DNA of 64,000 nucleotides, taken from positions 1 through 64,000 of IMG/VR virus record IMGVR_UViG_3300036785_000305; one strand, 5' to 3'. A program made the position numbers and the translations under genes. Position 1 is the first letter of the stretch. The number at the start of each line of letters is the position of its first letter. The notes beneath the pieces were generated by a model that did not search any database, was not told where the DNA came from, and saw only the letters and a program-made list of their open reading frames with translations. Below, piece by piece: positions 1 through 64,000 of this stretch. The DNA comes from a virus.

Positions 1-484
1 CGGCCCACTCGGGCGGTGTCACCGGGAATCCCTTGAGGACAAGCTCGGCGGTTATGTCAGGCTCCAGGATCTGGCGCGGGCTGCGCGGGCCGAATGGAGT
101 CCATGGAGTTGCGAAAAGTTCACGGCCAACGTTAGGCCTGGACATCAGGACGCAAGGCCACCGGCTGTCAGTTGGACCAGGGATATGCCCAAGTACGACG
201 ACCCCAGCTGACACGACCCTAGCCAGGGCAAGGAGACGGGCAAAGATTTCAGGTGGAGCGAATCCCTTTGCCTCGGCGAAGAATGGGAGTCGTCCCGGCA
301 GGGTAAAGTCTGGGACGCCCCGGTAGGTACCATTTCTGGCGCGGATGAAGTAGCGCTCGTAGTCAAACGCAATCCCTGCCTCATTCAGGAATACTGCCCA
401 GCGAGCCTCCAGGCGTGATCGGAACAGGATGCCATTGTACCTCGTCGCTACTGACTCGTTCGGCGTTGCCCGGTTACTCACCAT
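1..484 (-). CDS. PD-(D/E)XK-type nuclease-like protein, partial (runs off left edge)
   Basis: The reading frame is open from an ATG at 484 to the window edge (161 codons visible). Near the N terminus it reads FRSRLEARWAVFLNEAGI, followed by a tyrosine/glutamate patch, VPDFTLP and FFAEAKG. The E...PDF...ExK spacing is the signature of a PD-(D/E)XK restriction-like nuclease fold in a family common in actinophages, so DNA or RNA cleavage is inferred, not shown. The start was chosen because the conserved RSRLEARW block begins about 12 residues after it. It is transcribed away from the late operon. The C-terminal part is outside the window. Confidence 0.8.
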   Translation of the reverse strand, partial: MVSNRATPNESVATRYNGILFRSRLEARWAVFLNEAGIAFDYERYFIRARNGTYRGVPDFTLPGRLPFFAEAKGFAPPEIFARLLALARVVSAGVVVLGHIPGPTDSRWPCVLMSRPNVGRELFATPWTPFGPRSPRQILEPDITAELVLKGFPVTPPEWA

Positions 485-568
485 AGTATTCTACCCGGTC
501 GTGACGACTCGAAACGTTACCCGTCGGTAGTAAGCGGACGGTTACGGAAAGTTATTATCGTTTTGCGG

Positions 569-597
569 TAGACTTTTAATGTTTGATAGGATACAAT
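569..597 (+). promoter_or_regulatory. Promoter for the late (structural) operon
   Basis: TAGACT at 569-574, a 17-nt spacer and TACAAT at 592-597. The same hexamer pair recurs upstream of the spike genes and upstream of the primase gene, so this is a phage-wide promoter type. An overlapping reading (TTGCGG, 18 nt, TAGGAT) is also possible. The stretch 598-743 up to the first gene is an untranslated leader in which I see no gene. Confidence 0.65.
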
Positions 598-743
598 CGA
601 CTCGGAACGGAACCGGGACGCTGCGGAGGGTGGTGATCTAGGGTGGAGGGTCTGAAGTTCTGGCCCATGGTGGTTGGTGCGGGTTTGTCCCTTGGCCCGT
701 CACCTATTGGATGCGCAGCGTTGTGCTCTGGGAGTTTGGTGAT

Positions 744-1199
744 ATGCCCGTGAGCCGTGGTTCCTGGCGTACGACGCCCCTGCCCAGTGGGTGGGGGCGT
801 CTGCGCGCCTCGGTACTGATCAGAGACCCGATCTGCCGATGGGGGATGCTTCCGGGCGAGGATGGCCCGTGCCATATGCCGTCGACGACTTCTGACCATA
901 TGGGTCCGCCCGATGACCACCGTATCGAGTTGCTGCGCGGGTTGTGCGAGCCGCATCATGTGCGCCGGTCTGGTCAGCAGGGCCAGGCGGCGAAGACCGC
1001 CAGGTATAGAGCAATGAAGTTCCGGCCGAAGGAGCCACATCCCGGCTTCATTAGGGATGGTGGATTATGCCTCCAGCGCCGTTCGTGCCTATCCAGAAGC
1101 ACCGCTCGCCAGGGGACGGCGAGAAGGCATGTCCGACCTGCTCGGGGACAGGGTCGGTCGACACGCACATCTGCAAGACCTGTCATCACTCCGGGGTAG
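744..1199 (+). CDS. HNH endonuclease next to the terminase genes
   Basis: From an ATG with GGGAG 9 nt upstream the protein reads LRASVLIRDPICRWG, then PCHMPSTTSDH, GPPDDH, LLRGLCEPHH and HPGFI. This is the layout of small phage HNH nucleases: C31/C43 and C68 as metal ligands, DH at 51-52 as the catalytic HNH histidine, HH at 71-72. The usual Asn of 'NL..LC' is replaced (LLRGLC). HNH proteins beside terminases (HK97 gp74 type) are known to support cos cleavage, and that role is inferred here. After HPGFI (about residue 107) the frame runs on for about 44 unconserved residues, overlapping the next gene by 133 nt, so the true stop may have been lost. Confidence 0.75.
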   Translation: MPVSRGSWRTTPLPSGWGRLRASVLIRDPICRWGMLPGEDGPCHMPSTTSDHMGPPDDHRIELLRGLCEPHHVRRSGQQGQAAKTARYRAMKFRPKEPHPGFIRDGGLCLQRRSCLSRSTARQGTARRHVRPARGQGRSTRTSARPVITPG

Positions 1200-1288
1200 T
1201 GCCGGAGTCCTGGAAGCCGGGAGACGGACCCGTCACGCCTGGCGATAAATCCACCAACAAGGGAAATGGCCCAAAGGGACGGGCCTGA
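1067..1288 (+). CDS. Small zinc-finger protein (DnaJ-like CxxC pairs)
   Basis: 73 residues. CPTCSGTG and CKTCHHSG form two CxxC knuckles about 12 residues apart, like a single DnaJ-type zinc module. The C-terminal half is hydrophilic and Gly/Lys-rich. The start ATG follows GGTGGA. The first 133 nt overlap the tail of the HNH frame; the paired cysteines make this frame the convincing one there. Function unknown; a metal-dependent RNA- or protein-binding adaptor is possible. Confidence 0.7.
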   Translation: MPPAPFVPIQKHRSPGDGEKACPTCSGTGSVDTHICKTCHHSGVVPESWKPGDGPVTPGDKSTNKGNGPKGRA

Positions 1289-1305
1289 GTGAAAGGGACA
1301 GAAGT

Positions 1306-2130
1306 ATGGGCTGGAGACTGGTACTAGTACCTGCATATGTGCCGGGGAGCGCTCCCGGCGCACCGTCACACCCGATCGTGCTACCGCCTGAATCAACGAC
1401 ACCGCCGTGGAGCCCGCACCCCGAGCACCCGATCCCGCCGACCGTCTGGCCGCAGCCGCCGACCGGCGGCGGCAGCCCGCCCGGCTTCTGGGGCGGCACG
1501 CCGCCCGAGTACGTTGATATCGGCCTGCCCATGCCGCAGCCGCCCAGCGGCGGTGCGCCGCCGTACCCGTCGCACCCAATTCCGCCGACCGTGTGGCCCA
1601 ACCCGCCGTCGGGTGGCGGTGGTGGGGAGCCGCCGGGATTCTGGGGTGGCGTAGCGCCGCCCTGGGTGGACACCACCCCGCCTCAGCCGCAGCCGAGTCC
1701 TGGCTGGCCTCCTGTGGCGATGCCGCCCATCTACTACCCGCCGACGGGAGGTGATGGTGAGCCCGGTGCGCCGACGCATCCCATCTACCTGCCGCCGGTC
1801 ATCTGGCCGGACCAGCCCGAGGGGCTACCGTCCTTCGATCCGGACCAGATCCCTGGACACCCGGACCTGCCGGACCTCAACTACGGCGTCTGGTACTGGG
1901 TCGACAACGACGGCGCGATGGAGCGGGCCTTCATCGCCCAGGTAGTCCGGCCGGGACACGACCTGCCGGGCTACGAGCCCAAGCTGCCGCCTGAGGACCG
2001 GCAGCCCGGCAACTGGGTGGTGTGCCTGATCAATCCGCAGCGCCCGGCCTGGGCGTGGGTCCCGTCAGCGGCGGCCGACCTGCCGCCGTCCGGTGAGCCG
2101 CCGCAAGTCGAGCACCACTCCGCGAGGTAG
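1306..2130 (+). CDS. Proline-rich repeat protein, probable virion or assembly protein
   Basis: 274 residues with AGGGA 7 nt before the ATG. Residues 1-170 are extremely Pro/Gly/Trp-rich and contain two copies of a roughly 50-residue unit beginning HPIPPTVWP and containing PPGFWGG, so this part is probably extended or polyproline. Residues 190-260 look globular (GVWYWVDNDG, NWVVCLINP). There is no signal peptide or membrane segment. Its place just before the terminase genes suggests a structural or packaging accessory role, but I do not recognise a family. Confidence 0.7.
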   Translation: MGWRLVLVPAYVPGSAPGAPSHPIVLPPESTTPPWSPHPEHPIPPTVWPQPPTGGGSPPGFWGGTPPEYVDIGLPMPQPPSGGAPPYPSHPIPPTVWPNPPSGGGGGEPPGFWGGVAPPWVDTTPPQPQPSPGWPPVAMPPIYYPPTGGDGEPGAPTHPIYLPPVIWPDQPEGLPSFDPDQIPGHPDLPDLNYGVWYWVDNDGAMERAFIAQVVRPGHDLPGYEPKLPPEDRQPGNWVVCLINPQRPAWAWVPSAAADLPPSGEPPQVEHHSAR

Positions 2131-2144
2131 GAAGCAGGTAGACA

Positions 2145-2438
2145 ATGCAGTTCAACCATACGGCTACCGTCGCCGGGGCTGGTCCCGGTGTTGACGCGGG
2201 GGCCGGCAAGACGTACCGGCATCTGGGGATGAAAGTCTCCGGCAATGCTCCGGACTGCGTTGTCAACCTCGAAACCTCGCCAGACGGTACCACGTGGACC
2301 GTCGTAGATGTGGTCACTGGCGGGAACCGCTGGGCGCTGGCAGGCCTCCATGCCAACGTCCAGCACGTCCGCTCCAACGTCATCAACCTCGGGGCGGCAG
2401 GACTACCAATCTCAACAACCCTCGTATACGGCAACTAG
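2145..2438 (+). CDS. Small beta-rich protein of unknown function
   Basis: 97 residues, ATG preceded by AGGAAGCAGGTAGACA. The sequence alternates hydrophobic and polar residues with many Gly/Thr/Val (for example NLETSPDGTTWTVVDVV), as expected of a small beta-sandwich such as a virion decoration domain. It sits between the Pro-rich gene and terminase small subunit and is followed 9 nt later by the next gene. No family is recognised. Confidence 0.6.
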   Translation: MQFNHTATVAGAGPGVDAGAGKTYRHLGMKVSGNAPDCVVNLETSPDGTTWTVVDVVTGGNRWALAGLHANVQHVRSNVINLGAAGLPISTTLVYGN

Positions 2439-2447
2439 GGAGGGGTC

Positions 2448-2903
2448 GTGGTAGCAGCCAGGAAGAAACCAGCTCAAAGGACCGGCGCGGGTTCCGGGGT
2501 AGCTGATGACCCGCGCTTCCTCTCCGTGTCCAAGGGTGCCTCGCGTGCCAGGGAAGTTCCCATTCCTGACGCGAACCCCAGCTGGCTTCCGGCGGCACGG
2601 TCCTGGTTCCGCTCCCTGGCGCTGTCGGGCCAGTCTGAGTTCTATGAGGCTTCAGACTGGTCCACGGCAGTACTTGCGGCACAGATCTATGACATGTTCT
2701 TGCGGTCGCATCATGCGAATCTGCTGCCGTCATTCGAGCGGCTGTCGGCGAGGCTCGGCGTGACGGTAGCCGACCGAAAGCGCAACCGCATCGAACTCAA
2801 CGAGCCTGAAGTTACTGACATCGATGAGGAAGCTGCCGACCAGGCGGTCGTCGACTGGCACGGCCGCCTCGGCATCGTGCGTGATACCGGAACGGACGGG
2901 TAG
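2448..2903 (+). CDS. Terminase small subunit (putative)
   Basis: 151 residues from a GTG with GGGAGGGG just upstream. After a basic N terminus the body is alpha-helical (PSWLPAARSWFRSLALSGQSEFYEASDW, in two pieces, and FERLSARLGVTVADR), ending in an acidic tail. This is the pattern of actinophage terminase small subunits, which recognise the packaging site and load the large subunit. The call rests on helical content, size and position two genes before the large subunit rather than a diagnostic motif. Confidence 0.6.
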   Translation: MVAARKKPAQRTGAGSGVADDPRFLSVSKGASRAREVPIPDANPSWLPAARSWFRSLALSGQSEFYEASDWSTAVLAAQIYDMFLRSHHANLLPSFERLSARLGVTVADRKRNRIELNEPEVTDIDEEAADQAVVDWHGRLGIVRDTGTDG

Positions 2904-2905
2904 CC

Positions 2906-3754
2906 ATGGTCAATTTTAATCCTGGCGAGTTCCGGGGATTCCACGGGCGCTGGCAGTTGGGTGGAGAGCGCCACGCTCATCTCCGACGCAGGAAAGGAAT
3001 TCTTGGCGCGGTAGAGCACGCCGCTAGTGCCGGAATTGCCAGGGATAGCCGCAAGGTTGAGCGGGATGCTATCAGGGCACAAAGAGCTTCCAATGTGCAG
3101 ATCCGGAGGGTTGCCGAGGCTACCGCGAGGTCACGCGGCATATCTACGTCAACGTTCAGGCAAGCCGAGAGGCAAGCGGGCGTAGGCAGAGGCACTGAAA
3201 GGGCCGCAGCCGGGGAAGGCAAGAAAGAAGCGCGAAAGACGACACGGCGTAGGCGTAGCAGACTACGGTCGATCACACGTGGTCGGTATGGGCGCAGGAG
3301 GTTTGGTGGGGGACGTTCGCACGTGGCCGGGCTTCTCAGGGCGGTTGCCCTAGCACGTTTGCTCCGCGGGCGCAAGAAGACGACTGCCGGTACCAGAGTC
3401 CATGTCCCAGGCGTACCGACCGCCAAGAAGGCGCCAAAGCCAAAGAAGGCAAAGGCAAAGGCAAAGCCGAAGGCAAAGCCAAAGGCAAAGCCGCGTAACA
3501 TTAGGCCACCGAAGGCACCTACTGGTAAGCGACCATCGACTGGGACGGGCAAGGGCGTAGCTCAGAAGGTTACGCCGTCATCGCAGGTGATGGCGAACCT
3601 TCAGAGGTACGTTAACGCGCCTGGCGGTGCCCGGGCCGGTGTCGGCACGGCCGGAAGGTCATCGACGGCGAGATCCGGTGTCAGCGCTGGAGCAAGGGCA
3701 GGCGCTAGGTCGTCGTCCGGACGTTCGCTGGTTGTTGGAGGAAGACGGCACTAG
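2906..3754 (+). CDS. Highly basic, histone H1-like protein between terminase subunits
   Basis: 282 residues starting 3 nt after the previous stop. N-terminal FNPGEFRGFHGRW resembles the short 'RD..GRW' tags seen on some phage head proteins. The middle is Arg-rich (TTRRRRSRLRS, RGRYGRRRFGGGRS) and residues about 172-196 carry a KPKKAKAKAKPKAKPKAK-type lysine/alanine/proline tract like bacterial and eukaryotic H1 tails. The C terminus is Ser/Gly/Ala-rich. It probably binds nucleic acid. It could coat DNA during packaging or be a head-internal protein; neither is shown. Confidence 0.7.
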   Translation: MVNFNPGEFRGFHGRWQLGGERHAHLRRRKGILGAVEHAASAGIARDSRKVERDAIRAQRASNVQIRRVAEATARSRGISTSTFRQAERQAGVGRGTERAAAGEGKKEARKTTRRRRSRLRSITRGRYGRRRFGGGRSHVAGLLRAVALARLLRGRKKTTAGTRVHVPGVPTAKKAPKPKKAKAKAKPKAKPKAKPRNIRPPKAPTGKRPSTGTGKGVAQKVTPSSQVMANLQRYVNAPGGARAGVGTAGRSSTARSGVSAGARAGARSSSGRSLVVGGRRH

Positions 3755-3770
3755 CTGATTGGGGTGACTT

Positions 3771-5426
3771 ATGGACATTGCGCCGCGTGACCGTCTCGTC
3801 ACCCTGCCGGAGGGGATTCCTAAGCTCACCCTTGGCTGGGAAGCTATTCACTGGGCGTCGAAGTACCTCAAACAACCAGACGGGCCGGATGCGGGAGACC
3901 GCTGGGAGTTTACGGAATCGCAAGTGCGCTTCCTTCTGTGGTGGTACGCGATACGGGAGGATGGGCGTTGGGTTTTCTACCATGGTGTACGGCGCTACCC
4001 AAAAGGCGCTGGGAAGTCCCCATTCGCGGCTGTACTAGCCATGATCGAGCTGCTAGCGCCCGTTCGCCTGCTCAAATACGATCTCGACGCGCCTGGTGGA
4101 TGTCTTGGCAAGGTTGTATCTATGCCGCTCGTTCAGATCGGCGCTTCATCTCATGACCAGGCAAACATCAACACAATGCGCATGGTCCGGGCTCTCCTAC
4201 CAAAGAATTCGAGAATCCTCAAGGACTATGATGTCGAAGCTGGCAAAACCATCTTCCATATCCCAGGCGGTGGCCAGCTCATGGTCATCACGTCTTCTCC
4301 CACTACCGAGGAAGGGGCGCTGGTCACGTTTGCGATTCTGGACCAGACGGAATCGTTTACGCCGTCCAACGGTGGAGTTGAACTTGCCGAAGTTATGGAC
4401 CGTAACGTCGGCAAGTCTGGGTCGCGGATTATCGAGACTTCGAATGCCTGGGAGCCGGGGAAGGAAACCGTTGCTGAGAACACGTTTGATGCTTGGGTGG
4501 CGCAGGAGGAAGGGCGCCTCAAAGGCAAAGGCCGTATCCTATATGATGCGCGCATGGCCCCTCCTGATGTCGATTTCGATGACATCGCCTCGATTCGCAA
4601 GGCTGTCGAGTTTGCTTATGGTGATGCTTATTGGGTGGATGTTGAGGATATTGTGGAGAACCGCATCCTCTCGCCTCGCACACCGCTCGATGTCTCGAAG
4701 CGTTATTACCTCAATTGGCCAGAGTCTCCAGAAGATGCCTGGACCACGCCACAGAAGTGGGCGCGTCTTGCGGATGTTGAATTCCGTATTGAAGATGGCT
4801 CTGATATCGCAATGTTCTTCGATGGCTCGCGGACTTCGGATGCTACGGCTCTGGTTGGATGTCATATAGAGACCGGGTTTGTATTCTCGCTCGGTATCTG
4901 GGAGCCTTTGGGATCTGGGAAGCCGATCCCGGTCGATGAGGTACACTATGCCGTACGGGCGGCAAAGGAAAAGTGGAACGTATGTGCGTTCTTCGGGGAC
5001 GTTAATGAGTGGGAAGAGTCCACGAAGATAACTTGGCGTGAGGAATTCGAGGATACGCTGGACGTATGGGCGGTGCCGACCGGGCGCGACCCGCAGCCGG
5101 TTGCCTGGGACATGCGCTCGCACGTCGCGGAATTCACGCATGCGTGCGAAATGGTACTTGGCGAGATTGATTCGCCCGTGCCGTCATTCAAACACGATGG
5201 CGACTCGGCGCTAGGCCGTCACGTAGCGAATGCCCGGCGTCGGCCGAACCGCTGGGGCGTGTCAATCGGCAAGGAGTCTCCTAAGTCGCCTAAGAAGATT
5301 GACGCCTGCGTCTCTATGATCGGGGCGCGGCACGCTCGACGTCTCGTGCTAGCTTCAAAGAAGTACAAGGAACGCAAGGATGCTGCCATGAAGCGTGGTG
5401 GCCGTCGTGTCTGGAGTTTCAGCTAA
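3771..5426 (+). CDS. terL: Terminase large subunit (packaging ATPase and nuclease)
   Basis: 551 residues, the usual length. Walker A-like RRYPKGAGKS (74-83) and Walker B FAILDQTE (187-194, with the acidic pair replaced by DQTE as in many siphophage terminases) mark the ATPase. The C-terminal RNase H-like nuclease begins near MFFDGSRTSDATAL, with further acidic positions in FFGDVNEWE and DACVSMIGARH. It translocates DNA into the prohead through the portal and cuts it at the end of packaging. It is followed by a one-base TAATG overlap with a tiny gene and then portal. Confidence 0.95.
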   Translation: MDIAPRDRLVTLPEGIPKLTLGWEAIHWASKYLKQPDGPDAGDRWEFTESQVRFLLWWYAIREDGRWVFYHGVRRYPKGAGKSPFAAVLAMIELLAPVRLLKYDLDAPGGCLGKVVSMPLVQIGASSHDQANINTMRMVRALLPKNSRILKDYDVEAGKTIFHIPGGGQLMVITSSPTTEEGALVTFAILDQTESFTPSNGGVELAEVMDRNVGKSGSRIIETSNAWEPGKETVAENTFDAWVAQEEGRLKGKGRILYDARMAPPDVDFDDIASIRKAVEFAYGDAYWVDVEDIVENRILSPRTPLDVSKRYYLNWPESPEDAWTTPQKWARLADVEFRIEDGSDIAMFFDGSRTSDATALVGCHIETGFVFSLGIWEPLGSGKPIPVDEVHYAVRAAKEKWNVCAFFGDVNEWEESTKITWREEFEDTLDVWAVPTGRDPQPVAWDMRSHVAEFTHACEMVLGEIDSPVPSFKHDGDSALGRHVANARRRPNRWGVSIGKESPKSPKKIDACVSMIGARHARRLVLASKKYKERKDAAMKRGGRRVWSFS

Positions 5427-5524
5427 TGAGAAGGTTCACACTTATAGAGTTGATGCTTATGGTATCGGCCGGATGCTTCATAGTCATCACCATCGCCGTA
5501 GGGCATATAGCTGGGTGGTGGTAG
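5426..5524 (+). CDS. 32-residue small membrane peptide with prepilin-like N terminus
   Basis: The ATG overlaps the terL stop by one base (TAATG), suggesting coupled translation. The peptide begins MRRFTLIELMLMVSAGC and continues as one hydrophobic segment ending HIAGWW. FTLIELM is the textbook start of type IV pilins, but the glycine that precedes the cleavage site is Arg here and there is no pilin body, so processing is doubtful. Its last codons carry the GGGTGGTGG that serves as ribosome site for portal, starting 1 nt after its stop. It may be a translation-coupling leader or a real micro-protein. Confidence 0.55.
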   Translation: MRRFTLIELMLMVSAGCFIVITIAVGHIAGWW

Positions 5525-5525
5525 T

Positions 5526-7124
5526 ATGATTATCGGGACAAATGACGTTGTTGAGGTCGTCAATACAGCGCTCGACGCTAGGCAGGCCGAGCAGACCCGT
5601 CTGCGTCGTATAGGGCAGTACGTTCGTGGACGGCAAGACCCGCCCTATATTCCCAGGGGCGTTAATGCGGAGTACCGCTGGATTGCTAAGAAGGCAAGGC
5701 GTAACTTCTTGCCGCTCGTCGTGTCGGTGATCTCGGAGAACCTACACGTTGACGGCTACAAGCCAGCTGGCACTACGGCGAATGAGATGGCGTCTCCGCA
5801 GAAGCCGCAACCAGAGTGGGATGCGTTCCGGGCAAATCGAATGGTGTCGCGGCAGCACGGGGTTCATCGCTCGGTTATCAAGTATGGTGCGGCATACACT
5901 CTCGTGCTGCCGGGCATGATGGCTTCTGATGAGGAGCAACTCGCTGATGTTCCGGTGATCCGGCCCGTGTCACCGCGCCGGATGACGGCGTTCTATGCGG
6001 ACCCGATTGACGATGAGTGGCCGCAGTTTGCTATCGAGGTAGACATCAAGAATCTGCCCAAGGGCAAGCAGCAAATGATAGTCTACGTTTACGATGAGGA
6101 GTACAGGTATATCCTGCAGGGGAATGTTTCGCCGAATGCTACGACTTCTCAGCTCCAGCTAGCGGACGCATCGAATGCTCTTCTTCAGGGGCAGCCGACG
6201 GTAGCTCAGCATAGTATGGGGATCTGTCCGGTCGTCCGGTTCCTGTATGAAGTTGACCTTGACGGCGAGGATGACTGTGTAGGCGAGATCGAGCCGATCA
6301 TGCCGATCCAGGACCAGATCAACTTCGATACGTTCAATCTAATGATCTCGACGCAGTTTGCCGCGTTCCGGCAGAGGTACGTCTCGGGTATGTCGCCGGT
6401 CGATGAGGAGGGTCGTGAGCAAGCTCCATTCCGCCCAGGCGTGGATCGTGTATGGGCTTCAGATGATCCGACCACGAAGTTTGGCGAATTCGGGGAGACG
6501 GCTCTCCAGCCATACTCATTGGTGCGGGAAGACGGCATACGGCATATGTCGACAATCTGCCAGGTACCGCCGTATCACCTGCTCGGTCAGGTTGCGAATA
6601 TGTCAGCTGAGGCGCTCGCTGCGGCACGGGATGGTTTCGATCGGAAGGTTGAGGAACTTCAGGCTGCCCTAACCGACCCGTGGCGAAATGTCTTCAGGCT
6701 TGTGGACCTGGCATCAGGAAATGACAAAGGATGGAACGACCTGTTCGGCACGATCGTATGGAGGGACACGTCGGCGCGGGCATTCACGTCAACGATCCAG
6801 GGCCTAGTCGCTATCGCGCAGCAACTTGGCGTACCGGCGACGGAGCTATGGCAGAGAATCCCAGGGGCCACCGCGGATGACGTTGCTTCCTGGCAGCTCG
6901 CATACCAGAGGCAGCAGGCTCAGGCGATAGTGGAGAATATGATCCAGCAGCAGGCGGCAGCGGCCCAGGCTGCGGGTACTACTGTCCCTCCGGGTTCGGT
7001 GCCTCCCGGGCAGGCTCCTGGCGTTGGCGTAATCCCGGCCGGTGGGGTTGGTCCTATCTCACCGCCGCCGCCGGCATTGCCTCCTGGTTCGCCTCCTGCT
7101 GGGGGAGGTCCGGCTCAGCCATGA
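5526..7124 (+). CDS. Portal protein
   Basis: 532 residues. The order and length, directly after terminase and before a MuF-like gene, fit the SPP1 gp6-like portal class. Visible features are a charged helical N terminus, PEWDAFRANRM followed by a beta-rich region (residues about 130-230), CPVVRFLYEVD, the long helix region MSAEALAAARDGFDRKVEELQ, and a Pro/Gly/Gln-rich C-terminal tail from about 480. Twelve copies would form the DNA channel at one capsid vertex. The stop overlaps the next start (ATGA). Confidence 0.9.
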   Translation: MIIGTNDVVEVVNTALDARQAEQTRLRRIGQYVRGRQDPPYIPRGVNAEYRWIAKKARRNFLPLVVSVISENLHVDGYKPAGTTANEMASPQKPQPEWDAFRANRMVSRQHGVHRSVIKYGAAYTLVLPGMMASDEEQLADVPVIRPVSPRRMTAFYADPIDDEWPQFAIEVDIKNLPKGKQQMIVYVYDEEYRYILQGNVSPNATTSQLQLADASNALLQGQPTVAQHSMGICPVVRFLYEVDLDGEDDCVGEIEPIMPIQDQINFDTFNLMISTQFAAFRQRYVSGMSPVDEEGREQAPFRPGVDRVWASDDPTTKFGEFGETALQPYSLVREDGIRHMSTICQVPPYHLLGQVANMSAEALAAARDGFDRKVEELQAALTDPWRNVFRLVDLASGNDKGWNDLFGTIVWRDTSARAFTSTIQGLVAIAQQLGVPATELWQRIPGATADDVASWQLAYQRQQAQAIVENMIQQQAAAAQAAGTTVPPGSVPPGQAPGVGVIPAGGVGPISPPPPALPPGSPPAGGGPAQP

Positions 7125-7945
7125 TGATTCCCGTTTCTGACAGGCAGGCATCAGATCTGCTATTCAGTATGTACAAAGGACATCAGAAGTTGATCGCGGC
7201 GCGGGTCTCAGCAGCTATTGGGTCATTTTGGTCGTCGATGATTGACCCGGCATACTTCAATGATACGTGGAATCGTTTCAGCCCGATCGTGAGAGGTATC
7301 ATTGATACGCACTATCAGATGTCTGCTGCTGACGCTAGCAACTACTATGGGCTGTCTCGTGCTGTTGCTGGTTTTGTCGGCCCTACTGTTCCTGGCAGGA
7401 ATCTTGGTAGCGGGTACCTTGAGACATTGACAGACAAGGCAGGCAAGGGCTCGTTCTATCAGCATGTCGATAGCGGTAAGCCTGTGGCGGTAGCCTCAGA
7501 GATGGCTCGGCGCGGTCTTATGGGCGCTTCGGTGCGGGTAGTCCTCAATGGCGGACGCAATACGGTAACAAATGCAGCAGCGGGGGATAATGTTGCTACT
7601 GGCTGGGAGCGTATTGTTGAATCTAGCCCCTGTGCCGATTGTGCTAGGCGTGCTGCTAGCGGTGGTGTACGTAAAGAACAATCGTCTTCGTTCCGTGCGC
7701 ACGATCACTGTACGTGTCTGGCTCGCGTTGTATTCAGGGGTCAGAGTTCGGCTAATGCTGGCCTCGCTGAAGAGTGGGGACGGACGACGATGGGTAAGAA
7801 TGGGAAGGACGCGATAGCGGCCTGGAATCAGTATTGGAGTGAAAAGAATGGCAGCAACAGGAACGGCGGTGGCGGGGCAGAAGCTACGCCAGCGTCTACA
7901 GCAGAAGGGGCAGGCGATGCCCCCGTCGAAGTCCAATCAGTCTGA
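7121..7945 (+). CDS. MuF-like minor head (capsid morphogenesis) protein
   Basis: 274 residues. C171/C174 (SPCADCARR) and H194-H196-C197-C199 (AHDHCTCL) form the Cys/His pattern that ends the phage head morphogenesis (SPP1 gp7/Mu F) domain. In this family the protein binds portal and is packaged in small numbers, sometimes carrying a toxin or protease domain; no extra domain is visible here. The C-terminal 40 residues are low-complexity Gly/Ala/Ser and overlap the next gene in another frame. Confidence 0.8.
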   Translation: MMIPVSDRQASDLLFSMYKGHQKLIAARVSAAIGSFWSSMIDPAYFNDTWNRFSPIVRGIIDTHYQMSAADASNYYGLSRAVAGFVGPTVPGRNLGSGYLETLTDKAGKGSFYQHVDSGKPVAVASEMARRGLMGASVRVVLNGGRNTVTNAAAGDNVATGWERIVESSPCADCARRAASGGVRKEQSSSFRAHDHCTCLARVVFRGQSSANAGLAEEWGRTTMGKNGKDAIAAWNQYWSEKNGSNRNGGGGAEATPASTAEGAGDAPVEVQSV

Positions 7946-8138
7946 CTCGCCGCGCTTCCCGATCCAGGCGCGTACTGGGCCGAACTCGCTGGCGTCGGCT
8001 ATCAAGGCCGTCGGCCGGGCGCGGCCTAACACGCCGGCCGAGCACAACAAGGTTCGCGCCTACATTAAGCGCGTAGCCAAGGCAAAGGGGTGGCACTCGG
8101 ACATCCCTGACTCCTGGAAGAAAGGTGGCGGCAAGTGA
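7848..8138 (+). CDS. Small basic head-region protein
   Basis: 96 residues. The start used is ATG 7848 (GGAG 8 nt upstream). A GTG at 7839 and an ATG at 7917 (AAGGGG 6 nt upstream) are alternatives; the conserved part begins after 7917 with PRFPIQARTGPNSLASAIKAV. The C-terminal half, EHNKVRAYIKRVAKAKG...IPDSW, is like the last segment of many actinophage prohead proteases and scaffolds, where VR.HI..RAKALG..IP..W occurs. It may therefore be a separate head-assembly peptide. Overlaps the MuF-like gene by up to 98 nt. Confidence 0.65.
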   Translation: MAATGTAVAGQKLRQRLQQKGQAMPPSKSNQSDSPRFPIQARTGPNSLASAIKAVGRARPNTPAEHNKVRAYIKRVAKAKGWHSDIPDSWKKGGGK

Positions 8139-8281
8139 ACACCATACTTCTGCGCTCGGGCGCGGAAGTGGAGATGCTCGGAGTCGATGAGGACTCCGGG
8201 TGGCCGCTGATCGAGATTCCCGGCATCGGCCTAGTAACGGTCGATCCGGTCGAGATCCAGGAGGGGTGGAACGATGACTGA
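8135..8281 (+). CDS. 48-residue acidic protein of unknown function
   Basis: A GTG start overlaps the previous stop (GTGA) and the stop overlaps the next gene by 8 nt, so it sits exactly in the chain of coupled genes. Its frame reads MNTILLRSGAEVEMLGVD and ends VDPVEIQEGWNDD; hydrophobic and charged residues alternate as in a small beta hairpin. The last codons contain GAGGGGTGGA, the ribosome site of the following gene. No family recognised. Confidence 0.6.
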   Translation: MNTILLRSGAEVEMLGVDEDSGWPLIEIPGIGLVTVDPVEIQEGWNDD

Positions 8282-8645
8282 AGTAATTGACGCTGTCATC
8301 AGCACTCTAGATGATCCGGTTCAGCAGTCGGTTTTGTTCTTCCCGGTCGGGAACGATGTTCAAGTGACCGTGCGGTACCCTAGCATTTCTGACGGTACCG
8401 GGTGTCAGTCGGAGTTCTACTACAAGGCCGACCGTACGACTTCGGACACAGATCCCTCGACGGTGGTCTTCACTTCCCTGGTCATCGCGGACCCGGATAA
8501 CACCGGGGCGACGATGTCTACATTCACTATCGACTCTTCGGACAACGCCATGTCCGGCGCATACTGGTGGAGAGTCGACTTCCTGGATGCGGCGGATTCT
8601 CGTACCACCGTTGGGTTCGGAACTCTGATAGTGGAGGCCGTGTGA
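8274..8645 (+). CDS. Beta-rich head-region protein of unknown function
   Basis: 123 residues, start ATG behind a strong GGAGGGG. The sequence (VLFFPVGNDVQVTVRYPSIS, AYWWRVDFLDAA, TVGFGTLIVEAV) is a series of short strands like an immunoglobulin-like or decoration domain. Position between portal/MuF and spike genes suggests a minor virion protein. Stop overlaps the next ATG (TGATG). Confidence 0.6.
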   Translation: MTEVIDAVISTLDDPVQQSVLFFPVGNDVQVTVRYPSISDGTGCQSEFYYKADRTTSDTDPSTVVFTSLVIADPDNTGATMSTFTIDSSDNAMSGAYWWRVDFLDAADSRTTVGFGTLIVEAV

Positions 8646-8893
8646 TGGGCACTAATCCTCCGGAGCATACCCAGATGCCGGCGCAGCTACTGCGGTACTG
8701 GACGACGGGGGCTGGGGCGGCCAAGCTTCACTGGGGAGTCCCCGGTGACTTCGACGCTTGCGTAGCCACGCTCTCGAAGTACGTTTCGCCGGGCATGGTA
8801 AAGGGTCTCTGCGCTAACATCCACCGGCACGCAACCGGAGGCTGGCCCGGGCACGCTCCTGGTGAAGAAGCACTCCGAAAAGTCAAGGGCTGA
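8645..8893 (+). CDS. Small conserved actinophage protein (RYWTTG...HATGGWPG type)
   Basis: 82 residues. LLRYWTTGAGAAKLHWGVPGDFDACV and GLCANIHRHATGGWPGHAPG are two halves of a short family I associate with head modules of actinophages, in which a tryptophan-rich 'YW..G.G..KI.WG.PGDF.RC' block is followed by 'GLCA..H....G..PG'. Its biochemical role is not known to me. It is the last gene before a promoter at 8900. Confidence 0.65.
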   Translation: MGTNPPEHTQMPAQLLRYWTTGAGAAKLHWGVPGDFDACVATLSKYVSPGMVKGLCANIHRHATGGWPGHAPGEEALRKVKG

Positions 8894-8899
8894 AGGGTC

Positions 8900-8928
8900 T
8901 AGACTTCCGGACGTGGATAGGCTATAAT
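8900..8928 (+). promoter_or_regulatory. Promoter of the tail-spike pair
   Basis: TAGACT (8900-8905), 17 nt, TATAAT (8923-8928), about 30 nt before the ATG at 8958, which has GGAGGGG. It matches the promoters at 569 and 63372 and lies inside the late operon, so the spike genes can be transcribed independently. Confidence 0.75.
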
Positions 8929-8957
8929 CGCGGTAGGCATAGGACTGGAGGGGTTCG

Positions 8958-9440
8958 ATGAGCGAGGTCAAGGTGAGGACCGGCTCTGTAAGAACTTCGC
9001 CGACCCAGATGAGGACTCGCGGTGAACGTCCGCCTCGCCTGGTTCCTGTGACTGAGCAGATGCCTGGGGAAGTTGACCCCCGTTATAGTTCCGTTATACA
9101 GACTCTTACGGTCCTGCCTGCGACGATCAACCTGGTTATATATCAGGGCGATGACTTCTTCTTTGACATGCAAGTCATGGATCAGAACAGCAATCTGATC
9201 GATCTTACTAATTCACAGCCGATGAGCCAGATCCGGCTAAACCCTGATGCTCCGACGATTCTTGCCAGTTTTGTCGTAACGATTGACACCGGTGTTCTTG
9301 GATTGCTACATTTCCATCTTCCGGCCATTCAGTCCAATCTTCTGCCTCTGACATCGGCTTGGGACGTACAGCTGTCGAATCCGAACATAACGACTCTCGC
9401 AGCCGGGTCGGTTACCTGTGAGCCGCAGGTGACGCAATGA
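8958..9440 (+). CDS. Baseplate/spike-associated beta-sandwich protein (BppU-like)
   Basis: 160 residues. INLVIYQGDDFFFDMQVMD, followed by LIDLTN, a beta-rich stretch, and WDVQLSNPNITTLAAGSVTCEP, is the layout of the N-terminal domain found on upper-baseplate and tail-fibre proteins ('i.qGDdf...v.v.D..g...dLtg...WDl.l....g...tl..G.v.v...vT'). Such domains anchor fibres or spikes to the virion. The first 45 residues are polar and probably flexible. It overlaps the spike start (ATGA), so the two are translated together. Confidence 0.65.
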   Translation: MSEVKVRTGSVRTSPTQMRTRGERPPRLVPVTEQMPGEVDPRYSSVIQTLTVLPATINLVIYQGDDFFFDMQVMDQNSNLIDLTNSQPMSQIRLNPDAPTILASFVVTIDTGVLGLLHFHLPAIQSNLLPLTSAWDVQLSNPNITTLAAGSVTCEPQVTQ

Positions 9441-12400
9441 CCGAAACGTACGAGCCATTCCAGGTTACGGTGACGGCGCAGGCTACGCCGGTAGTCACGG
9501 CGATACTGCCATCGACGGCACAGGGTAGTACGCCGTCGGTGATGTGGTATAACGTCAAGACGATGTACGGCGCGGATAATGCCGGAAACATAGACTCGAC
9601 TACGGTCATCCAGAACGCGATCAACGCGGCGCATAATGCTGGTGGCGGGGTCGTATACTTCCAGCCTGGCACGTATAAGATCAGCGCGCCTCTCGTAGTT
9701 TACGGTGGCATCCAGATACGCGGCGATGGCGATGCCAATACCGTCATTAACCAGACGTCTTCTGGCTCCAACTGCTTCACTGGAACTGACCTAAACAATT
9801 TCAAGGTAAGCAACATCCAGCTGTCCGGTCCAGCGGCCGGAACCGGCAAAGGAATTCAGCTTGGGCTAAGCTCCCATGCTAGCACGGGATTCCTACATTT
9901 CGAGGATGTTTTTGTACAGAAGTTCGGCGGGGATGCTATTGACATCGACACCCCGATGGCGTCGGTGTTCGATAGGATCATAACGCAAAGTAATAATGGC
10001 AATGGCTGGAATACGCATAGCTCGACGTACGGCGATAGCTGTGTCTGGAATGCCTGCTTCTCAAAGAGCAACGGGCTAGCCGGGTTCACGCATACCAATT
10101 TGAATTACTCGGACATGAATGGCTGTGCGTCCGACGGGAATGCGCAGGGCATCGTCCTGACCAACTGCCAGTCCGTGGTGATTAATGGTCCCGGCGCGGA
10201 ATCGAATACCGGGGACAACTTCACGATTTCTGGCGGGTTCGGCAACGTCCTGGTTTCGCCGCGCGTATTCCAGAACGCTAACTACGGCATCAGGCTGACG
10301 GCGAACGCGAAGAACTGCTCAGTTATCGCCGCTGTTGATATCGCTCCTTTGCCAGGCGCGGTAGCTTTCGTCATTACGGACGCTGGTACTACCTGCTCGG
10401 TGATGAATATCAACAATACGTCTCCGTTGACGTTTAATGGCTCGGTTACCGTCCTGAATGATGGCAGCGGAGACATTTCCGCGCCGGGACTGATTACTGC
10501 GTACGGCGGGATCGATACTACTGGGTTGTCGACGAGTGCTGTTGCGAAGACTGGTGCCTATACGCTTACCGGGACTGATAGTACCATACTTGCTAATGCG
10601 AATAGCGCCGCGTTCTCGGTAACGCTGCCGAGCGCTGCAGCCGCCGGTATCGCCGGGCAGATCTACACCGTCAAGAAGATTGATGCCTCGGCTAATGTAG
10701 TGACCGTAGCTACTCAGAGTAGCCAAACGATTGATGGCAAGCCGAATGCCACCTTGACGACGCAGTATAACTTCGTCATGGTTCAGTCGGACGGAGCTAA
10801 CTGGCAGATTATCGGCGGTATCGCAGTTGGCGCTACGGGGCCGCAAGGTCCGGTAGGTCCATCGCCAGCCCAGATAATTGATGTTGGTGATAATGCTGCT
10901 GCATGGTCGTATGTACAAGGCAATAATGGCTTCATGCCAACGACGGCCCAAGGCAATCCTGGTACATCATATTTGCTGTCGAATAGCAATTTCACGGTCG
11001 GTCGGAATATTGGGCCTCAGGCGCATTACCAGTTTGATTGTTATATCGCGGCAGGCGGATGGATTAATTTCTACTTTGGATGTAATTCGGCCGGAGCCGG
11101 TTACATGTCCAGAATTGATACTCGTTCGGGCCAGCCGAATGGAATAAGCACCGCAACTGCATGGAACACATTCAGTGGTGTGAATGGGGCTTTGCCTGCA
11201 GCTACCGCTGGTGTGTGGCACACGGTTACGGTCGATGTAGGCTCGAACCTGCTTACCATGAAGGTCGATGGGGTAATTGTCTATAGCGGTAATCTTGGCG
11301 GTACAATTGCTCCAATGGGCAATTATATTGGCATGAGTACTGCGGCAACTACTTCTTACTTTGACAATATCTATGTTGGTTATTCAGGGCCGGTTAGCTC
11401 ACCGTTGCAGGCATTTGATATTGCGGATAGTGCTGCGGCCTGGAACTATGGAGCGGGCAACGCAGGATTTGCTGTATCTGGCGCCCAAGGTAATCCGGGC
11501 AACTCTTATATCGTACCGGCTGCGGTAGTCGTTACGCGGAATATCGGGGCTCAGACTCACTACCAGTTCGACTGCTATATCCCGGCAAACCTTCTGTGCG
11601 ATTTCTACTTCGGGTGTAACGCGCTCGGAGCTGGCTATATCGCTCGCGTCGATAGCCGGGCCGGAACGAACTGTGGCGTAGGCACAACTACGTCCTGGGG
11701 CGCTTTCGCTGGTATTGTGGGGTCGGCAAATATTGGTCCAGTTACTTCTGGCGTATGGCACACCGTCACGATCGATGTAGGCATAAACCTTATAACGATG
11801 AAGATTGACGGGATACTGGCTCATAGCGGTAATATGGGCGGTACCGTCAACTCTATGGGCGCATTTATAGGGCTATCCAGTGAGACTGGATCTTGCTACT
11901 TTGACAATATTGGCATTGGCTATAGTAGTCCTCCTGCTTCTCAGCTAGGCGTTCTGTGGTATAATGTCAAGACGATGTTCGGCGCGGACCCAACTGGCAA
12001 CATCGATGCGACGGCCGCGATCAATAACGCTATTGTCGCCGCGAATGCGACGGGATATGGCGGTACTGTTTACTTGCCGCCTGGGTGGTACAAGATATCA
12101 TCTCCAATAAATTTCAACAACTGTAACTTTGTCGAGCTTCGCGGTGATGGTACCGCATCAAGGCTTCAGCCAACTGCTGCGTTTGCGGGTGCTGCGGCAA
12201 TCATTTCTACGGGTGGCGGTCGTAACGCTGTAAATAATTTCTTGATTCAATTCACCACGGCATGGAATACTAACCCGGTTGCTGATGGTATTCAGGTCGT
12301 ACATTCTCCGTACTTCCAGACTACAAATGTAGAAGTCCTAGCTTTCAACGGGTATGGTATAAGCGTCATATGTGACGCAACTGGTGGTAGTTCATGGGCG

Positions 12401-13744
12401 CATATTAGTAGGCTCTTTGCGAATGGTTGCAAGGGCGGGATAAACCTCCAGGGTAGCGCTGGAGTTAGCACTACATTCACTTCAACGATTAATGAATGTA
12501 ACCTTGTCAATTGCCAGGCATCTGCTGCTATTAACATCCAAGACGCGATACACGTCGAGGTTGATAATTGCATCATTTGGGGCAATCAGGGTAATGGCAT
12601 CGTTATTTCCGGCGTATCTACCAATATCTTTATTGAAGGAACGGACGTCGGGTCCTACAGCGGCACTACCGGATCAGGATTGCTCGTTCAGAATACTGGC
12701 GCCAATAACCCTGGCGATATATACATATCAAACTCTTATTTTGCCGGAGGTCTCTACGCCGGGCTGATTGCTGCCGGAGCAAGAATCTATGCTACGAATT
12801 GCGTATTTGGATGGGCGCAGAGTCACGGACTGTACTTTAGTGGTGTTGCCACTACTACCTTCGTTACATTGACTAACTGCCTATTCACGACTAATGGTAG
12901 GACTGCTGGAACATGCTACGAATTGTTCTGGGCGGGTAGCGGGATCATCAATGTTATAGGATGCCAGTTCGGAACCTGGGTTAACACTACTCCGACTGCT
13001 GGCTATGTTGCAGCAACGATGAACTTTACGGCCGGTACATCGACTGTTAGTGATTGCCAGATTCTTAACAACGTGGCCCCCGGTACTGGCACGTACGCTG
13101 GCCGTCCGACGTATTCGGTAAACAACTATGGCGAGCCGACATCTAACTTCCCGGCTGTGAGGGCTGGAGGTATTGCTGGTACGACTAATGCTACGCGATA
13201 TGTCGGTGCTACTGGTGGTGGAGGTCCGCCTGGTTCCGGTACGTTCGCTGTCGGTGACTTTGTCGTAGATCCGCAGGGTCAGGTTTACATTTGTACAGTT
13301 GCCGGGTCGCCGGGTACCTGGACTGGCACAGGCCCTTACACGGTATTTGCTTATGCTAACCCTAACTATACCGTGCCTGCTGATAACTTGCCGCATAATA
13401 TTGTCGGCGCTGTCGTGACTGTGAATGTTCAGCCTGGCTGGGAAGTTCTTGTTAACTATTCATCATTCGGCTTGATTGGTGAAGCCAATGCTGCTGCTCA
13501 TGCCATCCTGAGCTGTAATCTTTTCCTTGATGGAGCAGCGGCACCAGGTGTTCCTGCAGGAATGTTGTCTGCCAGAAACGCTAGTATTGGTTATGCCGCA
13601 ATGATTTCAAACATATGGAAATTTACCGGACTATCGGCTGGCAGCCATACAATTCAGCTTGTCTGTCAATTCAATGGGACGACTAGTGCGGCTATTATCC
13701 AACAGTCTTCAATTTCAGCTACTGTTTCTAGACCACCAATGTAG
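9437..13744 (+). CDS. Giant tail spike with two pectate-lyase-like beta-helices and two lectin-like domains
   Basis: 1435 residues. Domain order seen: N-terminal strand region (1-33); first right-handed beta-helix opening WYNVKTMYGADNAGNIDST (about 38-330); a strand-rich linker; a short collagen-like stub GATGPQGPVGPSP (about 465); two tandem concanavalin/LamG-like repeats (about 478-653 and 656-832, both with YQFDCYI, FYFGCN, GVWHTVT and YFDNI); a second beta-helix opening WYNVKTMFGADPTGNIDAT (about 837-1240); and a C-terminal jelly-roll-like domain. Such spikes bind and cut host surface polysaccharide. The duplicated halves suggest domain duplication. Unusually it sits between portal and scaffold genes, with its own promoter. 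I cannot assign catalytic residues or the sugar. Confidence 0.85.
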   Translation: MTETYEPFQVTVTAQATPVVTAILPSTAQGSTPSVMWYNVKTMYGADNAGNIDSTTVIQNAINAAHNAGGGVVYFQPGTYKISAPLVVYGGIQIRGDGDANTVINQTSSGSNCFTGTDLNNFKVSNIQLSGPAAGTGKGIQLGLSSHASTGFLHFEDVFVQKFGGDAIDIDTPMASVFDRIITQSNNGNGWNTHSSTYGDSCVWNACFSKSNGLAGFTHTNLNYSDMNGCASDGNAQGIVLTNCQSVVINGPGAESNTGDNFTISGGFGNVLVSPRVFQNANYGIRLTANAKNCSVIAAVDIAPLPGAVAFVITDAGTTCSVMNINNTSPLTFNGSVTVLNDGSGDISAPGLITAYGGIDTTGLSTSAVAKTGAYTLTGTDSTILANANSAAFSVTLPSAAAAGIAGQIYTVKKIDASANVVTVATQSSQTIDGKPNATLTTQYNFVMVQSDGANWQIIGGIAVGATGPQGPVGPSPAQIIDVGDNAAAWSYVQGNNGFMPTTAQGNPGTSYLLSNSNFTVGRNIGPQAHYQFDCYIAAGGWINFYFGCNSAGAGYMSRIDTRSGQPNGISTATAWNTFSGVNGALPAATAGVWHTVTVDVGSNLLTMKVDGVIVYSGNLGGTIAPMGNYIGMSTAATTSYFDNIYVGYSGPVSSPLQAFDIADSAAAWNYGAGNAGFAVSGAQGNPGNSYIVPAAVVVTRNIGAQTHYQFDCYIPANLLCDFYFGCNALGAGYIARVDSRAGTNCGVGTTTSWGAFAGIVGSANIGPVTSGVWHTVTIDVGINLITMKIDGILAHSGNMGGTVNSMGAFIGLSSETGSCYFDNIGIGYSSPPASQLGVLWYNVKTMFGADPTGNIDATAAINNAIVAANATGYGGTVYLPPGWYKISSPINFNNCNFVELRGDGTASRLQPTAAFAGAAAIISTGGGRNAVNNFLIQFTTAWNTNPVADGIQVVHSPYFQTTNVEVLAFNGYGISVICDATGGSSWAHISRLFANGCKGGINLQGSAGVSTTFTSTINECNLVNCQASAAINIQDAIHVEVDNCIIWGNQGNGIVISGVSTNIFIEGTDVGSYSGTTGSGLLVQNTGANNPGDIYISNSYFAGGLYAGLIAAGARIYATNCVFGWAQSHGLYFSGVATTTFVTLTNCLFTTNGRTAGTCYELFWAGSGIINVIGCQFGTWVNTTPTAGYVAATMNFTAGTSTVSDCQILNNVAPGTGTYAGRPTYSVNNYGEPTSNFPAVRAGGIAGTTNATRYVGATGGGGPPGSGTFAVGDFVVDPQGQVYICTVAGSPGTWTGTGPYTVFAYANPNYTVPADNLPHNIVGAVVTVNVQPGWEVLVNYSSFGLIGEANAAAHAILSCNLFLDGAAAPGVPAGMLSARNASIGYAAMISNIWKFTGLSAGSHTIQLVCQFNGTTSAAIIQQSSISATVSRPPM

Positions 13745-13750
13745 GAGTGT

Positions 13751-14389
13751 ATGATGAGCGCTGACGCAGCTGACGCCGGAACGGCGAATGGTGCTGTGCC
13801 CGGAACGGGTGAGGGCGATACCGAGGGCCAAGGGCAACTCGAAGGTGGCGAGCAAACGCAAGGCCAGGAGGGCGAAACGCCTGACCCGGCTGCCGAACTC
13901 GCTCACTGGAAGGAGATGGCGCGGAAGCACGAGAAGCGCGCCAAGGAGAACGCCGCAGCAGCGGCGAGACTGAAGACGATCGACCAGGCCAATATGACTG
14001 AGGTCGAAAAGGCCGTAGCAGCACAGCGCGAAGCGGAACGCGAGCGCGACGAGGCACGCGATATGCATGCCCGCATGATGGCTGCCGCGGCCCAGGACCT
14101 ACCAGTAGAACTCATCGATTTCCTCGGCACCGGAACGGAAGAGGAAATTGGCGAGCGAGCAGAGCTACTCGCCAGCTGTATCGAAGAGACCGCTCAGGCG
14201 ATAGCGGAACAATTGCTGAACGATAAGATCGCGTCAGGCGAACTTGTCGTCGCAAACGGCAATGGCCGGAACGGCCAGCCTCAAGTCGTACCGGGTCGCC
14301 CGGTCGAATCCCTGCGGGCTGGATCAGCCCCCGCCGGAACGGCGCCAGCAACCCAAGAGCAATGGTTCCGACAGCTGCTCGGACAGTAG
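13751..14389 (+). CDS. Capsid scaffolding protein
   Basis: 212 residues. An acidic Gly/Gln/Glu-rich N terminus is followed by a long coiled coil (AELAHWKEMARKHEKRAKEN, then VEKAVAAQREAERERDEARD), a helical middle and a C-terminal QEQWFRQLLGQ. This is the usual actinophage scaffold plan and it directly precedes the capsid gene. It shapes the prohead and is removed before or during packaging. Two adjacent ATGs (13751, 13754) follow GGAG. Confidence 0.85.
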   Translation: MMSADAADAGTANGAVPGTGEGDTEGQGQLEGGEQTQGQEGETPDPAAELAHWKEMARKHEKRAKENAAAAARLKTIDQANMTEVEKAVAAQREAERERDEARDMHARMMAAAAQDLPVELIDFLGTGTEEEIGERAELLASCIEETAQAIAEQLLNDKIASGELVVANGNGRNGQPQVVPGRPVESLRAGSAPAGTAPATQEQWFRQLLGQ

Positions 14390-14405
14390 TTAGAAAGGAT
14401 GCCCT

Positions 14406-15647
14406 ATGGGCATTTACAATGAAGGAGTCGTCCGAACTCAGGGCGCTCCCGACCCTCTCGTGCCGCAGCCTCTAGCGACGGCCATTATCCAAGAGGCGCC
14501 AAAGGCTTCGGCGGCGCTCTCGCTCATGAACAAGACAACCCTGTCATCGAAGACTCAGCGCATGCCAGTGCTCGACGTGCTGCCCATGGCGTACTGGGTC
14601 GGCGGCGATACCGGCATGAAGCAGACGACTCAGCAGGCGTGGAAGAACGTCGTCATGGTCGTCGAGGAACTGGCCTGCATCGTACCCATCCCGATCGCCT
14701 ATCTTGACGACGCGGACGTGCCGCTGTGGTCGCAGGTTCAGCCGCGGATCACAGAGGCGGTCGGCGCGCTGATCGACTCGGCGGTGCTGTGGGGCATCAA
14801 CAAGCCTGCGACCTGGGGTGAGTCGGTGTTCGTCGGCGCCACCAAGTCCGGCAACACAGCCATCGAGGGCACCGGCGTTGACCTGGGCCAGGACGTAGCG
14901 GCGCTGGGCCAGCACATGGCTCAGACCGGCTACACACTGTCAGGCTTCGCGGCGATGCCGGGGATGAACTGGAAGCTGGTCGGACTCCGCTCTGCACAGG
15001 GCATCCCGATCTACCAGCCGGACATGACCGGCAAGCCGGGCGGCACGCTTTACGGGTACCAGATGTCCGAGGTCAACAACGGCTCCTGGCAGATGCCTAC
15101 GGCGGGCGCGGTCATGCTCGGTGGCGACTTCTCCAAGGCGATCATCGGCATGCGTCAGGACATCACCTTCAAGATGTTCACCGAGGGCGTTGTGTCGGAC
15201 GACACCGGCAAGGTCATCCTCAACCTCATGCAGCAGGATGCCGTGGCGATGCGCATGGTCATGCGTCTCGCGTACGCGACCGTCAACCCGGTCACCGTGA
15301 TGCAGAAGGGCAGCGCGATCACCGCTCGCTGGCCGTTCGGCGCGGTCCTTGGTGTCGGTACCACGCCGCCTACTACGGGCGCGATCGACGTCAAGGTCGG
15401 CTACCCGACGACAGGCGGACAGCTTCTGGCTGGCGACACCGGCACCGCCGATGTCGAAGCGCTCTCTGACTGGGAGCAGGGTGCTCTTGAGGCGAAGAAC
15501 GAGGCTCTGGGCGATGACACCCGCGAGGAATACCAGGAGAAGCGCGGCGAGGCCGTGGAGCGTAGCACTCCCGGCAGCCAGCAGCGTAGCACCGGCCGTC
15601 GCGGTACGGGTCACACCGGGACCACCGGGAACAAGGACAAGGAGTAG
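14406..15647 (+). CDS. Major capsid protein (HK97 fold)
   Basis: 413 residues. MGIYNEGVVRTQGAPDPLVP opens like HK97-type capsids that lack a cleaved delta domain, followed by the E-loop region (MPVLDVLPMAYWVGGD) and the P-domain (ITEAVGALIDSAVLWG, ..FSKAIIGMRQDITFKMF). The canonical fold ends near residue 330; a further 80 residues are hydrophilic and low complexity (GALEAKNEALGDDTREEYQE, TGRRGTGHTGTTG), probably an exposed tail or decoration. Start follows GAAAGGATGCCC. Codon use here is visibly more GC-biased than in the spike gene, as expected for the most abundant protein. Confidence 0.9.
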   Translation: MGIYNEGVVRTQGAPDPLVPQPLATAIIQEAPKASAALSLMNKTTLSSKTQRMPVLDVLPMAYWVGGDTGMKQTTQQAWKNVVMVVEELACIVPIPIAYLDDADVPLWSQVQPRITEAVGALIDSAVLWGINKPATWGESVFVGATKSGNTAIEGTGVDLGQDVAALGQHMAQTGYTLSGFAAMPGMNWKLVGLRSAQGIPIYQPDMTGKPGGTLYGYQMSEVNNGSWQMPTAGAVMLGGDFSKAIIGMRQDITFKMFTEGVVSDDTGKVILNLMQQDAVAMRMVMRLAYATVNPVTVMQKGSAITARWPFGAVLGVGTTPPTTGAIDVKVGYPTTGGQLLAGDTGTADVEALSDWEQGALEAKNEALGDDTREEYQEKRGEAVERSTPGSQQRSTGRRGTGHTGTTGNKDKE

Positions 15648-15655
15648 GAGGGGAA

Positions 15656-16303
15656 ATGACTGCGTTGCCTGGCCTCGTCACGCCGGATGATATTGCGGCG
15701 AGGCTAGGCCGCAGCCTGACCCAGATCGAAGCAGGCCGGGTCGACGGCATGATTGCGGACGCCTCGGCAATCGTCCGTAGGTACTGTCGCCGAGACTTCC
15801 TGTACCATGCGGCTGACACGATCATTACGACGGCTGACGGCGGGGTCATCAAGCTGACTTCGTGGAAGCCGATCGCCTCGATTGATGGGATCACCGCGCT
15901 CTCGGGTACGCCGGGTATCCAGGACATCCCGGTGACCTGGTACCACTTCGATGCCGTCGACAAGATCACCGTGTTCAACCCGTCGCTCTCAGGCATTATC
16001 AATCTCCCAGAGATCTGGTATGAAGAGACGTTCTGGTGGGGCGGTAGCTTCCAGATAACCGGGGCGCATGGATTTGTCGACGCGCCCGGTGACGTCGTAG
16101 CAATTATCTGTACGGCGATCACGTCCGAGCTAGCCACGCCTACGCAGTCCGCGACCCTGATGAGTGAATCTGTTGGGGCTTACTCGTTCTCTATGCGTCG
16201 TACGTCTGGCGCGGGTCTTAATGCTGCGCTTGTCGACGCCGGCATGAAGACTGCTCTCCAGGATTACCGGCAGAGCATGGCTACGATGAAGGTGAGGTTG
16301 TAA
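15656..16303 (+). CDS. Head-tail connector/adaptor protein
   Basis: 215 residues. The N terminus (LPGLVTPDDIAARLGRSLTQ, DGMIADASAIVRRYCRRDF) is the helical 'DDLAARLGR.....A...i..AS..vr.yc' pattern of HK97 gp6/SPP1 gp15-type adaptors that stack under the portal. A beta-rich insert and a C-terminal helix (LNAALVDAGMKTALQDYR) follow. It lies just after capsid and overlaps the next start by one base (TAATG). Confidence 0.8.
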   Translation: MTALPGLVTPDDIAARLGRSLTQIEAGRVDGMIADASAIVRRYCRRDFLYHAADTIITTADGGVIKLTSWKPIASIDGITALSGTPGIQDIPVTWYHFDAVDKITVFNPSLSGIINLPEIWYEETFWWGGSFQITGAHGFVDAPGDVVAIICTAITSELATPTQSATLMSESVGAYSFSMRRTSGAGLNAALVDAGMKTALQDYRQSMATMKVRL

Positions 16304-16716
16304 TGTCTATACCTACTACCTTCCAGAGCCCAGTTTTCCCGTATGGTGTGACTGTTACGCTCGTCAAGCGAATCCTCTCTGGGCAGGATGCAAGCGGTAA
16401 CGACGTATACACAGAGAAGACTCTTCAGGTTTCCAATACGGTGTTCGTACCGGGCGGCGCTTCAGAGAATCTGACCTTTGCCGACCAGACGAATACGATA
16501 GAACAATTTTACTTGCCCTGGGGCACTGACGTCAGCGCGTACGACGCCATCATCTTCCAGGGCATCGAGTATGAGATACAGGGAGTCCCTAGTCAGTGGA
16601 TATCTCCGTTCTCTGGGCGTCCCTCGCCTATCCGAGTTACTGCGGTTAAGATCTCTGGAGTGTCGGTCTTATGGCTGCGCGGCGTAGGTATGACCCTGGT
16701 ATGGGCAGAAAAGTAG
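16303..16716 (+). CDS. Head-tail stopper/completion protein
   Basis: 137 residues, beta-rich (PYGVTVTLVKRILSGQDASG, DVSAYDAIIFQGIEYEIQGVPSQW). The 'ayD.i..qG..yeV.G.p..w.....' motif is typical of the small beta-barrel head-closure (stopper) proteins that sit second in the connector. Overlaps both neighbours. The assignment rests on this motif plus gene order. Confidence 0.7.
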   Translation: MSIPTTFQSPVFPYGVTVTLVKRILSGQDASGNDVYTEKTLQVSNTVFVPGGASENLTFADQTNTIEQFYLPWGTDVSAYDAIIFQGIEYEIQGVPSQWISPFSGRPSPIRVTAVKISGVSVLWLRGVGMTLVWAEK

Positions 16717-17048
16717 AGTTCACGCTGAATCATCGCGGCGTCGGGATCATGTTGAACTCGTTCGAGATGATGGAAGCCCTACGGCCGTTCGGCGAAGAAA
16801 TCAAGATGAAGGCGGAAGTTCTCGCTCCAGTTTATGAGGGAAGGTACTACGGCAGGGACCCAAGGTATCCTGGACGCTACAAGGCCAGCTTCCATATCCG
16901 GTCGCGGCGGTACGGAGGGTCAAAGGGCGATCGGGCGCAGGTACTTGTCTATAACGATTCCCCAGAAGCGTTCTGGGTCGAGTACGGTAATAAAGGCAAT
17001 GAACCGTATCATATCCTTCATCGTGCGGCGTTTGGTAGGTGGCGGTAA
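16671..17048 (+). CDS. Tail completion/neck protein (HK97 gp10-like)
   Basis: 125 residues from ATG 16671, which has GGAG 10 nt upstream; ATG 16701 is an alternative. SFEMMEALRPFGEEIKMKAE is a helix like that of HK97 gp10-type proteins, followed by strands (YKASFHIRSRRYGG) and a C-terminal VEYGNKGNEPYHILHRA, which resembles the family's 'vEfGt....pa.h.l..A'. Overlaps the previous gene by 46 nt and the next by one base. Confidence 0.75.
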   Translation: MAARRRYDPGMGRKVEFTLNHRGVGIMLNSFEMMEALRPFGEEIKMKAEVLAPVYEGRYYGRDPRYPGRYKASFHIRSRRYGGSKGDRAQVLVYNDSPEAFWVEYGNKGNEPYHILHRAAFGRWR

Positions 17049-17446
17049 TGAGCGCTACGATTACGCCATTCCCTGACCCGGAGACGATGCTGATGTACGC
17101 ACTCGTCCCAATTAACCCGTCGACCTGGAGGTTTGTTACTATTCTGCCGGCCGGGGATTCCTCGGACATCGTTATTCGGTTCAGGCGTTCCGGTGGTACT
17201 AACCGTAATATTGGAATTGACAGTCCTATTGTTGATGTTGACGTCTTCGGACCTAAGTCTCAGGTTGGGACTGTGTCGGCTGCGGCACGAACCATACAAT
17301 CTCAGATACTGTCGCTAGCCAGCGCGGTCGTTTCGAATGGAGTTATTCAGCACGCTTTCACTGTAGTGGGTCCCCGACAACTTCCGGAGGTGAATACAAA
17401 CTACGTCCGTTACAACGCAACGTACCAACTTCAAACTCACGCATAG
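17048..17446 (+). CDS. Tail terminator protein
   Basis: 132 residues from ATG 17048 (TAATG overlap, AGGTGG 5 nt upstream); a GTG at 17039 is in frame. A helical start (DPETMLMYALVPIN) is followed by alternating strands (VDVDVFGPKSQVGTVSAAARTIQSQI, given as two parts) and NYVRYNATYQLQTHA. Size, alpha/beta plan and position before the major tail gene fit the terminator ring that stops tail-tube growth and joins the head. Confidence 0.75.
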   Translation: MSATITPFPDPETMLMYALVPINPSTWRFVTILPAGDSSDIVIRFRRSGGTNRNIGIDSPIVDVDVFGPKSQVGTVSAAARTIQSQILSLASAVVSNGVIQHAFTVVGPRQLPEVNTNYVRYNATYQLQTHA

Positions 17447-17465
17447 ATTCACCTAGGAGGGTGAA

Positions 17466-18212
17466 ATGTCAGAAGCTAGCACCGAGCGCAAGTCGCGCGG
17501 TAGCAACCGAGACGCAGCGAATCAGTACGACCTTCCCGTTCCTCTCACCGGCCTACCGACTCCCGCTTCAGGTGCCTACAAGGACGACGAACTGCTGTAC
17601 GCGGCGGGCGATGTCGTTGTGTGGGTCGGCACCAAGAACAACGCAACGCCTCCGGTGGCGTTCGAGGATCCATCAACACTCGGTACCGGCGAGTATGTGT
17701 GCCTCGGCTGGGTGGACGTCGCCGGGTACATCTTCAAGCTCGACGAGACCATCAAGGATGTCCCAGCCGCCGGCATCCTCACGCCTGTGCGCTCGATTAT
17801 CACTGGCGGCATCAAGACCGTGCAGTGTACCTTCCTGGAGGCGCTCAACCCGTACGTCCGGGCGCTGCACGACGACATGCCGGTCTTCCCGCTCGCGACA
17901 TCAGTACTCAAGCCGCCGACGACGCCGGTAGCTCCCCTCATGGCCAACCAGGTAGCGTACATCCTGCCGGACCCGCCTGCCGACAACAGGTATGCCCTGA
18001 TCTTCGACTCGATCGACGGCGCCAAGCGGCAGCGGCTGTACGCGCCTCACGCCAAGGTCACCGCGCGTGGCAACGACCAGGCCCAGCAGGGCGACATCAC
18101 GATGACGGACATGACGTTCACGATGTACCCCGGAATCATCGGGACCCAAACCAACGCCGTCGCTCAGCGCACGATCGACTACGGCAAGGACGTATCGGCG
18201 TACTTCTCGTGA
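17466..18212 (+). CDS. Major tail (tube) protein
   Basis: 248 residues with GGAGGGTGAA before the ATG. After a disordered N terminus, GDVVVWVGTKNNATPP, YVCLGWVDVAGYIFKLDET and TVQCTFLEALNPYVRA are the strands of a tail-tube fold. The C terminus (RQRLYAPHAKVTARGNDQ, DITMTDMTFTMYP) matches the usual end of actinophage tube proteins. Codon use is strongly GC-biased, as in the capsid gene, in line with high expression. Confidence 0.9.
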   Translation: MSEASTERKSRGSNRDAANQYDLPVPLTGLPTPASGAYKDDELLYAAGDVVVWVGTKNNATPPVAFEDPSTLGTGEYVCLGWVDVAGYIFKLDETIKDVPAAGILTPVRSIITGGIKTVQCTFLEALNPYVRALHDDMPVFPLATSVLKPPTTPVAPLMANQVAYILPDPPADNRYALIFDSIDGAKRQRLYAPHAKVTARGNDQAQQGDITMTDMTFTMYPGIIGTQTNAVAQRTIDYGKDVSAYFS

Positions 18213-18601
18213 CCGAGCAACTCAACCCTGAATGGGGCAAGGGAGCAGAAGAGCCCCAGGATGAAGTGCAGGTCGATGTCGACCTCGACTTGCTGGACGA
18301 GTCGCTGCGCAAGGAGCGAGTCGGCCAGCGGATCACCGTGCGACTTGCGGGTCACGTCATCCATATCCAGCACGCCAAGGACTGGTCGTCAACGGCCATG
18401 CGAGCGGCGTCGGGCGGGGACTGGGATACCTGGGCGCGGGAAGTCATCGATAGCGATGACGAGTTCGTCGCCTGGGTCGACGCAGACCTACGCAACTACC
18501 AGGTCGAGGCAGTCTTTGACGAGTGCGGCCGGCAGTCCAGGATGAACATGGGAAAATCCGGAAAGCGCTCTGGATCACCGAGAGGTTCCCAGAGGCGCTA
18601 G
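18209..18601 (+). CDS. Tail assembly chaperone, short (gpG-like) form
   Basis: 130 residues from a GTG that overlaps the tube stop (GTGA). It contains DVDLDLLDESLRKERVGQRI, HVIHIQHAKDWSS and WDTWAREVIDSDDEFVAWVD, the usual first-chaperone composition. After the slippery site at 18550 the zero-frame tail is short, basic and Ser/Gly-rich. The protein guides tape-measure folding and tail-tube polymerisation and is not part of the virion. Confidence 0.85.
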   Translation: MTEQLNPEWGKGAEEPQDEVQVDVDLDLLDESLRKERVGQRITVRLAGHVIHIQHAKDWSSTAMRAASGGDWDTWAREVIDSDDEFVAWVDADLRNYQVEAVFDECGRQSRMNMGKSGKRSGSPRGSQRR

Positions 18602-19071
18602 AAGCGGACCTACAGCGCTACTACAACCTACCGATCACTAGTCTGGGCGCGGATCTTTCGTGGCGTAGGCTACTGGTACTCGTAGAGCATCTACCACCGG
18701 AGGGTGCGTTGAATACCGCGATTCGCAATGCTACGCCGGAAAATGAACTGGCGCAGGCGACTGGCGATGCTGTGCGCGCTCCGTGGAGCACTCTTGAGTC
18801 ACTAGTAGCCGCGCTCATTGATGAGGTTCGGCAGTTCGCTTGGATGTACTCGGCCGTACATGCAAAGAATGCTCCGAAGAGGCCAGAGCCGATTCGGCGT
18901 CCGGGCAGCACCGGAAAGCGTCACGGCGGGAAGCTCATGCGCATCAGCGAGATCCGGACGCTGGACCCACGTATGCGCAATATGAGCGATGACGAGATCC
19001 GCGAGCTGTTGAATAGCCCGGCTATGAGGGTAGGTTCGTTATGGCTCGTGATACCGAAGTCGGTAGCGTAA
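18209..19071 (+). CDS. Tail assembly chaperone, -1 frameshift (gpGT-like) form
   Basis: The second frame, open over 18523-19071, has no good ribosome site and continues the first chaperone if ribosomes slip back one base on GGGAAAA. The fusion would be 116 codons of the first frame plus about 171 residues (beginning IRKALWITERFPEALEADLQ and containing SWRRLLVLVEHLPPEGALN). This is the classical lambda G/GT arrangement and is conserved in most siphophages. It ends inside the tape-measure start. Confidence 0.85.
18550..18556 (+). promoter_or_regulatory. Programmed -1 ribosomal frameshift slippery site
   Basis: G GGA AAA in the zero frame of the first chaperone is a canonical X XXY YYZ heptamer. 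Slipping moves the ribosome into the frame beginning ATC CGG AAA GCG, which continues to 19071. It lies about 45 nt before the zero-frame stop. Confidence 0.85.
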
Positions 19072-22000
19072 CTGTAGGCGTCGTCCCTGATGCTACGGGT
19101 ATCGAACAGAAGCTGAAGGACCAGATCGTACCTGCGGCAGAGCGTGTCGGTGAAGAAGCCGGCAACGAGATGTCGAATGCTATCGAAGATAAGATGACGG
19201 AAGGAGGTGACAAATCAGCTAGCAAATTTGAGAAGTCTTTCAAGACTCGCCTGAAGAAGGCACTCGATAACCTGCCGGACGCAAAGATCGAGGGCGACGT
19301 CACTGATGTCGAACAGAAGATTGAAGAGGTTCGCGCGGAGATTCAGTCTGTATATGCGCAGCCTTTGATTGACAAGGCTGACGCGGCCCGGTCTATTGAC
19401 CAGATTATGCTTAAGGTCGCGGCGCTGAGGGCTGAGGCGGCTAGCGGTATTGACATCCCGGTCGATGTCGATACGCAAGGCATGCTCGCGGATTTTGAGA
19501 CTGCTATTACCAAGATCCGTGGTAAGGCTATAACTGGGGCACTCGTTCCTGGCGGTATGTTCTCAAGAATTCCGTTCAGCGGATCGGCTGCCGATAAGGT
19601 TCTTGCGGCCGCCCAACAGCAGGCAGCTGCTTCGGCAATGCCATCTATGAGCGATATATTCGTTGAGGCCAAGGCGCTACAATTTGCCAGGGATCAAGCA
19701 GTAAGAAGGCCATCCTTTGCTAACATCCCGCTTGGGATGAACGAGATAGTCCAAGATGTCACTAGTATGGGGCCTGCGCGTGCGAAAATGTTCGAGGCTG
19801 GTGCCGGCGGATTGCCCGGTGTCATCCAAGGCGTTATCCGCGAGGCTATGCCGTCTAGCCCGTACGGCGGAGCAAGCTTTGTGGCTGCCGTAGATGGCAT
19901 CCAAAAAGCTACCTTCTCTATGTCCAAGGAGATCGAGCTACTCAGGAAGCCGGTTGGCGATATCGTCAGGAGTTCTGACAATATGGCCACTAGTACCGAA
20001 GGGTTCGGACGCCTGCTGAGGGAGATTGCTCCGAACCCGACGTTTGGTTTTGGTACCAGGGATCTCGGCGGCCGACGGGTTTGGGCCGGTCGCTCAGCCG
20101 AGAGGGCGTTCAGGGGTATGGGCGTTCCTGAGGGTCTTCTTCATGAGCCTGGACTCGGAGGGTACCTGGGCGGGGCGCGGTTCGCTGCCGGCCCTGATGC
20201 CATCAGCGACTTCTCGAATCAGTTCTCGAAGGATCTTGTCAAATTCGAGAAGCCAATGGGCGACATCGTCAAGTATACCGCGAACCTGAACGGTACCGGC
20301 CAGGAACTTGTCCGGATGTCGGACTTTATCAGGCAATCCGATTTCTCAAATCTCGTCACAGGGGATACCTTCTTTAAGAAGATGGCTGATGCCGTTGCGA
20401 GAGGCTTCAGGTCAGGACAGCAGGGCGTTCTTGGCAGACTTAGGGGAATAGTATCCCGCAGAGGTGCCGGTGCCGGGGCTCCGCTCGATACCGGGATTCC
20501 GGAAGATGTCGTCAGCTCTATCGAAGCGCGTCTGAAGAGTGGCGTTCCTATTACTGGCGAGCTAGGTAAGTTTGCCCAGTTCCTAAAGAGCGATGCCGCC
20601 AGAGCCCTAGGCACTCCGGGTCCTGTTACTCCGGAGATAATTGACGCTATCGAGAAACGCCTGACGACTGGTGTGCCTCTGACTGGCGAGCTAAACAAAT
20701 TCGCAAGATATATAAAGCTTGATGCTGCTCTAGGTGTCAGGCGTTCGCTTGAGGAACTGATTCCGAGGTACGGCGCAGGCGGCGGGGATGTACAGAAACT
20801 TCTCGGGGAATTTGGCGGAGGTCATAGACCTGCTGCTACCGAAACTCTGCTTAAGGCGTTCGGCGCGGGTGGTGGAGACCTTGAAAAGCTATTGGCTGAT
20901 TTCGGTGGCGATATCGGTGGCGCTGGCGGCGGCGGTGGCGGTGGCGGTTTCTTTAGCAAGATTAGCGATTTCTTTGGCAAGATTCCCGGAGCGGGATCTG
21001 GTTTGCTCGGAAAGGTGCCGTTCGCCGGAGGGAATGCATATGCTGGGGCCGGTATTGGCGGGGGAGTCCTTGCCTCGCTTCCGTTTATCGGGCAGATGTT
21101 GTCCGGTGGCGCGGTTGCCGGACTCGGCACGGGCCTTGCTACTATGGGGATTGCGGGCGCGATTCACGGCCTGTCTAGTGCCGCGACGCCGGCCCAGATT
21201 AGCGCCGCCAGGATGCAGAGTCAGTCGACAACTCTCGCAACAGCTGACGCGCAGTCTAAGCTAAACGCGCTGATGAAGAGCGGTACTGCTACCGCAGCCC
21301 AACTAGCGCAGGGTCATTTGGCCGTAGCAGCGGCTCAGACTAACCAGGCTGCTGCTAGCTCTGCCCTTGCTGATCTGATTGCCAATAAGATCACTCCAGC
21401 TCAGCAAGCGATGAGCGATGCGTTCAAGACCTTTGGTGATGACTTTGGCAAGTCTATGACTACGATCGGCGCGGCATTCGTTCCGGTCCTCACAAACATT
21501 GCTAAAGTAGCCGACCAAGTTCTTCACGTCATGACTCCGGTATTCGCCGTAGCCGAGCAAATTATTGCGCCGGCCGTTCAGAATATTGGCGGTACATTGC
21601 TTAAGGCATTCGCCCAGCCAGCCGTACAGCAATCAATTACGGCCGTAGCCAAGGCGTTTGCTGATCTCCTTAATGCCATGTCGCCGAACATCGTCAGCGG
21701 TATCGGGGCTATTGCTAACTCTATCACTAACATGGCCGACTCGGTAGCGAAGAATCCGAGACCATTCGCTGACTTTATCAAGTTCCTGTTCGGCGTAGTA
21801 AATGCAGCAATTCAGGCTGTTGCCTGGCTGACTAGGGTAGCCGACTGGATTGAAAGTTTCCATACATTCTGGGCGGCTATCGGTAAAGGATTCGATGAGG
21901 TCATCCACAATATTAAGACAGTGTGGAATTGGCTTGCGCACTTCCATGATTTCTGGAAACTCGTATGGGCTACCGCGCAGACTTATTTCGACAATTTCGT

Positions 22001-24032
22001 CGCCGGGATAAAGATAGATTTCAAGGTTATAGGTACCGTGTTCCACGTCGCAAGTGACGTAATTCACGGCAACTTTGGGAATATCTGGACGGACATAAAG
22101 AATGGCGCTAAGAGTATAGTGCCAGTAATATCCGATACCGCCAAGCAAATAACGCAACATTTCACGCATCCACAAAATGCCATCAAACAAACAACTCAAC
22201 ATCTCAAGCATACCGCCGATGGTGCCAAGCAAGCAACGCAACATCTCAAGCACGCTACCGTTACCGCTACGACCTATCGTCATTCGATATCGACGCAACA
22301 CATTGCTAGGCCGGTCGCGGATGCCGTTACTACTTATCGCCATTCAATAGCGACGCAACCTATAGCTAGGCCGGTCGCGGCGCGGGGCGAGACTGGCTGG
22401 GCCGGTATTCGTCACGATACGGCGCACCTTGGAGATATGATAGCGGCTCCTTTCATAAGTATGTGGCACGGCATGGCCAGCATTACTGATGCTGGAATGA
22501 AAGGAATAGGCAAGGTCATCCACTTCGGCCTAGCGTCATTCAATAACTGGTGGAAGCAGCACGGTACGGAAGTCAAGGAAGTATGGCGCGCTCTATGGAC
22601 TGCCATAAAGAACACATTTATGCCTATCATACATTTTGTCCAGATCTCGATAAGGGTTGGCCTCGATGTAATTAAATTCGCATTTAGGGCAATTGCGCTA
22701 GTAGTCAGAGTACAGTGGACTTTGATGTGGAATGGTGTCAAGGGCGTAGCCAAGGCAGCGGTCGATATTCTCAAGGGGATAATCCATGCCGCCTTGAAGT
22801 TTATCCAAATTATGTGGAATCTTGGCTGGAATATAATAAAGGACACGCTCAAGGTAGCATGGGATATTATCGTAGGCATTATCAATGTTGCGCTTGATAT
22901 ATTCACCGGACACTGGAAGCAGGCCTGGGATGACATTAAGACTGCGGTTACGCAGGTTTGGAATTCCTTTAAGGATATCTTCAAGACGGCATGGAAGACG
23001 TTGACTGATGCTGTCGGTGTTGCATTCGGATTGCTAAAGACGGTATTCGTTACCGGTGGTGGCGATATAATTCACGGACTCTTCAGCGGCATTACCGGTG
23101 CCCTCAAGGATATCGGCAGCTGGATAAGCACTAATATCTATCATCCTATTATCGACCATGTCAAGAGCCTATTCGGAATCAAATCTCCTGCGTCGACGAT
23201 GAAGCCTATAGGCAAGGAAATAATTACTGGTATCTTCCATGGCATGTTCTCCGAGGGCAAGAAGATCGAGCAGTTCGCGGCTAAGATTTTCGGTAGCTGG
23301 CCTAAGGCAATTCTATCATTCGTTACCAAGGGGATGGTCGGCGGCATGACCGCGAAGCTGGCTAGCTTCCTGGGTGGTGCGCTAGGCTGGGCTACAAAGG
23401 GCATCAAGAATATCGGGGGATTCTTCGGTAGTATCTTCAGCGCCGCTTCCGGTTCGCATGGCGGCGCGGGTGTCGCTAGGTGGGCCGGTACCGTTGGGAA
23501 AGCTCTGACGATGCTGAACCTTCCGCAGAATCTAGCCGGGGATGTACTGTACCAGATGCAGACTGAGTCGAGCGGTAACCCGAACATCATCAATACCTGG
23601 GACTCTAACGCTAGGGCCGGGCACCCGTCGCAGGGCCTCATGCAGGTTATCCCTAGTACGTTCGGTCAGTACCATGTTGCGGGTACTTCCTGGAATATCC
23701 TCGACCCGCTCGCAAACATTGCTGCGGCTCTTAACTACGCCAAGCATAATAAGGGCTTTGGTTCCGGTAAGGGACAGATAGGTTCCGGTCACGGGTACGA
23801 TACGGGCGGCTGGCTACCGACCGGCGTAACGATGACCATGAACAATACCGGCCGTCCGGAGCGGATTCTGTCCCCGGATGAATTGAAGGCATTTAATGCC
23901 GGGCAGGGTCCGACGTACGTTGCGCACTTCGACGGCCTTACTAGCCAGGCAATCAGCGCTGAAGTCCGTACCGCGTTCCATATGATGTCCCTTACGCAAG
24001 GGCAGCTAGGCCGTCCGGGGAGGCGAAACTAA
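19041..24032 (+). CDS. Tail tape measure protein with C-terminal lytic transglycosylase domain
   Basis: 1663 residues. N-terminal helices, then AEA- and Gln-rich amphipathic stretches, a Gly-rich hinge (about 630), a hydrophobic region near 680-720, and Trp/Lys-rich repeats (HFHDFWKLVWATAQ, WNLGWNIIKDTLKVAWDIIV). Residues about 1480-1580 contain LYQMQTESSGNPN and GLMQVIPSTFGQYH, the SLT transglycosylase signature with E of QTESSGNP as the catalytic acid. It sets tail length and probably opens the peptidoglycan during DNA entry. Residues about 1035-1105 carry short HLKHT/AKQATQH and TTYRHSI direct repeats. Confidence 0.95.
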   Translation: MARDTEVGSVTVGVVPDATGIEQKLKDQIVPAAERVGEEAGNEMSNAIEDKMTEGGDKSASKFEKSFKTRLKKALDNLPDAKIEGDVTDVEQKIEEVRAEIQSVYAQPLIDKADAARSIDQIMLKVAALRAEAASGIDIPVDVDTQGMLADFETAITKIRGKAITGALVPGGMFSRIPFSGSAADKVLAAAQQQAAASAMPSMSDIFVEAKALQFARDQAVRRPSFANIPLGMNEIVQDVTSMGPARAKMFEAGAGGLPGVIQGVIREAMPSSPYGGASFVAAVDGIQKATFSMSKEIELLRKPVGDIVRSSDNMATSTEGFGRLLREIAPNPTFGFGTRDLGGRRVWAGRSAERAFRGMGVPEGLLHEPGLGGYLGGARFAAGPDAISDFSNQFSKDLVKFEKPMGDIVKYTANLNGTGQELVRMSDFIRQSDFSNLVTGDTFFKKMADAVARGFRSGQQGVLGRLRGIVSRRGAGAGAPLDTGIPEDVVSSIEARLKSGVPITGELGKFAQFLKSDAARALGTPGPVTPEIIDAIEKRLTTGVPLTGELNKFARYIKLDAALGVRRSLEELIPRYGAGGGDVQKLLGEFGGGHRPAATETLLKAFGAGGGDLEKLLADFGGDIGGAGGGGGGGGFFSKISDFFGKIPGAGSGLLGKVPFAGGNAYAGAGIGGGVLASLPFIGQMLSGGAVAGLGTGLATMGIAGAIHGLSSAATPAQISAARMQSQSTTLATADAQSKLNALMKSGTATAAQLAQGHLAVAAAQTNQAAASSALADLIANKITPAQQAMSDAFKTFGDDFGKSMTTIGAAFVPVLTNIAKVADQVLHVMTPVFAVAEQIIAPAVQNIGGTLLKAFAQPAVQQSITAVAKAFADLLNAMSPNIVSGIGAIANSITNMADSVAKNPRPFADFIKFLFGVVNAAIQAVAWLTRVADWIESFHTFWAAIGKGFDEVIHNIKTVWNWLAHFHDFWKLVWATAQTYFDNFVAGIKIDFKVIGTVFHVASDVIHGNFGNIWTDIKNGAKSIVPVISDTAKQITQHFTHPQNAIKQTTQHLKHTADGAKQATQHLKHATVTATTYRHSISTQHIARPVADAVTTYRHSIATQPIARPVAARGETGWAGIRHDTAHLGDMIAAPFISMWHGMASITDAGMKGIGKVIHFGLASFNNWWKQHGTEVKEVWRALWTAIKNTFMPIIHFVQISIRVGLDVIKFAFRAIALVVRVQWTLMWNGVKGVAKAAVDILKGIIHAALKFIQIMWNLGWNIIKDTLKVAWDIIVGIINVALDIFTGHWKQAWDDIKTAVTQVWNSFKDIFKTAWKTLTDAVGVAFGLLKTVFVTGGGDIIHGLFSGITGALKDIGSWISTNIYHPIIDHVKSLFGIKSPASTMKPIGKEIITGIFHGMFSEGKKIEQFAAKIFGSWPKAILSFVTKGMVGGMTAKLASFLGGALGWATKGIKNIGGFFGSIFSAASGSHGGAGVARWAGTVGKALTMLNLPQNLAGDVLYQMQTESSGNPNIINTWDSNARAGHPSQGLMQVIPSTFGQYHVAGTSWNILDPLANIAAALNYAKHNKGFGSGKGQIGSGHGYDTGGWLPTGVTMTMNNTGRPERILSPDELKAFNAGQGPTYVAHFDGLTSQAISAEVRTAFHMMSLTQGQLGRPGRRN

Positions 24033-24961
24033 TGGCAGTCCCGAAGACAAATACAGGACCACCTATTCCACTAGTCATTGACTATATCGATCCGGATGGG
24101 GTTACCTGGCACCTGTCAGACCGCTCGATGTCTAATGGATACACCTGCTCGGCTATCGCCGGTATCGAGGGTCTTCCGGTAGCGATGCAGTCAATACCGT
24201 TGCTTGATGGAACGTCGCTGCCGTTGACGTACCTACCGGCGACCGGGACGATCGGCCTAGCAATTCTCGTGACGCGGTCTGCTAACGATGATCAGTTCGC
24301 CTACTATACCTTGCTAGACAAAATAGTGCGGGCATTCTATAACCGGCGTAATGAGCAGCCCGCGCCAGGGACTATCCGGATAACGCGCCCGGATGGCTCG
24401 CAGCGGCAGGTAGCGGTCTATACGACTTCTGGGCTTAATACTCCCGAAGTCGGCGTTAATGATGTAACGCTATATTCGCTAGCGCTCTCGACACTGGACC
24501 CGTACTGGAGCGACGTGAATGACAGCGCGCTCCATTTCCCTCAAACATTCGACAATTCCGGTATCATGCCGATTACATTCCCTTCACCGGGCATACAATT
24601 CAATACTAACCGCGAGCAAAGTTCATTCGTCCTCACTAACTGGGGAGATGCCCTTTGCTATCCGAACTGGCTAATTACCGGGCCAGGCACCCCGACGGTA
24701 ACGAACACTTCGGTCACCCCTAACCGAACCTGGGCACTTACTCAGGCAATTCCGGCCGGGCAGCAGGTACAGGTAGTAACGGCGAAGGGGCATCAGTCGT
24801 GCAAGAATGTCACGACCGGCGCTAACATATGGGGCCAGTTGAGTCCTAACGATCTCTTCCCGCTATTTCCGGGGGATAACAAGGTGACTATTACGGTCGC
24901 GGGCGTTACGGCAGCAACAGTGGTTGATGTTGGCTTTACGAATAGGTGGTTGAGGGCATGA
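24032..24961 (+). CDS. Distal tail (Dit-like) minor tail protein
   Basis: 309 residues. YIDPDGVTWHLSDRSMSNGY at the N terminus, a conserved central DDQFAYYTLLDKIVRAFYNRRNEQPAPG (in parts), TLYSLALSTLDPYWSD and the C-terminal strands around NWGDALCYPNWLITGPG are the usual plan of actinophage minor tail proteins that follow the tape measure and form the tail-tip hub. The start overlaps the previous stop by one base and the stop overlaps the next ATG (ATGA). Confidence 0.85.
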   Translation: MAVPKTNTGPPIPLVIDYIDPDGVTWHLSDRSMSNGYTCSAIAGIEGLPVAMQSIPLLDGTSLPLTYLPATGTIGLAILVTRSANDDQFAYYTLLDKIVRAFYNRRNEQPAPGTIRITRPDGSQRQVAVYTTSGLNTPEVGVNDVTLYSLALSTLDPYWSDVNDSALHFPQTFDNSGIMPITFPSPGIQFNTNREQSSFVLTNWGDALCYPNWLITGPGTPTVTNTSVTPNRTWALTQAIPAGQQVQVVTAKGHQSCKNVTTGANIWGQLSPNDLFPLFPGDNKVTITVAGVTAATVVDVGFTNRWLRA

Positions 24962-26268
24962 CAGTTACCGGGTTCGCTGCTCCGCCATTTGCTCTGGCTC
25001 CGATGCCGAAGCAGGAGGTTACGGTACAGTACTGTGATAACAATCTTAACCCGCTCGGGCCGATTCAGTGGGCGAACATTAACGCAACGCTCAACTATAA
25101 CTCGGTTGGCTCGTGGACAATACTCGCGCCGTATTCAGAAGATCTCTGGGAAGTAGTAGTGGGCGGTGGCGACTTTATTGTACTCGTCAATTGGCGCGGG
25201 CTTTTTACCTTCGGCGGCAAGTGCGAGACTCCAACGTATCAGAGTTCGGTACCTGGCGCCACTAACGCCCAGACTGCCGGCTCGTTTGATGGTGGCGAAT
25301 TTATGACGCTCGCTGGCGCGGATTTCCTACAGGTCGTAGCTAACCGGCTCGCCTACCCAGACCCGACTAAGGTATGGAAGTCACAGCTACAGGGAAACGG
25401 CGATATTGTTGGCGGCATCCCTCTCGAAACGGCAATCAAGTATTACGTCAATAGGAATATCGGGACGACAACGATAATTCCCCACGGAGGCAATCCGGCT
25501 ACTATTCCGCCAGCTATCCCTTCGCGGCAGCATCCGCTGTTGACTGTAGCCGCCGACCAGGGCCGTGGGCCGGCGGTTTACTACCAAGTCAACTTCGGAC
25601 TCGGCACCGACCTCAATCTACTGACGGTAGCTCGTGCGCTTATAACGCAGGCGTACCCGAATTACACTCCTGGCCAGAGCCTTGGCTTTGGGGTCAATTT
25701 GGTCGGGAACAAATTGGTGTTTGATTGCTATACGCCGCAGAACAGGACAAACGTCACGTTCTCAGAAAATCTGGGGAACCTGACTTCTATACTCTTCTCG
25801 CTGACGGACCCGACCTGTACTAATGCGCTCGTGCGCGGTACCGCGGTCAATCAGTTTATAGAGGTACCCGGCAACAATGTTACGCCGTGGAATAAGATCG
25901 AGGTGTTCCAAGATGGCCAGACTGACGATACGAACAAGATCCTTACTACTGTTGGTAGCAATATGCTTGTTGATGGTACCTTCGGGCCGATTCTGAATGC
26001 TACGGTTACCGATACGCCAGACTGTATATTCGGGCGTGACTTTTTTATCGGTGATCTAGTCACTATTGAAGTTAGGCCTGGCGTTACATATACTGACATC
26101 GTGTCCAGCGTAAACCTGATAGCTGACCCCTCGCAAATGCCCATTCTGAACGTATTGCCGATTGTTGGTAACGCTACCGATCCGACTAACTCTAGCCAGT
26201 CTATCAATAAGCAGATGGTAGCACAGATTAGGAAACTTGAGAAGAGACTCGCTCAACTTGGAGGGTGA
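24958..26268 (+). CDS. Tail protein, ReqiPepy6 Gp37-like
   Basis: 436 residues from ATG 24958 (ATGA overlap; a GTG at 24946 is in frame). VTVQYCDNNLNPLGPIQW, GSWTILAPYSEDLW, DFIVLVNWRGLFTFGGKCET and the signature region FSENLGNLTSILFSLTDPT followed by ALVRGTAVNQF are features of the Gp37-like family, which forms part of the tail-tip hub. The C terminus is a helical RKLEKRLAQLGG. Confidence 0.85.
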   Translation: MTVTGFAAPPFALAPMPKQEVTVQYCDNNLNPLGPIQWANINATLNYNSVGSWTILAPYSEDLWEVVVGGGDFIVLVNWRGLFTFGGKCETPTYQSSVPGATNAQTAGSFDGGEFMTLAGADFLQVVANRLAYPDPTKVWKSQLQGNGDIVGGIPLETAIKYYVNRNIGTTTIIPHGGNPATIPPAIPSRQHPLLTVAADQGRGPAVYYQVNFGLGTDLNLLTVARALITQAYPNYTPGQSLGFGVNLVGNKLVFDCYTPQNRTNVTFSENLGNLTSILFSLTDPTCTNALVRGTAVNQFIEVPGNNVTPWNKIEVFQDGQTDDTNKILTTVGSNMLVDGTFGPILNATVTDTPDCIFGRDFFIGDLVTIEVRPGVTYTDIVSSVNLIADPSQMPILNVLPIVGNATDPTNSSQSINKQMVAQIRKLEKRLAQLGG

Positions 26269-26269
26269 T

Positions 26270-27385
26270 ATGGTTACCTACGACGCACGGCCGACGACCT
26301 TTACTCCGCTCACTACGCCGTTTGAGTGGGAGAAGCTCTTTGAAGTCATGGGCATCTTTGATGGCGTTGGTCTTGACAACGACTTCGCGCCATCTGCGCC
26401 TTCGGGCACCACCATTCAGGTAGCGGCCGGAACGTGTATTATCAAGGGGCAGCTCTGGCGCTCGGATGCCCCGGTTCCTGTAAACCTTCCCGCCAATCCG
26501 GGCGCCAACATGTCGCGTGTTGACGTTCTCTGGATCCAGTACAATCGTGCCTCATCGACTTCAGTCGGCGTCGTTCAACTGGTGATTACCTCGGGTGCCC
26601 CGTCAGCATCAAATCCAGCCGCACCCCTGCCAGTACAGAACCCGGTCGGCACTGGAGGTACCGGCGTCTGGCAGATCCCGATTGCGCAATGGATCGTCAA
26701 TAGCGTCGGAACGTTCAGTGGATACAAGGATATCAGGCAGTACTGCGGCCGGAATACTACGACGATGATGTCATATTCCAGGCCAATCATGGCGCATACG
26801 CGACTCGGCCTGGAGGTAGACACCGGGTATCTCCTGCTATACGATCAGAATATTAGCGGCTGGCGCGGGATCGGTCCGAAGAACCAGCTCTGGACAGGCA
26901 GCCAGACGGCTAACAAGATTACGATGTCGCCGCTTCACCCCGGTTTCAACGTCGCGGCTAATGACGTCACAAACGCTACTATGGGCACGGTCGCCTACCG
27001 GCTTCGCTGCGGAGGTTACGGACATCAGTCTTCTTCTGCGCTGACGACATTCACGTTCGCTACGAACATGTACGGGTTCGACTGGGGCAATACCGCGGCA
27101 GGCCAGATCATCCCGGTTAATGGGGCATTCAACTGGGACTATGACGCCGAGCTAATCATTAACCAGAACGGGTCGGGGTCGTTGTATGGAACTATCTCCG
27201 TTACCCAGGCGATAGCTAACCCTGGCAACAGTCAGGGCGTATACGTTATCCAGCACGCGGTGGCTGCGGGCGGTCTCAATCTTTCTGTGCCCACAACGCT
27301 GTTCGTCGAGGCAATGGTATCTTCGACTAATGGCGCTCCATCGCTAACTTGTATCGGAGCATCTCACGATAGGATCTCGAACTGA
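26270..27385 (+). CDS. Minor tail protein, candidate receptor-binding protein
   Basis: 371 residues. The ATG at 26270 was chosen because GGAGGG lies 5 nt upstream. N terminus FEWEKLFEVMGIFDGVGLDNDF and the beta-rich body with GTCIIKGQLWRSDAPVPVNLPANP resemble the 'G.a.v.G..w....' attachment domain common at the tip of actinophage tails. The C-terminal half (YGFDWGNTAAGQIIPVN, SLYGTISVTQAIANPG) is a possible receptor-binding sandwich. Role inferred from position and composition. Confidence 0.7.
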   Translation: MVTYDARPTTFTPLTTPFEWEKLFEVMGIFDGVGLDNDFAPSAPSGTTIQVAAGTCIIKGQLWRSDAPVPVNLPANPGANMSRVDVLWIQYNRASSTSVGVVQLVITSGAPSASNPAAPLPVQNPVGTGGTGVWQIPIAQWIVNSVGTFSGYKDIRQYCGRNTTTMMSYSRPIMAHTRLGLEVDTGYLLLYDQNISGWRGIGPKNQLWTGSQTANKITMSPLHPGFNVAANDVTNATMGTVAYRLRCGGYGHQSSSALTTFTFATNMYGFDWGNTAAGQIIPVNGAFNWDYDAELIINQNGSGSLYGTISVTQAIANPGNSQGVYVIQHAVAAGGLNLSVPTTLFVEAMVSSTNGAPSLTCIGASHDRISN

Positions 27386-27594
27386 TGGCAAGGGACAAGA
27401 AGGACAAGAAGGGCAAGAAGGGCAAGAAAGTGGACAATCATAACATGGACGAACTCGACGACAATGGCTGGGTCCAGATCGAGCCGCGCTCAGAGCCTCC
27501 TGTTGAGGAACAGGATGAGCGCTGGGCGTACCCTGACTGGGACAAGCGCCCATGGATCTCGACAGCAGGCGACCGACGGAACGGAGAAGAGTGA
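27385..27594 (+). CDS. Small lysine-rich then acidic protein, unknown
   Basis: 69 residues; starts with a Lys/Gly/Asp-rich stretch (ARDKKDKKGKKGKK), then an acidic, Trp-containing tail (WAYPDWDKRPWIS). Both ends overlap neighbours by one base (TGATG), so it is part of the coupled chain between the tail gene and the endolysin. No membrane segment, so not a holin by itself. Function unknown. Confidence 0.6.
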   Translation: MARDKKDKKGKKGKKVDNHNMDELDDNGWVQIEPRSEPPVEEQDERWAYPDWDKRPWISTAGDRRNGEE

Positions 27595-28397
27595 TGGGAC
27601 TTGACCGTATCTGGATGCCTAGCCCTAACTACTCGTCGCGCGGAGGGGCTGGTGTCCGCCTTATCGTTCTTCACACGGCCGAGGGCGCCACGACAATCGA
27701 GTCGCTAGGCAACTTCTTCGCCAGCAGCAGCGCCGGGGTCTCGTCGCATGTCGGCGTCGATGACAAGCTTGGCAAGGTAGGCGAGTACGTCACGCGCGGA
27801 AACAAGGCGTGGACCGCAGCGAACGCTAACCCGGTCGCGGTACAGGCCGAGCTATGCGGCTTCGCGTCATGGTCGGATTCGACCTGGCGGAACTCGCACG
27901 CGAACATGCTCAACAACGCGGCCCGGTGGATCGCGGAAGAGTCCGGCAAGTTCGGCATCCCGATCACCAAGCTCAGCGCCTCTCAGGCGCAGGGGTCCGG
28001 GCGCGGAGTCTGTCAGCACCGCGACCTCGGGGCGTGGGGAGGGAATCACTCCGACTGCGGCAACGGCTTCCCGATGGACTACGTGCTCTCGATGGCCGTG
28101 GACATGTTCGGCGGCGGTGACGGAGGCGGCGGGTCCACGCCACCGCCTACTACCGGCGAGAAGGCACCACCGCTTCACGTCGACTACTTCAGCCAGAACC
28201 ACAACAAGGTTTGTCCCGACGTCCAAGTCTGGCAGGCGCAGATGTCCGGACGCGGATGGACGATCTCGGTTGATGGCGACTTCGGGCCGCAGTCCGACAA
28301 CGTCTGCCGTCAGTTCCAGGCCGAGAAGGGGCTCAGCGTGGACGGAATGGTAGGCTCTCAGACCTGGGCGGCTTCCTGGAACGCGCCCATTACGTAG
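27594..28397 (+). CDS. Endolysin: N-acetylmuramoyl-L-alanine amidase with peptidoglycan-binding domain
   Basis: 267 residues from ATG 27594 (GGAG upstream, TGATG overlap). Amidase_2/PGRP domain about 1-175: VRLIVLHTAEG (H27), SSHVGVDD, VQAELCGF (E86), CQHRDLGAWGGNHSDCG (H142, C155), consistent with the Zn-binding His/His/Cys set. A Gly/Pro linker leads to a PG_binding_1 domain (about 195-262: VQVWQAQMSGRGWTISVDGD, QFQAEKGLSVDGMVG). It cuts the bond between N-acetylmuramic acid and L-alanine at lysis. No clear holin is adjacent; small genes after it have no strong membrane segment. Confidence 0.92.
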   Translation: MGLDRIWMPSPNYSSRGGAGVRLIVLHTAEGATTIESLGNFFASSSAGVSSHVGVDDKLGKVGEYVTRGNKAWTAANANPVAVQAELCGFASWSDSTWRNSHANMLNNAARWIAEESGKFGIPITKLSASQAQGSGRGVCQHRDLGAWGGNHSDCGNGFPMDYVLSMAVDMFGGGDGGGGSTPPPTTGEKAPPLHVDYFSQNHNKVCPDVQVWQAQMSGRGWTISVDGDFGPQSDNVCRQFQAEKGLSVDGMVGSQTWAASWNAPIT

Positions 28398-28405
28398 GAG
28401 GAGAG

Positions 28406-28711
28406 ATGCCAGCAGCGCCGCCATCCCTGAAGGCCCTATACCTGCTTGATGACGAATCAGAGGTAGGTGTCATAGGCGTCGCCGACGCAAAGGATATGCC
28501 AAGAACGCAGTCATTCCAGACGTTCTCAGATCCAACTGATGCTCAGTTCGTTGTGGAGATTGAGGGGTCGATGGATAGTATCCACTGGTTCTCATTCGGA
28601 AGAATTGTTGATCCAGGCATCCGGAGTGAAGGTCAGCATGCCTTTCAGTTCCTCCGCGCCACGCTCATCTCGATAGACGGACCCTGGCGCCTCGGTCACG
28701 GTCCTAGTTAG
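28406..28711 (+). CDS. Unknown small protein after the endolysin
   Basis: 101 residues with GGAGGAGAG before the ATG. It reads ALYLLDDESEVGVIGVADAK, then FVVEIEGSMDSIHWFSFGRI and FQFLRATLISIDGPW, resembling a small beta-sandwich of the type found on virion accessory proteins (its pattern is similar to the 97-residue protein at 2145). No lysis motif. Function unknown. Confidence 0.6.
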   Translation: MPAAPPSLKALYLLDDESEVGVIGVADAKDMPRTQSFQTFSDPTDAQFVVEIEGSMDSIHWFSFGRIVDPGIRSEGQHAFQFLRATLISIDGPWRLGHGPS

Positions 28712-28725
28712 CTGGAAGTGATAGA

Positions 28726-28899
28726 ATGGCTACAATCGACGTTCCGGTCCACTTCATTATCGACACCCTGGATGTCGGGGAGTTCCTGTCCGGCGTTCTT
28801 CAGACCGACGGGACGCTTCGCGTCGTCGTGTGCCCGTTCTGCTTCGCTCTGACGCCTTTCAAGAAGCTTCCAGAGCATATCGAGGGAGCTGGGCATTAA
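28726..28899 (+). CDS. 57-residue protein with one CxxC, unknown
   Basis: GGAAG lies 8 nt before the ATG and the stop overlaps the next start by one base (TAATG). It begins MATIDVPVHFIIDTLDVGEF and contains VVVCPFCFALTPF, a single CPFC pair that could bind metal as a dimer. The C-terminal KKLPEHIEGAGH resembles a short zinc-ribbon end, so a C2H(C) knuckle is possible. Confidence 0.6.
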   Translation: MATIDVPVHFIIDTLDVGEFLSGVLQTDGTLRVVVCPFCFALTPFKKLPEHIEGAGH

Positions 28900-29510
28900 T
28901 GCTTAGCAGGCAAGAACTCTGGAAGATGGAACTAGACCAGCTCTATCTGGAGCGGGAGACGACCGACCCCGACCCTGAGATGTGGCGGTGGTCGCCGCTT
29001 GAGCTGGCGGAGTTCGACCGGATGCTCACGATAGCGATCCAGCTCATGCCATTCAAGACTCTCAAGTTCTGCGAGGCTGGATGCGGGATAGGGACCAAGC
29101 TATACCTCGCCAAGAACTACTTCAGCTTGTCCGCGACGGGCTACGAGATCTCGGCGGACTACCTAGCCAAGGCATGGAAGCTAGATGTCGACGCGCGGTA
29201 TATGGACTTCCGTGACCAGACACCTCCCTGGGGCGAGTACGACATCGTGTACATCGCCCGCCCCTTCAAGGAAGATCCTGTGGAGGTTGCATTCGAGCGG
29301 TCGGCGCAGGAGGGGATGCGTCCCGGCGCGGTGCTTATGACGGCGTATACATCAGCCAAGCCGTATTCCTGGCGCTGTTACTACCGGGCACCATTCCGCG
29401 GTGTCTGGCAGAAGCCGGCCAAGACCGCGCCTGGCGTCTACGACCAGATGATCAGGCGGCAGGAGCCGTATGACCCTCTGGTGCCGACGCCGGTGGGGTA
29501 TCCTGGCTAG
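28899..29510 (+). CDS. Class I SAM-dependent methyltransferase-like protein
   Basis: 203 residues from ATG 28899 (TAATG). KFCEAGCGIGTKLYLAKNY is a standard motif I (E/DxGxGxG), GYEISADYL is motif II with an acidic residue, and YDIVYIARPFKED covers motif IV. It lacks a DNA-methylase target-recognition region, so the substrate could be DNA, protein or a small molecule. It closes the late operon; 185 nt further on, transcription from the other strand converges. Confidence 0.7.
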   Translation: MLSRQELWKMELDQLYLERETTDPDPEMWRWSPLELAEFDRMLTIAIQLMPFKTLKFCEAGCGIGTKLYLAKNYFSLSATGYEISADYLAKAWKLDVDARYMDFRDQTPPWGEYDIVYIARPFKEDPVEVAFERSAQEGMRPGAVLMTAYTSAKPYSWRCYYRAPFRGVWQKPAKTAPGVYDQMIRRQEPYDPLVPTPVGYPG

Positions 29511-29542
29511 TAGTCGCTCGGTTACTTAGCGTATCTTATTCC

Positions 29543-29572
29543 GTACGGCTCGGAGAGCGACGGAGACGGCTT
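29543..29572. repeat. Two-copy 3'-flank element, copy 1
   Basis: The 24-base core matches 50347-50370 with one difference; the match then continues after a 1-nt indel. Both copies lie just downstream of the last gene of a minus-strand run (124 nt from the 29696 stop, 69 nt from the 50446 stop). The surrounding convergent gap 29511-29695 also contains a 7-bp inverted repeat at 29583-29611 and a short palindrome at 29684-29699, but no T-tract terminator. Confidence 0.6.
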
Positions 29573-29695
29573 GAAGTAGCTCTTAGCGGTCCTTACCTTA
29601 CCGTCCGCTAAAAGTCCGGCTCCGTTCGGCTCCGGGCCGTGTAGGGGGTTGCTTTCCGGAGCGCTCGCGGGCCGGCCGACCGGAACTAACCATAG

Positions 29696-29917
29696 TTAGT
29701 CGCCGTGGTCGTGGTCGAGGTTTCCGTGGAGAGATAGTCTGTGAATCGCGGAGTGGTAGGCACGCCAGCATGCTTCCAGGTACTCGGTGTCAGTCCAGTC
29801 CATGTACCGGAACCGGAGGATTGATTCGCCATGCCTCGCCTCCATATGCTTCTTGAAGAAGTCCACGGTCATGAAGTCGGCATTACGAACTCTTATCAAG
29901 TCTGTGTCTGCGTCCAT
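29696..29917 (-). CDS. Unknown 73-residue protein
   Basis: ATG 29917 was preferred because AGGGA is 8 nt upstream and it starts just after the polymerase stop. It reads MDADTDLIRVRNADFMTVDF, then ILRFRYMDWTDTEYLEACWR and an His/Asp-rich C terminus. It is the last gene of the minus-strand run. Composition suggests a small soluble alpha/beta protein; no family recognised. Confidence 0.55.
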   Translation of the reverse strand: MDADTDLIRVRNADFMTVDFFKKHMEARHGESILRFRYMDWTDTEYLEACWRAYHSAIHRLSLHGNLDHDHGD

Positions 29918-29930
29918 TCTGCGTCCCTTG

Positions 29931-32177
29931 CTAATCAGGATCGAGCACCCATACGCGCTCAATCGTTATCGGGGTGCCGAAGCCGGCAATGCGATTCCCC
30001 AGGATTATTACAACGTCTCGGTTCGGGCGGATTGTAGCGAGTCGTCTTTGTAGCTTAGGGAACTGGAAGCGGTTCACCCGCGCGTAGACTTCCTCATCGC
30101 TAGTATCGTAACAGTGAAGCGTAGCTCGCTTGATAAGATCGGGGCGCTTGATCTCTTTCAGGATTTCTTCGACTTCCTTGCCGGTACGGGATCTCTCGTC
30201 TTCGACGATGTCCTTATACTCTATCAGCTTGACCATACCCATATAGATAACGCGCGGACCCCGGACCCATTTCTGTCCTGGCAGTCTCTGCTTTACTTTC
30301 ATCCCGGTAAGGGTATCGCCGTCGTGCGTAGGGAATGGGGCCTGTCCTTTACCGGGTCCGCGCAGGAATCGCTTGACGGCATTAAGGCGTTTCTCTGTCT
30401 TGTACAGACCGAACGGGTCTTTTGCCAGAGTCCATTCTTCCATACGGGCGATTGTCTTGTCGCCTATGCCGGGGATCGCCTTCATCTCGACCCAGTCATC
30501 AAAGCCGTAGTCGCCGGCCATCTCATCAATACGCAATGCGGTTTTCTCGCCTATCTTCGGGATCTGCTGCCATCCGGCGACTAGGCCGAGATCCTTAACG
30601 GGACGCCAGGTGGCGCGGGAATGCTCCAGGGATGGCGGCTTTACATCGATCGAGTGAGCGAGGGCGTCACGCATAAGACGGAACTGCGAATCAGCTTTAG
30701 TTGCCTTCTGTAGCGATGCCGCGTAGAATTCGACCGGGTACCTGGCCTTCAGCCAGGCCGTCCAGAAGGCAAGCATCGAGTACGATATCGAGTGAGCAAT
30801 GTTGAAGCTGTAGGTTCCGGAGGTTACTAGGCGCTTCCAGATCTTGTCGGCCAGTTCCGCGTCGATACCGTGGAGAGTCTTAGCTCCGTCGGCGAACTGC
30901 TGGTATGACATCTGGAATGCGGCTTCGCCCATTTTCTTCGAGATAATTCGCCGGATCTGGCTTACCGAGAACCAGTCGAATCCGCCAATCTCCTTCAGGA
31001 TTCGGAGGATCTGTTCCTGGTAGATGATCTGCCCGTACGTCTCCATGGTGACTTCATCAACGAGAGGATGAAGCCTCTCAGCGTGCTTTCTTCCGTGCCG
31101 TACGTCCACGTACGCGGCCGTCTGGCCGGAAAATAGCGGTCCAGGACGCGATAGCGCATTGATGTCCGCGATATGCATGAAGTGATCTGGACGTACGTCT
31201 CGGTTGACGAGGCGTGTAGCTCGACCTTCAAACTGAAAAACTCCGACAACGTCGCCGGTACGAAATACCTCGATCGTTCGACTGTCAGTGTCGGGAATCG
31301 CATAAAGATCCTCCAGGGTTAGGCCGGCCATCCGGAGACACCGGGCGATCATTCCCATTGTCGTTAGGCCAAGGAAGTCTAGCTTCAGGATTCCGGCATA
31401 CTCGGCGTCGTACTTGTCGATAGACATGACCTTGACGCCGTCCTTCTCATATACGGCGCATACGTCGGTAAGCGGGGAGTTAGCTACCATCAGGCCAGCG
31501 GCGTGTACAGACATGCCACGGACATCCCCTTCAAGGCGGCAGGCCTTAGCGATGTCCGGGTACTCTTCCCTGATCTTAGCGGCCTCAGGGAAAAGGTCGA
31601 ATGTATCCTCCAGAGTGGAGCCGAACCGGGAGTCACCGCCTGATCGCTCTATCAGGAGATTGGCCACACCTTCCCGCGCCCAGATAGGAATATTGTAAAC
31701 GTTCGTAACGTCCGCTAGGGAATTCTTGCCGCGGTATCTTACAAAGTTTCCGATGTGGCCGACCATGTCCGCGCCGTACTTGCCTTCGAGGTATTCCCAG
31801 ACGCGCCAGCGTTCCTCGTCTGAACAGTCTACGTCGATGTCCGGCGGGTCGGGCCGGGTAAGGTCGATAAAGCGTTCAAAGAGCATACCGGGATATTTAT
31901 GCGGCGGAATCTCGGTGATCCGGAGTAGGTAGGCAACGGCCGACGCTGCGGTGGATCCACGGCCTGGGCCGAACGGAATGCCGTGATCCTTGCCCCACCG
32001 GATAGTGTTGCTTGTAAAGAGCAGGAAGTCCGCAAGTCCGCGTTCAAGCAGAATGCTCATTTCATACTTGACGCGATCGGCGTACCATTCCTGGTCTTGG
32101 CGCGGGAGTGAGCCTATATTCCGATAGCGCCAGCCATACCGGCACCATGCCCAGAGAAGTTCCTCACTCTCAGACAT
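29931..32177 (-). CDS. DNA polymerase III alpha, polymerase core (C-family) without PHP domain
   Basis: 748 residues. GIPFGPGRGSTAAS (67-80) and PDPPDIDVDCSD (109-120) are the DnaE palm motifs with D113/D115 as metal ligands; KLDFLGLTTM supplies the third Asp. Fingers, IIYQEQILRILKEIGGF and ISKKMGEAAF follow. Two helix-hairpin-helix units (IPKIGEKTALRIDEM, IPGIGDKTIARMEEW) and an OB-like C terminus are visible. The usual N-terminal PHP domain is missing and is encoded by the gene at 32907-33836, with two genes between. ATG follows AGGTAGGA. Replicates phage DNA. Confidence 0.95.
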   Translation of the reverse strand: MSESEELLWAWCRYGWRYRNIGSLPRQDQEWYADRVKYEMSILLERGLADFLLFTSNTIRWGKDHGIPFGPGRGSTAASAVAYLLRITEIPPHKYPGMLFERFIDLTRPDPPDIDVDCSDEERWRVWEYLEGKYGADMVGHIGNFVRYRGKNSLADVTNVYNIPIWAREGVANLLIERSGGDSRFGSTLEDTFDLFPEAAKIREEYPDIAKACRLEGDVRGMSVHAAGLMVANSPLTDVCAVYEKDGVKVMSIDKYDAEYAGILKLDFLGLTTMGMIARCLRMAGLTLEDLYAIPDTDSRTIEVFRTGDVVGVFQFEGRATRLVNRDVRPDHFMHIADINALSRPGPLFSGQTAAYVDVRHGRKHAERLHPLVDEVTMETYGQIIYQEQILRILKEIGGFDWFSVSQIRRIISKKMGEAAFQMSYQQFADGAKTLHGIDAELADKIWKRLVTSGTYSFNIAHSISYSMLAFWTAWLKARYPVEFYAASLQKATKADSQFRLMRDALAHSIDVKPPSLEHSRATWRPVKDLGLVAGWQQIPKIGEKTALRIDEMAGDYGFDDWVEMKAIPGIGDKTIARMEEWTLAKDPFGLYKTEKRLNAVKRFLRGPGKGQAPFPTHDGDTLTGMKVKQRLPGQKWVRGPRVIYMGMVKLIEYKDIVEDERSRTGKEVEEILKEIKRPDLIKRATLHCYDTSDEEVYARVNRFQFPKLQRRLATIRPNRDVVIILGNRIAGFGTPITIERVWVLDPD

Positions 32178-32179
32178 TC

Positions 32180-32710
32180 CTACCTCTTGATGAGCTGTGT
32201 GAGAAGCATGAGATTCCGCTCAGCGATGCCGGCGATGATGTTCAGGCCGATCTCCATCTTCCAGTCGCTGAGGTTGCTCTTGTCGTAGTAGGGGTTGCCG
32301 AGTACACGGCTCAGCGTGTCTTCGGTCCAGAAGGTCTTGTGGTCGAGGTCGTTGTGCGCTAGCTCTGTTCTCCAGTAGGGGACGATGATGTTGAGGTGGC
32401 CGTCGGGGATGAGCACTCTCTGGCACTCGCGGAGTAGGGCGATGGGATCTTTGACGTGTTCAAGGATGTGGATCATGTAGATGTTCGATACTGACTCGTC
32501 GTCGTATGGGATCGCCTCCTCATCCGCGTCCCAGTCGGGCAGGTCAAGGACCGTGGTGTTCTCGATGAACTTCTTGCCGGCTCCGATGTTCAGGGTAAGG
32601 CCTGGAACGTCGGGCTCCCAGTCGGGGATCTCGGGGCGGAAAGCCCCAAGACGTAGGAACTGGAGCACGTTCTCTGTACGGGGCCATACCATGTCCGGGG
32701 GTGTCTGCAT
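32180..32710 (-). CDS. SAM-dependent methyltransferase-like protein
   Basis: 176 residues from ATG 32710 (AAGGA upstream, TAATG overlap). LTLNIGAGKKFIENTTVLDL is motif I/II, IPYDDESVSNIYMIHILEHV is the 'lPf.d.sfD.v...hvleHv' block of UbiE-type class I methyltransferases, followed by RECQRVLIPDGHLNIIVP. The acceptor is unknown. It sits between the two halves of DNA polymerase III alpha and is followed 2 nt later by the polymerase core, so it is co-translated with replication genes. Confidence 0.8.
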   Translation of the reverse strand: MQTPPDMVWPRTENVLQFLRLGAFRPEIPDWEPDVPGLTLNIGAGKKFIENTTVLDLPDWDADEEAIPYDDESVSNIYMIHILEHVKDPIALLRECQRVLIPDGHLNIIVPYWRTELAHNDLDHKTFWTEDTLSRVLGNPYYDKSNLSDWKMEIGLNIIAGIAERNLMLLTQLIKR

Positions 32711-32916
32711 TACTGTCCTTCTTTCCCTTGTAGTTTTGTTGATGGCCATGTGTGACATTCGTCAATGATTACATAGGAATGAAACGGTTCCTGCTCGGGG
32801 AACTCAAGAACGCAGCAGGTGTTTTCCCGGCACTCGTCGCAGAGCATATCCTCCTGCGTAGCCGTGCGTACGCACGGTATCCAGAACGCCGTACACTTAC
32901 ACTTTGCTAGGTCCAA
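32710..32916 (-). CDS. Cysteine-rich small protein between polymerase halves
   Basis: 68 residues from a TTG codon that overlaps the PHP stop by 10 nt. It holds CKC, CV, MLCDEC, TCC and ECH, nine cysteines and two histidines, so it can bind one or two zinc ions. The stop overlaps the next ATG by one base. No family recognised. Its place inside the split polymerase locus suggests, but does not prove, a replisome partner. Confidence 0.6.
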   Translation of the reverse strand: MDLAKCKCTAFWIPCVRTATQEDMLCDECRENTCCVLEFPEQEPFHSYVIIDECHTWPSTKLQGKEGQ

Positions 32917-33836
32917 GGTTTCCAGTCACCTTTCTCGATCGGGTATACGAGTCTACTGGCTTTGGGAAGTGTTACCGTACACTGGCTAGCTATCCACTCG
33001 GTGTTAAGGATAGCTTCCCAGGCAGCGGCGCGGGATAGGCCGGTCTTCATTAGGCGTTCGCCCAGAGCCTTATCCGACTCGGGGAGTGTCATGGGAACGT
33101 CGTAGTTCCAGGATCGCATCGCATCATCGATCGATTGATTGCCTCGATGTACTGCGTGTAGGATGGCCTGCATCTCTCCATCCTCTGGACGTGGGTAATG
33201 GACGTCGCATGTTGCGACAAGAGGGACTCCACATTCTCTAGAAAGACGTTCGTAGGCAGGATTGATGCGGCAGGTTTTCTCAAGTTCGTAGAAGGGCTGG
33301 ACCTCAAGAAAGTAGCGCTCTCCAAATAGTCGGGCAAAACGGCTGATGATGCGTCGCGCGTCATCCCATCCATAGCCGTCGCGGGAAGTGGGTACAGGTA
33401 TTCCCTTCCCTCCCACAAGAGCACAGGCAAGCATCGATCCAGTGCATCCAGAAAGCGCGTACAGATCTCCAGAATTGCGTTGGAGATTGTCTCCAGAAAC
33501 TGTTGGATGATAGTGATGATCTCGCCAACTCTGCGTGACAAGTCTGTTGAGATTCCGATATCCATCATTACTCCCTGCGAGGATAGTCAGGTGGTACTTC
33601 CATTGGCTCCGGGTCTCATCGACCGGGCCGGTGTAGGCTTCAAGCCCAAAGACCGGCTTCACGCCTGCGGCCAAGGCTGCCTTCTCGAATTGGAAATGGC
33701 TCGATACGCCGCCATGTTCGGTCAGAGCCATAGCGGTATAGCCTAGCTCGGCGGCACGGGCTACGTGTGCTGCGGGAGGTCTGTGTCCATCGCCGTGACT
33801 AAACGTCGAGTGGTGGTGAAGGCTAACATACCTCAT
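32907..33836 (-). CDS. PHP domain of DNA polymerase III alpha as a separate protein
   Basis: 309 residues. YVSLHHHSTFSHGDG (metal-binding His and Asp), ALTEHGG, VKPVFGLEAY, YHLTILAGSNDGYRNL, YALSGCTGS and ATCDVHYPRPED follow the order of the PHP domain of DnaE/PolC, and all the metal ligands I expect are present, so it may be an active proofreading nuclease. It ends where the palm domain of an intact DnaE would begin. A TATAAT lies 6 nt before the ATG, which would make the transcript leaderless. Confidence 0.92.
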   Translation of the reverse strand: MRYVSLHHHSTFSHGDGHRPPAAHVARAAELGYTAMALTEHGGVSSHFQFEKAALAAGVKPVFGLEAYTGPVDETRSQWKYHLTILAGSNDGYRNLNRLVTQSWRDHHYHPTVSGDNLQRNSGDLYALSGCTGSMLACALVGGKGIPVPTSRDGYGWDDARRIISRFARLFGERYFLEVQPFYELEKTCRINPAYERLSRECGVPLVATCDVHYPRPEDGEMQAILHAVHRGNQSIDDAMRSWNYDVPMTLPESDKALGERLMKTGLSRAAAWEAILNTEWIASQCTVTLPKASRLVYPIEKGDWKPWT

Positions 33837-33842
33837 AGCTCT

Positions 33843-33871
33843 ATTATACCCCGAATCCGCCCGGTTCGGTA
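33843..33871 (-). promoter_or_regulatory. Probable promoter for the PHP/polymerase cluster (leaderless)
   Basis: TATAAT at 33848-33843 in the GGTATAATAGAG context shared with other minus-strand promoters here; the -35 (TACCGA at 33871-33866, 17-nt spacing) is poor. Only AGAGCT separates the -10 from the ATG at 33836, so the expected start of transcription falls on the start codon. Confidence 0.5.
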
Positions 33872-34059
33872 GTCCCTATTTCGACCATAAAATCTTCGAG
33901 TCTTACCTTGTGTTCACATCCCTCTCCATCGTACCCCATGCACTCGTAGCAGTCGGCCGGAAAGTTGAGCTTCATTGGCCCTTTGTGTATGGGGCAGTTC
34001 GGAGGATCTTTGGGGAGAATGTATATCGGACTGCCTCCGGGTATATCCATCCAGATCAC
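33844..34059 (-). CDS. Small zinc-binding protein, unknown
   Basis: 71 residues. NCPIHKGP, CYECMGYDGEGCEH give a CxxH/CxxC/CxH arrangement suited to one zinc. The stop codon overlaps the -10 of the downstream promoter. It overlaps the gene upstream by 4 nt (ATGA). Function unknown. Confidence 0.6.
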   Translation of the reverse strand: MIWMDIPGGSPIYILPKDPPNCPIHKGPMKLNFPADCYECMGYDGEGCEHKVRLEDFMVEIGTTEPGGFGV

Positions 34060-34259
34060 CTCTTGTTCACCCTCCGTACCGATACCTTGCCGAGTCGCTC
34101 CAGCATTATGCTTAGGGCTACATCTAGATGATATCTACAGGTAGCATAGCCGTTGAGAAATACTTCTCTGTCTTCTGGCATCGGCTGGATTAGGTAGTCG
34201 GCCGGTACGTCCGTCTTGTTGTCGTGCCACGCCGGATCGCAGAAGTGTAGGGTTGTCAT
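34056..34259 (-). CDS. Unknown 67-residue protein
   Basis: Starts ATG 34259 overlapping the previous stop by 4 nt and ends overlapping the next gene by 4 nt. It reads MTTLHFCDPAWHDNKTDVPA, then PEDREVFLNGYATCRYHLD with a basic C terminus. The isolated C/H residues (HFC...H, CRYH) could bind metal. No family recognised. Confidence 0.55.
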   Translation of the reverse strand: MTTLHFCDPAWHDNKTDVPADYLIQPMPEDREVFLNGYATCRYHLDVALSIMLERLGKVSVRRVNKR

Positions 34260-34801
34260 TCTTTTTCATCACTTTCCATAGTAGGGCGGTGTTTTGCGAT
34301 ATCCATTACGATAGCCCGCGCCAGTTCGTCACTTACCCCTACGCTGTTGGTAAGGATGTTATAGTAGATATTGTCGAGCCGTGCGATGAAGATAATGTCT
34401 AGTATCGCACGGGCGTGATCCAGAGCATCTTCGAAATCCCACTGCCCTATTTCCTTGTCTTTGTACTGAATGATAAAGAATGCCTTCTTTGTTCGCTGCG
34501 ATATACCGGGGACTAGGACTACTGGAGTGCCGGTTACCGGGATGCTGCGCTTTGGCCTGAATTCCGTAGCGATGAATTCGGCAGCTCCTGTCTCCGTCAT
34601 CATAGTTGCTCTGAGCTGAGAGAATATTGCTGCTTCATATTCGGCTATATTGGCCGTCTCGATGATCGCAGTTGCGTAGAGGAATGCCTGGTCGTCATTC
34701 AGGGTGAATATATCATCATCGCTAAAGGACACCGTGACCATATATACGCCGTCGGCCTGTATGTCGCTCTGCGCCCATATCTTGTATTCCTTTTCCGGCA
34801 T
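34256..34801 (-). CDS. Unknown protein, alpha/beta
   Basis: 181 residues from ATG 34801 (AAGGGAAACTA upstream, TAATG overlap). It contains YMVTVSFSDDDIFTLNDDQA, a helical middle, AFFIIQYKDKEIGQWDFEDA and a helical C terminus. It resembles a small soluble enzyme or adaptor; no motif is diagnostic. Confidence 0.55.
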   Translation of the reverse strand: MPEKEYKIWAQSDIQADGVYMVTVSFSDDDIFTLNDDQAFLYATAIIETANIAEYEAAIFSQLRATMMTETGAAEFIATEFRPKRSIPVTGTPVVLVPGISQRTKKAFFIIQYKDKEIGQWDFEDALDHARAILDIIFIARLDNIYYNILTNSVGVSDELARAIVMDIAKHRPTMESDEKE

Positions 34802-34935
34802 TAGTTTCCCTTCCTGGTTTCCCACATTATGATCGCGATGATAAGCACAACGATTACGATACACGCTATCGAGAGCGGGCTAACGTACAGGTTTACGTAA
34901 CCATGATTATGCGTGTGGATAGAAAGGACGGTCAT
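34801..34935 (-). CDS. 44-residue single-pass membrane protein
   Basis: After MTVLSIHTHNHGYVNLYVS comes one strongly hydrophobic segment (IACIVIVVLIIAIIMW) and a basic end ETRKGN, so an N-out/C-in topology is likely. It overlaps the upstream gene by 29 nt and the downstream one by one base. Phage micro-membrane proteins of this kind can be exclusion or lysis factors; no evidence for either here. Confidence 0.55.
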   Translation of the reverse strand: MTVLSIHTHNHGYVNLYVSPLSIACIVIVVLIIAIIMWETRKGN

Positions 34936-35233
34936 CACCGAACCACATCTGCTCGTCGGCCTCGTGTAGAAGGTAGGAATGGATAAGGTTCCGGATCTGC
35001 TCTTGTGGATCTGGATATGAGGGATGAATCGGTAGTGTGACGATGAGCGGCTTGACTTCATCGCAGTCTGGGTCGTCATTATCCGCGACCCATACTTCTA
35101 GGCGCAGTTGCTGGTTCTCCCGGTCTACGGTGATCTCGCCACGGTTGTTGCTCCGGTCGCCGTAGTTCGCCCACTGGAATGTCTCCAGCTCCCGGTCTAG
35201 GAGGTCCATCATCCAGTCGATCTGTCTTACCAT
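34907..35233 (-). CDS. Unknown 108-residue protein
   Basis: ATG 35233 with GGGGAG 8 nt upstream and a TAATG overlap. It starts MVRQIDWMMDLLDRELETFQ, followed by strands (EITVDRENQQLRLEVWVADN) and a helical DPQEQIRNLIHSYLLHEADE. Likely a soluble alpha/beta protein; function not recognised. Confidence 0.55.
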   Translation of the reverse strand: MVRQIDWMMDLLDRELETFQWANYGDRSNNRGEITVDRENQQLRLEVWVADNDDPDCDEVKPLIVTLPIHPSYPDPQEQIRNLIHSYLLHEADEQMWFGDDRPFYPHA

Positions 35234-35574
35234 TATCCTGGCTCCCCGAGTTCTCCCCACTTAGAACCTTCATTTCTTAGGCGCCAGTAGAAGCCGGAGA
35301 AGTTGATAAGGTCTATAGCAGAGTCGCCGTCGAAGCGGTTGTTCCGCCAGGAATGGAACTTGAGGCGACCGGACTTATTCAGGATGTCATGGACGAGTCC
35401 CTTCCATCCTTTAGATGCCCAGGTGCTGCCTTCCGGATCGTATCCGCGATCGCACATAATCATTAGTGCGGTAGCGAAGGGGCCTGCGAGCTGGCTGATG
35501 GCATCGGGCGTAGGTGTGACGTCTAGCTTAACTATGAACTCGTAAGCTGCGGCGCGGATATCTTCATCGTTCAC
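35233..35574 (-). CDS. Conserved phage protein ending in DSAIDLINFSGFYWRL-type motif
   Basis: 113 residues. A helical N terminus is followed by GWKGLVHDILNKSGRLKFHS and DGDSAIDLINFSGFYWRLRN. The '.DsaiDLINyagFyLR' ending is one I have seen on small nucleotide-modification-associated phage proteins, so a link to nucleotide or tRNA metabolism is possible; this is a resemblance, not a proven assignment. Confidence 0.55.
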   Translation of the reverse strand: MNDEDIRAAAYEFIVKLDVTPTPDAISQLAGPFATALMIMCDRGYDPEGSTWASKGWKGLVHDILNKSGRLKFHSWRNNRFDGDSAIDLINFSGFYWRLRNEGSKWGELGEPG

Positions 35575-35866
35575 GATCTAGTTCCCTAGTTGCCAGGATC
35601 TCTTCGAGCTTCCAGTGCCCGCTCAGGTTCGTCGTCTGTATGTCGCCGCAATCGAAGCAGCGGATAAGAAGGATAGTCATTCGCGATGGCGGCTGGCGCG
35701 GGTGCTCGAAGCCGATCTGCTCGTGATGGAATGCGAGGATCTTCCAGTCGTGATCGTGAGCGCTTTCGACCACTCGCTGAAATGCCTCGAATAGTGCCTG
35801 GGCTAGGATACTAGGAGGTGGCGGCGGCTCCTGCATAGGAACCTCGGGAAGTGTTGGTTCAGACAT
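35564..35866 (-). CDS. Unknown 100-residue protein with one CxxC
   Basis: N terminus is Pro/Glu-rich (EVPMQEPPPPPS), then a helix (ALFEAFQRVVESAHDHDW) and MTILLIRCFDCGDIQTTNLS, where RCFDCGD looks like half of a zinc ribbon, as in proteins that pair 'C..CG....' with a preceding His cluster. Overlaps the following gene by 11 nt. Confidence 0.55.
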   Translation of the reverse strand: MSEPTLPEVPMQEPPPPPSILAQALFEAFQRVVESAHDHDWKILAFHHEQIGFEHPRQPPSRMTILLIRCFDCGDIQTTNLSGHWKLEEILATRELDRER

Positions 35867-35879
35867 AATGCCTCCTAGT

Positions 35880-36575
35880 TTATCTTCCGCCGTTTACTTC
35901 GATTATAGCGCCGGTAAGGTACTCGGGACCTATCAGTACGGATACGGCTACCTCGGCAATCTCTCCGGGCGCGGCGCGGCGACCCATAGGTATCTGGGAC
36001 TTCTCATATTCCTGGGCGCGGTCGGAGGTCCAGCCCCGGAAGATCGGGATGTTGTCGTCGAGGTACCTAGTCATATTGGTATCATCGGTAATGCCTGGTG
36101 CTATCGCATTTACGCGCCAGCGTGGCGCTAGCTCCCGCGCCATAACCCTTACTGACATGTCGAGCGCGGCCTTGCTAGAGCAGTAGGCGATCGAGCCGCG
36201 CATTGGCCGGCGGGCGGCATCGCTACTGATTGCTACGATACTTCCACCTGCCTCGGGGAAGACGTGCTCGTGTGCGCCCACGATCCGGACGAATCCATGG
36301 CAGTTGACGTCCCAGACGTTCTCGAACGTGTTGTCCCACTGCATACCTATCTGGGTGATCCAGGCTAGCTCGTTTATGCCGGCGCTATAGATAATGTAGT
36401 CGAACGGACCTTCCTGCCGGACGCACTCGTAGCACTCGGCTGAGGAGCGTACATCGAGAACGTCCGTACCGGGCATCAGCCATTCCTCACATTTCGTCGC
36501 GTCGGCGTGCGTCTGTATGTACTCAGCTATCGCTTCGCCTATGCCGGAGCTGGCGCCGATTATCAGGCCCTTCAC
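35880..36575 (-). CDS. Short-chain dehydrogenase/reductase (SDR) family oxidoreductase
   Basis: 231 residues, a normal SDR length. GASSGIGEA (7-15) is the cofactor loop, YSAGIN the NAG-like motif, AISSDA with S117/S118, and YCSSK with Y131 and K135 complete the Ser-Tyr-Lys catalytic set; VNAIAPGITDD follows. It should carry out an NAD(P)-dependent carbonyl/alcohol conversion. SDR genes are uncommon in phages. It overlaps ThyX by 4 nt and stands with other nucleotide genes, so a sugar- or base-modifying substrate is possible. Confidence 0.88.
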   Translation of the reverse strand: MKGLIIGASSGIGEAIAEYIQTHADATKCEEWLMPGTDVLDVRSSAECYECVRQEGPFDYIIYSAGINELAWITQIGMQWDNTFENVWDVNCHGFVRIVGAHEHVFPEAGGSIVAISSDAARRPMRGSIAYCSSKAALDMSVRVMARELAPRWRVNAIAPGITDDTNMTRYLDDNIPIFRGWTSDRAQEYEKSQIPMGRRAAPGEIAEVAVSVLIGPEYLTGAIIEVNGGR

Positions 36576-37474
36576 TTCGGCTTCCTTGCGGATACGGCGC
36601 TGAGGGGTTCGCGCGGGTTGATGTCGGTCCAGGTGTCCGGGTGATCGCCTGCCTGCGCGTGGGCGTCAACGCGGTCGCGGATAACGCACCAGCGGTCGGC
36701 CGGGCCGTGGAAGCCGCAGGAGCCTTTCTGGTAGCAGACCGGCTTGAACAGCTTGACGATCTCCTTCTGCTGCCACCTCTCGTCGGTCGAGCCGTAATTG
36801 AGGATAGCGAGGATCATCTGGTTCCAGACAACTTTCCACTCGTGTTGAGCCTGGGAGCAGAGCCGGTTCCCGGCCTGCCGGGTAAGGTTGAGGAGGTCCG
36901 TGTGGTAGTGGACTCGCGTCGTGATATTCGTCGGCAGGAGTCCGCGCGCATCTTCGGCGGGCATACCGTTGGCGACTAGCCGGTTGTATGCCTGCGCCGC
37001 GTAGGAGGTCGCCGCGTCCCAGGTTAGGCGCCAGGGATGGTCATCCTTCAGACCTTCCAGGCTAGGCGGGTCGGCCACTTCCCAGGCGGCGTTCTCCTTC
37101 ACGGCGAACCGCATTGACTCCTGAACGAACGTCGCGGTACGCTGCCGGACTAGCTGGTGAGTGAAGGCCCGCGTCACACCTTCAAAGTAGAAGTGAAGGC
37201 TGACGAATTCGAGGGGCGCGGTGATGGCGCTGTCCTTGAAGCCGTTAAGCCACTTCATACACTGATCATGGGTTACGGTACCCGGATCGCGGTAGACACC
37301 TCCCTGGTACGTCTCGGCGGCAGCGGCCATAACGCGGAGGGGATTCCGCGTCATCGAGACCAGGGACACCCGCGGTGTTACCTTGTCGCCTGGTTCTACG
37401 AGTGGAGGGGCTGAGTACATTGCTACGTCGGCCCAGCGAGCGGGGAGCCTGCTCTTGTCGTCGTCATTCGCCAT
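36572..37474 (-). CDS. thyX: Flavin-dependent thymidylate synthase (ThyX), variant motif
   Basis: 300 residues. The ThyX signature RHRxxSxNExSxR(Y/F) appears as RQRTATFVQESMRF (110-123), so the His is Gln and the first Ser is Thr-Phe context, but R110, S120 and R122 are kept. GLLPTNITTRVHYHTDLLNL and RQAGNRLCSQAQHEW match the C-terminal substrate region. ThyX makes dTMP from dUMP using FAD, NADPH and methylene-tetrahydrofolate. The variant motif leaves open activity on another pyrimidine nucleotide. A C-terminal Cys-rich stretch (CYQKGSCGFHG) is additional. Confidence 0.88.
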   Translation of the reverse strand: MANDDDKSRLPARWADVAMYSAPPLVEPGDKVTPRVSLVSMTRNPLRVMAAAAETYQGGVYRDPGTVTHDQCMKWLNGFKDSAITAPLEFVSLHFYFEGVTRAFTHQLVRQRTATFVQESMRFAVKENAAWEVADPPSLEGLKDDHPWRLTWDAATSYAAQAYNRLVANGMPAEDARGLLPTNITTRVHYHTDLLNLTRQAGNRLCSQAQHEWKVVWNQMILAILNYGSTDERWQQKEIVKLFKPVCYQKGSCGFHGPADRWCVIRDRVDAHAQAGDHPDTWTDINPREPLSAVSARKPK

Positions 37475-37772
37475 TTCGGCGGTCCCTCTCTATTCGTTGC
37501 ATGTCTTCCCATGTTGCTTCTCTTGCACGTGCGTTCTCGTAGGCGACTGGAGTTTCGGCTACTGGTTCCTCGCTATTGCTATGGTTGAGAATGAATGCCT
37601 GTGGCATCAGCCTCTTGAGAAGATCTTCACAGTCCGTACAGATTTCGATTGGCTTGAAGTAATCCTCGCCTACGGTCTTGCCTTCCTTCGTGTGATGTTC
37701 GACCTGAATGTGTAGGTGGACGGTCGTGTTGACGCATTGCTTGCCGTCTACATCGCAAAAGGTTTTCTTCAT
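37464..37772 (-). CDS. Unknown 102-residue protein with paired cysteines
   Basis: ATG 37772 (TGATG overlap). TFCDVDGKQC and EICTDCEDL give four cysteines in two pairs, with a HLHIQVEHH strand between, resembling a small zinc-stabilised fold. The C terminus is acidic then basic and helical. No family recognised. Confidence 0.55.
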   Translation of the reverse strand: MKKTFCDVDGKQCVNTTVHLHIQVEHHTKEGKTVGEDYFKPIEICTDCEDLLKRLMPQAFILNHSNSEEPVAETPVAYENARAREATWEDMQRIERDRRNGE

Positions 37773-38494
37773 CAGTGATTCGCCTGCCATTCTGTTATGT
37801 CCTTGCGGAGGCGTAGCCACAGGACGCCCAGGGTATCTACGCGCTCGCCTACGGCCACGTAGTCCTGGTTGTACGGCTGGCTACGTAGGTAGATCCTCTT
37901 GATGCCGTTATTGAAGGCATCCTCTACCTGTTCCGGTAGGTCGTCGACTGCCGCGACAATTCTGTCGGTACCTACCTGCCGTACCAGGTCGGCATATTTA
38001 GTGGTGTGTTCACCGCCAAATGGGACTCCTTCAAAAATGACGGCGTCGTAGTCGATATGGTTACGGCCTAGCCACTCCCGCGTATCGGGGTCGATATTGT
38101 CTAGGCGCATATACGGGCGCGTAGTACAGATCCAGACTTCCGCGCCGGTATTCCTGATGTTTCGGGTTAGCTCGCTCGCGCCCGGATAGACCGGCATGAA
38201 TCTCTTCAGACCACCCTGCCGGTAGGCGAGCTTACACTCCCGGTACACGTGGTGCGGGACGTTCATGAACTCGTGGAGTCTTCTCCCGGGGTTGATGTCG
38301 TACTCGGACGGCATAGGCGTACCGAGCCATCGTTCCGCGAACCAGAGGAAGTGGGCATGGTAGTTACCCAAGGTGCCGTCGATGTCGAGCGCCACGACCG
38401 GCTTGCCGTCGCCGCTGCGGAACTCTCGTTTACGCAATTGCCTTATTCCTCTCATGATAGGTTGTGACCTAGAAGGATTGCTAATGCTAACCAT
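37772..38494 (-). CDS. HAD-family phosphatase (nucleotidase-like)
   Basis: 240 residues, GGAG 7 nt before the ATG. VVALDIDGTLGNYHA has the nucleophile D37 and acid D39; WICTTRPYMR is motif II (Thr), and IVAAVDDLPEQVEDA motif III/IV with the DD pair. The cap is small, as in 5'-deoxyribonucleotidase-like HADs. With MazG, ThyX and dCMP deaminase nearby it probably dephosphorylates a nucleotide, but the substrate is inferred. Confidence 0.82.
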   Translation of the reverse strand: MVSISNPSRSQPIMRGIRQLRKREFRSGDGKPVVALDIDGTLGNYHAHFLWFAERWLGTPMPSEYDINPGRRLHEFMNVPHHVYRECKLAYRQGGLKRFMPVYPGASELTRNIRNTGAEVWICTTRPYMRLDNIDPDTREWLGRNHIDYDAVIFEGVPFGGEHTTKYADLVRQVGTDRIVAAVDDLPEQVEDAFNNGIKRIYLRSQPYNQDYVAVGERVDTLGVLWLRLRKDITEWQANH

Positions 38495-39257
38495 TCAGGA
38501 TCTCCGCGACTTCCGGGTAAGTCTGGTGGACCAAGTAGGACTTCTGCCATTTGCCGTACCGGCCGATCCTGAAGAACTCCGGATAGCAGTCACAGTCGGT
38601 CGTCAATGGCTTGGTTACGGTGACGGTCATATCGCCGTTCGTCGGGCGGTGCGCCCATTCAGTTGTCCGGTAGCCGAACACACAGGCGTTCCGGTACCAG
38701 GCGTTGGCACGGGTACCATCACATACGATCGTATCGACGGCTTCAGTGCCGGGCTTGGTACTACCGTTCGCGTAGATCGTGTGGTGGACGAACTTATGCT
38801 CGGGGTTGTAGCATAGGTCGGTCGCGGGTATAGTCGAGATGATGACGTCAGGTTTGAAGTAGTAGATCTGATCGGAAATGATGCCATGGGCTATAGGAGG
38901 AATCCTGGCGAATTCGATGTTTGGATTTGCGTGGAGATTCAGCCACATATCGGCATAGGTGGCGCGGATGTCCCAGGCTTCGTGCTCACCTACAAAGTCT
39001 TCCGGGGAGACCTTGCCTTTCCACTTCTTGCCGTACACCTTCAGCCGGTACTCTTCGGCCGTGCCGACAAGATGGTATCCTACTCGGGTATTGGCAACGT
39101 ACTCGAAGCCGGGGATGGGAGCGTGAAGGTACTGACAACCATACTGGGTACTCGGAATTGCCCGGTTGCTTGCGACTAGGACTTTGTGTCCGGAGTTGAC
39201 GGCAGCCAGAGCCGCCGCCAATCCGGACGGCCCGCAGCCAAGGACGGCTACGCTCAT
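38487..39257 (-). CDS. FAD/NAD(P)-binding oxidoreductase-like protein, compact
   Basis: 256 residues. MSVAVLGCGPSGLAAALAAV is a clean GxGxxG Rossmann start followed by an acidic/basic strand end (VLVASNRAIP), and KPDVIISTIPATDLCY resembles the second dinucleotide contact of FAD-dependent enzymes. It is shorter than typical two-domain flavoproteins, so it may lack a full substrate domain. Overlaps both neighbours (ATGA and 8 nt). Redox partner or substrate unknown. Confidence 0.7.
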   Translation of the reverse strand: MSVAVLGCGPSGLAAALAAVNSGHKVLVASNRAIPSTQYGCQYLHAPIPGFEYVANTRVGYHLVGTAEEYRLKVYGKKWKGKVSPEDFVGEHEAWDIRATYADMWLNLHANPNIEFARIPPIAHGIISDQIYYFKPDVIISTIPATDLCYNPEHKFVHHTIYANGSTKPGTEAVDTIVCDGTRANAWYRNACVFGYRTTEWAHRPTNGDMTVTVTKPLTTDCDCYPEFFRIGRYGKWQKSYLVHQTYPEVAEILNG

Positions 39258-39616
39258 TTCTTCTCTTCCAGGTTCATCATTCGCCGGTAGATGAAGTCTT
39301 GCTTTCGACGCAGGATATCCCGCGTCATGTTCGTGTCCTTGGTGAAGTGCTGGACGGCGAGGATTCCCGTCATCACGACATCCATGAGTTCGTTTAGGAT
39401 GTCGTCGCGGTTGTTGGTGACTCCCTTGCGAGGGTTCTGGCCGGTCGCGCCGATCATCGCAGCGACCGCTTCGCCAAGTTCCTCGATCACCTTGGAGATC
39501 CGCGCCCAGTCCTGAGCTAGTGGCTGTTCCTGGTAGAAGTCGGGTAGCTCTTCATCGAGCCAGTTGTCTACGTAACGGATAACCTGCCAGTCGATGCTGT
39601 CATCTTGGTAACTCAT
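39254..39616 (-). CDS. MazG-like nucleoside triphosphate pyrophosphohydrolase
   Basis: 120 residues from ATG 39616, preceded by AAAAGGGGAAAC. KVIEELGEAVAAMIG (E45, E46, E49) and DDILNELMDVVMTGI (E76, D79) form the EEXXE...EXXD metal site of all-alpha NTP pyrophosphatases. These enzymes hydrolyse (d)NTPs to monophosphates, protecting against unwanted nucleotides or lowering ppGpp. A 14-bp hairpin separates it from the upstream gene. Confidence 0.85.
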   Translation of the reverse strand: MSYQDDSIDWQVIRYVDNWLDEELPDFYQEQPLAQDWARISKVIEELGEAVAAMIGATGQNPRKGVTNNRDDILNELMDVVMTGILAVQHFTKDTNMTRDILRRKQDFIYRRMMNLEEKK

Positions 39617-39632
39617 GTTTCCCCTTTTGGAC

Positions 39633-39670
39633 CGAACGGCCTGGAGGGCTGGCACGCTCCAGGCCGTCCG
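39633..39670 (-). other. Intergenic hairpin before the MazG ribosome site
   Basis: Arms 39670-39657 and 39646-39633 pair over 14 bp (one G-U) around a 10-nt loop, directly followed by CCAAAAGGGGAAAC and the ATG. There is no U-tract, so it is not an intrinsic terminator. It shares the 'stop, hairpin, AAAAGGGG' architecture of the elements at 56.9-60.2 kb. Confidence 0.65.
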
Positions 39671-39680
39671 GCGATAGTGG

Positions 39681-40511
39681 TTAGAACGGTGGCTCGTCAT
39701 CCTGCGCACGAGCGCGGCCACGCCCGCGCGCAGGGGCTGCGGGGGCAGCGGCCTTAGCGGTCCTAGTGCCTCGTCCCGTACGGGCCGGAGCGGGCTTTTC
39801 CGGCTCTTTCGCGGTCGCGCGGGTACCCCTACGCGCGGCCGGTTTTTCGGCCGCTACGGGCGCGCTACGGGCCGTGGAGCGGGTACCGCGTCCGCGTCCG
39901 CGCGCCGGTTCTGGCTCAGGCTCTGGTTCCTCCTCAGGCTCCTCATCCTCCTCAGGCTCCTCATCCTCATACTCGGATTCGGCATCGTCGTCTTCTGCCT
40001 CGTCGGCGTCGTAGGGCAGCCACTCGGCAACGCGCGGCTGCCACTCGCCGTTGTAGCGCTCGCGGGTGGTGATGATCCGGCACCAGGCCTCGTCGTTTTC
40101 CTCGCCGGGGCGGAAGCTGCCGATCTTGTTGATGGGCGCGCCGTTCTGGTCGTCCTTGTCGGCCAGGTCCATCTCGCGCTTCTTGATCTGCCGGAGCGTG
40201 ATCCCGTACGTCTCGAAGAACGGTGCCCAGCGGAACTTCGCGCCGCCGATGAGCGGAAGGTTAAGCCAGAACGGACAGCCGTTGTACTCGTCCAGGTCAC
40301 CGTCGTTCTCGGCCGCGATCCAGAGGACCTTGATCATCGGGTCGTTGTTCTGGGAGCGGGTCCACCACATCTTCCGGAGGTAGCCGATCAGCTCGGTGTC
40401 CTTGGGCGGCACTTCGCCGTCATAGCTGTCGAACTGCTCGGTGGAGTATTCGAGTGAGTCGAGTTCTTCGACGTCAAGGTCTTCGACATCTTCCTGTCGA
40501 ATGCGTACCAT
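39681..40511 (-). CDS. Probable single-stranded DNA-binding protein with acidic tip
   Basis: 276 residues. Residues 30-160 look like a globular beta-rich domain (MIKVLWIAAENDGDLDEYNG, FWLNLPLIGGAKFRW, AWCRIITTRERYNG). A long Asp/Glu-rich linker, an Arg/Gly/Ala-rich region (ARGRGRGTRSTARS) and a C terminus AQDDEPPF follow. The last residues mimic the DDDIPF tip of bacterial SSB, which docks replication and repair proteins. It neighbours a Sak4-like ATPase and RecB-like nuclease. Assignment rests on architecture and tip; a direct OB-fold match is not visible by eye. Confidence 0.6.
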   Translation of the reverse strand: MVRIRQEDVEDLDVEELDSLEYSTEQFDSYDGEVPPKDTELIGYLRKMWWTRSQNNDPMIKVLWIAAENDGDLDEYNGCPFWLNLPLIGGAKFRWAPFFETYGITLRQIKKREMDLADKDDQNGAPINKIGSFRPGEENDEAWCRIITTRERYNGEWQPRVAEWLPYDADEAEDDDAESEYEDEEPEEDEEPEEEPEPEPEPARGRGRGTRSTARSAPVAAEKPAARRGTRATAKEPEKPAPARTGRGTRTAKAAAPAAPARGRGRARAQDDEPPF

Positions 40512-40512
40512 G

Positions 40513-40704
40513 CTAGTCCCTTTCGTGAGTGTGATCTAGGTAGTCTTGGCCGAGTCTGTGATTTGCGTCATGGTCTCCCCAGGTTACGAACCGGACGCCG
40601 GGATGCCTTTTTAGGATATGTTTGTGGAGCCACTCCTTAGACTGACTGTCGGGATCGGCGAGCCTGACGAGGGGTTGAGCGCGGTGTTCTCGCCGTTTCG
40701 CCAT
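40513..40704 (-). CDS. Small basic protein, unknown
   Basis: 63 residues overlapping the Sak4-like gene by 68 nt in another frame. It is Arg/His-rich (MAKRREHRAQPLVRLADPDS, LHKHILKRHPGVRFVTWGDH). The ATG sits next to GGAGCGG. It may bind nucleic acid. No family recognised. Confidence 0.5.
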   Translation of the reverse strand: MAKRREHRAQPLVRLADPDSQSKEWLHKHILKRHPGVRFVTWGDHDANHRLGQDYLDHTHERD

Positions 40705-41566
40705 TAACCGCTCCCCTTGCCTTGTCGATCGCCTCGATCATTCGCGACATGGCGAAGTAGTCGCCATCCTCCACGTCCCAGTACCGCCCGAGGGCCATAT
40801 AACGGTCCTTGGCGTACCAGGGAGGGTACGGCTGAGCAAGAGCACGGCGGAGAATCGCTCCGCGCATCTCACGGGACTCGCGTGCCACACTATAGTACAG
40901 TGCGACCGAGAACTGAGAACTGACATAGTCAGAGATCTCGCCTTTCTTCCCCAGTAGGTGCGGGATGATCCGCTCCTCACCTTCAGCGTCGTCCGCGGTC
41001 ATTGAGGTGGTAATGAAGATCACGTTGAACCGGCCGTCGATCAGGCGGTCGGTCCAGCGCTTGAAGCCGTTCTGGTACTTCTGGTGGTTCTGGATCGCCG
41101 GGATGTCGAGGTCGCGCTGCGGGTTAATCTGGTTCTCACGCTCCAGAATCCACCGCATATACATCTCCTGCATCTTGGTGCCGGAGTCGACGACGATCCA
41201 GTCGTCGATCGTGAACTCGCGCTCTGCCTTCTTCACGCCGGCAACCGCGTGTTCCCAGGAGGGGCAGCGCCATAGCTTGGCCTGACTACCGACGGCGCGG
41301 GCGCTGGCCACTCCCTCTGTCTCGGTCGAGAGGAAAGCGACGTTGCGGGAACCATCTGCCGCACCTCCCGCGAGTAGGGTCTTGCCGTGTCCGGACGGCC
41401 CGTGGATCAGGATATTGATGGGAGCGGTCGGGCCGGACTCCGCCAGGCTCTCTTCGTGGATCTCAACGTCCGCCTCCATCATAGAGAGCGGCGCTTCCCT
41501 TGACTGCTTTGCTGATTGTCGTTGGGCTCCCGGCCTTGCGCCTCGCAGCCCTCGTGTTGGTGGCAT
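40637..41566 (-). CDS. Sak4/RecA-like ATPase (AAA_24), putative recombinase
   Basis: 309 residues from ATG 41566 (TGATG overlap; GTG 41569 also possible). INILIHGPSGHGKT (Walker A, 56-63), FTIDDWIVVDSGTKM (Walker B) and VIFITTSMTADDAEGEERI follow the order of phage Sak4/AAA_24 proteins, which are minimal RecA-core ATPases that help ssDNA annealing with an SSB. The C terminus is basic (ARTPRSTPRQARRSRQS). Gene order RecB-like nuclease, Sak4-like ATPase, SSB-like supports a recombination module. Confidence 0.82.
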   Translation of the reverse strand: MPPTRGLRGARPGAQRQSAKQSREAPLSMMEADVEIHEESLAESGPTAPINILIHGPSGHGKTLLAGGAADGSRNVAFLSTETEGVASARAVGSQAKLWRCPSWEHAVAGVKKAEREFTIDDWIVVDSGTKMQEMYMRWILERENQINPQRDLDIPAIQNHQKYQNGFKRWTDRLIDGRFNVIFITTSMTADDAEGEERIIPHLLGKKGEISDYVSSQFSVALYYSVARESREMRGAILRRALAQPYPPWYAKDRYMALGRYWDVEDGDYFAMSRMIEAIDKARGAVNGETARTPRSTPRQARRSRQSV

Positions 41567-42543
41567 CACGCACTCTTCCTGTTGTCTTCGTAGGGGTCAA
41601 TTTGTCGGTAATTGTTCTTTAGAACTACCTGGAAGGAATGATCATTCCCGCGCTCATGAAGTTGACACGGTATCCAGAACGGGCAGCGCGGACAGTCTTT
41701 GGTCGGGGTCTTGGTAATTGGGATCGTGCCGTCGCGGACGGCGTTCATTACCGTTACCTCATCGGCGATTCTCTGGAGCTGAGTATGTTGCTCTTTCGGG
41801 CTTCGCTCGATTGGGTGTCGCAGAAATGCCTGGGGAGGTTGCTTCTTCGAAACTGAGTTGTCCTTGTTAAGGTATAGCCCTTCCTCATTCTGAGGGCGCT
41901 CATCCGGTTTTGCTTTACGGAGGAAGTTGTAGATGATACCGGCGATATGTTCGTCAGGCTTTAGGATTCCGGCATTACGGAGAAGCTGGGAGGCGACCGC
42001 CCAATAGGAGCCGCCCTGGTCATCAAGCTCTAGATAGGCCAATACGATCTGGGCCGCAGTCTTGTGCTCTAGCAGGTAGATAAGGCCATCCTCAAGGTTC
42101 CGCGCCACGCCATCCCAGCGAGAGGTAAAGTAGGCGACCGGCTTGCTATCGTGAAGGATGCGTACCCGGAACGGCTGCTCGACCGAGATGATATCCCACT
42201 GCTCATCCCGGCCGTAGTAGTCGACATACTCTTCGAGCATTGCGATACCTAGCTCGGTAGCATCAACCCATACCGGCTCATCGAACGTCTCATCAAGGTA
42301 GGTCCTTGCGAATGTAATCTCGTCGCCGGCCCAGGCCTCGAATGTGTCGGCTGGATGCGGGCCTCGGCGTTTGCCCTTCAGGTACCATTGCGCTAGGGCT
42401 TCGTGAACTCCGTACCCGAACCAGAGCGCATCGGCCTGTACGGTTCGCGCCCGGTACCCCATACGGAATTCTAGCCACCAACGAAAAGCGCAGCGCTTAA
42501 AAACGGCACGTTCGGAAGTCCGCAGAATCGGTAGGTTATCCAC
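41566..42543 (-). CDS. RecB/Cas4-like exonuclease with iron-sulfur cysteines
   Basis: 325 residues from a GTG with GGAGG 5 nt upstream. GYGVHEAL (H47), SRWDGVAR (D144) and LLEHKTA (E159, K161) are the PD-(D/E)XK RecB-family motifs. C18 near the N terminus plus CPRCPFWIPC near the C terminus give the four Cys that hold a 4Fe-4S cluster in AddB/Cas4-type nucleases. It probably resects DNA ends for the adjacent Sak4-like ATPase. A nearby SD lies inside a short hairpin (42545-42563). Confidence 0.88.
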   Translation of the reverse strand: MDNLPILRTSERAVFKRCAFRWWLEFRMGYRARTVQADALWFGYGVHEALAQWYLKGKRRGPHPADTFEAWAGDEITFARTYLDETFDEPVWVDATELGIAMLEEYVDYYGRDEQWDIISVEQPFRVRILHDSKPVAYFTSRWDGVARNLEDGLIYLLEHKTAAQIVLAYLELDDQGGSYWAVASQLLRNAGILKPDEHIAGIIYNFLRKAKPDERPQNEEGLYLNKDNSVSKKQPPQAFLRHPIERSPKEQHTQLQRIADEVTVMNAVRDGTIPITKTPTKDCPRCPFWIPCQLHERGNDHSFQVVLKNNYRQIDPYEDNRKSA

Positions 42544-42544
42544 C

Positions 42545-42672
42545 AGTACCTCCGGTTGGTACTTAAAAGGTGGGTCCCAGACGGCGTTCGGGCACTGGGG
42601 GTGGGGAGCGCCGCCTGGGACGTTGACCAGGCCCGGCAGCCGAAAAGGGGAATTAAAGGCTGCCAGGCCTGG
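42545..42672 (-). other. Three consecutive hairpins between genes, one with an anti-Shine-Dalgarno loop
   Basis: Reading along the minus strand: hairpin C (42672-42627) has two 7-bp helices around one mismatch and a 16-nt loop UUUAAUUCCCCUUUUC; hairpin B (42621-42574) pairs 13 bp with one G-U; hairpin A (42563-42545) pairs 6 bp and holds the GGAGG of the next gene on its 3' side. The loop of C is complementary to the AAAAGGGGA ribosome sites used elsewhere in this genome. No terminator U-tract. Confidence 0.65.
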
Positions 42673-42675
42673 AGT

Positions 42676-43113
42676 CTAGTAGGGAGCCTCGGCAGTGGAC
42701 GGCTTGGACCGTCCGCGACCACGGCGGGCCGGTGCCGGCGCGGGCTCTGGCTCTGGCTCCGGTGCGGCGGCTGCCCGGCGCGGTCGGCCACGGCCGGCAG
42801 GCTTGGCCGGCTCGGGCTCAGGTTCCGGGGCAGGAGTGCGGGCCGCACGGCGGGCTTCCCGGCGCTCCACGTTGAACTCGGACCTCTGGAAGTGGCCGTA
42901 CAGGCCAGCGCCGAGAGTGAGTATCCTGTCGACGGGAACGTCGTCCAGGCTGGCCACGTTGTCCTCGAACCAGGTCACGAAGTCCGCCATCGTCGGGGAG
43001 AGATCCTTGTCCAGGTACCTCTGGAAGTCAACCTCGCCGTTCTGTTCCGGCTCTGGTTCCGGCGCGGGTGCCGGTCGGGTCGTGGACCTACGTCCACGAG
43101 TGGCAGGAGGCAT
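42676..43113 (-). CDS. Short form: Pro/Glu-rich protein with the YLDK...YGHFQ domain
   Basis: 145 residues from ATG 43113, with AAAGGGAAATC upstream and a strong promoter 60 nt before it. Low-complexity PAPEPEPE tracts flank a helical domain QRYLDKDLSPTMADFVTWFE...VDRILTLGAGLYGHFQRSEFN (shown in part). The same domain occurs in the proteins at 53799 and 60210. The C terminus is Arg/Pro/Glu-rich. Its repeated use suggests a shared partner, for instance DNA or a replication protein; function unknown. Confidence 0.7.
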   Translation of the reverse strand: MPPATRGRRSTTRPAPAPEPEPEQNGEVDFQRYLDKDLSPTMADFVTWFEDNVASLDDVPVDRILTLGAGLYGHFQRSEFNVERREARRAARTPAPEPEPEPAKPAGRGRPRRAAAAPEPEPEPAPAPARRGRGRSKPSTAEAPY

Positions 43114-43443
43114 ATGATTTCCCTTTCTGTCGCCCTGTCGGTGATTGCGATCAGGTAGTCCCTTACTCCCCCGATTATACCCTATGCGGCGTCTCCCGTC
43201 TAGGGGTTTCACGGGAAATTCTCGATGATCCTCGACGGTAAACCGCGACAGCTCATGGTAACGGACGGTAATGAATCCATCCGCATCCGGAGTCTTCCAT
43301 TCAGAAGCCTTATGCCCATTCGTCCGCCAGTGGTCCGCCGTATAGAACAGTACATCGTTGGCAGCGTCGTACGTGAAACCGTACTCGTCCATTAGCTCCT
43401 GGCGGATAAGCGTGACGTTCGCCCGGCGCGGGATTGTAGTCAT
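42676..43443 (-). CDS. Long form: fused reading frame with N-terminal unknown domain
   Basis: 255 codons open from ATG 43443, whose ATGA overlap with the upstream stop argues for real initiation. Residues 1-90 (TLIRQELMDEYGFTYDAAND, FITVRYHELSRFTVED) look like a small independent domain. The next part (LDGRRRIGYNRGSKG...) is encoded by a promoter and leader sequence and looks unselected as protein, then the frame runs into the short form below. Either a stop codon was lost or both products are made. Confidence 0.5.
   Translation of the reverse strand: MTTIPRRANVTLIRQELMDEYGFTYDAANDVLFYTADHWRTNGHKASEWKTPDADGFITVRYHELSRFTVEDHREFPVKPLDGRRRIGYNRGSKGLPDRNHRQGDRKGNHMPPATRGRRSTTRPAPAPEPEPEQNGEVDFQRYLDKDLSPTMADFVTWFEDNVASLDDVPVDRILTLGAGLYGHFQRSEFNVERREARRAARTPAPEPEPEPAKPAGRGRPRRAAAAPEPEPEPAPAPARRGRGRSKPSTAEAPY
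43174..43202 (-). promoter_or_regulatory. Promoter inside the long-form frame
   Basis: TAGACG (43202-43197), 17 nt, TATAAT (43179-43174) preceded by AGGG. It fits the genome-wide consensus and lies 61 nt upstream of ATG 43113. Confidence 0.75.
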
Positions 43444-43634
43444 TCGTCCCACTTCTCGCTCTCGGGGCGGCGCACCTTCGAGTCAGCATAAGCGGTAGCT
43501 GCCTCGAACTCATCATCAGTTAGTGCTTCTGGCCACTTCTTGCCGAAGGCATGGACCTTGTCGGCGAACGCCTCATACCAGGCATCATCTAGCTCCCGTT
43601 CAGTCTTACCAGCCATTTCGGGGTCTGAGGGCAT
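43440..43634 (-). CDS. Small helical acidic protein, unknown
   Basis: 64 residues from ATG 43634, which has GGAGG 9 nt upstream; ATG 43616 is an alternative. ERELDDAWYEAFADKVHAFG and TDDEFEAATAYADSKV suggest two amphipathic helices. Overlaps the upstream gene by 29 nt and the downstream by 4 nt. Confidence 0.55.
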   Translation of the reverse strand: MPSDPEMAGKTERELDDAWYEAFADKVHAFGKKWPEALTDDEFEAATAYADSKVRRPESEKWDE

Positions 43635-43761
43635 TTCGCGCTTCCTCCCATCTGATCTTACGCTCGGGGTGCTTCTGCTCGTAGCGCTTGTCCCGTGCCC
43701 GGCCTTTAGCGCTCTGGTTGTAGCGCCGGTATTTCTCTAGGCGCTTCTCGTCACCAGTCAT
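43606..43761 (-). CDS. 51-residue very basic protein, conserved type
   Basis: ATG 43761 overlaps the previous stop (ATGA). It reads LEKYRRYNQSAKGRARDKRY, then EQKHPERKIRWEEARNALRP. The 'KGRAR..RYe..HPerk.rw...RNALR.RN' pattern occurs in many actinophage micro-proteins of unknown role; the charge suggests nucleic acid or ribosome binding. Confidence 0.65.
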   Translation of the reverse strand: MTGDEKRLEKYRRYNQSAKGRARDKRYEQKHPERKIRWEEARNALRPRNGW

Positions 43762-44015
43762 CCAAGCCCCAGCTTCTTCTTTGTTTCTTTTCCTGCCGGG
43801 CCGATATACTTGAGATGTCCCGTCTTTAGGAAGTAGGAGGCATCAACCCACAGCTTTGGCTTCTCTCCTGGCCGCCCTACTCGTAGAGACCAGTAGTCGC
43901 CGCGTCCACGCTCTAGCACGACTACTCGTTGCGCTGGCGCGGACGGCTTTCCGAATACCGTAGGCTGGTATTCCCAGACTTCGCCTACCTTCGGCAGGCC
44001 GGTTGGAGTAGGCAT
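43758..44015 (-). CDS. Small beta-barrel-like protein, unknown
   Basis: 85 residues. PKVGEVWEYQPTVFGKPSAP, RVVVLERGRGDYWSLRVGRP and LWVDASYFLKTGHLKYIGP look like the strands of an SH3-like small barrel, with a basic C terminus KETKKKLGLG. Overlaps both neighbours. Function unknown. Confidence 0.55.
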   Translation of the reverse strand: MPTPTGLPKVGEVWEYQPTVFGKPSAPAQRVVVLERGRGDYWSLRVGRPGEKPKLWVDASYFLKTGHLKYIGPAGKETKKKLGLG

Positions 44016-44230
44016 AACGCAATCGGCTTGTCGTCGGGAACCAGGTGACCGAAGCCGTCGCTCAGCATCATGTACGCGCTGACCAGGACCGGGCTATTGC
44101 CCAGGGCGTCATTGACGTCATCGAAGATGTCTTCGTCAGGAGTCCCGGCCGGGTAGTACAGTCGAACGTTGACTGCGACTACGGAATTGTTCTCCGGAGT
44201 CCCGTTGACGTGGATGGGATTGACGGGCAT
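43985..44230 (-). CDS. Unknown 81-residue protein
   Basis: TAATG overlap with the helicase stop. It reads NNSVVAVNVRLYYPAGTPDE, DIFDDVNDALGNSPVLVSAY, consistent with one strand-helix-strand unit (a small alpha/beta fold). Overlaps the downstream gene by 31 nt. Confidence 0.55.
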   Translation of the reverse strand: MPVNPIHVNGTPENNSVVAVNVRLYYPAGTPDEDIFDDVNDALGNSPVLVSAYMMLSDGFGHLVPDDKPIALCLLQPACRR

Positions 44231-46158
44231 TACTTCTCCTTCAGCATCTCGGATAGCTTGCGCGGGCTCGCCTTGGCCACGACCACGCGCTGTTCTTCAT
44301 TAAGGCCGGCCAGCATCATGTCGATCGTACCGACGCTAACCAGTCGGTAGATCTCGACCTGATGGATACGGCTGACTCGGTGGATCCGGGCGTTAAGCTG
44401 CTCGTCGCGGTCGGATACCCAGGGCATATCAAGAACGACCATCTCGTCGGCCGCATCCAGCGTGATCGACTCCCCGCCCGCGTCCCGGTTAAGGCAGACG
44501 ACCTGGCAGGTATCGGCTGGGTCCTGGAACCGCGCCACGAGATGAGATCTGTCACGGTCGCTGGTCGCGCCGGTTAGGGTAAGGACTTCCATTCCTAGCT
44601 GGTGCCGGATCGTGTCGGCCGCTAGCTCGACCATACTGGAGAAGCTGCTTGCCACGACGACCTTCTGGCCGGTACCCTCGCGCTCCTGCATGAAGTCGAG
44701 TAGCCACTCGATCTTGTTGCTGGGGAGCGTCGGGATTAGATGCTGCCTACCCTCGCCGTGTACGTGGTTCGCGGTAGCGAACTGCCGGAGTCGAGTGATC
44801 TCCGCGAGCTGGCCGGTCGCGGTAATCTTGCCGGACTCCAGCGTTGCCTCTGCGAGATCCTCCATCTGCCGGTAAGCCTTGGCCTGTTCCGGCGTCATGT
44901 CGAGCTGAACGTAACATGGGGAGTCCGGATCTGCCGGGTCGATGGGAGTTCCGGCAAACATGATAGGTGGCAAGTCGGGGGCAGCTTCCGCCTTGGTACG
45001 CTTCAGGTAGTACGGCCTCAGCATCCGGTCCCACGTTGATTGGTTGCGTGGTTCGAGCACCTTGTCGCCGTTTCCGACAACCTTGCCGTACCTGCCTTCC
45101 TCGACTCCAAAGTACGTCTCGGCCCAGCGCCAGTAGCTGCCGAATACGTCGGGGCGCAGCCAATTGAGCGTCCCCCATCCCTTCTCTAGCTTGCTACGGA
45201 ACGGCGTGCCGGACAGGGCGATGGCTAGGCCGTCCGGGTTTAGCTGCCTCCGGATATGAACCGCGCCGAACCTGGCCTGGGTGATTCGCTTCGACTGGAC
45301 GTTGGCCGTGCTAGCGAGCAGGTTGTGGGACTCATCGAAGATGATAGCGTCCCACTTGTTCTCGTGTAGGAATGGCCAGTCGGGCTGCGCCGGGTAGGTA
45401 TGCCTGACGTGGTCTCGCGGCGGCCGGTCGCCGAACGGGCATTCGCCGGTCGGGCTTGCCGGGCACAGCTCTAGGCGCTTCGCCCTGGTCATTTCGATGT
45501 TGACGATAAGCATCTTGCGCCGGGCGCGGGACTTGGCGAACCTCCTCATCGCATCCTCGCGCTCGGCACGGGTACCTTGCGCAACGAACGTCTGGATCGT
45601 CGGGGCCCAGCGCATCGTCTCGCGCTCCCAGACTGTTCGGGTCGCGGTACGCCGGCAGCCGATCAGGATTGTCCGGGCATCGTTCTCGATCATCGCGGCG
45701 AGTGCCTGGAGGGTCTTGCCGAGTCCGGGGTCGTCACCGAGGATAACCTGCTTACCGGCGAGCATGAACGCCGTACCGGCTAGCTGGTACTTACGGTTGA
45801 GCATCGCTGCCATCAGCTGCGGGGCTTCCTGCTCGACGCGCGGGAAGCTAAGGTTGCCGAGTGCTTCCTCACGCATATCCTCCAGCGTCCGCTCTTTGGC
45901 CACTTCCTTAGCGGCCCACTCGCGTAGCGTCGGAAGGATCTCTAGGGCATCTCCGAACTCAGAACGGAGAGCCCGGCACGTGTCCATCGAGAGGGGGTAA
46001 GACCAACCCAGGAAGATGTTCGGTGTTACGGTCTTGTCCCAGTCCGCTCTCGCCCCTGGGACGTTCTTCGCACGACGCGGACCCTGGCCACCGGCGTAGT
46101 CGATCTTCGCCAGCACCCTCTTCCCGTCCGTCGTCACGATCGCTTTCAGATTCATCAT
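44230..46158 (-). CDS. SNF2/DEAD-like superfamily 2 helicase
   Basis: 642 residues. Motif I GDDPGLGKTLQ (141-151), motif II FDESH (DEAH-like, 274-278), motif III ALSGTPF, and C-terminal motifs VVVASSFSSMVELAADTI, LTGATSDRDR, CQVVCLNRDAGGESITLDAA and NARIHRVSRIHQVEIYRLV are those of SNF2-type ATPases. It should translocate on or remodel DNA during replication or recombination. AGGGA precedes the ATG and a promoter starts 37 nt upstream. Confidence 0.92.
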   Translation of the reverse strand: MMNLKAIVTTDGKRVLAKIDYAGGQGPRRAKNVPGARADWDKTVTPNIFLGWSYPLSMDTCRALRSEFGDALEILPTLREWAAKEVAKERTLEDMREEALGNLSFPRVEQEAPQLMAAMLNRKYQLAGTAFMLAGKQVILGDDPGLGKTLQALAAMIENDARTILIGCRRTATRTVWERETMRWAPTIQTFVAQGTRAEREDAMRRFAKSRARRKMLIVNIEMTRAKRLELCPASPTGECPFGDRPPRDHVRHTYPAQPDWPFLHENKWDAIIFDESHNLLASTANVQSKRITQARFGAVHIRRQLNPDGLAIALSGTPFRSKLEKGWGTLNWLRPDVFGSYWRWAETYFGVEEGRYGKVVGNGDKVLEPRNQSTWDRMLRPYYLKRTKAEAAPDLPPIMFAGTPIDPADPDSPCYVQLDMTPEQAKAYRQMEDLAEATLESGKITATGQLAEITRLRQFATANHVHGEGRQHLIPTLPSNKIEWLLDFMQEREGTGQKVVVASSFSSMVELAADTIRHQLGMEVLTLTGATSDRDRSHLVARFQDPADTCQVVCLNRDAGGESITLDAADEMVVLDMPWVSDRDEQLNARIHRVSRIHQVEIYRLVSVGTIDMMLAGLNEEQRVVVAKASPRKLSEMLKEK

Positions 46159-46195
46159 TTCCCTACTCTGCGGCGAGAGTTTCCCGCCTACCTCT

Positions 46196-46225
46196 ATTAT
46201 ACCTTAGCAGGACGGTCTGCGTCTA
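46196..46225 (-). promoter_or_regulatory. Promoter upstream of the SNF2-type helicase
   Basis: TAGACG (46225-46220), 18 nt, TATAAT (46201-46196) followed by AGAGGTA. TTTGACC lies just upstream of the -35; similar TGAC blocks precede the -35 at 52745, 54961 and 57192. Confidence 0.8.
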
Positions 46226-46717
46226 TAGGTCAAATAGTTCTTTTCCGTTAGGCCAGATTATCCTGTCCACACCCGCGCCCCGGATAAGACGTATACACAT
46301 AGTACACGGCTTGTGCGTGACGTACATAATCTTGCCTATTGCGTTTCGCCCGGCACATAGTAGGACGTTCTCTTCGGCGTGGATTGCGATGCAGAGCCCA
46401 GGGCCAACATCGTAGTCTGACCCGGACGCTACGGCGAGCTGGCAGGGCCATCTATTTCCACAGGCGCAGAGTTGTTGCCCTGACGGGTCGCGGTGCTCTC
46501 CGATATAATGCTGGCCTCGGGGGCAGGCACCCGCGGTCAGGCAGCCGGGCTCGCCTCGGGGTGCTCCGTTGTAGCCGGTGTAGAGGATGTCGTGAGTGAA
46601 GGGGTTGACTAGGATCGCGCCGACTAGCCTGCGGGTACAGTCGGCTCGCACAGATACCGCCCGCGCCACGCCAAGGAAGTATGTGTCCCAGTCCGGGCGC
46701 TTGTAAGTCGGCATCAT
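46223..46717 (-). CDS. dCMP deaminase with a Cys-rich insertion
   Basis: 164 residues. CIAIHAEENVLL (H113, E115) and HKPCTMC (C138, C141) are the zinc and proton-shuttle residues; ILYTGYNGAPRGEP is the substrate region. It converts dCMP to dUMP, feeding ThyX. Between them is an insertion with GACPRGQH and LCACGNRWPC that adds about six Cys/His, so it probably holds a second, structural zinc, or an allosteric site as in some phage dCMP deaminases. Confidence 0.9.
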   Translation of the reverse strand: MMPTYKRPDWDTYFLGVARAVSVRADCTRRLVGAILVNPFTHDILYTGYNGAPRGEPGCLTAGACPRGQHYIGEHRDPSGQQLCACGNRWPCQLAVASGSDYDVGPGLCIAIHAEENVLLCAGRNAIGKIMYVTHKPCTMCIRLIRGAGVDRIIWPNGKELFDL

Positions 46718-46836
46718 GATCCCGGCGAGTTGATGTATTCCCGGACCAGCTCATTCAGCAGTTCGAGGTACTCCAGCTTGGGAAGTGACTCTAGTTGTAG
46801 GGCTATTACCTTGGATCTAAATTCCGCTTTCGACAT
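46714..46836 (-). CDS. 40-residue helical peptide
   Basis: ATG 46836 with AAGGAAAGG upstream; stop overlaps the dCMP deaminase start (ATGA). MSKAEFRSKVIALQLESLPK and LEYLELLNELVREYINSPGS predict two helices. No family recognised. Confidence 0.55.
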   Translation of the reverse strand: MSKAEFRSKVIALQLESLPKLEYLELLNELVREYINSPGS

Positions 46837-46975
46837 TGACCTTTCCTTGCTCGGCTAGTTCCTGGGCGGCCTTGAGGATTTCGACAAGGCTCTGGTTATC
46901 GCTGTACGGCCCGACGGCATTGACCGCAATACCGCCGTGCTCGTTCACTATGATAGTGACCGCTACCGTCCTCAT
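46817..46975 (-). CDS. 52-residue protein, unknown
   Basis: ATG 46975 overlaps the upstream stop (ATGA). MRTVAVTIIVNEHGGIAVNA, then SLVEILKAAQELAEQGKVNV, is a strand-turn-helix pattern like many short phage proteins ('g.v..v......d...v..iL..A...'). Overlaps the next gene by 20 nt. Confidence 0.55.
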   Translation of the reverse strand: MRTVAVTIIVNEHGGIAVNAVGPYSDNQSLVEILKAAQELAEQGKVNVESGI

Positions 46976-47124
46976 TTCGGTTTCTCCACCAAGGTGAAGT
47001 GGCCGTGTTCTGCATACTCTTCCGGCGTCAGGTACACGTACCCGCTGAAGTCGACGCGGTACTGGCCGTCGTGCGGGCCCTGGTCACAGAATAGAGCGTT
47101 GTGCTCATATAGTCTAACGTCCAT
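46972..47124 (-). CDS. 50-residue protein, unknown
   Basis: ATG 47124 with AGAGGAAGAC upstream. It reads MDVRLYEHNALFCDQGPHDG and QYRVDFSGYVYLTPEEYAEH, a small beta-rich module. Coupled to the next gene by an ATGA overlap; overlaps the glycosyltransferase end by 11 nt. Confidence 0.55.
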   Translation of the reverse strand: MDVRLYEHNALFCDQGPHDGQYRVDFSGYVYLTPEEYAEHGHFTLVEKPK

Positions 47125-47968
47125 TGTCTTCCTCTGGTCCGTCGTAGTATTTGAGAGCGCCGCCGTGTATGGCAGATTCCTCTCTCCAGTCTGGGATGTA
47201 ATCGTCAAGAAACTTCTGCCAGGCGAACCTGGATTTCTTGTCTGGCGTGTTCGCGTACTTAGGCCAGCGCTTGTATATGATAGCCATACACTCGCGCTCG
47301 GCCGCTAGCCTTGCGTTCAGGTTGTCATGGTATATGCTTTCGATGCCTCCAGGATCATACCGCTTGTTCATCGACGTGAACTGAACGTCGCAATGTACCA
47401 GCCATGGAAGCCCAAAAAGAGCAATTCCGCGCCTGGACAATTCGGCATCTTCGCTGAAGGCGTATAGAGTTGGGTCGTAATTACCGCATCTAAGCGCGTT
47501 CTGAATATTGAGTCCCCACAGCTTGAATCCCCAGCCGCCTGGGCAGAGGATTGGTCCGCTGTTAGCGGAGATGGCGCCATGCGTGAAGCGATCGAATAGT
47601 GGGCGAACTGCGCCAATGCCGAGAGTTTCCGGCTTCTCTGCCTCATCTATCAATTTCCAGGCGTCGGATGTTGGATTCACGTAGCTATCATCGTCACTCA
47701 TGATGATAGCTTTGAGACCTGCCTTGTTGGCGTGCTCGACGCAGTACATGCGGGTATACCCGATGCCCTTGCCGGCGAGTGGAGTGGGTATAACCTGGAC
47801 ATCCTCCCATCTCTCTTCCCGAACCAGCTTGGTGTGAGCTGCGTACTCGCGGCGCTCGATTATCAGCCTGACAGGCATGCCCTGGTCAAGCCAGAACGGC
47901 ACACCCCTTCTGAGCATCTCGATTCTACTCAGGGTCGGTATGTATACCGTCACGTTCCACTTCCTCAA
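47114..47968 (-). CDS. Glycosyltransferase, possibly TET-associated (DNA base glucosylation) type
   Basis: 284 residues. VTVYIPTLSRIEMLRRGVPF, GYTRMYCVEHANKAGLKAII and MSDDDSYVNPTS (DxD-type 92-94) give a GT-A fold with the 'ptLsR..G...TR.....a....i.m.DDD' layout seen in the TAGT family that decorates modified bases in some phages. WGFKLWGLNIQNALRCGNY, EDAELSRRGIAL and HCDVQF follow. The sugar and acceptor are unknown; DNA is one possibility, an envelope glycan another. No TET/JBP gene is in the window. Confidence 0.7.
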   Translation of the reverse strand: MRKWNVTVYIPTLSRIEMLRRGVPFWLDQGMPVRLIIERREYAAHTKLVREERWEDVQVIPTPLAGKGIGYTRMYCVEHANKAGLKAIIMSDDDSYVNPTSDAWKLIDEAEKPETLGIGAVRPLFDRFTHGAISANSGPILCPGGWGFKLWGLNIQNALRCGNYDPTLYAFSEDAELSRRGIALFGLPWLVHCDVQFTSMNKRYDPGGIESIYHDNLNARLAAERECMAIIYKRWPKYANTPDKKSRFAWQKFLDDYIPDWREESAIHGGALKYYDGPEEDNGR

Positions 47969-48155
47969 TTGAGACGACGGTCATGAAGTTGTAGATGTGG
48001 AGGTCTATGAGAGTGCGCCTGACGATTTCTTCCGGTACGATGAGTGCCTGTGGTCCAGTTCTGAAGACCAGTTCCATGCGGAGCAGGCTGCTGTCGAAGT
48101 CGTCAGACGGCATACCTTGCTTGGCCTCGACGACGGCACGATAGGTTTTACTCAT
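47925..48155 (-). CDS. Unknown 76-residue protein
   Basis: MSKTYRAVVEAKQGMPSDDF and MELVFRTGPQALIVPEEIVR suggest a small alpha/beta protein. Overlaps the upstream gene by 4 nt (ATGA) and the glycosyltransferase by 44 nt. No motif recognised. Confidence 0.55.
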   Translation of the reverse strand: MSKTYRAVVEAKQGMPSDDFDSSLLRMELVFRTGPQALIVPEEIVRRTLIDLHIYNFMTVVSIEEVERDGIHTDPE

Positions 48156-48742
48156 CTCTTTGACCTACACTCAGGGCCGATGCCCAGCCGGCGCGAGGTC
48201 TCGTCGGTCAGGTGCCTGTTGCACCGGTAGCACCGGCCTAGCTCGCGGCCATAGAGAGCTGCCGACAACTCGACGCCAATCTCAAGGATGGCTTCGAGTG
48301 CCGCGAACTTTGTGTCGCGGGTCACGCTCATGTCGGGCTTCCCGCCAACGACCCGCTTGACGAACGTACGGCCAGCGTACTTCCCCTGCTCCGGTCGGTC
48401 GACCCGCCAGAAGTCGAAGTCATTATTGCCGGTCAGGCTCTTAGTCGCGTAGTGTCCCTTGGCGATACCGTCGTAACGGTTCGTGTTCGTAAGGGGTTGC
48501 GCCTTCAGGAGTGGCGGCTTCTCCGGGCACTTACCGTCTAGGTGGGAGGTAAGCCACTTGCCGTCGATCTTGTCGACGCGCCCCTCATCCACTTCGACCT
48601 TGGCGCCGCAGAGACGGCAGTTACCAGGGTACATGTTTTTCTTGTAGTTAAGAGTCTGGGTGGTCGTCCCGCTTACGCCGTAGCACTCCCGTACGTCCGC
48701 GACCGACTCGTGCTCGTGGCCCTTACCACACCTTACAGTCAT
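48152..48742 (-). CDS. DUF6011-like zinc protein
   Basis: 196 residues from ATG 48742 (AAAAGGCGAA upstream; an upstream TTG at 48769 is possible). VRCGKGHEHESVADVRECYG, NCRLCGAKVEVDEGR and the C terminus RCYRCNRHLTDETSRRLGIG ending PEC are zinc-binding blocks; the last is the 'C..C.R.Lt...S...G.GP.C' signature of DUF6011. The middle (GIAKGHYATKSLTGNNDFDF) is basic and polar. Probably a nucleic acid-binding protein. Confidence 0.75.
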   Translation of the reverse strand: MTVRCGKGHEHESVADVRECYGVSGTTTQTLNYKKNMYPGNCRLCGAKVEVDEGRVDKIDGKWLTSHLDGKCPEKPPLLKAQPLTNTNRYDGIAKGHYATKSLTGNNDFDFWRVDRPEQGKYAGRTFVKRVVGGKPDMSVTRDTKFAALEAILEIGVELSAALYGRELGRCYRCNRHLTDETSRRLGIGPECRSKR

Positions 48743-48791
48743 TTCGCCTTTTCCATTCTCTTCAGCCAACCGTGGGTCGGCCCGTACCTCT

Positions 48792-48821
48792 AGTATACCC
48801 TATGCCCGGGGGTCGCGTCTA
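48792..48821 (-). promoter_or_regulatory. Promoter upstream of the DUF6011-like gene
   Basis: TAGACG (48821-48816), 18 nt, TATACT (48797-48792), then AGAGGTACGGG. The -35 overlaps the stop codon of the gene upstream (48819). Confidence 0.75.
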
Positions 48822-48992
48822 GCCTGAGTTTATACGTACCCGGATACTAGTATCACCGTCAAACGGCTTGCTCTTGGCCGGATCATGGCACCAACAATCA
48901 CAGGACTTCTTCAGCTTCCCCTGGTCATCGACTTCGGTACACGGTACGTGTGGGCTATCTCCGTACAGCATACACTTTAGTGATTGCGCCAT
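48819..48992 (-). CDS. 57-residue Cys-rich protein
   Basis: ATG 48992 overlaps the previous gene by 16 nt. KCMLYGDSPHVPCTEVDDQG and SCDCWCHDPAK give five cysteines and two histidines. CDCWCHD is typical of single-zinc knuckles in actinophage micro-proteins. Function unknown. Confidence 0.6.
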   Translation of the reverse strand: MAQSLKCMLYGDSPHVPCTEVDDQGKLKKSCDCWCHDPAKSKPFDGDTSIRVRINSG

Positions 48993-49381
48993 AACATATC
49001 TCGCGGTGCCTTCTTGGGGTAGGCCGTCTCCAGCATCTTGGTGAGGTCTACGCTAAGCCAGAGCATAGCGAGGTCATTGATCTCGTCAGTGACTTCGCCG
49101 AGAGGCGTGATGCTGTCGTACTTGCCACTGGCATATAGCCAGGCGAACACCATGCCTTTGAGGGTGTCGATCTTACGCCGGAGTTTGGTGATGCCGTTGG
49201 CTCGCGGACGGACGTAGCGCTGTCCGAACGCCGTGAGGATGTCATTGCGCAGGGCGCGGATCTCAGATTCGAGGCGTCGAATGCCGGTCTGGTCCATGTT
49301 GGGCTCCCTTATCTCTTTGACCCATTCTGCGTAGCTAGATAGCTCCGCATCGTCCTGCCTATTCCTACTCCATATTGCCAT
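48977..49381 (-). CDS. Unknown helical protein
   Basis: 134 residues, AGGAGACTC before the ATG. RLESEIRALRNDILTAFGQR, GITKLRRKIDTLKGMVFAWL and EVTDEINDLAMLWLSVDLTK predict mainly helices, perhaps a coiled-coil dimer. No family recognised. Confidence 0.6.
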   Translation of the reverse strand: MAIWSRNRQDDAELSSYAEWVKEIREPNMDQTGIRRLESEIRALRNDILTAFGQRYVRPRANGITKLRRKIDTLKGMVFAWLYASGKYDSITPLGEVTDEINDLAMLWLSVDLTKMLETAYPKKAPRDMLWRNH

Positions 49382-49388
49382 GAGTCTC

Positions 49389-49529
49389 CTAGAGGTACCT
49401 GCGCATCACGCTGACGTAGTCACTAGTTATTGCGATAACCGCGACGATCCCGTATATGCCCCCCTGGATGAATAGCGCGTACAGCAAGGCTATACGCCAT
49501 ACAACCTCGCGGTAGAAATAAGGCAGCAT
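49389..49529 (-). CDS. 46-residue small membrane protein
   Basis: ATG 49529 preceded by AGGCAATTCG. WRIALLYALFIQGGIYGIVA and VIAIT form one or two hydrophobic segments; basic C terminus MRRYL. It overlaps the end of the upstream gene by 107 nt in another frame, which lowers confidence. Confidence 0.45.
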   Translation of the reverse strand: MLPYFYREVVWRIALLYALFIQGGIYGIVAVIAITSDYVSVMRRYL

Positions 49530-49722
49530 CGAATTGCCTGACGGCCTTGTACATCGCCAGGCGCGTAGACTCGTCGGCGATGAGTAGGCCGTCGATACCT
49601 TGGGCCCTCCAGCATGACTTCCTATGGTCGTAGTTGACCTGGCCGGCTGGCGCGGTGCCGTCGGCTAGGGTGTAGGTTATGCTGGCATTGCTTACCGTCT
49701 TGCTGGTGACCCAGAGATTCAC
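49423..49722 (-). CDS. Unknown 99-residue protein
   Basis: MNLWVTSKTVSNASITYTLA, followed by QVNYDHRKSCWRAQGIDGLL and MYKAVRQFDAALF, reads as a compact alpha/beta protein. The last 35 residues lie over the small membrane gene and look less conserved, so the true protein may gain little from them. ATGA overlap with the upstream gene. Confidence 0.55.
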   Translation of the reverse strand: MNLWVTSKTVSNASITYTLADGTAPAGQVNYDHRKSCWRAQGIDGLLIADESTRLAMYKAVRQFDAALFLPRGCMAYSLAVRAIHPGGHIRDRRGYRNN

Positions 49723-49967
49723 AGAATGTCTCCCGTCTCGACTATGGCGGTTGCGGAGTATGTTGTATGGGTTATGTAGTCGCTCTTGATCAGTAGCCGT
49801 ACCTTGACGCCGGGATGTCTGCTATCCATATGTTCTTTGAGCGTCTTGATTGCCAAGGTTTCGTTGCTTGGCTCGCGGAGGGTATACGGGATGACGCCGT
49901 GGAGCGGGCACGTGAACTTCCACATCCCGTTCATGCGGCTGCTACGCACCGCGGTCAAAGTCTCCAT
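49719..49967 (-). CDS. C2H2-type single zinc-finger-like protein
   Basis: 82 residues, TAATG overlap. WKFTCPLHGVIPYTLREPSN...TLKEHMDSRHPGV has Cys-x-x-His and a following H...H pair (EHMDSRH), similar to a degenerate C2H2 finger. The rest is beta-rich (VRLLIKSDYITHTTYSATAI). Function unknown. Confidence 0.55.
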   Translation of the reverse strand: METLTAVRSSRMNGMWKFTCPLHGVIPYTLREPSNETLAIKTLKEHMDSRHPGVKVRLLIKSDYITHTTYSATAIVETGDIL

Positions 49968-50269
49968 TATCCAACTGGCTCTGCGCGGAGTGGCTTGTAG
50001 ATTCGAAGCTGATCTATTGTCTGGCTGCTGAAGGTACCGCGGGCATCGGGAATGATGCCTTTGTAGTCGGCCGGGTAGTTAGCGCGCTCGGCAAACTCTT
50101 CTGCCAGAAGGTAGCTGTCGAAGACGACGCCGCCAGATTGCTCGACCCGGCGCAGTTCGCCTATGGTGTGGAGCTGTCTCGTTTCGACTGCCTGCTGGAA
50201 CTGCGGGTTGCCCTTGTAACCGTAGCCGCTATGCTGGACTACCGTCCACTTGTTTGGTGTCGCCGTCAT
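49967..50269 (-). CDS. Unknown 100-residue protein
   Basis: First gene after the promoter at 50301. KWTVVQHSGYGYKGNPQFQQ, RQLHTIGELRRVEQSGGVVF and LAEEFAERANYP look like a small alpha/beta fold. Overlaps the next gene by one base. No motif recognised. Confidence 0.55.
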   Translation of the reverse strand: MTATPNKWTVVQHSGYGYKGNPQFQQAVETRQLHTIGELRRVEQSGGVVFDSYLLAEEFAERANYPADYKGIIPDARGTFSSQTIDQLRIYKPLRAEPVG

Positions 50270-50300
50270 TTCACTTCCCGTCCCTTCATCGCCTATCCCT

Positions 50301-50330
50301 ATTATACCCTACCCAGGCCTTATCAGGGAA
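50301..50330 (-). promoter_or_regulatory. Promoter, second subtype
   Basis: TTCCCT (50330-50325), 18 nt, TATAAT (50306-50301). The spacer and both hexamers closely match the promoter at 62631-62660 (27 of 30 positions), defining a second promoter subtype with a TTCCCTGATA start. Confidence 0.65.
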
Positions 50331-50346
50331 GCCCTAGATACCCTCT

Positions 50347-50377
50347 GTACGGCCCGGAGAGCGACGGAGAGCGGCTT
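50347..50377. repeat. Two-copy 3'-flank element, copy 2
   Basis: Matches 29543-29572. It lies inside an 8-bp inverted repeat (50333-50340 with 50393-50400), with a further GC-rich inner pairing, 69 nt after the stop of the 50446 gene, as expected for a 3' structure or terminator without a U-tract. Confidence 0.6.
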
Positions 50378-50445
50378 TGGGGACCGGCCGGATATCTAGG
50401 TACCCGGCCGATCCCACAAGCCTTAGAATCGCTGTCCGCGTGGTG

Positions 50446-51417
50446 CTATAGGGCCTTGCGCGCTCCCGCGCCAGCAGCGGGATTCAGGTTCGCCGTGTTC
50501 GCGTGCCTAGTGCCTCGCGCATACGCTTCGGCATTGTGCTTTGTCTGCCTGGTGGTTCCGAACGTCATGCCCGGGAAGTCAACGAGCATCGCCTCATCGA
50601 TGCTCTCGGTCTTGTCCTTGAGCACTAGTTCATTGCCCTTGCCGCGCTGGCCAGAGATCTCGGCAAGGCGATCTCGAATCCGGTTGAGGTAGCCGCGAGC
50701 GGCGTTGATGCGGAACGTCTTGCTGCTGTTCGACGTGATGCGCAGGAACGGCTCGTCACGTTCCTGGATTGCCCGCTCGTATGCCTTCTTGTAGACGCCG
50801 ACTGACCGGGGGTACGTAGCCCGCACCTTGGTTTCCCGGTTGACGAACATGAGCGCTGGCTCGTCCGATCGCGGAGGAACATCGTACCAGCCGTACAACC
50901 TTGCGATGTCAATCCAGTTGAGCCCGGCGTTGTGGAGTTCGTATGCGTTGTCTTCGAGTGACTTGGCTGGGTCCGGTTTCGGGAAGATGGCGCCGCCGAA
51001 GTGGAGGAACAGGTTCGTGAACATCAGCTCGAAGTACCTGATGTCGGACTCGTAGCCGTACACCCAGCAGTACTCCTGCTTGTCCGACTTCTTGTAGGCG
51101 GTACCGACCATCCAGATCGAAGAGCACTTGCAGAACTTCGCCACGATGTTGACGAGAGTCGCCATGTCGTTGAGGAACTCATTGTCCTCTTCGCCGATGT
51201 CGATCTTGATCCTGGTCGGCTTCGCCGCGACCGGGGCAGCGCGCATCGTCTGCCACTCTTCGACCGCGTATTTTTGCATCATCTTATCGGCAGCGCCACG
51301 GCAGGCATCTGCCTCATTCATGCTCTCCGGATCGCCGAGTGCCTCAAGGCCCTCTGCCTTCTGGATAAGGCCCCTGATCTTGCTAAGGACCTTATCCGCG
51401 TCCCGCGTGGCTTCCAT
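50446..51417 (-). CDS. DUF2786-like protein
   Basis: 323 residues from ATG 51417 (TAATG overlap). The N terminus KVLSKIRGLIQKAEGLEALG, PESMNEADACRGAADKMMQK YAVEE is the DUF2786 helical block ('i..lL.kA....t..nEAe.a...a..lm..y.i'). The middle (FCKCSSIWMVG, CWVYGYESDIRYFELMFTNL) and C terminus (GNELVLKDKTESIDEAM, AEAYARGTRHA) match longer phage members. Biochemical role unknown. Confidence 0.8.
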   Translation of the reverse strand: MEATRDADKVLSKIRGLIQKAEGLEALGDPESMNEADACRGAADKMMQKYAVEEWQTMRAAPVAAKPTRIKIDIGEEDNEFLNDMATLVNIVAKFCKCSSIWMVGTAYKKSDKQEYCWVYGYESDIRYFELMFTNLFLHFGGAIFPKPDPAKSLEDNAYELHNAGLNWIDIARLYGWYDVPPRSDEPALMFVNRETKVRATYPRSVGVYKKAYERAIQERDEPFLRITSNSSKTFRINAARGYLNRIRDRLAEISGQRGKGNELVLKDKTESIDEAMLVDFPGMTFGTTRQTKHNAEAYARGTRHANTANLNPAAGAGARKAL

Positions 51418-51653
51418 TACTGCTTTTCCTCCTTGCGGTGCTTGCCGACGTACTCGTGCCGGCCAACGAACCATGGGCCGGTCTCTTCCTCAGTCTCGGC
51501 CTTGGGGTAGAGGATGATCCAGGCCTCATCCATTTCCGCTTCGATGTCGACCCTCTCCACCTCCATTTCCTCGCCTGCGAACGAGAACCTGACTTCGCTG
51601 TCGTCGAGCAGCTCGCCGAGCTTGGCGAAGAACTCGCCCCTATTCAGAATCAT
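51417..51653 (-). CDS. Unknown 78-residue acidic protein
   Basis: MILNRGEFFAKLGELLDDSE, RFSFAGEEMEVERVDIEAEM and WIILYPKAETEEETGPWF alternate strands and helices. A Lys/Glu-rich C terminus. It overlaps the upstream gene by 14 nt. No motif. Confidence 0.55.
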   Translation of the reverse strand: MILNRGEFFAKLGELLDDSEVRFSFAGEEMEVERVDIEAEMDEAWIILYPKAETEEETGPWFVGRHEYVGKHRKEEKQ

Positions 51654-51801
51654 TACTGACGACTTCTTCCTTGAGAGCCTTACCGTGGAAGACCACGGTC
51701 TGGACGTGGGACGGCTTGAACTTGTTCAGCGCCGCCGCTATCTTCGGCAGCGTCGTCCGGTCCCACTTCTCGTCGGGGATCGCGACAAGGATGTACTTCA
51801 T
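51640..51801 (-). CDS. 53-residue protein, unknown
   Basis: ATG 51801 follows GGAGATAGAA. MKYILVAIPDEKWDRTTLPK, IAAALNKFKPSHVQTVVFHG is a strand-helix-strand pattern. Located between two coupled genes, starting 2 nt after the previous stop. Function unknown. Confidence 0.55.
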   Translation of the reverse strand: MKYILVAIPDEKWDRTTLPKIAAALNKFKPSHVQTVVFHGKALKEEVVSNDSE

Positions 51802-51803
51802 TT

Positions 51804-52130
51804 CTATCTCCATTCCGGGTAGAACTTGGAAGCCAGGCGCTTCTCGACGCCTGACATACTGAGAATGAACTTGCCATTCTCCAGAGCTATCGCCCCGCCG
51901 ACGCTGCCGGAGTCAGAGCCCCAGGTACTGCCGGCGCGGACCTGCCGGAACATTCGCAGGATGGCGTGGGCGTGATCCTCGGTCTTCACGTAGGCGTCGC
52001 TGTCGCCGGGAGTGAACTTGCCGGTGACGGTCACGATCTGGTCGTGGGCCGTGATCGTCAGGCCGTACTCTTCGGCCTTGGCGCGAATGATGGCCACGCG
52101 GATCTCCATCGAGGACTTCAATTCACACAT
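51804..52130 (-). CDS. Unknown 108-residue protein
   Basis: ATG 52130, one-base overlap with the upstream stop. MEIRVAIIRAKAEEYGLTIT, QIVTVTGKFTPGDSDAYVKT and HAHAILRMFRQVRAGSTWGS. A helical then beta-rich fold; the pattern 'GS.WGsdsgsVGG' occurs in several short phage proteins of unknown role. Confidence 0.6.
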   Translation of the reverse strand: MCELKSSMEIRVAIIRAKAEEYGLTITAHDQIVTVTGKFTPGDSDAYVKTEDHAHAILRMFRQVRAGSTWGSDSGSVGGAIALENGKFILSMSGVEKRLASKFYPEWR

Positions 52131-52333
52131 TACAGCATTCCTGACTTTGCGACATCGCTTACGGTGATCACTGTGCTCTCCTGGTCGCGGTCAGGCAGCG
52201 GAATGTCCGTCACTCCGCTGATGTTGTAGTAGGCGTAGTTGCGCCCGGCGAACTCGATGTAGATCTCTGCTGGCTGGTCATCGCTGCCGCCGTCAGCCTG
52301 GAGAGCGGCGATAAGCTCGCCCTTGGTCATCAT
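52130..52333 (-). CDS. Unknown 67-residue protein
   Basis: MMTKGELIAALQADGGSDDQ, PAEIYIEFAGRNYAYYNISG. The opening 'T..eLi..L.......pV.i.......y.i..V' is the pattern of small phage proteins that resemble one another across actinophages. Function unknown. Confidence 0.6.
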   Translation of the reverse strand: MMTKGELIAALQADGGSDDQPAEIYIEFAGRNYAYYNISGVTDIPLPDRDQESTVITVSDVAKSGML

Positions 52334-52334
52334 C

Positions 52335-52679
52335 CTAATCCTCCTGGAATGGCTCGACGCGGAACTTGGCGCCCATCACGCCGCCGAACTGCTCATGGAA
52401 GTCGTCGATCAGGGAGATGTAGTCGATGTAGTGCTCGCCGAGGTTTCGTAGCTTGCCGTCGATCAGCATTCGCCGCGCGCCGTCGATCTCCACGATCTTG
52501 ATGACCAGCGTCTCGTCGTCGCCGAGCACGCGCTCGATCTTGTACTCGTCGTCGCTGACCTGGGTAACGTCGACCGGCTCAGTAAACGGCCAGTTCTCGC
52601 TGTTGTCGTCGCCGCCGCCCAGCCACGGGTTCCCGTGGTTATCAAGCCAGGAATCGTATCCCGGTAGTTCTCTCGACAT
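52335..52679 (-). CDS. Unknown 114-residue protein
   Basis: First gene behind the promoter at 52721 (GAGGAAAGG before the ATG). The N terminus is Gly/Asp-rich (NPWLGGGDDNSENWPF); the rest is strand-rich (DEYKIERVLGDDETLVIKIV) with a helical end. No motif recognised. Confidence 0.55.
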   Translation of the reverse strand: MSRELPGYDSWLDNHGNPWLGGGDDNSENWPFTEPVDVTQVSDDEYKIERVLGDDETLVIKIVEIDGARRMLIDGKLRNLGEHYIDYISLIDDFHEQFGGVMGAKFRVEPFQED

Positions 52680-52720
52680 TGCCTTCGCCTTTCCTCACTC
52701 GCGGGAAATCCGCTACCTCT

Positions 52721-52750
52721 ATTATACCGCGTCAGGAGCGCGTGAGTCTA
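52721..52750 (-). promoter_or_regulatory. Promoter
   Basis: TAGACT (52750-52745), 18 nt, TATAAT (52726-52721), then AGAGGTAG. CTGACTAC precedes the -35. Drives the gene run 50446-52679. Confidence 0.8.
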
Positions 52751-52754
52751 GTAG

Positions 52755-52907
52755 TCAGTCGTCCTCAGTTTCGCTGTCGTCGCCGTCGATGTAGGTGTCG
52801 TCGTCGTCCGGGTCGCCGCAGCAGGCGAGATTTATCTGCTGCTCTGGCGTCAGCTCACTCCAACGCTTTGGCTGAAAAATACCGGAACCACTTGAAGAGT
52901 TAGTCAA
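52755..52907 (-). CDS. 50-residue protein with acidic tail
   Basis: TTG 52907 behind GGGAG, 4 nt after the previous stop. MTNSSSGSGIFQPKRWSELT, PEQQINLACCGDPDDDDTYI, then DGDDSETEDD. The acidic tail resembles SSB-type tips but lacks the final aromatic. Function unknown. Confidence 0.5.
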   Translation of the reverse strand: MTNSSSGSGIFQPKRWSELTPEQQINLACCGDPDDDDTYIDGDDSETEDD

Positions 52908-52911
52908 AACA

Positions 52912-53199
52912 TCATCTCCCGTGTTGGTAGATTGCGTAGATGATCGCGAACGGCATCGCCACTATTAGGACCGCGATCTGAAATAGCCAGACATGGAACT
53001 GGAGGAATGCCCACCAGGCGATACAGCCAACGAATCCGGCGGTCCAGACTGCTACTAGGAAGACGGTGATTATTAGCCAAACCAGGCAGCCGACGTAGAG
53101 CCCGCTCGGCCACTCGATGTCGCTCAGGCCATCCATCCATTTGCCCGCGCCGTGGTTAATTCTCCGCGACATGTCGGGCGCGAAGATAAGTCCAGACAT
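52912..53199 (-). CDS. Two-segment membrane protein
   Basis: 95 residues. After a basic N terminus, LYVGCLVWLIITVFLVAVWT and FHVWLFQIAVLIVAMPFAII are two hydrophobic segments, with a short basic end. Topology suits a small inner-membrane protein; holin or superinfection exclusion are possible functions but it lies in the early region, so holin is less likely. Confidence 0.65.
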   Translation of the reverse strand: MSGLIFAPDMSRRINHGAGKWMDGLSDIEWPSGLYVGCLVWLIITVFLVAVWTAGFVGCIAWWAFLQFHVWLFQIAVLIVAMPFAIIYAIYQHGR

Positions 53200-53202
53200 T
53201 GC

Positions 53203-53403
53203 CTAACTCCCGTTCCTCGTGACTAGGATTTTCTTGCCGTTCTGGGTATAGTTGCCGTGGACGGGATACTTGTACCAGCGTCCGTCGCGGAAGATGGCTA
53301 TAGCCCGTAGGTTGTCGTCGGTGTAGCCGTGGCCGTACAGGTGAACCGCGATAGCTTCTCGTAGGTGAAGGTCAGGCATTTCGCTCACCGGCTTGTTAGG
53401 CAT
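53203..53403 (-). CDS. Unknown 66-residue protein
   Basis: ATG 53403 follows GGGGG. MPNKPVSEMPDLHLREAIAV, HLYGHGYTDDNLRAIAIFRD, RWYKYPVHGNYTQNGKK. Overlaps the upstream gene by 8 nt. No motif recognised. Confidence 0.55.
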   Translation of the reverse strand: MPNKPVSEMPDLHLREAIAVHLYGHGYTDDNLRAIAIFRDGRWYKYPVHGNYTQNGKKILVTRNGS

Positions 53404-53602
53404 CCAGACCCCCTGGAATGATAACTCCTGTACGCCTGGAGAGTTCACGCCGGATCGTTTCGGAGCAGTCGTACATGATCGACTGGGCGATTTCCCAGTA
53501 GACGCTGTCTTCCTGCTCCTGGAGATCTGGACTGTCCTTGATGGTGTCCTCGGTGGCGAGGTCGATTGCCTTCATCGCGTCTTCGACGGAGTTGTAGAAC
53601 AT
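53396..53602 (-). CDS. Unknown 68-residue protein
   Basis: ATG 53602, TAATG overlap. MFYNSVEDAMKAIDLATEDT, YWEIAQSIMYDCSETIRREL predict helices. Small acidic helical protein, function unknown. Confidence 0.55.
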   Translation of the reverse strand: MFYNSVEDAMKAIDLATEDTIKDSPDLQEQEDSVYWEIAQSIMYDCSETIRRELSRRTGVIIPGGLDA

Positions 53603-53802
53603 TACTGCCCCTTCGCCTGCTTGCGCTCTTTGTCGGCAAGTCCTTGGCAGTACCATTCCGCCTGCGTCGTGGTGGCTGTTTTCCTCCCCGTCCCGGTGCT
53701 GATAACCCAAGTTGAACGCCCACCTTCCTCAGGTGGCGAGTAGTCGATGCCGTGATGCATGAATGCGCGCTCGATAGCGTTACGCCTGTCCTTGACGGTC
53801 AT
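53602..53802 (-). CDS. Unknown 66-residue basic protein
   Basis: MTVKDRRNAIERAFMHHGID, STWVISTGTGRKTATTTQAE. ATGA overlap with the upstream gene. The sequence suggests a helix followed by a strand pair. No motif recognised. Confidence 0.55.
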   Translation of the reverse strand: MTVKDRRNAIERAFMHHGIDYSPPEEGGRSTWVISTGTGRKTATTTQAEWYCQGLADKERKQAKGQ

Positions 53803-54317
53803 TTCGCTGCTGCCCGTCCCTGTCGGTTGAAGTCTGATGGCTGGAAGTACCTGTAGGTGCGGAGGGCGATCAGCACTGTCCGCGGGTCAACGCCGTTCGG
53901 GAAGGTGTCGCTGAAGTTCTCTTCGATCCAGCGCGAGTACCTCAGGATGTCGTCTGGAATTGGCTTCGTCAGGTAGCCGCGATGTCCGCTGATGCGCGGG
54001 GTCTTGGTCTTAGTTCCGTTGCTGCGCGGCTTCGCCGGCTGTGGCTCTGGCTCAGGCTCGGGCTCGTTGTCCTGGAGGGAATCAGTACAGGGCTTCCACT
54101 CCATCCCCTGCCAGATGTCGAAGCTGAACTCGCCGTGCTCGCGCTCGTACTCCTCAAGGATGCCGTTGTTCCAGTAGTCGAAGCAGAACGCCTCCTTCGA
54201 GCCCCAGTCCACTCTGCCGAATTCGATCTTCTCTTGATTCTGCGGCTTCCGATGACCGCACCGGTATTCGTGAATATGTACTGTGCCGTCGCTTATGTTC
54301 CAGGCGAACAGTCGCAT
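53799..54317 (-). CDS. Protein with C-terminal YxDK...YRYFQPSDFN paralogous domain
   Basis: 172 residues, AAAGGA upstream. N-terminal globular part (MRLFAWNISDGTVHIHEYRC, FCFDYWNNGILEEYEREHGE), an EPEPEPEPQPAK linker, then GYLTKPIPDDILRYSRWIEE...VDPRTVLIALRTYRYFQPSDFN (in part). That last domain is shared with the genes at 42676 and 60210, where it is again attached to low-complexity linkers. Confidence 0.7.
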   Translation of the reverse strand: MRLFAWNISDGTVHIHEYRCGHRKPQNQEKIEFGRVDWGSKEAFCFDYWNNGILEEYEREHGEFSFDIWQGMEWKPCTDSLQDNEPEPEPEPQPAKPRSNGTKTKTPRISGHRGYLTKPIPDDILRYSRWIEENFSDTFPNGVDPRTVLIALRTYRYFQPSDFNRQGRAAAK

Positions 54318-54338
54318 CCTTTTCCTTTCGATTCGGCT

Positions 54339-54368
54339 GCCCGCCCCTCCGTGCCAGGAGGGGCGGGC
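54339..54368 (-). other. Perfect 12-bp hairpin before a ribosome site
   Basis: A perfect 12-bp stem with a 6-nt loop fills the gap between the 54396 stop and the 54317 start; CGAAAGGAAAAGG follows. A second, smaller palindrome (GGAGGG/CCCTCC) lies beside it. There is no U-tract. Confidence 0.7.
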
Positions 54369-54395
54369 GCGGCAGGAGGGGTACCCTCCCTTTTG

Positions 54396-54908
54396 CTAGG
54401 CGGTTAGTGACTTGGCCGGGTGGCCGTTGGTGCTGCCTTCGAGCTTTCGCTCGGCGCGGTAGATGTCATAGAGCCAGGTGATCTCGCCGCCGCCCGGGTA
54501 CTCGGCCAGGAACGCGCCGATTGCGAAGAACGCTTGATCGTCGGCGTAGTCGTTCTTGTCGAGCCCGTGAAGAGTGCTGATGTAGATCGTGCCGCCGCCG
54601 ACCGCGCAGATAATCCTGCGGGTCACGACGTTGTAGAGGTAGGTTGCGCTACCCTCCTTGAGTTCGTCGTCGCTCCAGCCGACGGCTCTGGCATCTTCCT
54701 TGTTGGAGCAGCGCCGCTCGATGACGTACAGAAGGCAGGTCGGGTCGTAGGTCTTGCCGAAAATGTAACTGCCGTCGGCCGCGTACTGGGCCGGTGTGAT
54801 CCAGAATTCGAACTTCGGTGGCGTCGCGGCCTTGCGCGCCTTGATTGCTGCCCTCTCCCGCGCCTCTGCTTCGGCCAGTTCGCGGCGGAGGTCTGCTGAT
54901 GATTTCAC
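54396..54908 (-). CDS. Unknown 170-residue protein
   Basis: N-terminal helix (MKSSADLRRELAEAEARERA), then FEFWITPAQYAADGSYIFGK, CLLYVIERRCSNKEDARAVG and TRRIICAVGGGTIYISTLHG. It looks like an alpha/beta protein with one conserved Cys pair. Driven by the promoter at 54937. No family recognised. Confidence 0.6.
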   Translation of the reverse strand: MKSSADLRRELAEAEARERAAIKARKAATPPKFEFWITPAQYAADGSYIFGKTYDPTCLLYVIERRCSNKEDARAVGWSDDELKEGSATYLYNVVTRRIICAVGGGTIYISTLHGLDKNDYADDQAFFAIGAFLAEYPGGGEITWLYDIYRAERKLEGSTNGHPAKSLTA

Positions 54909-54936
54909 ATTTCGCCTTTCTTTGGGTCCTACCCCT

Positions 54937-54966
54937 ATTATACCTCGTCAGGGGCTTCGCAGTATA
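54937..54966 (-). promoter_or_regulatory. Promoter
   Basis: TATACT (54966-54961), 18 nt, TATAAT (54942-54937) followed by AGGGGTAGG. CTCTGACC precedes the -35, as at 57192. Confidence 0.7.
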
Positions 54967-54992
54967 GAGGTCAGAGCGTATGTTTTCCGGGG

Positions 54993-55337
54993 CTAGCTTC
55001 GCAGCAGGCGAACTTCTCCCTGGTCTAGGTAGAAGGCACGAGGTCCATGTTTCCGCGCCAGAGCAGCATGAACAACCTCGACCGGGTTGTCGTAGCGCAT
55101 TGACGGCCCGTTCCTGGAGGCAGGCCGAATGGTCATACCCCATACGCCGAACGTGTCGCGGAAGATGTGGACGCCATCCTTCAGGGTGGCACTGCCTACT
55201 GCGAGGTTGCCGTCCTTGTCGAGCATTACGATATAGTTGTCCTTGACGCCGTTGAAGTTGTTCTGGCGCGGTCCTGTGCGATTCGCTTCGGCATTCAAAG
55301 CCACCACAAGTTCGAGCAGCTTCTGCTTGGTGATCAT
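54993..55337 (-). CDS. Unknown 114-residue protein
   Basis: ATG 55337 (GGAAGGAAATGCG upstream). MITKQKLLELVVALNAEANR, YIVMLDKDGNLAVGSATLKD, HIFRDTFGVWGMTIRPASRN. A helix then strands. No motif recognised. Confidence 0.55.
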   Translation of the reverse strand: MITKQKLLELVVALNAEANRTGPRQNNFNGVKDNYIVMLDKDGNLAVGSATLKDGVHIFRDTFGVWGMTIRPASRNGPSMRYDNPVEVVHAALARKHGPRAFYLDQGEVRLLRS

Positions 55338-55421
55338 CGCATTTCCTTCCTGCTCGGTGCCGCCGCCCATATCGACGGCGGCACCTTCGTTACTGATTTA
55401 GACAGGTGTTACTGCCCAGCA

Positions 55422-55604
55422 CTATACCTCTTCTATTGTCCACCCAGACGGCAGGGTCTCGTAGAGGGCATTGACCTCATCCTCAGTCATCATCTGCCCA
55501 TCCCCTACCTGCCGGCCGTAGGCGTCCAGGATCTTAACCTGGACGTTGCGGGGAGCATCACGGTACATCTGCTCGTAGATTTCCTGCTCGATGTCGCGGG
55601 TCAT
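55422..55604 (-). CDS. 60-residue protein, unknown
   Basis: ATG 55604 overlaps the upstream stop by one base (TAATG). MTRDIEQEIYEQMYRDAPRN, VQVKILDAYGRQVGDGQMMT. A helix followed by strands with an acidic end. Function unknown. Confidence 0.55.
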   Translation of the reverse strand: MTRDIEQEIYEQMYRDAPRNVQVKILDAYGRQVGDGQMMTEDEVNALYETLPSGWTIEEV

Positions 55605-55894
55605 TACGGCGATTCCTCTGCTAGCTTGAAGATAGCTCCGGCGCACTGTTCGAGTGTGCCGTCGACGACGTACGTGCCTTCTGCGTATGGCTGCCATGAC
55701 CAGGACTCGCCAGGCTCGTGGCCGGGTAGGCTGGTACGCCAATCTCCGCGCCAGCGCACCAGGTCACCACGGTAGTTGTCCTGGCCGTCGTAGATCATCC
55801 ACCTGGTCGCGCCCTTGCGGCCGCTCGCAGTGGAGTGGACAGGCACCCAGCCTGGCGGCAGGATCTCGCGGAGGTTGATGCGTTTTCTAGGCAT
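55604..55894 (-). CDS. Unknown 96-residue protein
   Basis: ATG 55894 immediately follows CGAAAAGGGGATGTG (a GTG at 55897 is in frame). MPRKRINLREILPPGWVPVH, ATRWMIYDGQDNYRGDLVRW, GTYVVDGTLEQCAGAIFKLA. The Trp-rich middle suggests a small beta fold. Preceded by the alternating-CG stretch. Confidence 0.55.
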   Translation of the reverse strand: MPRKRINLREILPPGWVPVHSTASGRKGATRWMIYDGQDNYRGDLVRWRGDWRTSLPGHEPGESWSWQPYAEGTYVVDGTLEQCAGAIFKLAEESP

Positions 55895-55923
55895 CACATC
55901 CCCTTTTCGATTGGGTAACGATT

Positions 55924-55978
55924 CGATATATATCGAGCGCGCGCGCGAACGCGCGCGAGCCGATCGCGCGCGCGCCCC
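55924..55978. other. Alternating purine-pyrimidine (CG)n stretch with palindromes
   Basis: CGATATATATCG (55924-55935), then runs of alternating CG interrupted by AA, AGCC and AT up to 55978. This fills the gap between the ATPase stop (55980) and the next ribosome site. It can form nested hairpins in RNA and Z-type DNA. Confidence 0.7.
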
Positions 55979-55979
55979 G

Positions 55980-56873
55980 TCATGCTATTCTCGGCTTGCG
56001 ACCCGGAGGATTGCGCCTCTGGATCCCAGTCTTGTAGTCGGACATTATCCTGACTGTCGCGGAGTCGACCTTCACGTCAACACCGTCGACTTCTACGTAG
56101 ATCGAGGTCTGCTCGATTCGATACCCGAATGGCGCCCAGGGAGCGCCGCACTTGAGCTTCTCGCAGACTACGGTCGCCAGGCCACCTTCGTCATCGTCAG
56201 GCATAATCCTGATAACGAAGTCGGCCGCATTGAATAGTCGCGGACCTCGCATTCTCTTGTCGTTATAGTTCGGATGCGCTATCGCGAGCACTACGCAATC
56301 TAGTTCCCGCGCCAGCATCTTCATTCCCTGAACGACCCGGTTAGCGCTGGTATCGTTCGAGATTGAGAGATTCGTGAAGTCGGACAGCGCGTCCAGGATC
56401 ACGAGCTTGAGATCTGGTATCTGCTTCAGCTGAGCGATCGCCACAGTCAGCGCGAGCGTAGGCTCGCCATGACTGCTTAGCGGTAGCTCGAACGGCGCGG
56501 TGATAGCGAAGAGGCCATCATCGTGCCATTCTGGATTCTCTTCGAGCCACTTGCTACGCTCGGGCTCCTGGAGATTCTTCGCTACCTGCTCGCGATCTGC
56601 GTAACCTCGTGCTAGCCGGGCTTGCTCGCGGATGCCCGCGTCATACTTACCTTCGCCAAAGACGATCGCGACACTTCCCTCACCAGTCTTGCGACCGGCG
56701 AAGTCCGCACCATTCACGACGGCTAGGGCTAGCTCGACATTGACGAGTAGACTCTTGCCTGCGCGGGACGGTCCCCAGACGAAGCCAATACTAGGCCCCT
56801 CAGGAATCATTCCCTCCACGAGGTATCGCGGCGGTGTCGAGTCCATATCGCTGAAGTGTATGATCTCAGCCAT
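55980..56873 (-). CDS. RecA-like AAA ATPase (RepA/AAA_25 type), probable helicase or recombination mediator
   Basis: 297 residues. SIGFVWGPSRAGKSLLVN has Walker A 34-41; LKLVILDALSDFTNLS is Walker B; VVLAIAHPNYNDKRMRGPRL ends in a conserved catalytic region of RepA-type hexameric ATPases. VAIVFGEGKYDAGIREQARL is the strand-helix after Walker A. It may be the replicative helicase or a DNA repair ATPase. GGAG precedes the ATG. A short leader frame overlaps its start. Confidence 0.8.
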   Translation of the reverse strand: MAEIIHFSDMDSTPPRYLVEGMIPEGPSIGFVWGPSRAGKSLLVNVELALAVVNGADFAGRKTGEGSVAIVFGEGKYDAGIREQARLARGYADREQVAKNLQEPERSKWLEENPEWHDDGLFAITAPFELPLSSHGEPTLALTVAIAQLKQIPDLKLVILDALSDFTNLSISNDTSANRVVQGMKMLARELDCVVLAIAHPNYNDKRMRGPRLFNAADFVIRIMPDDDEGGLATVVCEKLKCGAPWAPFGYRIEQTSIYVEVDGVDVKVDSATVRIMSDYKTGIQRRNPPGRKPRIA

Positions 56874-56889
56874 ACAACTCCAAGTTCAT
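56866..56889 (-). CDS. Seven-residue leader frame coupled to the ATPase gene
   Basis: ATG 56889 stands right behind the AAAAGGGGAUAAG of element 1 and encodes MNLELYG, ending in a TGA that lies inside codons 2-3 of the ATPase gene. Its own codons supply the GGAG used by the ATPase start. It is therefore a plausible translational-coupling leader; expression is unproven. Confidence 0.45.
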   Translation of the reverse strand: MNLELYG

Positions 56890-56892
56890 CTT

Positions 56893-56959
56893 ATCCCCTT
56901 TTCTAGTGACTGGATAGCCACTCCTCAGGCGACGGCCTTGGCCGCCGCCCAAAGGGCAA
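56893..56959 (-). promoter_or_regulatory. Two-hairpin SD element, copy 1
   Basis: Minus-strand order: stop codon, UUGCCCU, hairpin P1 (12 bp, CAAG loop), GAGG, hairpin P2 (AGUGGC with GUCACU), UAGAAAAGGGGAU. P1 closes with a U-A pair where copies 2 and 3 have G-C. Confidence 0.8.
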
Positions 56960-57130
56960 CTACTCGCCTACTTCCGTCTTCTCATCTATCAGGATGTAAC
57001 CCTCGACGACCCAGAACCGGCCGAAGGCAGAGGTAATATGGCCGGCGTCCATTGCGTCCCAGATCGCCTCGTGGACTGCTTCATCCTCGGTGATGTACTC
57101 GTCTTCGAGATTCAGCTTCGCTACATACAC
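56960..57130 (-). CDS. 56-residue acidic protein, unknown
   Basis: GTG 57130 (GAGG 9 nt upstream). MYVAKLNLEDEYITEDEAVH, EAIWDAMDAGHITSAFGRFW, ending DEKTEVGE. First gene behind the promoter at 57168. Short alpha/beta, no motif recognised. Confidence 0.6.
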   Translation of the reverse strand: MYVAKLNLEDEYITEDEAVHEAIWDAMDAGHITSAFGRFWVVEGYILIDEKTEVGE

Positions 57131-57167
57131 TACACACTACCTCACTCGCTCCGTCGTCCTTACCTCT

Positions 57168-57197
57168 ATTATACCCTAGCACAAGGCTAGCAGAATA
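57168..57197 (-). promoter_or_regulatory. Promoter
   Basis: TATTCT (57197-57192), 18 nt, TATAAT (57173-57168), then AGAGGTA. CTCTGACC precedes the -35. It lies downstream of the array's first genes, between the 57202 stop and the 57130 start. Confidence 0.7.
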
Positions 57198-57201
57198 GAG
57201 G

Positions 57202-57438
57202 TCAGAGCGGCTTGTCGAAATCCGCGCCGAGCCTGTCGACGATATACGCATTCAGCTTTGCGTACACCGTTCGAGTGGCGGGACGGCCGGGCAGGTCTAG
57301 AAGTTCCTGCGCGATAGTACGAGCTGAGCGGCCACGCCGCTTCATGCCTTTGATCTCCAGGCTCAAGGCTGCTCGCAAGGCGAGTACGCTGGCCATGCGA
57401 GTCTGCTCTTCGCCCGAGATGCTGAAGCCTTCGCTCAT
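57202..57438 (-). CDS. 78-residue helical protein, unknown
   Basis: ATG 57438 follows AAAAGGGGATGACA. MSEGFSISGEEQTRMASVLA, LRAALSLEIKGMKRRGRSAR, TIAQELLDLPGRPATRTVYA. Helical, with a basic middle (KGMKRRGRSART), possibly nucleic-acid binding. Confidence 0.6.
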   Translation of the reverse strand: MSEGFSISGEEQTRMASVLALRAALSLEIKGMKRRGRSARTIAQELLDLPGRPATRTVYAKLNAYIVDRLGADFDKPL

Positions 57439-57442
57439 TGTC

Positions 57443-57513
57443 ATCCCCTTTTCTAGTGACCTGATAGCCACTCCGCAGGCGACACCTCGCGGTGCCGCCC
57501 ACAGGGCAGTTAC
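57443..57513 (-). promoter_or_regulatory. Two-hairpin SD element, copy 2
   Basis: GUAACUGCCCU, P1 of 12 bp closed by a GCGA (GNRA) tetraloop with outer G-C, U-G and G-U pairs, then P2 (AGUGGC/GUCACU, loop UAUCAG) and UAGAAAAGGGGAU. Confidence 0.85.
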
Positions 57514-57915
57514 CTAGACTTCCAATTCCGTCTTGCCGCAGCTCGGGCAGACATAGGAAGTGTTCATCCCGTCGCCGAGAATGTAGTGGTGACGGATATG
57601 GAACGCAGCGCCGCAATCGCACACGAACTCGATCTCCAGGATGCTCGACCACTTCGGCGTTGTCCTGGCGACGAGTTCCGCGTTGTACTGGCCAGGGTTG
57701 TCGTAACCCGCGGCAAGCACAGCTCGGACGCGGCAGTCGCGCTCCCACTCCGCGATCATGTCGCCACAGTCGCCGCTCGGGTCGCCCATTGGATCGGGCT
57801 CGGCGGTAATGTAGCTCCAGACTGCGGACGCGGCGCGGCTTAGCTTGCTCGCTGCGTACCGCACGGCAGGCGCTTCCTGCTCCCACGGAATCAGCTCGTA
57901 GTCGTCGCTGTCCAT
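57514..57915 (-). CDS. Zinc-ribbon-containing protein
   Basis: 133 residues from ATG 57915. MDSDDYELIPWEQEAPAVRY, AASKLSRAASAVWSYITAEP; the C terminus EIEFVCDCGAAFHIRHHYIL, NTSYVCPSCGKTELEV has two CxC/CxxC pairs for one zinc ribbon. Function unknown, perhaps nucleic-acid binding. Confidence 0.65.
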   Translation of the reverse strand: MDSDDYELIPWEQEAPAVRYAASKLSRAASAVWSYITAEPDPMGDPSGDCGDMIAEWERDCRVRAVLAAGYDNPGQYNAELVARTTPKWSSILEIEFVCDCGAAFHIRHHYILGDGMNTSYVCPSCGKTELEV

Positions 57916-57918
57916 CGT

Positions 57919-57993
57919 ATCCCCTTTTCTGTTCGTGGCTGGATAGCCACTCCGCAGGCGACACCTCGCGGTGCCGCCCACAGGGCAGTTACC
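57919..57993 (-). promoter_or_regulatory. Two-hairpin SD element, copy 3
   Basis: Same P1 as copy 2 (GCGA tetraloop). P2 is GUGGC/GCCAC with loop UAUCCA, a full Watson-Crick version of the G-U containing helix in copies 1 and 2. Ends in CAGAAAAGGGGAU. Confidence 0.85.
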
Positions 57994-57994
57994 T

Positions 57995-58210
57995 TCAGTC
58001 CTGCTGCTTCGCCCGGTTGCGCAGGAAGTTGATAAAGTCTTCCATGCGTTCCTCTCGCCAGTCGCGGAGTTCCCACTCGGCTATTGGCTTCAGCGGGGCG
58101 TGGTACGCTTCGATGTACGCTAGGTACGCAAATTCCTCGGGCGACAGGTCGCCGTCGAATGCTGGATCGTACTCTGGCTGGTCATCGAACGCCTCAGCCT
58201 CAGTGCGCAC
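57995..58210 (-). CDS. 71-residue acidic helical protein
   Basis: GTG 58210 behind GGAGG, overlapping the upstream gene by 11 nt. VRTEAEAFDDQPEYDPAFDG, DLSPEEFAYLAYIEAYHAPL, EWELRDWREERMEDFINFLR. The middle motif 'LSPEEFAYLAYIEAYH' is helical. Function unknown. Confidence 0.6.
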   Translation of the reverse strand: MRTEAEAFDDQPEYDPAFDGDLSPEEFAYLAYIEAYHAPLKPIAEWELRDWREERMEDFINFLRNRAKQQD

Positions 58211-58400
58211 CTCGCACCTCCAGACGCTGGCCCTTGCCCAGGCCGAGGCCCAGACCATAGAGGCGGAAGTGCTCTTCGCACATGAATGCCCACGGCCCGT
58301 GAATCGTCGCGCCATCGTACAGCGCAGGCTCGGGCTCGCGAGTGCCGTGGACAAAGCTACACGATGGTAGCTCGTCGACCACAACCTTCGTGTTCGGCAT
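58200..58400 (-). CDS. 66-residue protein with a Cys/His site
   Basis: ATG 58400 follows copy 4. VVVDELPSCSFVHGTREPEP and AFMCEEHFRLYGLGLGLGKG give C...H and CxxH, a recurring actinophage pattern ('C..H......AfYDGkT..GpWa.MC..Hf...G.GLG.G'). Probably a zinc protein of unknown function. Confidence 0.7.
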   Translation of the reverse strand: MPNTKVVVDELPSCSFVHGTREPEPALYDGATIHGPWAFMCEEHFRLYGLGLGLGKGQRLEVRGAH

Positions 58401-58402
58401 TG

Positions 58403-58485
58403 TATCCCCTTTTCTGTTCAGTGACTATTCCCTCTAGCCACTCTCCGGGCGACAGGCGCGGTTACGCCTGCCTCCCAGAGGGCAG
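58403..58485 (-). promoter_or_regulatory. Two-hairpin SD element, copy 4
   Basis: UAACUGCCCU, then P1 with an enlarged CAGGCG/CGCCUG inner helix and an A-G mismatch, P2 AGUGGC/GUCACU with a longer loop, and CAGAAAAGGGGAU. Confidence 0.75.
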
Positions 58486-58596
58486 TTACAGGAACTCTTC
58501 CGGCAGTTCCTCTAGCCAGTAGGCGCGACTGGAATGCTTAGGCTTATATGCCCAGCCGTTCCACCATCGTGCGAGGCGAATCAGGATCTCGCTCAT
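58486..58596 (-). CDS. 36-residue protein
   Basis: ATG 58596 overlaps the previous stop (ATGA). MSEILIRLARWWNGWAYKPK, HSSRAYWLEELPEEFL; Trp-rich and basic, with a helical C terminus. Its stop (TAA) is the first base of copy 4. Function unknown. Confidence 0.55.
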   Translation of the reverse strand: MSEILIRLARWWNGWAYKPKHSSRAYWLEELPEEFL

Positions 58597-58877
58597 CGCG
58601 GCGGGAACAGGTCGTTGAAGTTCGTGCCGGGCGCGTACTTGCTGGCGTCCACGCCACGATAGAACTTGACCAGACGGCCGAGGTTCTCATGATGAGGAGC
58701 GACGGTATCGAAGCTGCCGTGCGTAGTGCGGTGCCACGTCTGAACGTAACCGCCGGGGTAGTCATTCGAATGACTGGCTACCTCGGTGATCTCACAGACC
58801 CGAAGGTCATTGTTCCAGAACTTGAGACCAACCTCGATCGGGAAAGCGTCGACACTGTAGTGCGTCGCCTTGTCCAT
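58593..58877 (-). CDS. Unknown 94-residue protein
   Basis: MDKATHYSVDAFPIEVGLKF, WNNDLRVCEITEVASHSNDY, VQTWHRTTHGSFDTVAPHHE. Beta-rich, His-rich. It follows copy 5. Function unknown. Confidence 0.6.
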   Translation of the reverse strand: MDKATHYSVDAFPIEVGLKFWNNDLRVCEITEVASHSNDYPGGYVQTWHRTTHGSFDTVAPHHENLGRLVKFYRGVDASKYAPGTNFNDLFPPR

Positions 58878-58880
58878 TGT

Positions 58881-58964
58881 ATCCCCTTTTCTAGTGACTT
58901 CGACTTTCGATAGCCACTCCCCGGACGACGGTGATTTCTCGCCGCCGTCCGGAGGGCAGTTACC
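58881..58964 (-). promoter_or_regulatory. Two-hairpin SD element, copy 5
   Basis: P1 here is CCGGACGGCGG with CCGUCGUCCGG: the inner G-C pair of other copies has become A-U, a true compensatory change. P2 AGUGGC/GUCACU, then UAGAAAAGGGGAU. Confidence 0.85.
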
Positions 58965-58970
58965 TAATGC

Positions 58971-59222
58971 CTAGAGGTCGAGCTCAGCCAGGATATTGCC
59001 GTCGCCGACCGGCGACATATCCTCGGCGACATCCTGCGTCTCAATCGCGTAGGCGAGGTCGCGCAGGCAGGCTCCGACAGTCTCGCGGTCGATGCCGTGG
59101 CCGAGAGCGATTCGCGCAGCCAGCGTCGAGTTGAACTCAAGCAGTCCGAGCGCGAATGCCTTACGCTCGTGCGCTTCCTCGTAGTCGCCAACAACAGGCT
59201 GCTCGATTTCGCCGTTGCTCAT
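58971..59222 (-). CDS. 83-residue acidic helical protein, unknown
   Basis: ATG 59222. MSNGEIEQPVVGDYEEAHER, KAFALGLLEFNSTLAARIAL, CLRDLAYAIETQDVAEDMSP. Mostly helical, no motif. Follows copy 6. Confidence 0.6.
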   Translation of the reverse strand: MSNGEIEQPVVGDYEEAHERKAFALGLLEFNSTLAARIALGHGIDRETVGACLRDLAYAIETQDVAEDMSPVGDGNILAELDL

Positions 59223-59226
59223 CGTA

Positions 59227-59299
59227 ATCCCCTTTTCTAGTGGCGTACGTTCGTAGCCACTCCCCGGGCGACACCGCTTAGGTGCCGCCCAGAGGGCAG
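59227..59299 (-). promoter_or_regulatory. Two-hairpin SD element, copy 6
   Basis: P1 outer pairs C-G, U-G; loop UAAGC. P2 is the perfect 6-bp AGUGGC/GCCACU. Ends in UAGAAAAGGGGAU. Confidence 0.85.
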
Positions 59300-59485
59300 T
59301 TACGCCGTAGCGTACTCGGAGAACATTGCCCAGTTCTCGGGAAGGGCACTCCACAACTCGCGGAGTTCCTCATCGTCGACGACGAGCGGCCTGCTGAACC
59401 GCTCGCCGTCCCGGAGCAGCACGATCCGGGATACGCCGAGCAGGTGGGCGTCGCACTTATTCCGGCCGTCGCACGCGCAGGCCAT
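59300..59485 (-). CDS. 61-residue Cys-rich-start protein
   Basis: MACACDGRNKCDAHLLGVSR has three Cys and one His in the first 14 residues; the rest (LRDGERFSRPLVVDDEELRE) is alpha/beta. TAATG overlap with the upstream gene. Function unknown. Confidence 0.6.
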   Translation of the reverse strand: MACACDGRNKCDAHLLGVSRIVLLRDGERFSRPLVVDDEELRELWSALPENWAMFSEYATA

Positions 59486-59616
59486 TACTTAGCCGCCTGC
59501 GCGTAGAACTCGATCTTGCTCTTCAGCGCGGCGCGGATGCTACCGGGCGCCTCAACGGCGTCGAGCAGCCACATCGCGGTGTTGGCGAGTTCCCGGATGG
59601 CTTCGTCCTTATCCAT
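59485..59616 (-). CDS. 43-residue helical protein
   Basis: ATG 59616 behind copy 7. MDKDEAIRELANTAMWLLDA, VEAPGSIRAALKSKIEFYAQ. Fully helical, possibly a dimer. Function unknown. Confidence 0.6.
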   Translation of the reverse strand: MDKDEAIRELANTAMWLLDAVEAPGSIRAALKSKIEFYAQAAK

Positions 59617-59620
59617 CTCA

Positions 59621-59691
59621 ATCCCCTTTTCTAGCAGCCGAATGGCCACTCCCCCGGCGACGGCCGTAGCCGCCGCCCGGAGGGCAGTCAC
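59621..59691 (-). promoter_or_regulatory. Two-hairpin SD element, copy 7
   Basis: P1 ends in a UACG (UNCG) tetraloop, outer pairs C-G and C-G with one internal mismatch. P2 is AGUGGCC/GGCUGCU with loop AUUC. Ends in UAGAAAAGGGGAU. Confidence 0.8.
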
Positions 59692-59943
59692 TTAGTCGCA
59701 GGTACAGCCGACCAGCTTCGCCGGCAGGTGATTCGGAAACTGCCTCGTAATCGGGCAGACCGGCCGGAGGTCCCTAGCCGGGCACGGGCATTCCTCGGTA
59801 CGCCAGGTGACGTAGAAGATGCTCCGCGCCCCGATGTAGCTGATGTTCTTAGTGCTCCATCGGAGGTCAGGATGGTTAACGCACGTCAGCTCGATGTGCT
59901 CGCCGTACTCGGCGAAGGCTACGATGCGACCGTCGTTGTCCAT
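59692..59943 (-). CDS. 83-residue protein with Cys-rich C terminus
   Basis: ATG 59943. MDNDGRIVAFAEYGEHIELT, CVNHPDLRWSTKNISYIGAR, then EECPCPARDLRPVCPITRQF and LVGCTCD. Eight cysteines/histidines suggest two zinc sites. Function unknown. Confidence 0.6.
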   Translation of the reverse strand: MDNDGRIVAFAEYGEHIELTCVNHPDLRWSTKNISYIGARSIFYVTWRTEECPCPARDLRPVCPITRQFPNHLPAKLVGCTCD

Positions 59944-59947
59944 TTAT

Positions 59948-60024
59948 ATCCCCTTTTCTATTCAGCAGCCTGGATGGCCACTCCCCGGGCGACGGGGAAA
60001 CCCCGCCGCCCGGAGGGCAGTCAC
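59948..60024 (-). promoter_or_regulatory. Two-hairpin SD element, copy 8
   Basis: P1 is a fully paired 13-bp stem (one G-U) with a UUU loop and C-G outer pairs. P2 AGUGGCC/GGCUGCU, loop AUCCA, then AUAGAAAAGGGGAU. Confidence 0.85.
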
Positions 60025-60129
60025 CTAGCCGTCGATCTCACCCATATCGATCAGCATCGCGCGTGCCTCTTTAGCGTTCTCCGCGAGGCCACTTTCGACG
60101 AGTGCCTGGATCTTAGCCTTAGTGCTCAT
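60025..60129 (-). CDS. 34-residue helical peptide
   Basis: ATG 60129 behind copy 9. MSTKAKIQALVESGLAENAK, EARAMLIDMGEIDG. Helix-turn-helix sized, but too short to call. Function unknown. Confidence 0.5.
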   Translation of the reverse strand: MSTKAKIQALVESGLAENAKEARAMLIDMGEIDG

Positions 60130-60132
60130 CGT

Positions 60133-60209
60133 TATCCCCTTTTCTATTCAGCAGCTACGATAGCCACTCCTCGGGCGACGGCCGAAGCCGCCGCCCAAAG
60201 GGCAGTTAC
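60133..60209 (-). promoter_or_regulatory. Two-hairpin SD element, copy 9
   Basis: P1 ends in the classic C(UUCG)G tetraloop; outermost pair U-A. P2 AGUGGCU/AGCUGCU, loop AUCGU, then AUAGAAAAGGGGAU. Confidence 0.85.
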
Positions 60210-60602
60210 CTACGCCTTCCTACGGCCCAGTGCCTTACCGTCCGCGTCGCGGTTCGCCGGTGACTTCTGGAAGTGCCCGTACGCCTTAATCGCGATATAG
60301 ACAAGCCTCTCGTCCATCGCGACGGGAAGGGCGTACAGCTCCGGGAACTCGGCACGCAGCCAGTCGCAGTAGCGCTTCGCCACGGGCGAGAGTTCCTTAT
60401 CGGCGTAGCCCTTAAGGCCAGACGATACGGTCGCCTTCTTAGCAGACTCCGCAGCGGACTTCGCCTCCGCCAGTTCCGCCTCCGCAGCCGCGATCCGTGC
60501 GTCGCGCTCGGCGAGCAGGGCCTTAAGCTCAGCCAGCTCGGCAGCAGCGGACTTACGGGCGGCACGGGCGACGGTCGCCGGAGTAGCAGTCTCGTTAGCC
60601 AT
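60210..60602 (-). CDS. Coiled-coil protein with YADKELSP...YGHFQKS domain
   Basis: 130 residues from ATG 60602 (CGAAAAGGGGAAG upstream). A long N-terminal helix (AAAELAELKALLAERDARIA) is followed by GYADKELSPVAKRYCDWLRA and VYIAIKAYGHFQKSPANRDA. The C-terminal domain is the third copy of the family in this window and here it is joined to a dimerising coiled coil. First gene of the array behind the structured leader at 60630-60751. Confidence 0.7.
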   Translation of the reverse strand: MANETATPATVARAARKSAAAELAELKALLAERDARIAAAEAELAEAKSAAESAKKATVSSGLKGYADKELSPVAKRYCDWLRAEFPELYALPVAMDERLVYIAIKAYGHFQKSPANRDADGKALGRRKA

Positions 60603-60629
60603 TTTCTTCCCCTTTTCGAGCATTTTCGA

Positions 60630-60751
60630 CTACCGGGATCGGTAGCCGGCGCGCACGTTCGCGAGCAGTTTTCGACGGCTTCGAAAAGCACGCGAACGCG
60701 ACGCCGGGTAGATATCCCGTACGGAGCACCCATCGGTAAAGAGAGTGCTCC
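60630..60751 (-). promoter_or_regulatory. Structured leader RNA with nested hairpins
   Basis: Minus-strand order: hairpin 60751-60723 (7 bp), then a large stem 60707-60646 with CCGGCG/CGCCGG outside, CGTTCGCG/CGCGAACG in the middle and TTTTCGA/TCGAAAA inside, then a 6-bp hairpin 60645-60630, then the ribosome site. The 60603-60629 spacer holds it. Confidence 0.7.
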
Positions 60752-61460
60752 CTAGGAAAAGGGGGGATATTCGCTATGTAGGTTTCAAGAATCAGTCGGG
60801 ACGCTCCGGGCCGAATCGCTAAGGGCACTACTAATACCCTATCGTCGCTATCCTACGGAGCGGGACGGGAGCACCTCCCGCCGAGCACCTTCGCCGGTCC
60901 CCCGCGCGCGACGCGCGCGCGGCCCGGCCCACCCTCCTATCTAACGGTCTAACCTTATAGCTAAAGCTTATCGTACTATCCGGCCCTAGCATATAGCTAT
61001 CTAGGACTATCTTAGGACTAGATAGGGACTAGATTTTCGTAGCCCAAAATAACTAGTCGCGCGCCTATCGGTCGTAGTCCTTTAGGACTAGATTTTCGAC
61101 GCACACGTAGCCCGAAAGGACTAGACGCGGGTGGGCGCGCGTAGCCCGAAAGGACTAGTCCCGCGACGCACACACCGCCCGAATTAACTACTCGCGGCGG
61201 GCGCGACGTAGTTCGAAGTAACTAGTCCGCATAGCCCGAATTAACTAGTTCGCGCCCATCGGTGGGGGCTCGAAAGGACTATCCGTGGGTCCATCGGTCG
61301 TAGTTATTCCGGAGGGTATCGCCATAGTTATAGGGAGGGGGTCGACTACACTCGCGCGTAGTTCGAAAGGACTAGGCCACGCCCATCGGTGGGTAGCCCG
61401 AAAGGACTATAGGCGACCATCGGTGACTGTAGTCGACCCCTCCCAGATAACTAGTCCGGG
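60727..61460. repeat. Non-coding region with two interleaved short repeats (origin or control region candidate)
   Basis: No gene is visible between 60603 and 61615. Repeat A, TAG(C/T)(C/T)CGAA(A/T)...ACTAG (about 16 nt), has copies near 61040, 61075 (palindromic TAGTCCTTTAGGACTA), 61108, 61142, 61175, 61209, 61232, 61266, 61359 and 61394, with half-copies at 61001-61032 and 61446. Repeat B, C(C/T)ATCGGT, appears at about 60729, 61064, 61255, 61290, 61382 and 61417. 60940-61035 is more AT-rich and 60901-60925 is alternating CG. Confidence 0.75.
61321..61450. repeat. Long inverted repeat within the repeat region
   Basis: Arms 61333-61350 and 61428-61444 match over 17 bp with one bulged G; flanking TAGTTAT blocks extend the similarity to about 25 nt. 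The roughly 77-nt loop contains two copies of repeat A and two of repeat B. Confidence 0.75.
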
Positions 61461-61542
61461 ACCGGCGTAGCTGGGGCTCATAGAAATCGCAACCAATTTT
61501 TAGCAGCGTCTAAAATGGGGGAATTCCTGTTGCGTAGACGTG

Positions 61543-61576
61543 AAAAAGCCCGGCCCCCATTGCTGAGGACCGGGCT
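61543..61576 (-). terminator. Intrinsic terminator of the 61616-63210 gene run
   Basis: On the minus strand AGCCCGG and CCGGGCT form a 7-bp stem followed by a run of five U. It lies 40 nt beyond the stop of the last gene (61616). Confidence 0.85.
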
Positions 61577-61615
61577 CTGGCTAGACCCACCCGCGTGGGC
61601 GGCTACTGGGGATAG

Positions 61616-61828
61616 TTAACACGCGGGCGGGGGCTTTTGAGAGTTTTTGATTTCATCCGGATCCAGGCTGAACAGGATCTTCAGGTCGAATGCTGCGTGC
61701 TGGGCCTCTTCGGCTGCTGCGTGTGCCTTCGCCCGGTTGCCGGAGTATGCCGCGGCCAGGCATCTACGCACGGCAACCTGGACTTTGGATGCGGCTGCGG
61801 TGAGCTCATCACGAGTCGGCATTGACAT
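61616..61828 (-). CDS. 70-residue helical basic protein
   Basis: ATG 61828 (TGATG overlap). PTRDELTAAASKVQVAVRRC, AAYSGNRAKAHAAAEEAQHA, FDLKILFSLDPDEIK. Helical bundle-like; no motif. Last gene before the terminator. Confidence 0.6.
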   Translation of the reverse strand: MSMPTRDELTAAASKVQVAVRRCLAAAYSGNRAKAHAAAEEAQHAAFDLKILFSLDPDEIKNSQKPPPAC

Positions 61829-62067
61829 CAGACTGGGTATCCCTGTTCGTTGTAGCGTTCCTCTTCGGCGGCGTGTTCCTCGCAGAAGTATGGCACACGC
61901 GGATCTCCATCGCCAAAGATCATGGCTACCTTGGCTTCCCGCTCGCAGCGCGGCTCGGTGCCGTACCGGCTCCAGTCGCATCGATGCCCGGTGTCAGGGT
62001 ATAGCTCGAAGTTAGTGTCCCCACAGCCATTGCACGCGATATCGGCGCGGGTGATTATGATTGGCAT
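61828..62067 (-). CDS. 79-residue zinc-binding protein
   Basis: RADIACNGCGDTNFELYPDT, GHRCDWSRYGTEPRCEREAK, PYFCEEHAAEEERYNEQGYP. C..CG, C, C and CxxH give one or two zinc sites, as in small phage zinc-ribbon proteins. Function unknown. Confidence 0.65.
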   Translation of the reverse strand: MPIIITRADIACNGCGDTNFELYPDTGHRCDWSRYGTEPRCEREAKVAMIFGDGDPRVPYFCEEHAAEEERYNEQGYPV

Positions 62068-62069
62068 GG

Positions 62070-62483
62070 CTACCCCGTGAACTTCACGTTGACGACTTCG
62101 GCGCCACTAGACTTTTTGTCGCCAGACCTCTCGCGCTCTTTGGCGCGGCGGTTTAGCTCGCGGCGAATTGCGGCGCGGTGCTCTGCCGACATGAAGAACG
62201 GGCTCCACTCCCGGCCCTTTGTGTTGATGAAGTCCTTGGGTGAGTACCCACGAGGGTAACGGTAGCTGTTCTTGTTAGAGTCCAGGGTCCAGCTCGACGT
62301 CATCACCCGCGTCCGGACTACGCCGCATCCTCGCTCGCACGAGCCAGTCATTGCGTATGACCCGTGGCGTATTCGCTCAATCGAGTCGTACAGATCCGCG
62401 TCCCACACGTGACCGAGGTCCCAGCAGACGAGGATGATAGTGTCAGTATCGGATAGCCATCTCTTAAAACCAGGTTCGAGCAT
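62070..62483 (-). CDS. Unknown 137-residue protein
   Basis: GAAAAGGCGAATGA before ATG 62483. KRWLSDTDTIILVCWDLGHV, GSCERGCGVVRTRVMTSSWT, then a basic helical C terminus (AAIRRELNRRAKERERSGDK). C..GC could be part of a metal site shared with LVCWDLGH. Function unknown. Confidence 0.6.
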   Translation of the reverse strand: MLEPGFKRWLSDTDTIILVCWDLGHVWDADLYDSIERIRHGSYAMTGSCERGCGVVRTRVMTSSWTLDSNKNSYRYPRGYSPKDFINTKGREWSPFFMSAEHRAAIRRELNRRAKERERSGDKKSSGAEVVNVKFTG

Positions 62484-62504
62484 TCATTCGCCTTTTCAGT
62501 AGGG

Positions 62505-62559
62505 GTACGACGGGCCGGTTATGAGGGCGTGGTTTCGGTCACACTCCGGCCCGCCGTAC
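62505..62559 (-). other. Leader hairpin between promoter and gene 62483
   Basis: Arms 62559-62546 and 62518-62505 pair 8 + 5 bp around an A-C mismatch, with further pairing in the 27-nt loop. It lies in the 5' leader of the transcript starting near 62625. No U-tract. Confidence 0.6.
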
Positions 62560-62630
62560 GGGGGTGTATTGCGAGAATCATCACACCTTAAGCATCACCG
62601 TCCCTCCCGTCGGTTTACCCGGACGGTACT

Positions 62631-62660
62631 AGTATACCGTACCCAGGGCCTATCAGGGAA
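62631..62660 (-). promoter_or_regulatory. Promoter, second subtype
   Basis: TTCCCT (62660-62655), 18 nt, TATACT (62636-62631). Nearly identical over 30 positions to 50301-50330. It overlaps the stop codon of the RuvC-like gene (62653). Confidence 0.65.
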
Positions 62661-63210
62661 GAGGGAATTTATAGTCAGGATATTTAGGATCTCCTGGCCA
62701 GAGCGATATAGCAAATTCTGGGTTCTCAGCAGCCCGGCGTAGGGCAACAATGGCGTGTCTGGATGCCGCCCGGATATGATCACTTCCCTTTACCCAGAGC
62801 TGCCATTTATGTAGGCGCTCATCTGTTGCCGTACCGAACGCCAAGGCGCGGGACTGGAAGTGAAGAGTTGAGTCGCCCATTCTCTTCTGGTACTTAAGCA
62901 ATGTCAGCATCGCGCCTATGCGAACAGGGGAAAGGGTCTCAGGGTCCGTCGACTTGAAACCTGGGTCCTGGTCCCAGGCCTCGCAGATAAGAGCTGGCCC
63001 GTACATGTAATCAAGGGACTGAATCTCACCAGCGAGCCGCGCCAGCTCTACGGCCTGGTATGCTTCATCGCCGGTGAACTCGCCGTAGTCAATTTCAAGG
63101 ATCTTCCGTGGCTCATTGCCGAATATACACTTGCGTTCTACAGTTATGACAAACCAGCCGGTCGTCGAGCCAGGGTCGATGCCCATTACGTGGATGTTCT
63201 TCGGCGGCAC
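62653..63210 (-). CDS. RuvC-like Holliday-junction resolvase or nuclease
   Basis: 185 residues from a GTG with GGAGGGAAT upstream. VMGIDPGSTTGWFVITV (D11 in GIDPGSTTG) is the RNase H-fold N terminus; ALICEAWDQDPGF has the second acidic residue, and WVKGSDHIRAASRHAIVALR is the C-terminal helix. In close relatives this helix usually has 'DA..H', but here 'AAS' stands at that place, leaving D of SDH as the possible ligand. Probably cleaves branched DNA in replication or packaging. Confidence 0.8.
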   Translation of the reverse strand: MPPKNIHVMGIDPGSTTGWFVITVERKCIFGNEPRKILEIDYGEFTGDEAYQAVELARLAGEIQSLDYMYGPALICEAWDQDPGFKSTDPETLSPVRIGAMLTLLKYQKRMGDSTLHFQSRALAFGTATDERLHKWQLWVKGSDHIRAASRHAIVALRRAAENPEFAISLWPGDPKYPDYKFPLP

Positions 63211-63371
63211 ATTCCCTCCTGTCCCCTTGCCAGGCTGACCAGGATACTCCGATGCGGCCTGGCCAGCCTGGGCGCTGACCGGAAAGGCGAAAAACCGGCA
63301 AGGCGCAAGTAAATCCTACCGTACCGGCCGGGAAAAGGGAAGGGGGCAAAGGAAAAAATTCTATTTTGATA

Positions 63372-63400
63372 TAGACTTCGCTCGTAACCTAGCGTATACT
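63372..63400 (+). promoter_or_regulatory. Promoter of the primase-polymerase operon
   Basis: TAGACT (63372-63377), 17 nt, TATACT (63395-63400), same type as at 569 and 8900. About 100 nt of leader follows before the first start codon. Confidence 0.75.
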
Positions 63401-63422
63401 TAGAGTTTACCTAGAATTTAAG

Positions 63423-63470
63423 TTGGCGGGCCGGGGAGCAAGGGGAGGGAGCTTCAACCCAGCCCGCCAA
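63423..63470 (+). other. Leader hairpin of the primase-polymerase transcript
   Basis: TTGGCGGGC (63423-63431) pairs perfectly with GCCCGCCAA (63462-63470), with GGG/CCC continuing inside around a roughly 24-nt loop. It is 31 nt before the ATG at 63501 and has no U-tract. Confidence 0.7.
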
Positions 63471-63500
63471 GGCGATGGTTACCGTAGGAGGGGTCCATCT

Positions 63501-63566
63501 ATGAACGAGTATACCCGGTCGCGGGCGAGAAGTAAAGCCCGAATTACGAACATCTTTAAAACGTGA
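63501..63566 (+). CDS. 21-residue basic leader peptide coupled to primase-polymerase
   Basis: ATG with GTAGGAGGGG 8 nt upstream. It encodes a basic peptide (MNEYTRSRARSKARITNIFK plus T) whose TGA stop overlaps the GTG of the next gene (GTGA). The next gene has no ribosome site of its own, so translation of this leader probably delivers ribosomes to it. Confidence 0.6.
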   Translation: MNEYTRSRARSKARITNIFKT

Positions 63567-64000
63567 GCCTGCGAGGGGAGAAACACTTCCCATTCCTCGT
63601 CGCGGCAGAATACTACCGCAGCCTAGGCTGGTCAGGAACGATCCCGGTCACTCGCTGGGGAACAAAGGCTCCGCTTGCCAAGGGAGTAACTGGTTACAAC
63701 GGTGTTGATGCTGGTACTGATCTACTTGCGCAGCTTATATCCGAATTCCCGACCGCTAATATAGGGATTAGACTGCCCTGGGACGTCATTGGGATTGACG
63801 TAGATGCCTATGACGGTCGTCAAGGCTGGAAGACAATACAGTATATCGAGCGCAGGGTTAACTGTCCACTGCCGCCGACCTGGCGCTCGACCTCCCGCGC
63901 ACCCGAAGATGGTGTTTCAGGAATCTACCTGTACAGAGCGACCCGCGCCAGGACACAAGTATGGGTAACGGACCTTGGCGTCGGCTCTGGAGTCGAGATT
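63563..64000 (+). CDS. Bifunctional primase-polymerase N-terminal domain (partial, runs off right edge)
   Basis: 146 codons visible from GTG 63563. AAEYYRSLGWSGTIPVTRWG, KAPLAKGVTGYNG, ANIGIRLPWDVIGIDVDAYD, LPPTWRSTSRAPEDGVSGIY follow the order of prim-pol domains: the 'K.P..kG.tG' loop, the IGIDVDAYD catalytic DxD, and the 'lP.T..s.sR..d..GiYly' strand. It synthesises primers and may extend them; a helicase domain may follow outside the window. Confidence 0.9.
   Translation, partial: MSLRGEKHFPFLVAAEYYRSLGWSGTIPVTRWGTKAPLAKGVTGYNGVDAGTDLLAQLISEFPTANIGIRLPWDVIGIDVDAYDGRQGWKTIQYIERRVNCPLPPTWRSTSRAPEDGVSGIYLYRATRARTQVWVTDLGVGSGVEI

Follow-up and report, generated by a model that had tools for sequence, protein, structure and literature searches.

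A two-hairpin RNA element repeated at small-gene borders of two related phages, three of which are occupied by hammerhead ribozymes in a third phage

Phage T7 carries RNase III sites between its early genes. Clustered hammerhead ribozymes flank prophage genes; cleavage has been shown for three arrays, and it was proposed that phage transcripts are processed into shorter mRNAs (Perreault et al., PMC3088659). The nearest described start-associated repeats are the ESAS repeats of cluster K phages, whose authors noted that departures between repeats generally do not support RNA pairing and suggested DNA sites (PMC3203893). Here we describe an RNA element from an uncultured phage. The DNA analysed (the window, 64,000 nucleotides) is most of a 66,231-base IMG/VR virus record. 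No named phage matched positions 1-25000 or 50000-64000 in nucleotide searches, and the terminase is up to ~50% identical to terminases of Corynebacterium and other actinobacterial phages. Small minus-strand genes are clustered from 60602 down to an AAA_25 ATPase, assigned by Pfam, at 55980-56873 (-). Within this cluster nine copies of the element lie on the minus strand between 56893 and 60210, one per border between co-oriented genes (Table 1), and we propose that a single early polycistronic transcript carries all nine. All are intergenic; neither the first gene of the cluster, at 60602, nor the overlapping genes have an element before their starts. The original prediction placed one at every non-overlapping border, which holds for nearly all of them, the 57202/57130 border having the promoter-like TATAATAGAGGTA instead. 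With an element, the gap is 75-93 nt at most borders. Because of the usual 6-nt spacing, the gene after element 8 most likely starts at ATG 57438 rather than 57444. Element 9 leads into a 7-codon ORF (start 56889) that overlaps the start of the AAA_25 ATPase gene at 56873.

Table 1. Coordinates of the nine copies of the element in the window (all on the minus strand) and their covariance model scores.
Element	Extent	Stop-side strand	P1	P2	Ribosome site	Next start codon	Score (bits)	Remarks
1	60136..60210 (-)	60201-60210	60169-60200	60150-60168	60136-60145	60129	75.7	UUCG loop in P1; held out of model
2	59950..60025 (-)	60016-60025	59983-60015	59964-59982	59950-59959	59943	68.9	held out of model
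3	59623..59692 (-)	59683-59692	59651-59682	59633-59650	59623-59632	59616	83	UACG loop and one G.G mismatch in P1
4	59229..59304 (-)	59295-59304	59262-59294	59239-59261	59229-59238	59222	83.3	
5	58883..58964 (-)	58955-58964	58919-58954	58893-58918	58883-58892	58877	78.2	
6	58406..58490 (-)	58481-58490	58443-58480	58420-58442	58406-58415	58400	60.7	held out of model; hammerhead at orthologous border of G018
7	57921..57993 (-)	57984-57993	57952-57983	57934-57951	57921-57930	57915	74.1	GCGA loop in P1; hammerhead at orthologous border of G018
8	57445..57514 (-)	57505-57514	57473-57504	57455-57472	57445-57454		86.3	GCGA loop in P1; hammerhead at orthologous border of G018
9	56895..56964 (-)	56955-56964	56923-56954	56905-56922	56895-56904		87	

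A covariance model was built from 12 copies, and eight further copies were left out of building. In the window it returned full-length matches of 60.7-87 bits at all nine copies that had been predicted, the next match scoring 15.9 bits, and it found eleven copies in the related contig IMGVR_UViG_3300010376_001093 (G001), which gives 20 copies in two phages altogether. The eight copies outside model building scored 41.8-75.7 bits; those in the window were as strong (75.7, 68.9 and 60.7 bits for elements 1, 2 and 6). Nothing significant was found in 725 kb of decoy loci (best E=0.51), and on the antisense strand the model scored at most 19.5 bits, compared with 41.8-89.5 bits on the sense strand. 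When 12 copies were scored against the proposed structure, 97.2% of the cells were paired, against 35-63% when the structure was slid, and 31 cells carried double changes, against a shuffled mean of 10.9. In the 20 copies, the 280 cells of P1 held 51 G.U and 1 A.C, and P2 held 18 G.U and no A.C (69 vs 1 together). This excess is not that of a DNA palindrome, which has no reason to favour G.T over A.C; the selected molecule is therefore the sense-strand RNA. Covariation was also evaluated in all 20 copies, homologues included, with a home-made R-scape-like test, in which substitutions were re-dealt along a FastTree tree over 1188 column pairs. The top nine column pairs all belonged to the proposed structure (seven in P1, one in P2 and one joining the stop-side strand to P2), and four P1 pairs reached E<0.05 over all pairs; these values are approximate, since the copies are paralogues on a poorly supported tree. 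We conclude that this is a real RNA element under selection, and the compensatory changes on which the original prediction rested are borne out.

In the transcript the order is: stop codon, strand RRYUGCC (strand A), P1, P2, 0-4 spacer bases, AGAAAAGGGGA, and a start codon ~6 nt further on. AGAAAAGGGGA is the ribosome-site region in 20/20 copies, and the claim that each element supplies the following gene with its ribosome site is supported. The sequence GAAAAGGGGA is also present upstream of genes that have no element (60608-60617 and 55899-55908), and therefore it is the ribosome site of the region and not part of the fold. Other starts here and in relatives have unrelated hairpins just 5' of the ribosome site (e.g. 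55898-55990 and 55337-55421). P1 is real but two pairs longer than had been drawn, with 14 pairs beginning with the last C of UGCCC. Both its length and its loops are freely variable (4-29 nt for the loops), and the GCGA, UUCG and UACG loops occur as claimed. GGAG had been taken for a linker or separate motif, but P1 ends with the GG and P2 begins with the AG, leaving no gap between the two hairpins; in G001 the sequence is often CGAG. The 5' arm of P2, AGUGRCY (strand B), is invariant. The stop codon had been described as merged with the element, which is true for part of the copies; in the others it lies outside, though P1 is 6-17 nt away from its last base in 20/20 copies. The suggested pairing of CCCU with AGGG of the ribosome site found no support, as the U is changed to G in 6/11 G001 copies while the ribosome site is unchanged (AAAAGGGG), with no compensation. 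An intrinsic terminator was rejected: no terminator-like site (hairpin plus U run) was found at any element.

Eighteen related contigs were collected via the SNF2 helicase at 44230-46158. Apart from G001, they yielded no convincing copy with the covariance model, the best score among 16 further contigs being 23 bits, at a contig end. Every locus found in a loose pattern scan of viral contigs was rejected by the model. Stricter scans returned real copies only in G001, plus single matches, which in one of these scans had no good model score; a scan of genome contigs gave four single matches, about the chance expectation, none convincing under the model. The relative IMGVR_UViG_3300036832_000354 (G018) has another device. 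The model of the type II hammerhead (RF02276, Hammerhead_II) had no match in the window or in G001, and nine in the first 5.6 kb of G018, four of them above the Rfam gathering score; 14 control genomes had none. Eight of the G018 matches have CUGAUGA and one CCGAUGA, and all have GAAAC. As in the window, each sits between a stop codon and a ribosome site, with the common layout of stop codon, hairpin, hairpin, ribosome site and similar gaps (~71-83 nt). Hammerheads precede the G018 orthologues of 58400 (73% identical), 57915 (57%) and 57444 (65%), the genes that in the window follow elements 6, 7 and 8, respectively.

Devices differ at further borders as well. The gene at 55894 (75% identical in G018) has a GC palindrome upstream here and a hammerhead in G018; before the AAA_25 gene stands an element here and in G001, and a hairpin plus a promoter-like site in G018, G023, G021 and G002; the 55337 border has a single hairpin here and an element in G001. 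Most border-flanked genes of the window phage differ from those of G001, and the homologues that can be recognised are reordered (59616 and 59222 relative to 59485 and 58596). Hence, the cassettes turn over while the type of border persists.

The original prediction had offered a translation switch, a processing or stability signal and a recombination boundary, and made no choice among them. The hammerheads at three orthologous borders in G018 favour processing or border definition, and we tentatively read the element as a border between cistrons, acting in cis at the RNA level, by which the ends of single-gene messages are defined or protected. The element would separate cistron-sized messages within the early polycistronic transcript: if a host RNase, or the RNA's own activity, were to cut in or beside it, the upstream message would have P1 at its 3' end, and the downstream one would start at its 5' end with P2, its ribosome site exposed. 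What is shown directly is that the RNA structure exists, that it recurs at gene borders in two phages, and that hammerheads sit at three orthologous borders of G018. From position, size and orthology we infer, by analogy, the same kind of job as that proposed for the hammerheads, including cutting at these borders, its site and its agent. Against this border reading, a shared border does not prove a shared function. Some 5' hairpin might even suffice, because the AAA_25 and 55337 orthologous borders carry other devices, and the invariant 5' arm of P2 is more constrained than an end-protecting hairpin needs. There is also a slim chance that the element is an undescribed self-cleaving RNA class replacing hammerheads at the same borders, whose active fold would comprise the stop-codon strand, the 5' arm of P2 and the P1/P2 junction. 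No known catalytic core was found in the element, and in the 20 aligned copies both motifs of the hammerhead core (CUGAUGA...GAAA, with cleavage after UH) are absent from its fold.

The main rival, possible though on the unlikely side, is a translation-coupling switch. Strand A would pair with strand B, extending P1 and blocking P2; a ribosome ending at the upstream stop codon would cover A and free B, letting P2 form and the next ribosome site become accessible. This third pairing is suggestive: position -5 and b5 are C-G in 14 copies, U-A in 5, U.G in 1 and C.A in none (p=0.0022), -7 and b7 are A-U in 13, G-C in 4 and A.C in 3 (p=0.014), and many compensatory cells occur only in this register (9 vs 0-3 in others). 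In two G001 copies b5 is unpaired in P2, yet it matches -5. The constant nearness of the stop codon to P1 also fits, and masking A lifts the predicted mean accessibility of the ribosome site from 0.49 to 0.67, a modest gain that is uneven among copies. However, the A:B idea arose from the same alignment, in which its best pair, -5:b5, falls short of significance over all pairs (E=2.65; 0.062 within the 28 proposed), the predicted occupancy of A:B is low in most copies (mean 0.17, by folding), and the cistrons would be uncoupled if cutting took place at these borders in G018. A fairly unlikely alternative needs neither cleavage nor switch: P1 and P2 would act as a passive insulator that shields the next ribosome site from upstream pairing and slows RNases. 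The free variation of P1 would then be expected, and unrelated hairpins do stand 5' of other ribosome sites here and in relatives (e.g. 55898-55990 and 55337-55421), but the invariance of A and B and their covariation are left unexplained.

If the repeats were kept as homology for the exchange of small gene cassettes, one would expect what is seen in the comparison with G001, where the genes between elements mostly differ or are reordered while the element borders recur. Homology alone, however, needs neither compensatory changes nor strand-specific G.U pairs, and the copies diverge, unlike expected recombination substrates. Cassette exchange may exploit the repeats without explaining the RNA covariation, and a recombination border is in itself improbable. 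A further reading, along the lines suggested for ESAS, takes the repeat as a promoter or operator that a phage protein binds on the DNA; it would account for the repetition, the position upstream of starts and the inverted-repeat character. The excess of G.U over A.C across P1 and P2 and the low antisense scores are against it, promoter-like sites are not enriched at the elements, and we regard it as extremely improbable.

Compared with the T7 RNase III sites, the element shares the feature of intercistronic hairpins in an early phage transcript, and P1 stacked on P2 would measure ~21 bp, near an RNase III-sized substrate. It differs in its sequence and its phage, and in having two hairpins and not one irregular hairpin. 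The relation between the window phage and G018 appears to be a case of functional replacement, with catalytic RNA seemingly in use in one phage where the other has a non-hammerhead fold; with hammerheads replacing or being replaced, the mechanism is directly testable. Ribozyme classes have reportedly been discovered through such association in Weinberg-type searches. With the clustered hammerheads of phages and prophages (RF02276, type II; PMC3088659) the element shares one RNA element per border, two hairpins that span the interval between stop codon and ribosome site, and three orthologous borders, occupied in G018. It lacks the CUGAUGA and GAAA core, and P1 and P2 abut.

With the SAS/ESAS repeats of cluster K mycobacteriophages (PMC3203893, PMC12699233) it shares its setting in an actinophage-like genome, with many repeats just 5' of small-gene starts, and a ribosome-site-like part together with inverted repeats. 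As the original prediction stated, its sequence is different: the SAS consensus GGGATAGGAGCCC is absent beside the start codon, where AGAAAAGGGGA stands in every copy. In place of one inverted repeat of 17 bp, with changes that do not support RNA pairing, it has two hairpins, with changes that are compensatory and strand-specific. No family of Rfam 15 exceeded its gathering threshold for the element; a sub-threshold CPEB3 ribozyme match in one G001 copy (16.7 bits, E=1.2) is likely due to chance. We conclude that: i) the element is to be filed neither as SAS/ESAS nor as a hammerhead, and ii) its 20 copies, clearly structured and spread over two phages, make up a new RNA family that Rfam does not contain; the role of this family has known parallels, and it has a bearing on the unexplained repeats at gene starts in actinophages.

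Nine type II hammerhead ribozymes were found in positions 1-6500 (region L202) of the related phage IMGVR_UViG_3300036832_000354 (G018), each at its own gene border. Their stem-I loop is likely to form a pseudoknot with the strand located directly 5′ of the ribosome site.

A promoter-like sequence, TATAATAGRGGTA, recurs ahead of gene groups; allowing up to 2 mismatches, 10 matches were obtained in the whole window versus 1.4 expected. Upstream (5′) of the early gene cluster, about 10 imperfect copies of a GGACTAGTCCTTTCGGGCTACG-like motif were observed on the minus strand (61038-61424), with copies of ACCGATGG scattered among them. This array could be an origin, an operator array or a structured leader. 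The ACCGATGG motif, which is also present in the other regions examined (L012, L013 and L201-L204), is confined to the transcribed strand in the window phage and its relatives, with 3-10 copies per region, and often lies within a hairpin loop or immediately 5′ of a ribosome site.

Coordinates of the recurrent motifs (window) and of the hammerheads (G018, L202)
Feature	Positions	Strand
Promoter-like TATAATAGRGGTA	46189, 48785, 50294, 52714, 54930, 57161	minus
ACCGATGG	60737, 61263, 61298, 61390, 61424	minus
Hammerheads 1-3	1017-1078, 1419-1485, 1632-1700	
Hammerheads 4-6	1950-2011, 2232-2299, 2784-2844	
Hammerheads 7-9	3470-3531, 4021-4082, 5567-5627	

Between element 9, the last of the two-hairpin elements, and the AAA_25 ATPase gene, a seven-codon ORF (MNLELYG; 56866-56889, minus strand) overlaps the ATPase start codon, and its product may be a leader peptide. 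A long GC palindrome (GCGCGCGCG...) and CGATATATATCG are located 5′ of the gene at 55894 (55898-55990, minus strand); the orthologous border in G018 carries a hammerhead.

Follow-up and report, generated by a model that had tools for sequence, protein, structure and literature searches.

In phage lambda, cosB lies on the terminase-gene side. The stoperators of L5 are short, asymmetric and directional repeats that serve as operators at dispersed places in a temperate phage genome. As described in the lambda literature, cosB is made of several repeated recognition elements (R3, R2 and R1) beside cosN (PMC6739421), and lambda works without an HNH partner (PMC9410871). HK97 uses an HNH protein, and its TerS binds a 15-bp site located 15-29 bp from the cut (PMC11331095). 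The way in which packaging motors recognize their own DNA is called unclear and controversial in a recent review on TerS (PMC9611059), and in the open-licence literature we found no report of an array such as the one described here at an actinophage cos site.

The window analysed here is a stretch of 64,000 bases, the first part of a virus record of 66,231 bases. An overlap of 137 bases with 99% identity joins the two ends of the record, which is thus effectively a 66.1-kb circle, cut elsewhere. The window carries an array of short repeats (Table 1) that probably forms the right genome end of an uncultured actinophage, adjacent to cos. We consider it rather likely that this array is the right-end half of the cos packaging site, that is, a lineage-specific, multi-copy, cosB-like packaging recognition array. 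Megablast of positions 40-64 kb against named phages gave no match, nor did Rfam and tRNA scans of the window; a search of genome contigs with TerS found no relative, and searches with two right-arm proteins (the array-adjacent one and that of 54396-54908) found none either.

The first-pass annotation had placed two interleaved short repeats, one of them with freely combining halves, in a gene-free region about 2 kb from primase and RuvC-like genes, and these observations hold. Indeed, between 60624 and 61473 we counted 10 sites within 2 mismatches of the 16-bp palindrome TAGYYC-N4-RRACTA (9 of them within 1), 10 ACTAG and 6 CYATCGGT, far above chance: in 500 dinucleotide shuffles the palindromes averaged 0.06 (maximum 1) and the octamers 0.12 (maximum 2). 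The consensus TAGYYCGAAWKRACTA is found 5 times in the whole record, always inside the array, and 6 of the 7 CYATCGGT of the window lie there. The freely combining halves are the half-sites of a palindrome, as the 16-mer forms an imperfect inverted repeat (perfect in TAGTCCTTTAGGACTA). CYATCGGT is asymmetric, with 6/6 of the array copies on one strand, and reads ACCGAT(G/A)G on the minus strand. The gene-free stretch is bounded by the leftward 137-aa gene and by position 61616, with only short ORFs (51, 53 and 61 aa) within the array, and the RuvC-like gene (62653-63210) and primase gene (from 63563) lie ~1.2-2.1 kb beyond the array end. Only the extent, given as 60727-61460, had to be adjusted, the feature starting at 60730 and reaching as far as the cos point (61462/61473).

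Table 1. Features of the array, the putative cos site and the packaging genes (window coordinates)
Feature	Position	Strand	Remark
HNH endonuclease	711..1199	+	phrog_333, E 5.7e-19
Terminase small subunit (TerS)	2448..2903	+	PF25673 Terminase_7, E 1.6e-24
Terminase large subunit (TerL)	3771..5426	+	phrog_9, E 6.7e-63
First right-arm gene, 137 aa	60210..60623	-	coiled coil and small domain with paralogues
ACCGATGG copy 5	60730..60737	-	
Ten imperfect 16-bp palindromes TAGYYC-N4-RRACTA	60994..61409	no strand	mismatch scan; starts 60994, 61040, 61075, 61108, 61142, 61209, 61232, 61266, 61359, 61394
Variant octamer copy ACCGATAG	61065..61072	-	CTATCGGT on plus strand
ACCGATGG copy 4	61256..61263	-	
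ACCGATGG copy 3	61291..61298	-	
ACCGATGG copy 2	61383..61390	-	
ACCGATGG copy 1	61417..61424	-	39 nt inward of right cut
Degenerate G-rich box	61432..61446	-	CTGGGAGGGGTCGAC on minus strand; C run missing
cosN, cos cleavage site (very likely)	61463..61473	no strand	11 nt between inferred cuts, CAGCTACGCCG on minus strand
Left genome end	61474..61490	-	GCGATT then 11 nt to cut; conserved at ends of relatives' contigs

That the 11 nt listed as cosN are the cos site is very likely, its position being well supported by two lines of evidence, the contig ends of relatives and a box found at a matching distance from the right ends of isolate genomes. The cuts are placed from the ends of assembled contigs. 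With the RuvC-like protein as query we obtained 5 related contigs, of which three stop at one and the same point next to the array, in each case exactly 11 nt past GCGATT. The right-arm ATPase and helicase retrieved contigs that start in an array from the opposite side, and G010 (63,688 bases) spans from one side of the cos point to the other. A TerS search gave 80 loci, and the starts of 39 were inspected. Altogether 11 contig ends of relatives fall at two cuts. Seven TerS-containing contigs start at the left one, five with AATCGC at base 12 (L089, L105, L110, L111 and L108) and two with variant hexamers (L100 and L101); four contigs starting with GTC mark the right one (G006, G007, L113 and L115), L113 and L115 being outside the original clade and counted only for the cut. 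The cuts are separated by 11 nt in the window and by 10 in the spanning relatives L073, G015 and G016. Since the bases between them are missing from contigs on both sides, we infer that cleavage leaves 3′ overhangs, which would be trimmed in library preparation. Defined, staggered genome ends at one site, as expected of an HNH-type cos packaging site, are thus found together with the complete gene set expected of it (HNH, TerS and TerL).

A second landmark is the GGGG..CCCCC box. It starts 31-35 nt from the right end of the record in 8 of 11 isolates (phiHau3, Saftant, Amela, Issmi, Nergal, SpecialK, Poushou and Juicebox) and 21 nt from it in R4; it is degenerate in MalagasyRose and absent from GretelLyn, which was picked by RuvC similarity, the others having been picked by TerS or TerL similarity. 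In the clade it lies 21-23 nt from the cut in G007, G011, G014, G016 and L073, or ~32 nt counting the overhang (10 + 22 = 32 nt to the box start in L073). Five of 8 clade right ends have it complete; the C run is lost in the window, G006 and G010, the first two keeping only the G half at that place and G010 being without it. The degenerate box of the window is aligned with that of G006 at equal spacing from the cut, and its position matches that of the box in relatives and isolates. As a marker of cos right ends, the box is shared by several groups of actinophages: like the window, Streptomyces R4-like, Corynebacterium, Curtobacterium and Mycobacterium phages carry it near the right end, and in R4, phiHau3, Saftant, Amela and Issmi the last 640-780 bp are without annotated gene. 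Unlike the window, none of the 11 isolate right ends has a ACCGATGG array, phiHau3 having a single copy.

By its position, it is this box rather than the octamer that would correspond to the HK97 TerS site. The two systems share HNH, TerS and TerL and a 3′ overhang (inferred here), and the conserved box ~21-34 nt from the cut may be the counterpart of the HK97 site at bp 15-29. They differ in that one short TerS site is reported for HK97 (PMC11331095), whereas here a directional multi-copy array extends past the box over several hundred bp. On this view the octamer array comes as an additional layer.

The comparison of relatives, which had been proposed as a check, shows that the array keeps its place beside cos and that the octamer is conserved, the palindromes being only partly shared. 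On the minus strand, ACCGATGG occurs in 8 of the 9 clade right ends, in one constant direction from cos; the ninth (G015) shows only ~130 bp inside the end, without an exact copy. Seven right ends, examined over their first 6 kb, gave 44 copies, 44/44 in one orientation and 0 reversed, and whole-record counts for these 7 records (321 kb) added none, so that no copy is more than 2.5 kb from cos; as a control, the reversed pattern was counted 19 times in these records. Among the 12 other records in that count, G001 has 1 copy, G018 has 3 on both strands, and 10 have none; G018, which is without array, had been retrieved because of its helicase, and the box subsequently served to locate its cos. 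In L073, 6/6 further copies point in the same direction, this contig having been found via the motif itself and thus not being an unbiased case. A 12-bp core, yCACCGATGGGCG, is common to the 44 copies, 8 of its letters being fixed by the search, and their flanks are not conserved. Adjacent spacings of at most 60 bp (11, 20 four times, 30 twice, 31, 32, 34, 35, 40 and 43) tend towards multiples of 10.5 bp (p 0.002, n=13; p 0.005, n=11, when two duplicates are dropped).

A wider scan for paired CACCGATGGNCG gave 10 contigs, 4 of them of this group (3 already known, and L073 as a new one); the other 6 were set aside as unrelated coding sequence, low-complexity sequence or tandem repeats. The unrelated contig L070 carries at 13928-14190 an 18-bp tandem repeat containing CACCGATGGACG.

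The relation between array and cos could be examined in lineages where the genes around cos differ. L121, with identities of 55% for TerS, 54% for HNH and 81% for TerL, carries between its HNH and TerS genes all the elements at issue: cosN (ATGCGTCAAG followed by GTC), the box, and ACCGATGG in 4 forward copies. These copies lie 53-368 nt inward of the box start, with the same polarity from cos as in the main clade, and are without the GCG tail. This layout, a single case, indicates that the array follows cos and its polarity and not the right-arm operon. Six other TerS-related cos sites have the box along with cosN or its right cut (L113, L114, L115, L118, L124 and L127/G018), and within 1.1 kb inward of their cos ACCGATGG is absent in the array orientation, L113 showing little sequence before TerS and L118 having one reversed copy; in place of ACCGATGG, L114 and L115 have three copies of GGGCTCTACTTTT. 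As these array-less sites go with TerS proteins of 55-63% identity, TerS need not be the octamer reader. The side of the box faces TerS in L113, L114, L115 and L121, and away from it in L118, L124, L127 and the main clade; judged from these arrangements, cos appears to flip orientation between lineages.

Compared with lambda cosB, the window again has several repeated elements beside cosN, TerS binding of its copies being only putative. It differs by another sequence, more copies and the presence of an HNH gene, lambda having no HNH partner (PMC9410871), and also by its side: in the window clade the array and the terminase genes are at opposite genome ends, and only that of L121 is TerS-side.

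In the main clade, the direction of the octamer also matches leftward transcription, and this was weighed against a role in packaging. The right-arm operon starts here, its leftward genes beginning just inside the array, and ACCGATGG and/or the palindromes, which look like dimer operators, could bind a phage regulator at an early leftward promoter. Moreover, four G011 copies and one G007 copy belong to the 5′ leaders of genes situated as much as 2.5 kb inward, in some cases just upstream of start codons, which counts against packaging, as packaging does not predict them. We nevertheless regard such a promoter or operator as unlikely. Scanning the array for promoter and terminator consensus sequences gave no match, with no sigma-70-like site in 60600-61620 (consensus scan only), and there is no second conserved promoter box around ACCGATGG. 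The homologue of the first right-arm gene is inverted in G014 and G016, yet no reversed ACCGATGG is found there, and in L121 the motif stands by cos, between HNH and TerS. Finally, neither integrase nor resolvase was found in 6 records.

A replication origin, in which ACCGATGG would be the iterons of a phage initiator and the AT-richer stretch the melting site, seems to us quite unlikely. Direct, phased repeats in the same orientation would suit it, primase and RecA-like genes are 2-4 kb off, and the GC-skew analysis proposed as a check does show a sign change near 61 kb. This change is confounded with gene direction, which switches within ~2 kb, and so does not provide origin evidence, and the position and polarity of the array track cos, not replication genes. 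Nor do all relatives have an array-adjacent gene in common: the homologue of the 137-aa gene borders the array in most of them but not in G010, and for this reason its product was rejected as a universal binder; a model of this protein gave no usable fold match. A promoter or origin function may share the region with a packaging role.

The first-pass annotation was right about the kind of element, a binding-site array, and the functions that it named are not the best fit. A partition centromere with parS-like direct repeats we consider highly improbable. The RedRock parS loci (PMC7157519) each have eight direct repeats of an 8-bp motif, and share with the array short, asymmetric and directional repeats. 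However, no ParA was found: family PF13614 is absent in 9/9 records, with 14/14 positive controls. Lysogeny was likewise dropped after integrase and resolvase were looked for in 6 records and none found, leaving no sign of an extrachromosomal prophage. The same search speaks against stoperators of the L5 type, whose repeats are also short, asymmetric and directional; unlike them, the motif of the window is not genome-wide, being confined to the right 2.5 kb.

A further property of the octamer is its avoidance elsewhere. In the pooled pieces of 12 clade records outside the arrays, where ~8.5 kb of G006 are counted twice (L018/L035 overlap), ACCGATGG was seen 0 times vs 12-17 expected and ACCGATG 6 times vs 45-60 expected. 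A maximal-order Markov estimate was useless, as the sub-words are depleted too, and lower orders were therefore used. With the order-2 model, ACCGATG ranks 4th among 3170 seven-mers counted as pairs and having at least 0.8 times its expectation, and the three more depleted word pairs are all palindromic restriction-type words; with the order-3 model it is about eleventh among pairs of 5092. The word was seen 8 times vs 43-54 expected in 19 TerS-related loci with 59-98% TerS identity (nominally at least 65%, the group taking in two loci at 59 and 61%). The counts were 26 vs 22-31 expected in 21 array-less loci (53-63% TerS identity) and 40 vs 38-58 expected in 13 distant loci. The depletion thus goes with the array clade.

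Packaging recognition, the role that we favour for the array, could proceed as follows. Terminase and its HNH partner would cut replicated concatemers at cosN, leaving 3′ overhangs. Inward of the cut, the G-rich box would lie near the distance at which HK97 TerS binds, by analogy, and past it would come the direct yCACCGATGGGCG copies, which share one orientation and are for the most part helically phased. A packaging protein would dock on these copies, TerS or a partner being the likeliest candidate for the octamer reader. Docking would identify the concatemer as phage DNA and give packaging its direction, like the R elements of lambda cosB, and stray octamer copies would misdirect or titrate the packaging protein, hence their avoidance elsewhere. 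If terminase does read the array, this avoidance and the lineage-specific words offer a sequence handle on self-DNA recognition by packaging motors.

More tentatively, the cos signal of the clade could be many phased one-way copies of a word that a packaging protein reads so specifically that it has been purged elsewhere, in a cassette that moves and flips with cos, other lineages using other words (e.g. GGGCTCTACTTTT). If true, cos specificity would be a rapidly changing lock and key. The cos site also defines exact genome ends in a clade that is represented here solely by metagenome contigs.

The palindromes are not a constant part of the array, as they are dense in only some of them. TAGTC/GACTA half-sites reach 7-42 per kb in the arrays of the window, G006, G007 and G011 vs ~1-2 further inward, and such density was not found in those of G010, G014 and G016. 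Four of the window's ACCGATGG copies have a TAG-type palindrome or half-palindrome 15-17 nt after them, and these pairs may form compound sites. The TAG..CTA palindromes may be a second candidate site, lineage-specific, beside the octamer array.

Several other observations were made along the way. In the 273 kb pooled from 12 clade records CTCGAG is absent (0 seen vs 175-248 expected), as if the hosts cut at XhoI-type sites, and CCCCCC is nearly so (1 vs 32-55 expected). The protein that we call TerS, here and in R4-like records, is labelled 'minor tail protein' by phrog_226 and by several RefSeq records, while Pfam and other records label it terminase small subunit; a structure model of it was unusable (pLDDT 54). 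A small domain, GY..K......W....F...D.R...IA..AY..FQ.S..N, is found in three genes here (60210-60623, 53799-54317 and about 42871-43017) and in several copies in relatives, with no family match and no useful fold match. In G011 (L040), the leaders at 1081, 1483, 1698 and 2300 carry CACCGATGGGAG a short way ahead of ATG, and in them the cos octamer is linked with a ribosome-binding-like stretch. Nine leftward genes of the window (56902-60143, minus strand) have a common leader, a TGCCC..GGGCGGC stem-loop-like stretch then AGAAAAGGGGAT directly before ATG, which resembles the start-associated sequences of cluster K mycobacteriophages. Lastly, a 1435-aa gene with pectate-lyase and beta-helix domains (9437-13744), tail-spike-like, sits between the head protease and major capsid genes.
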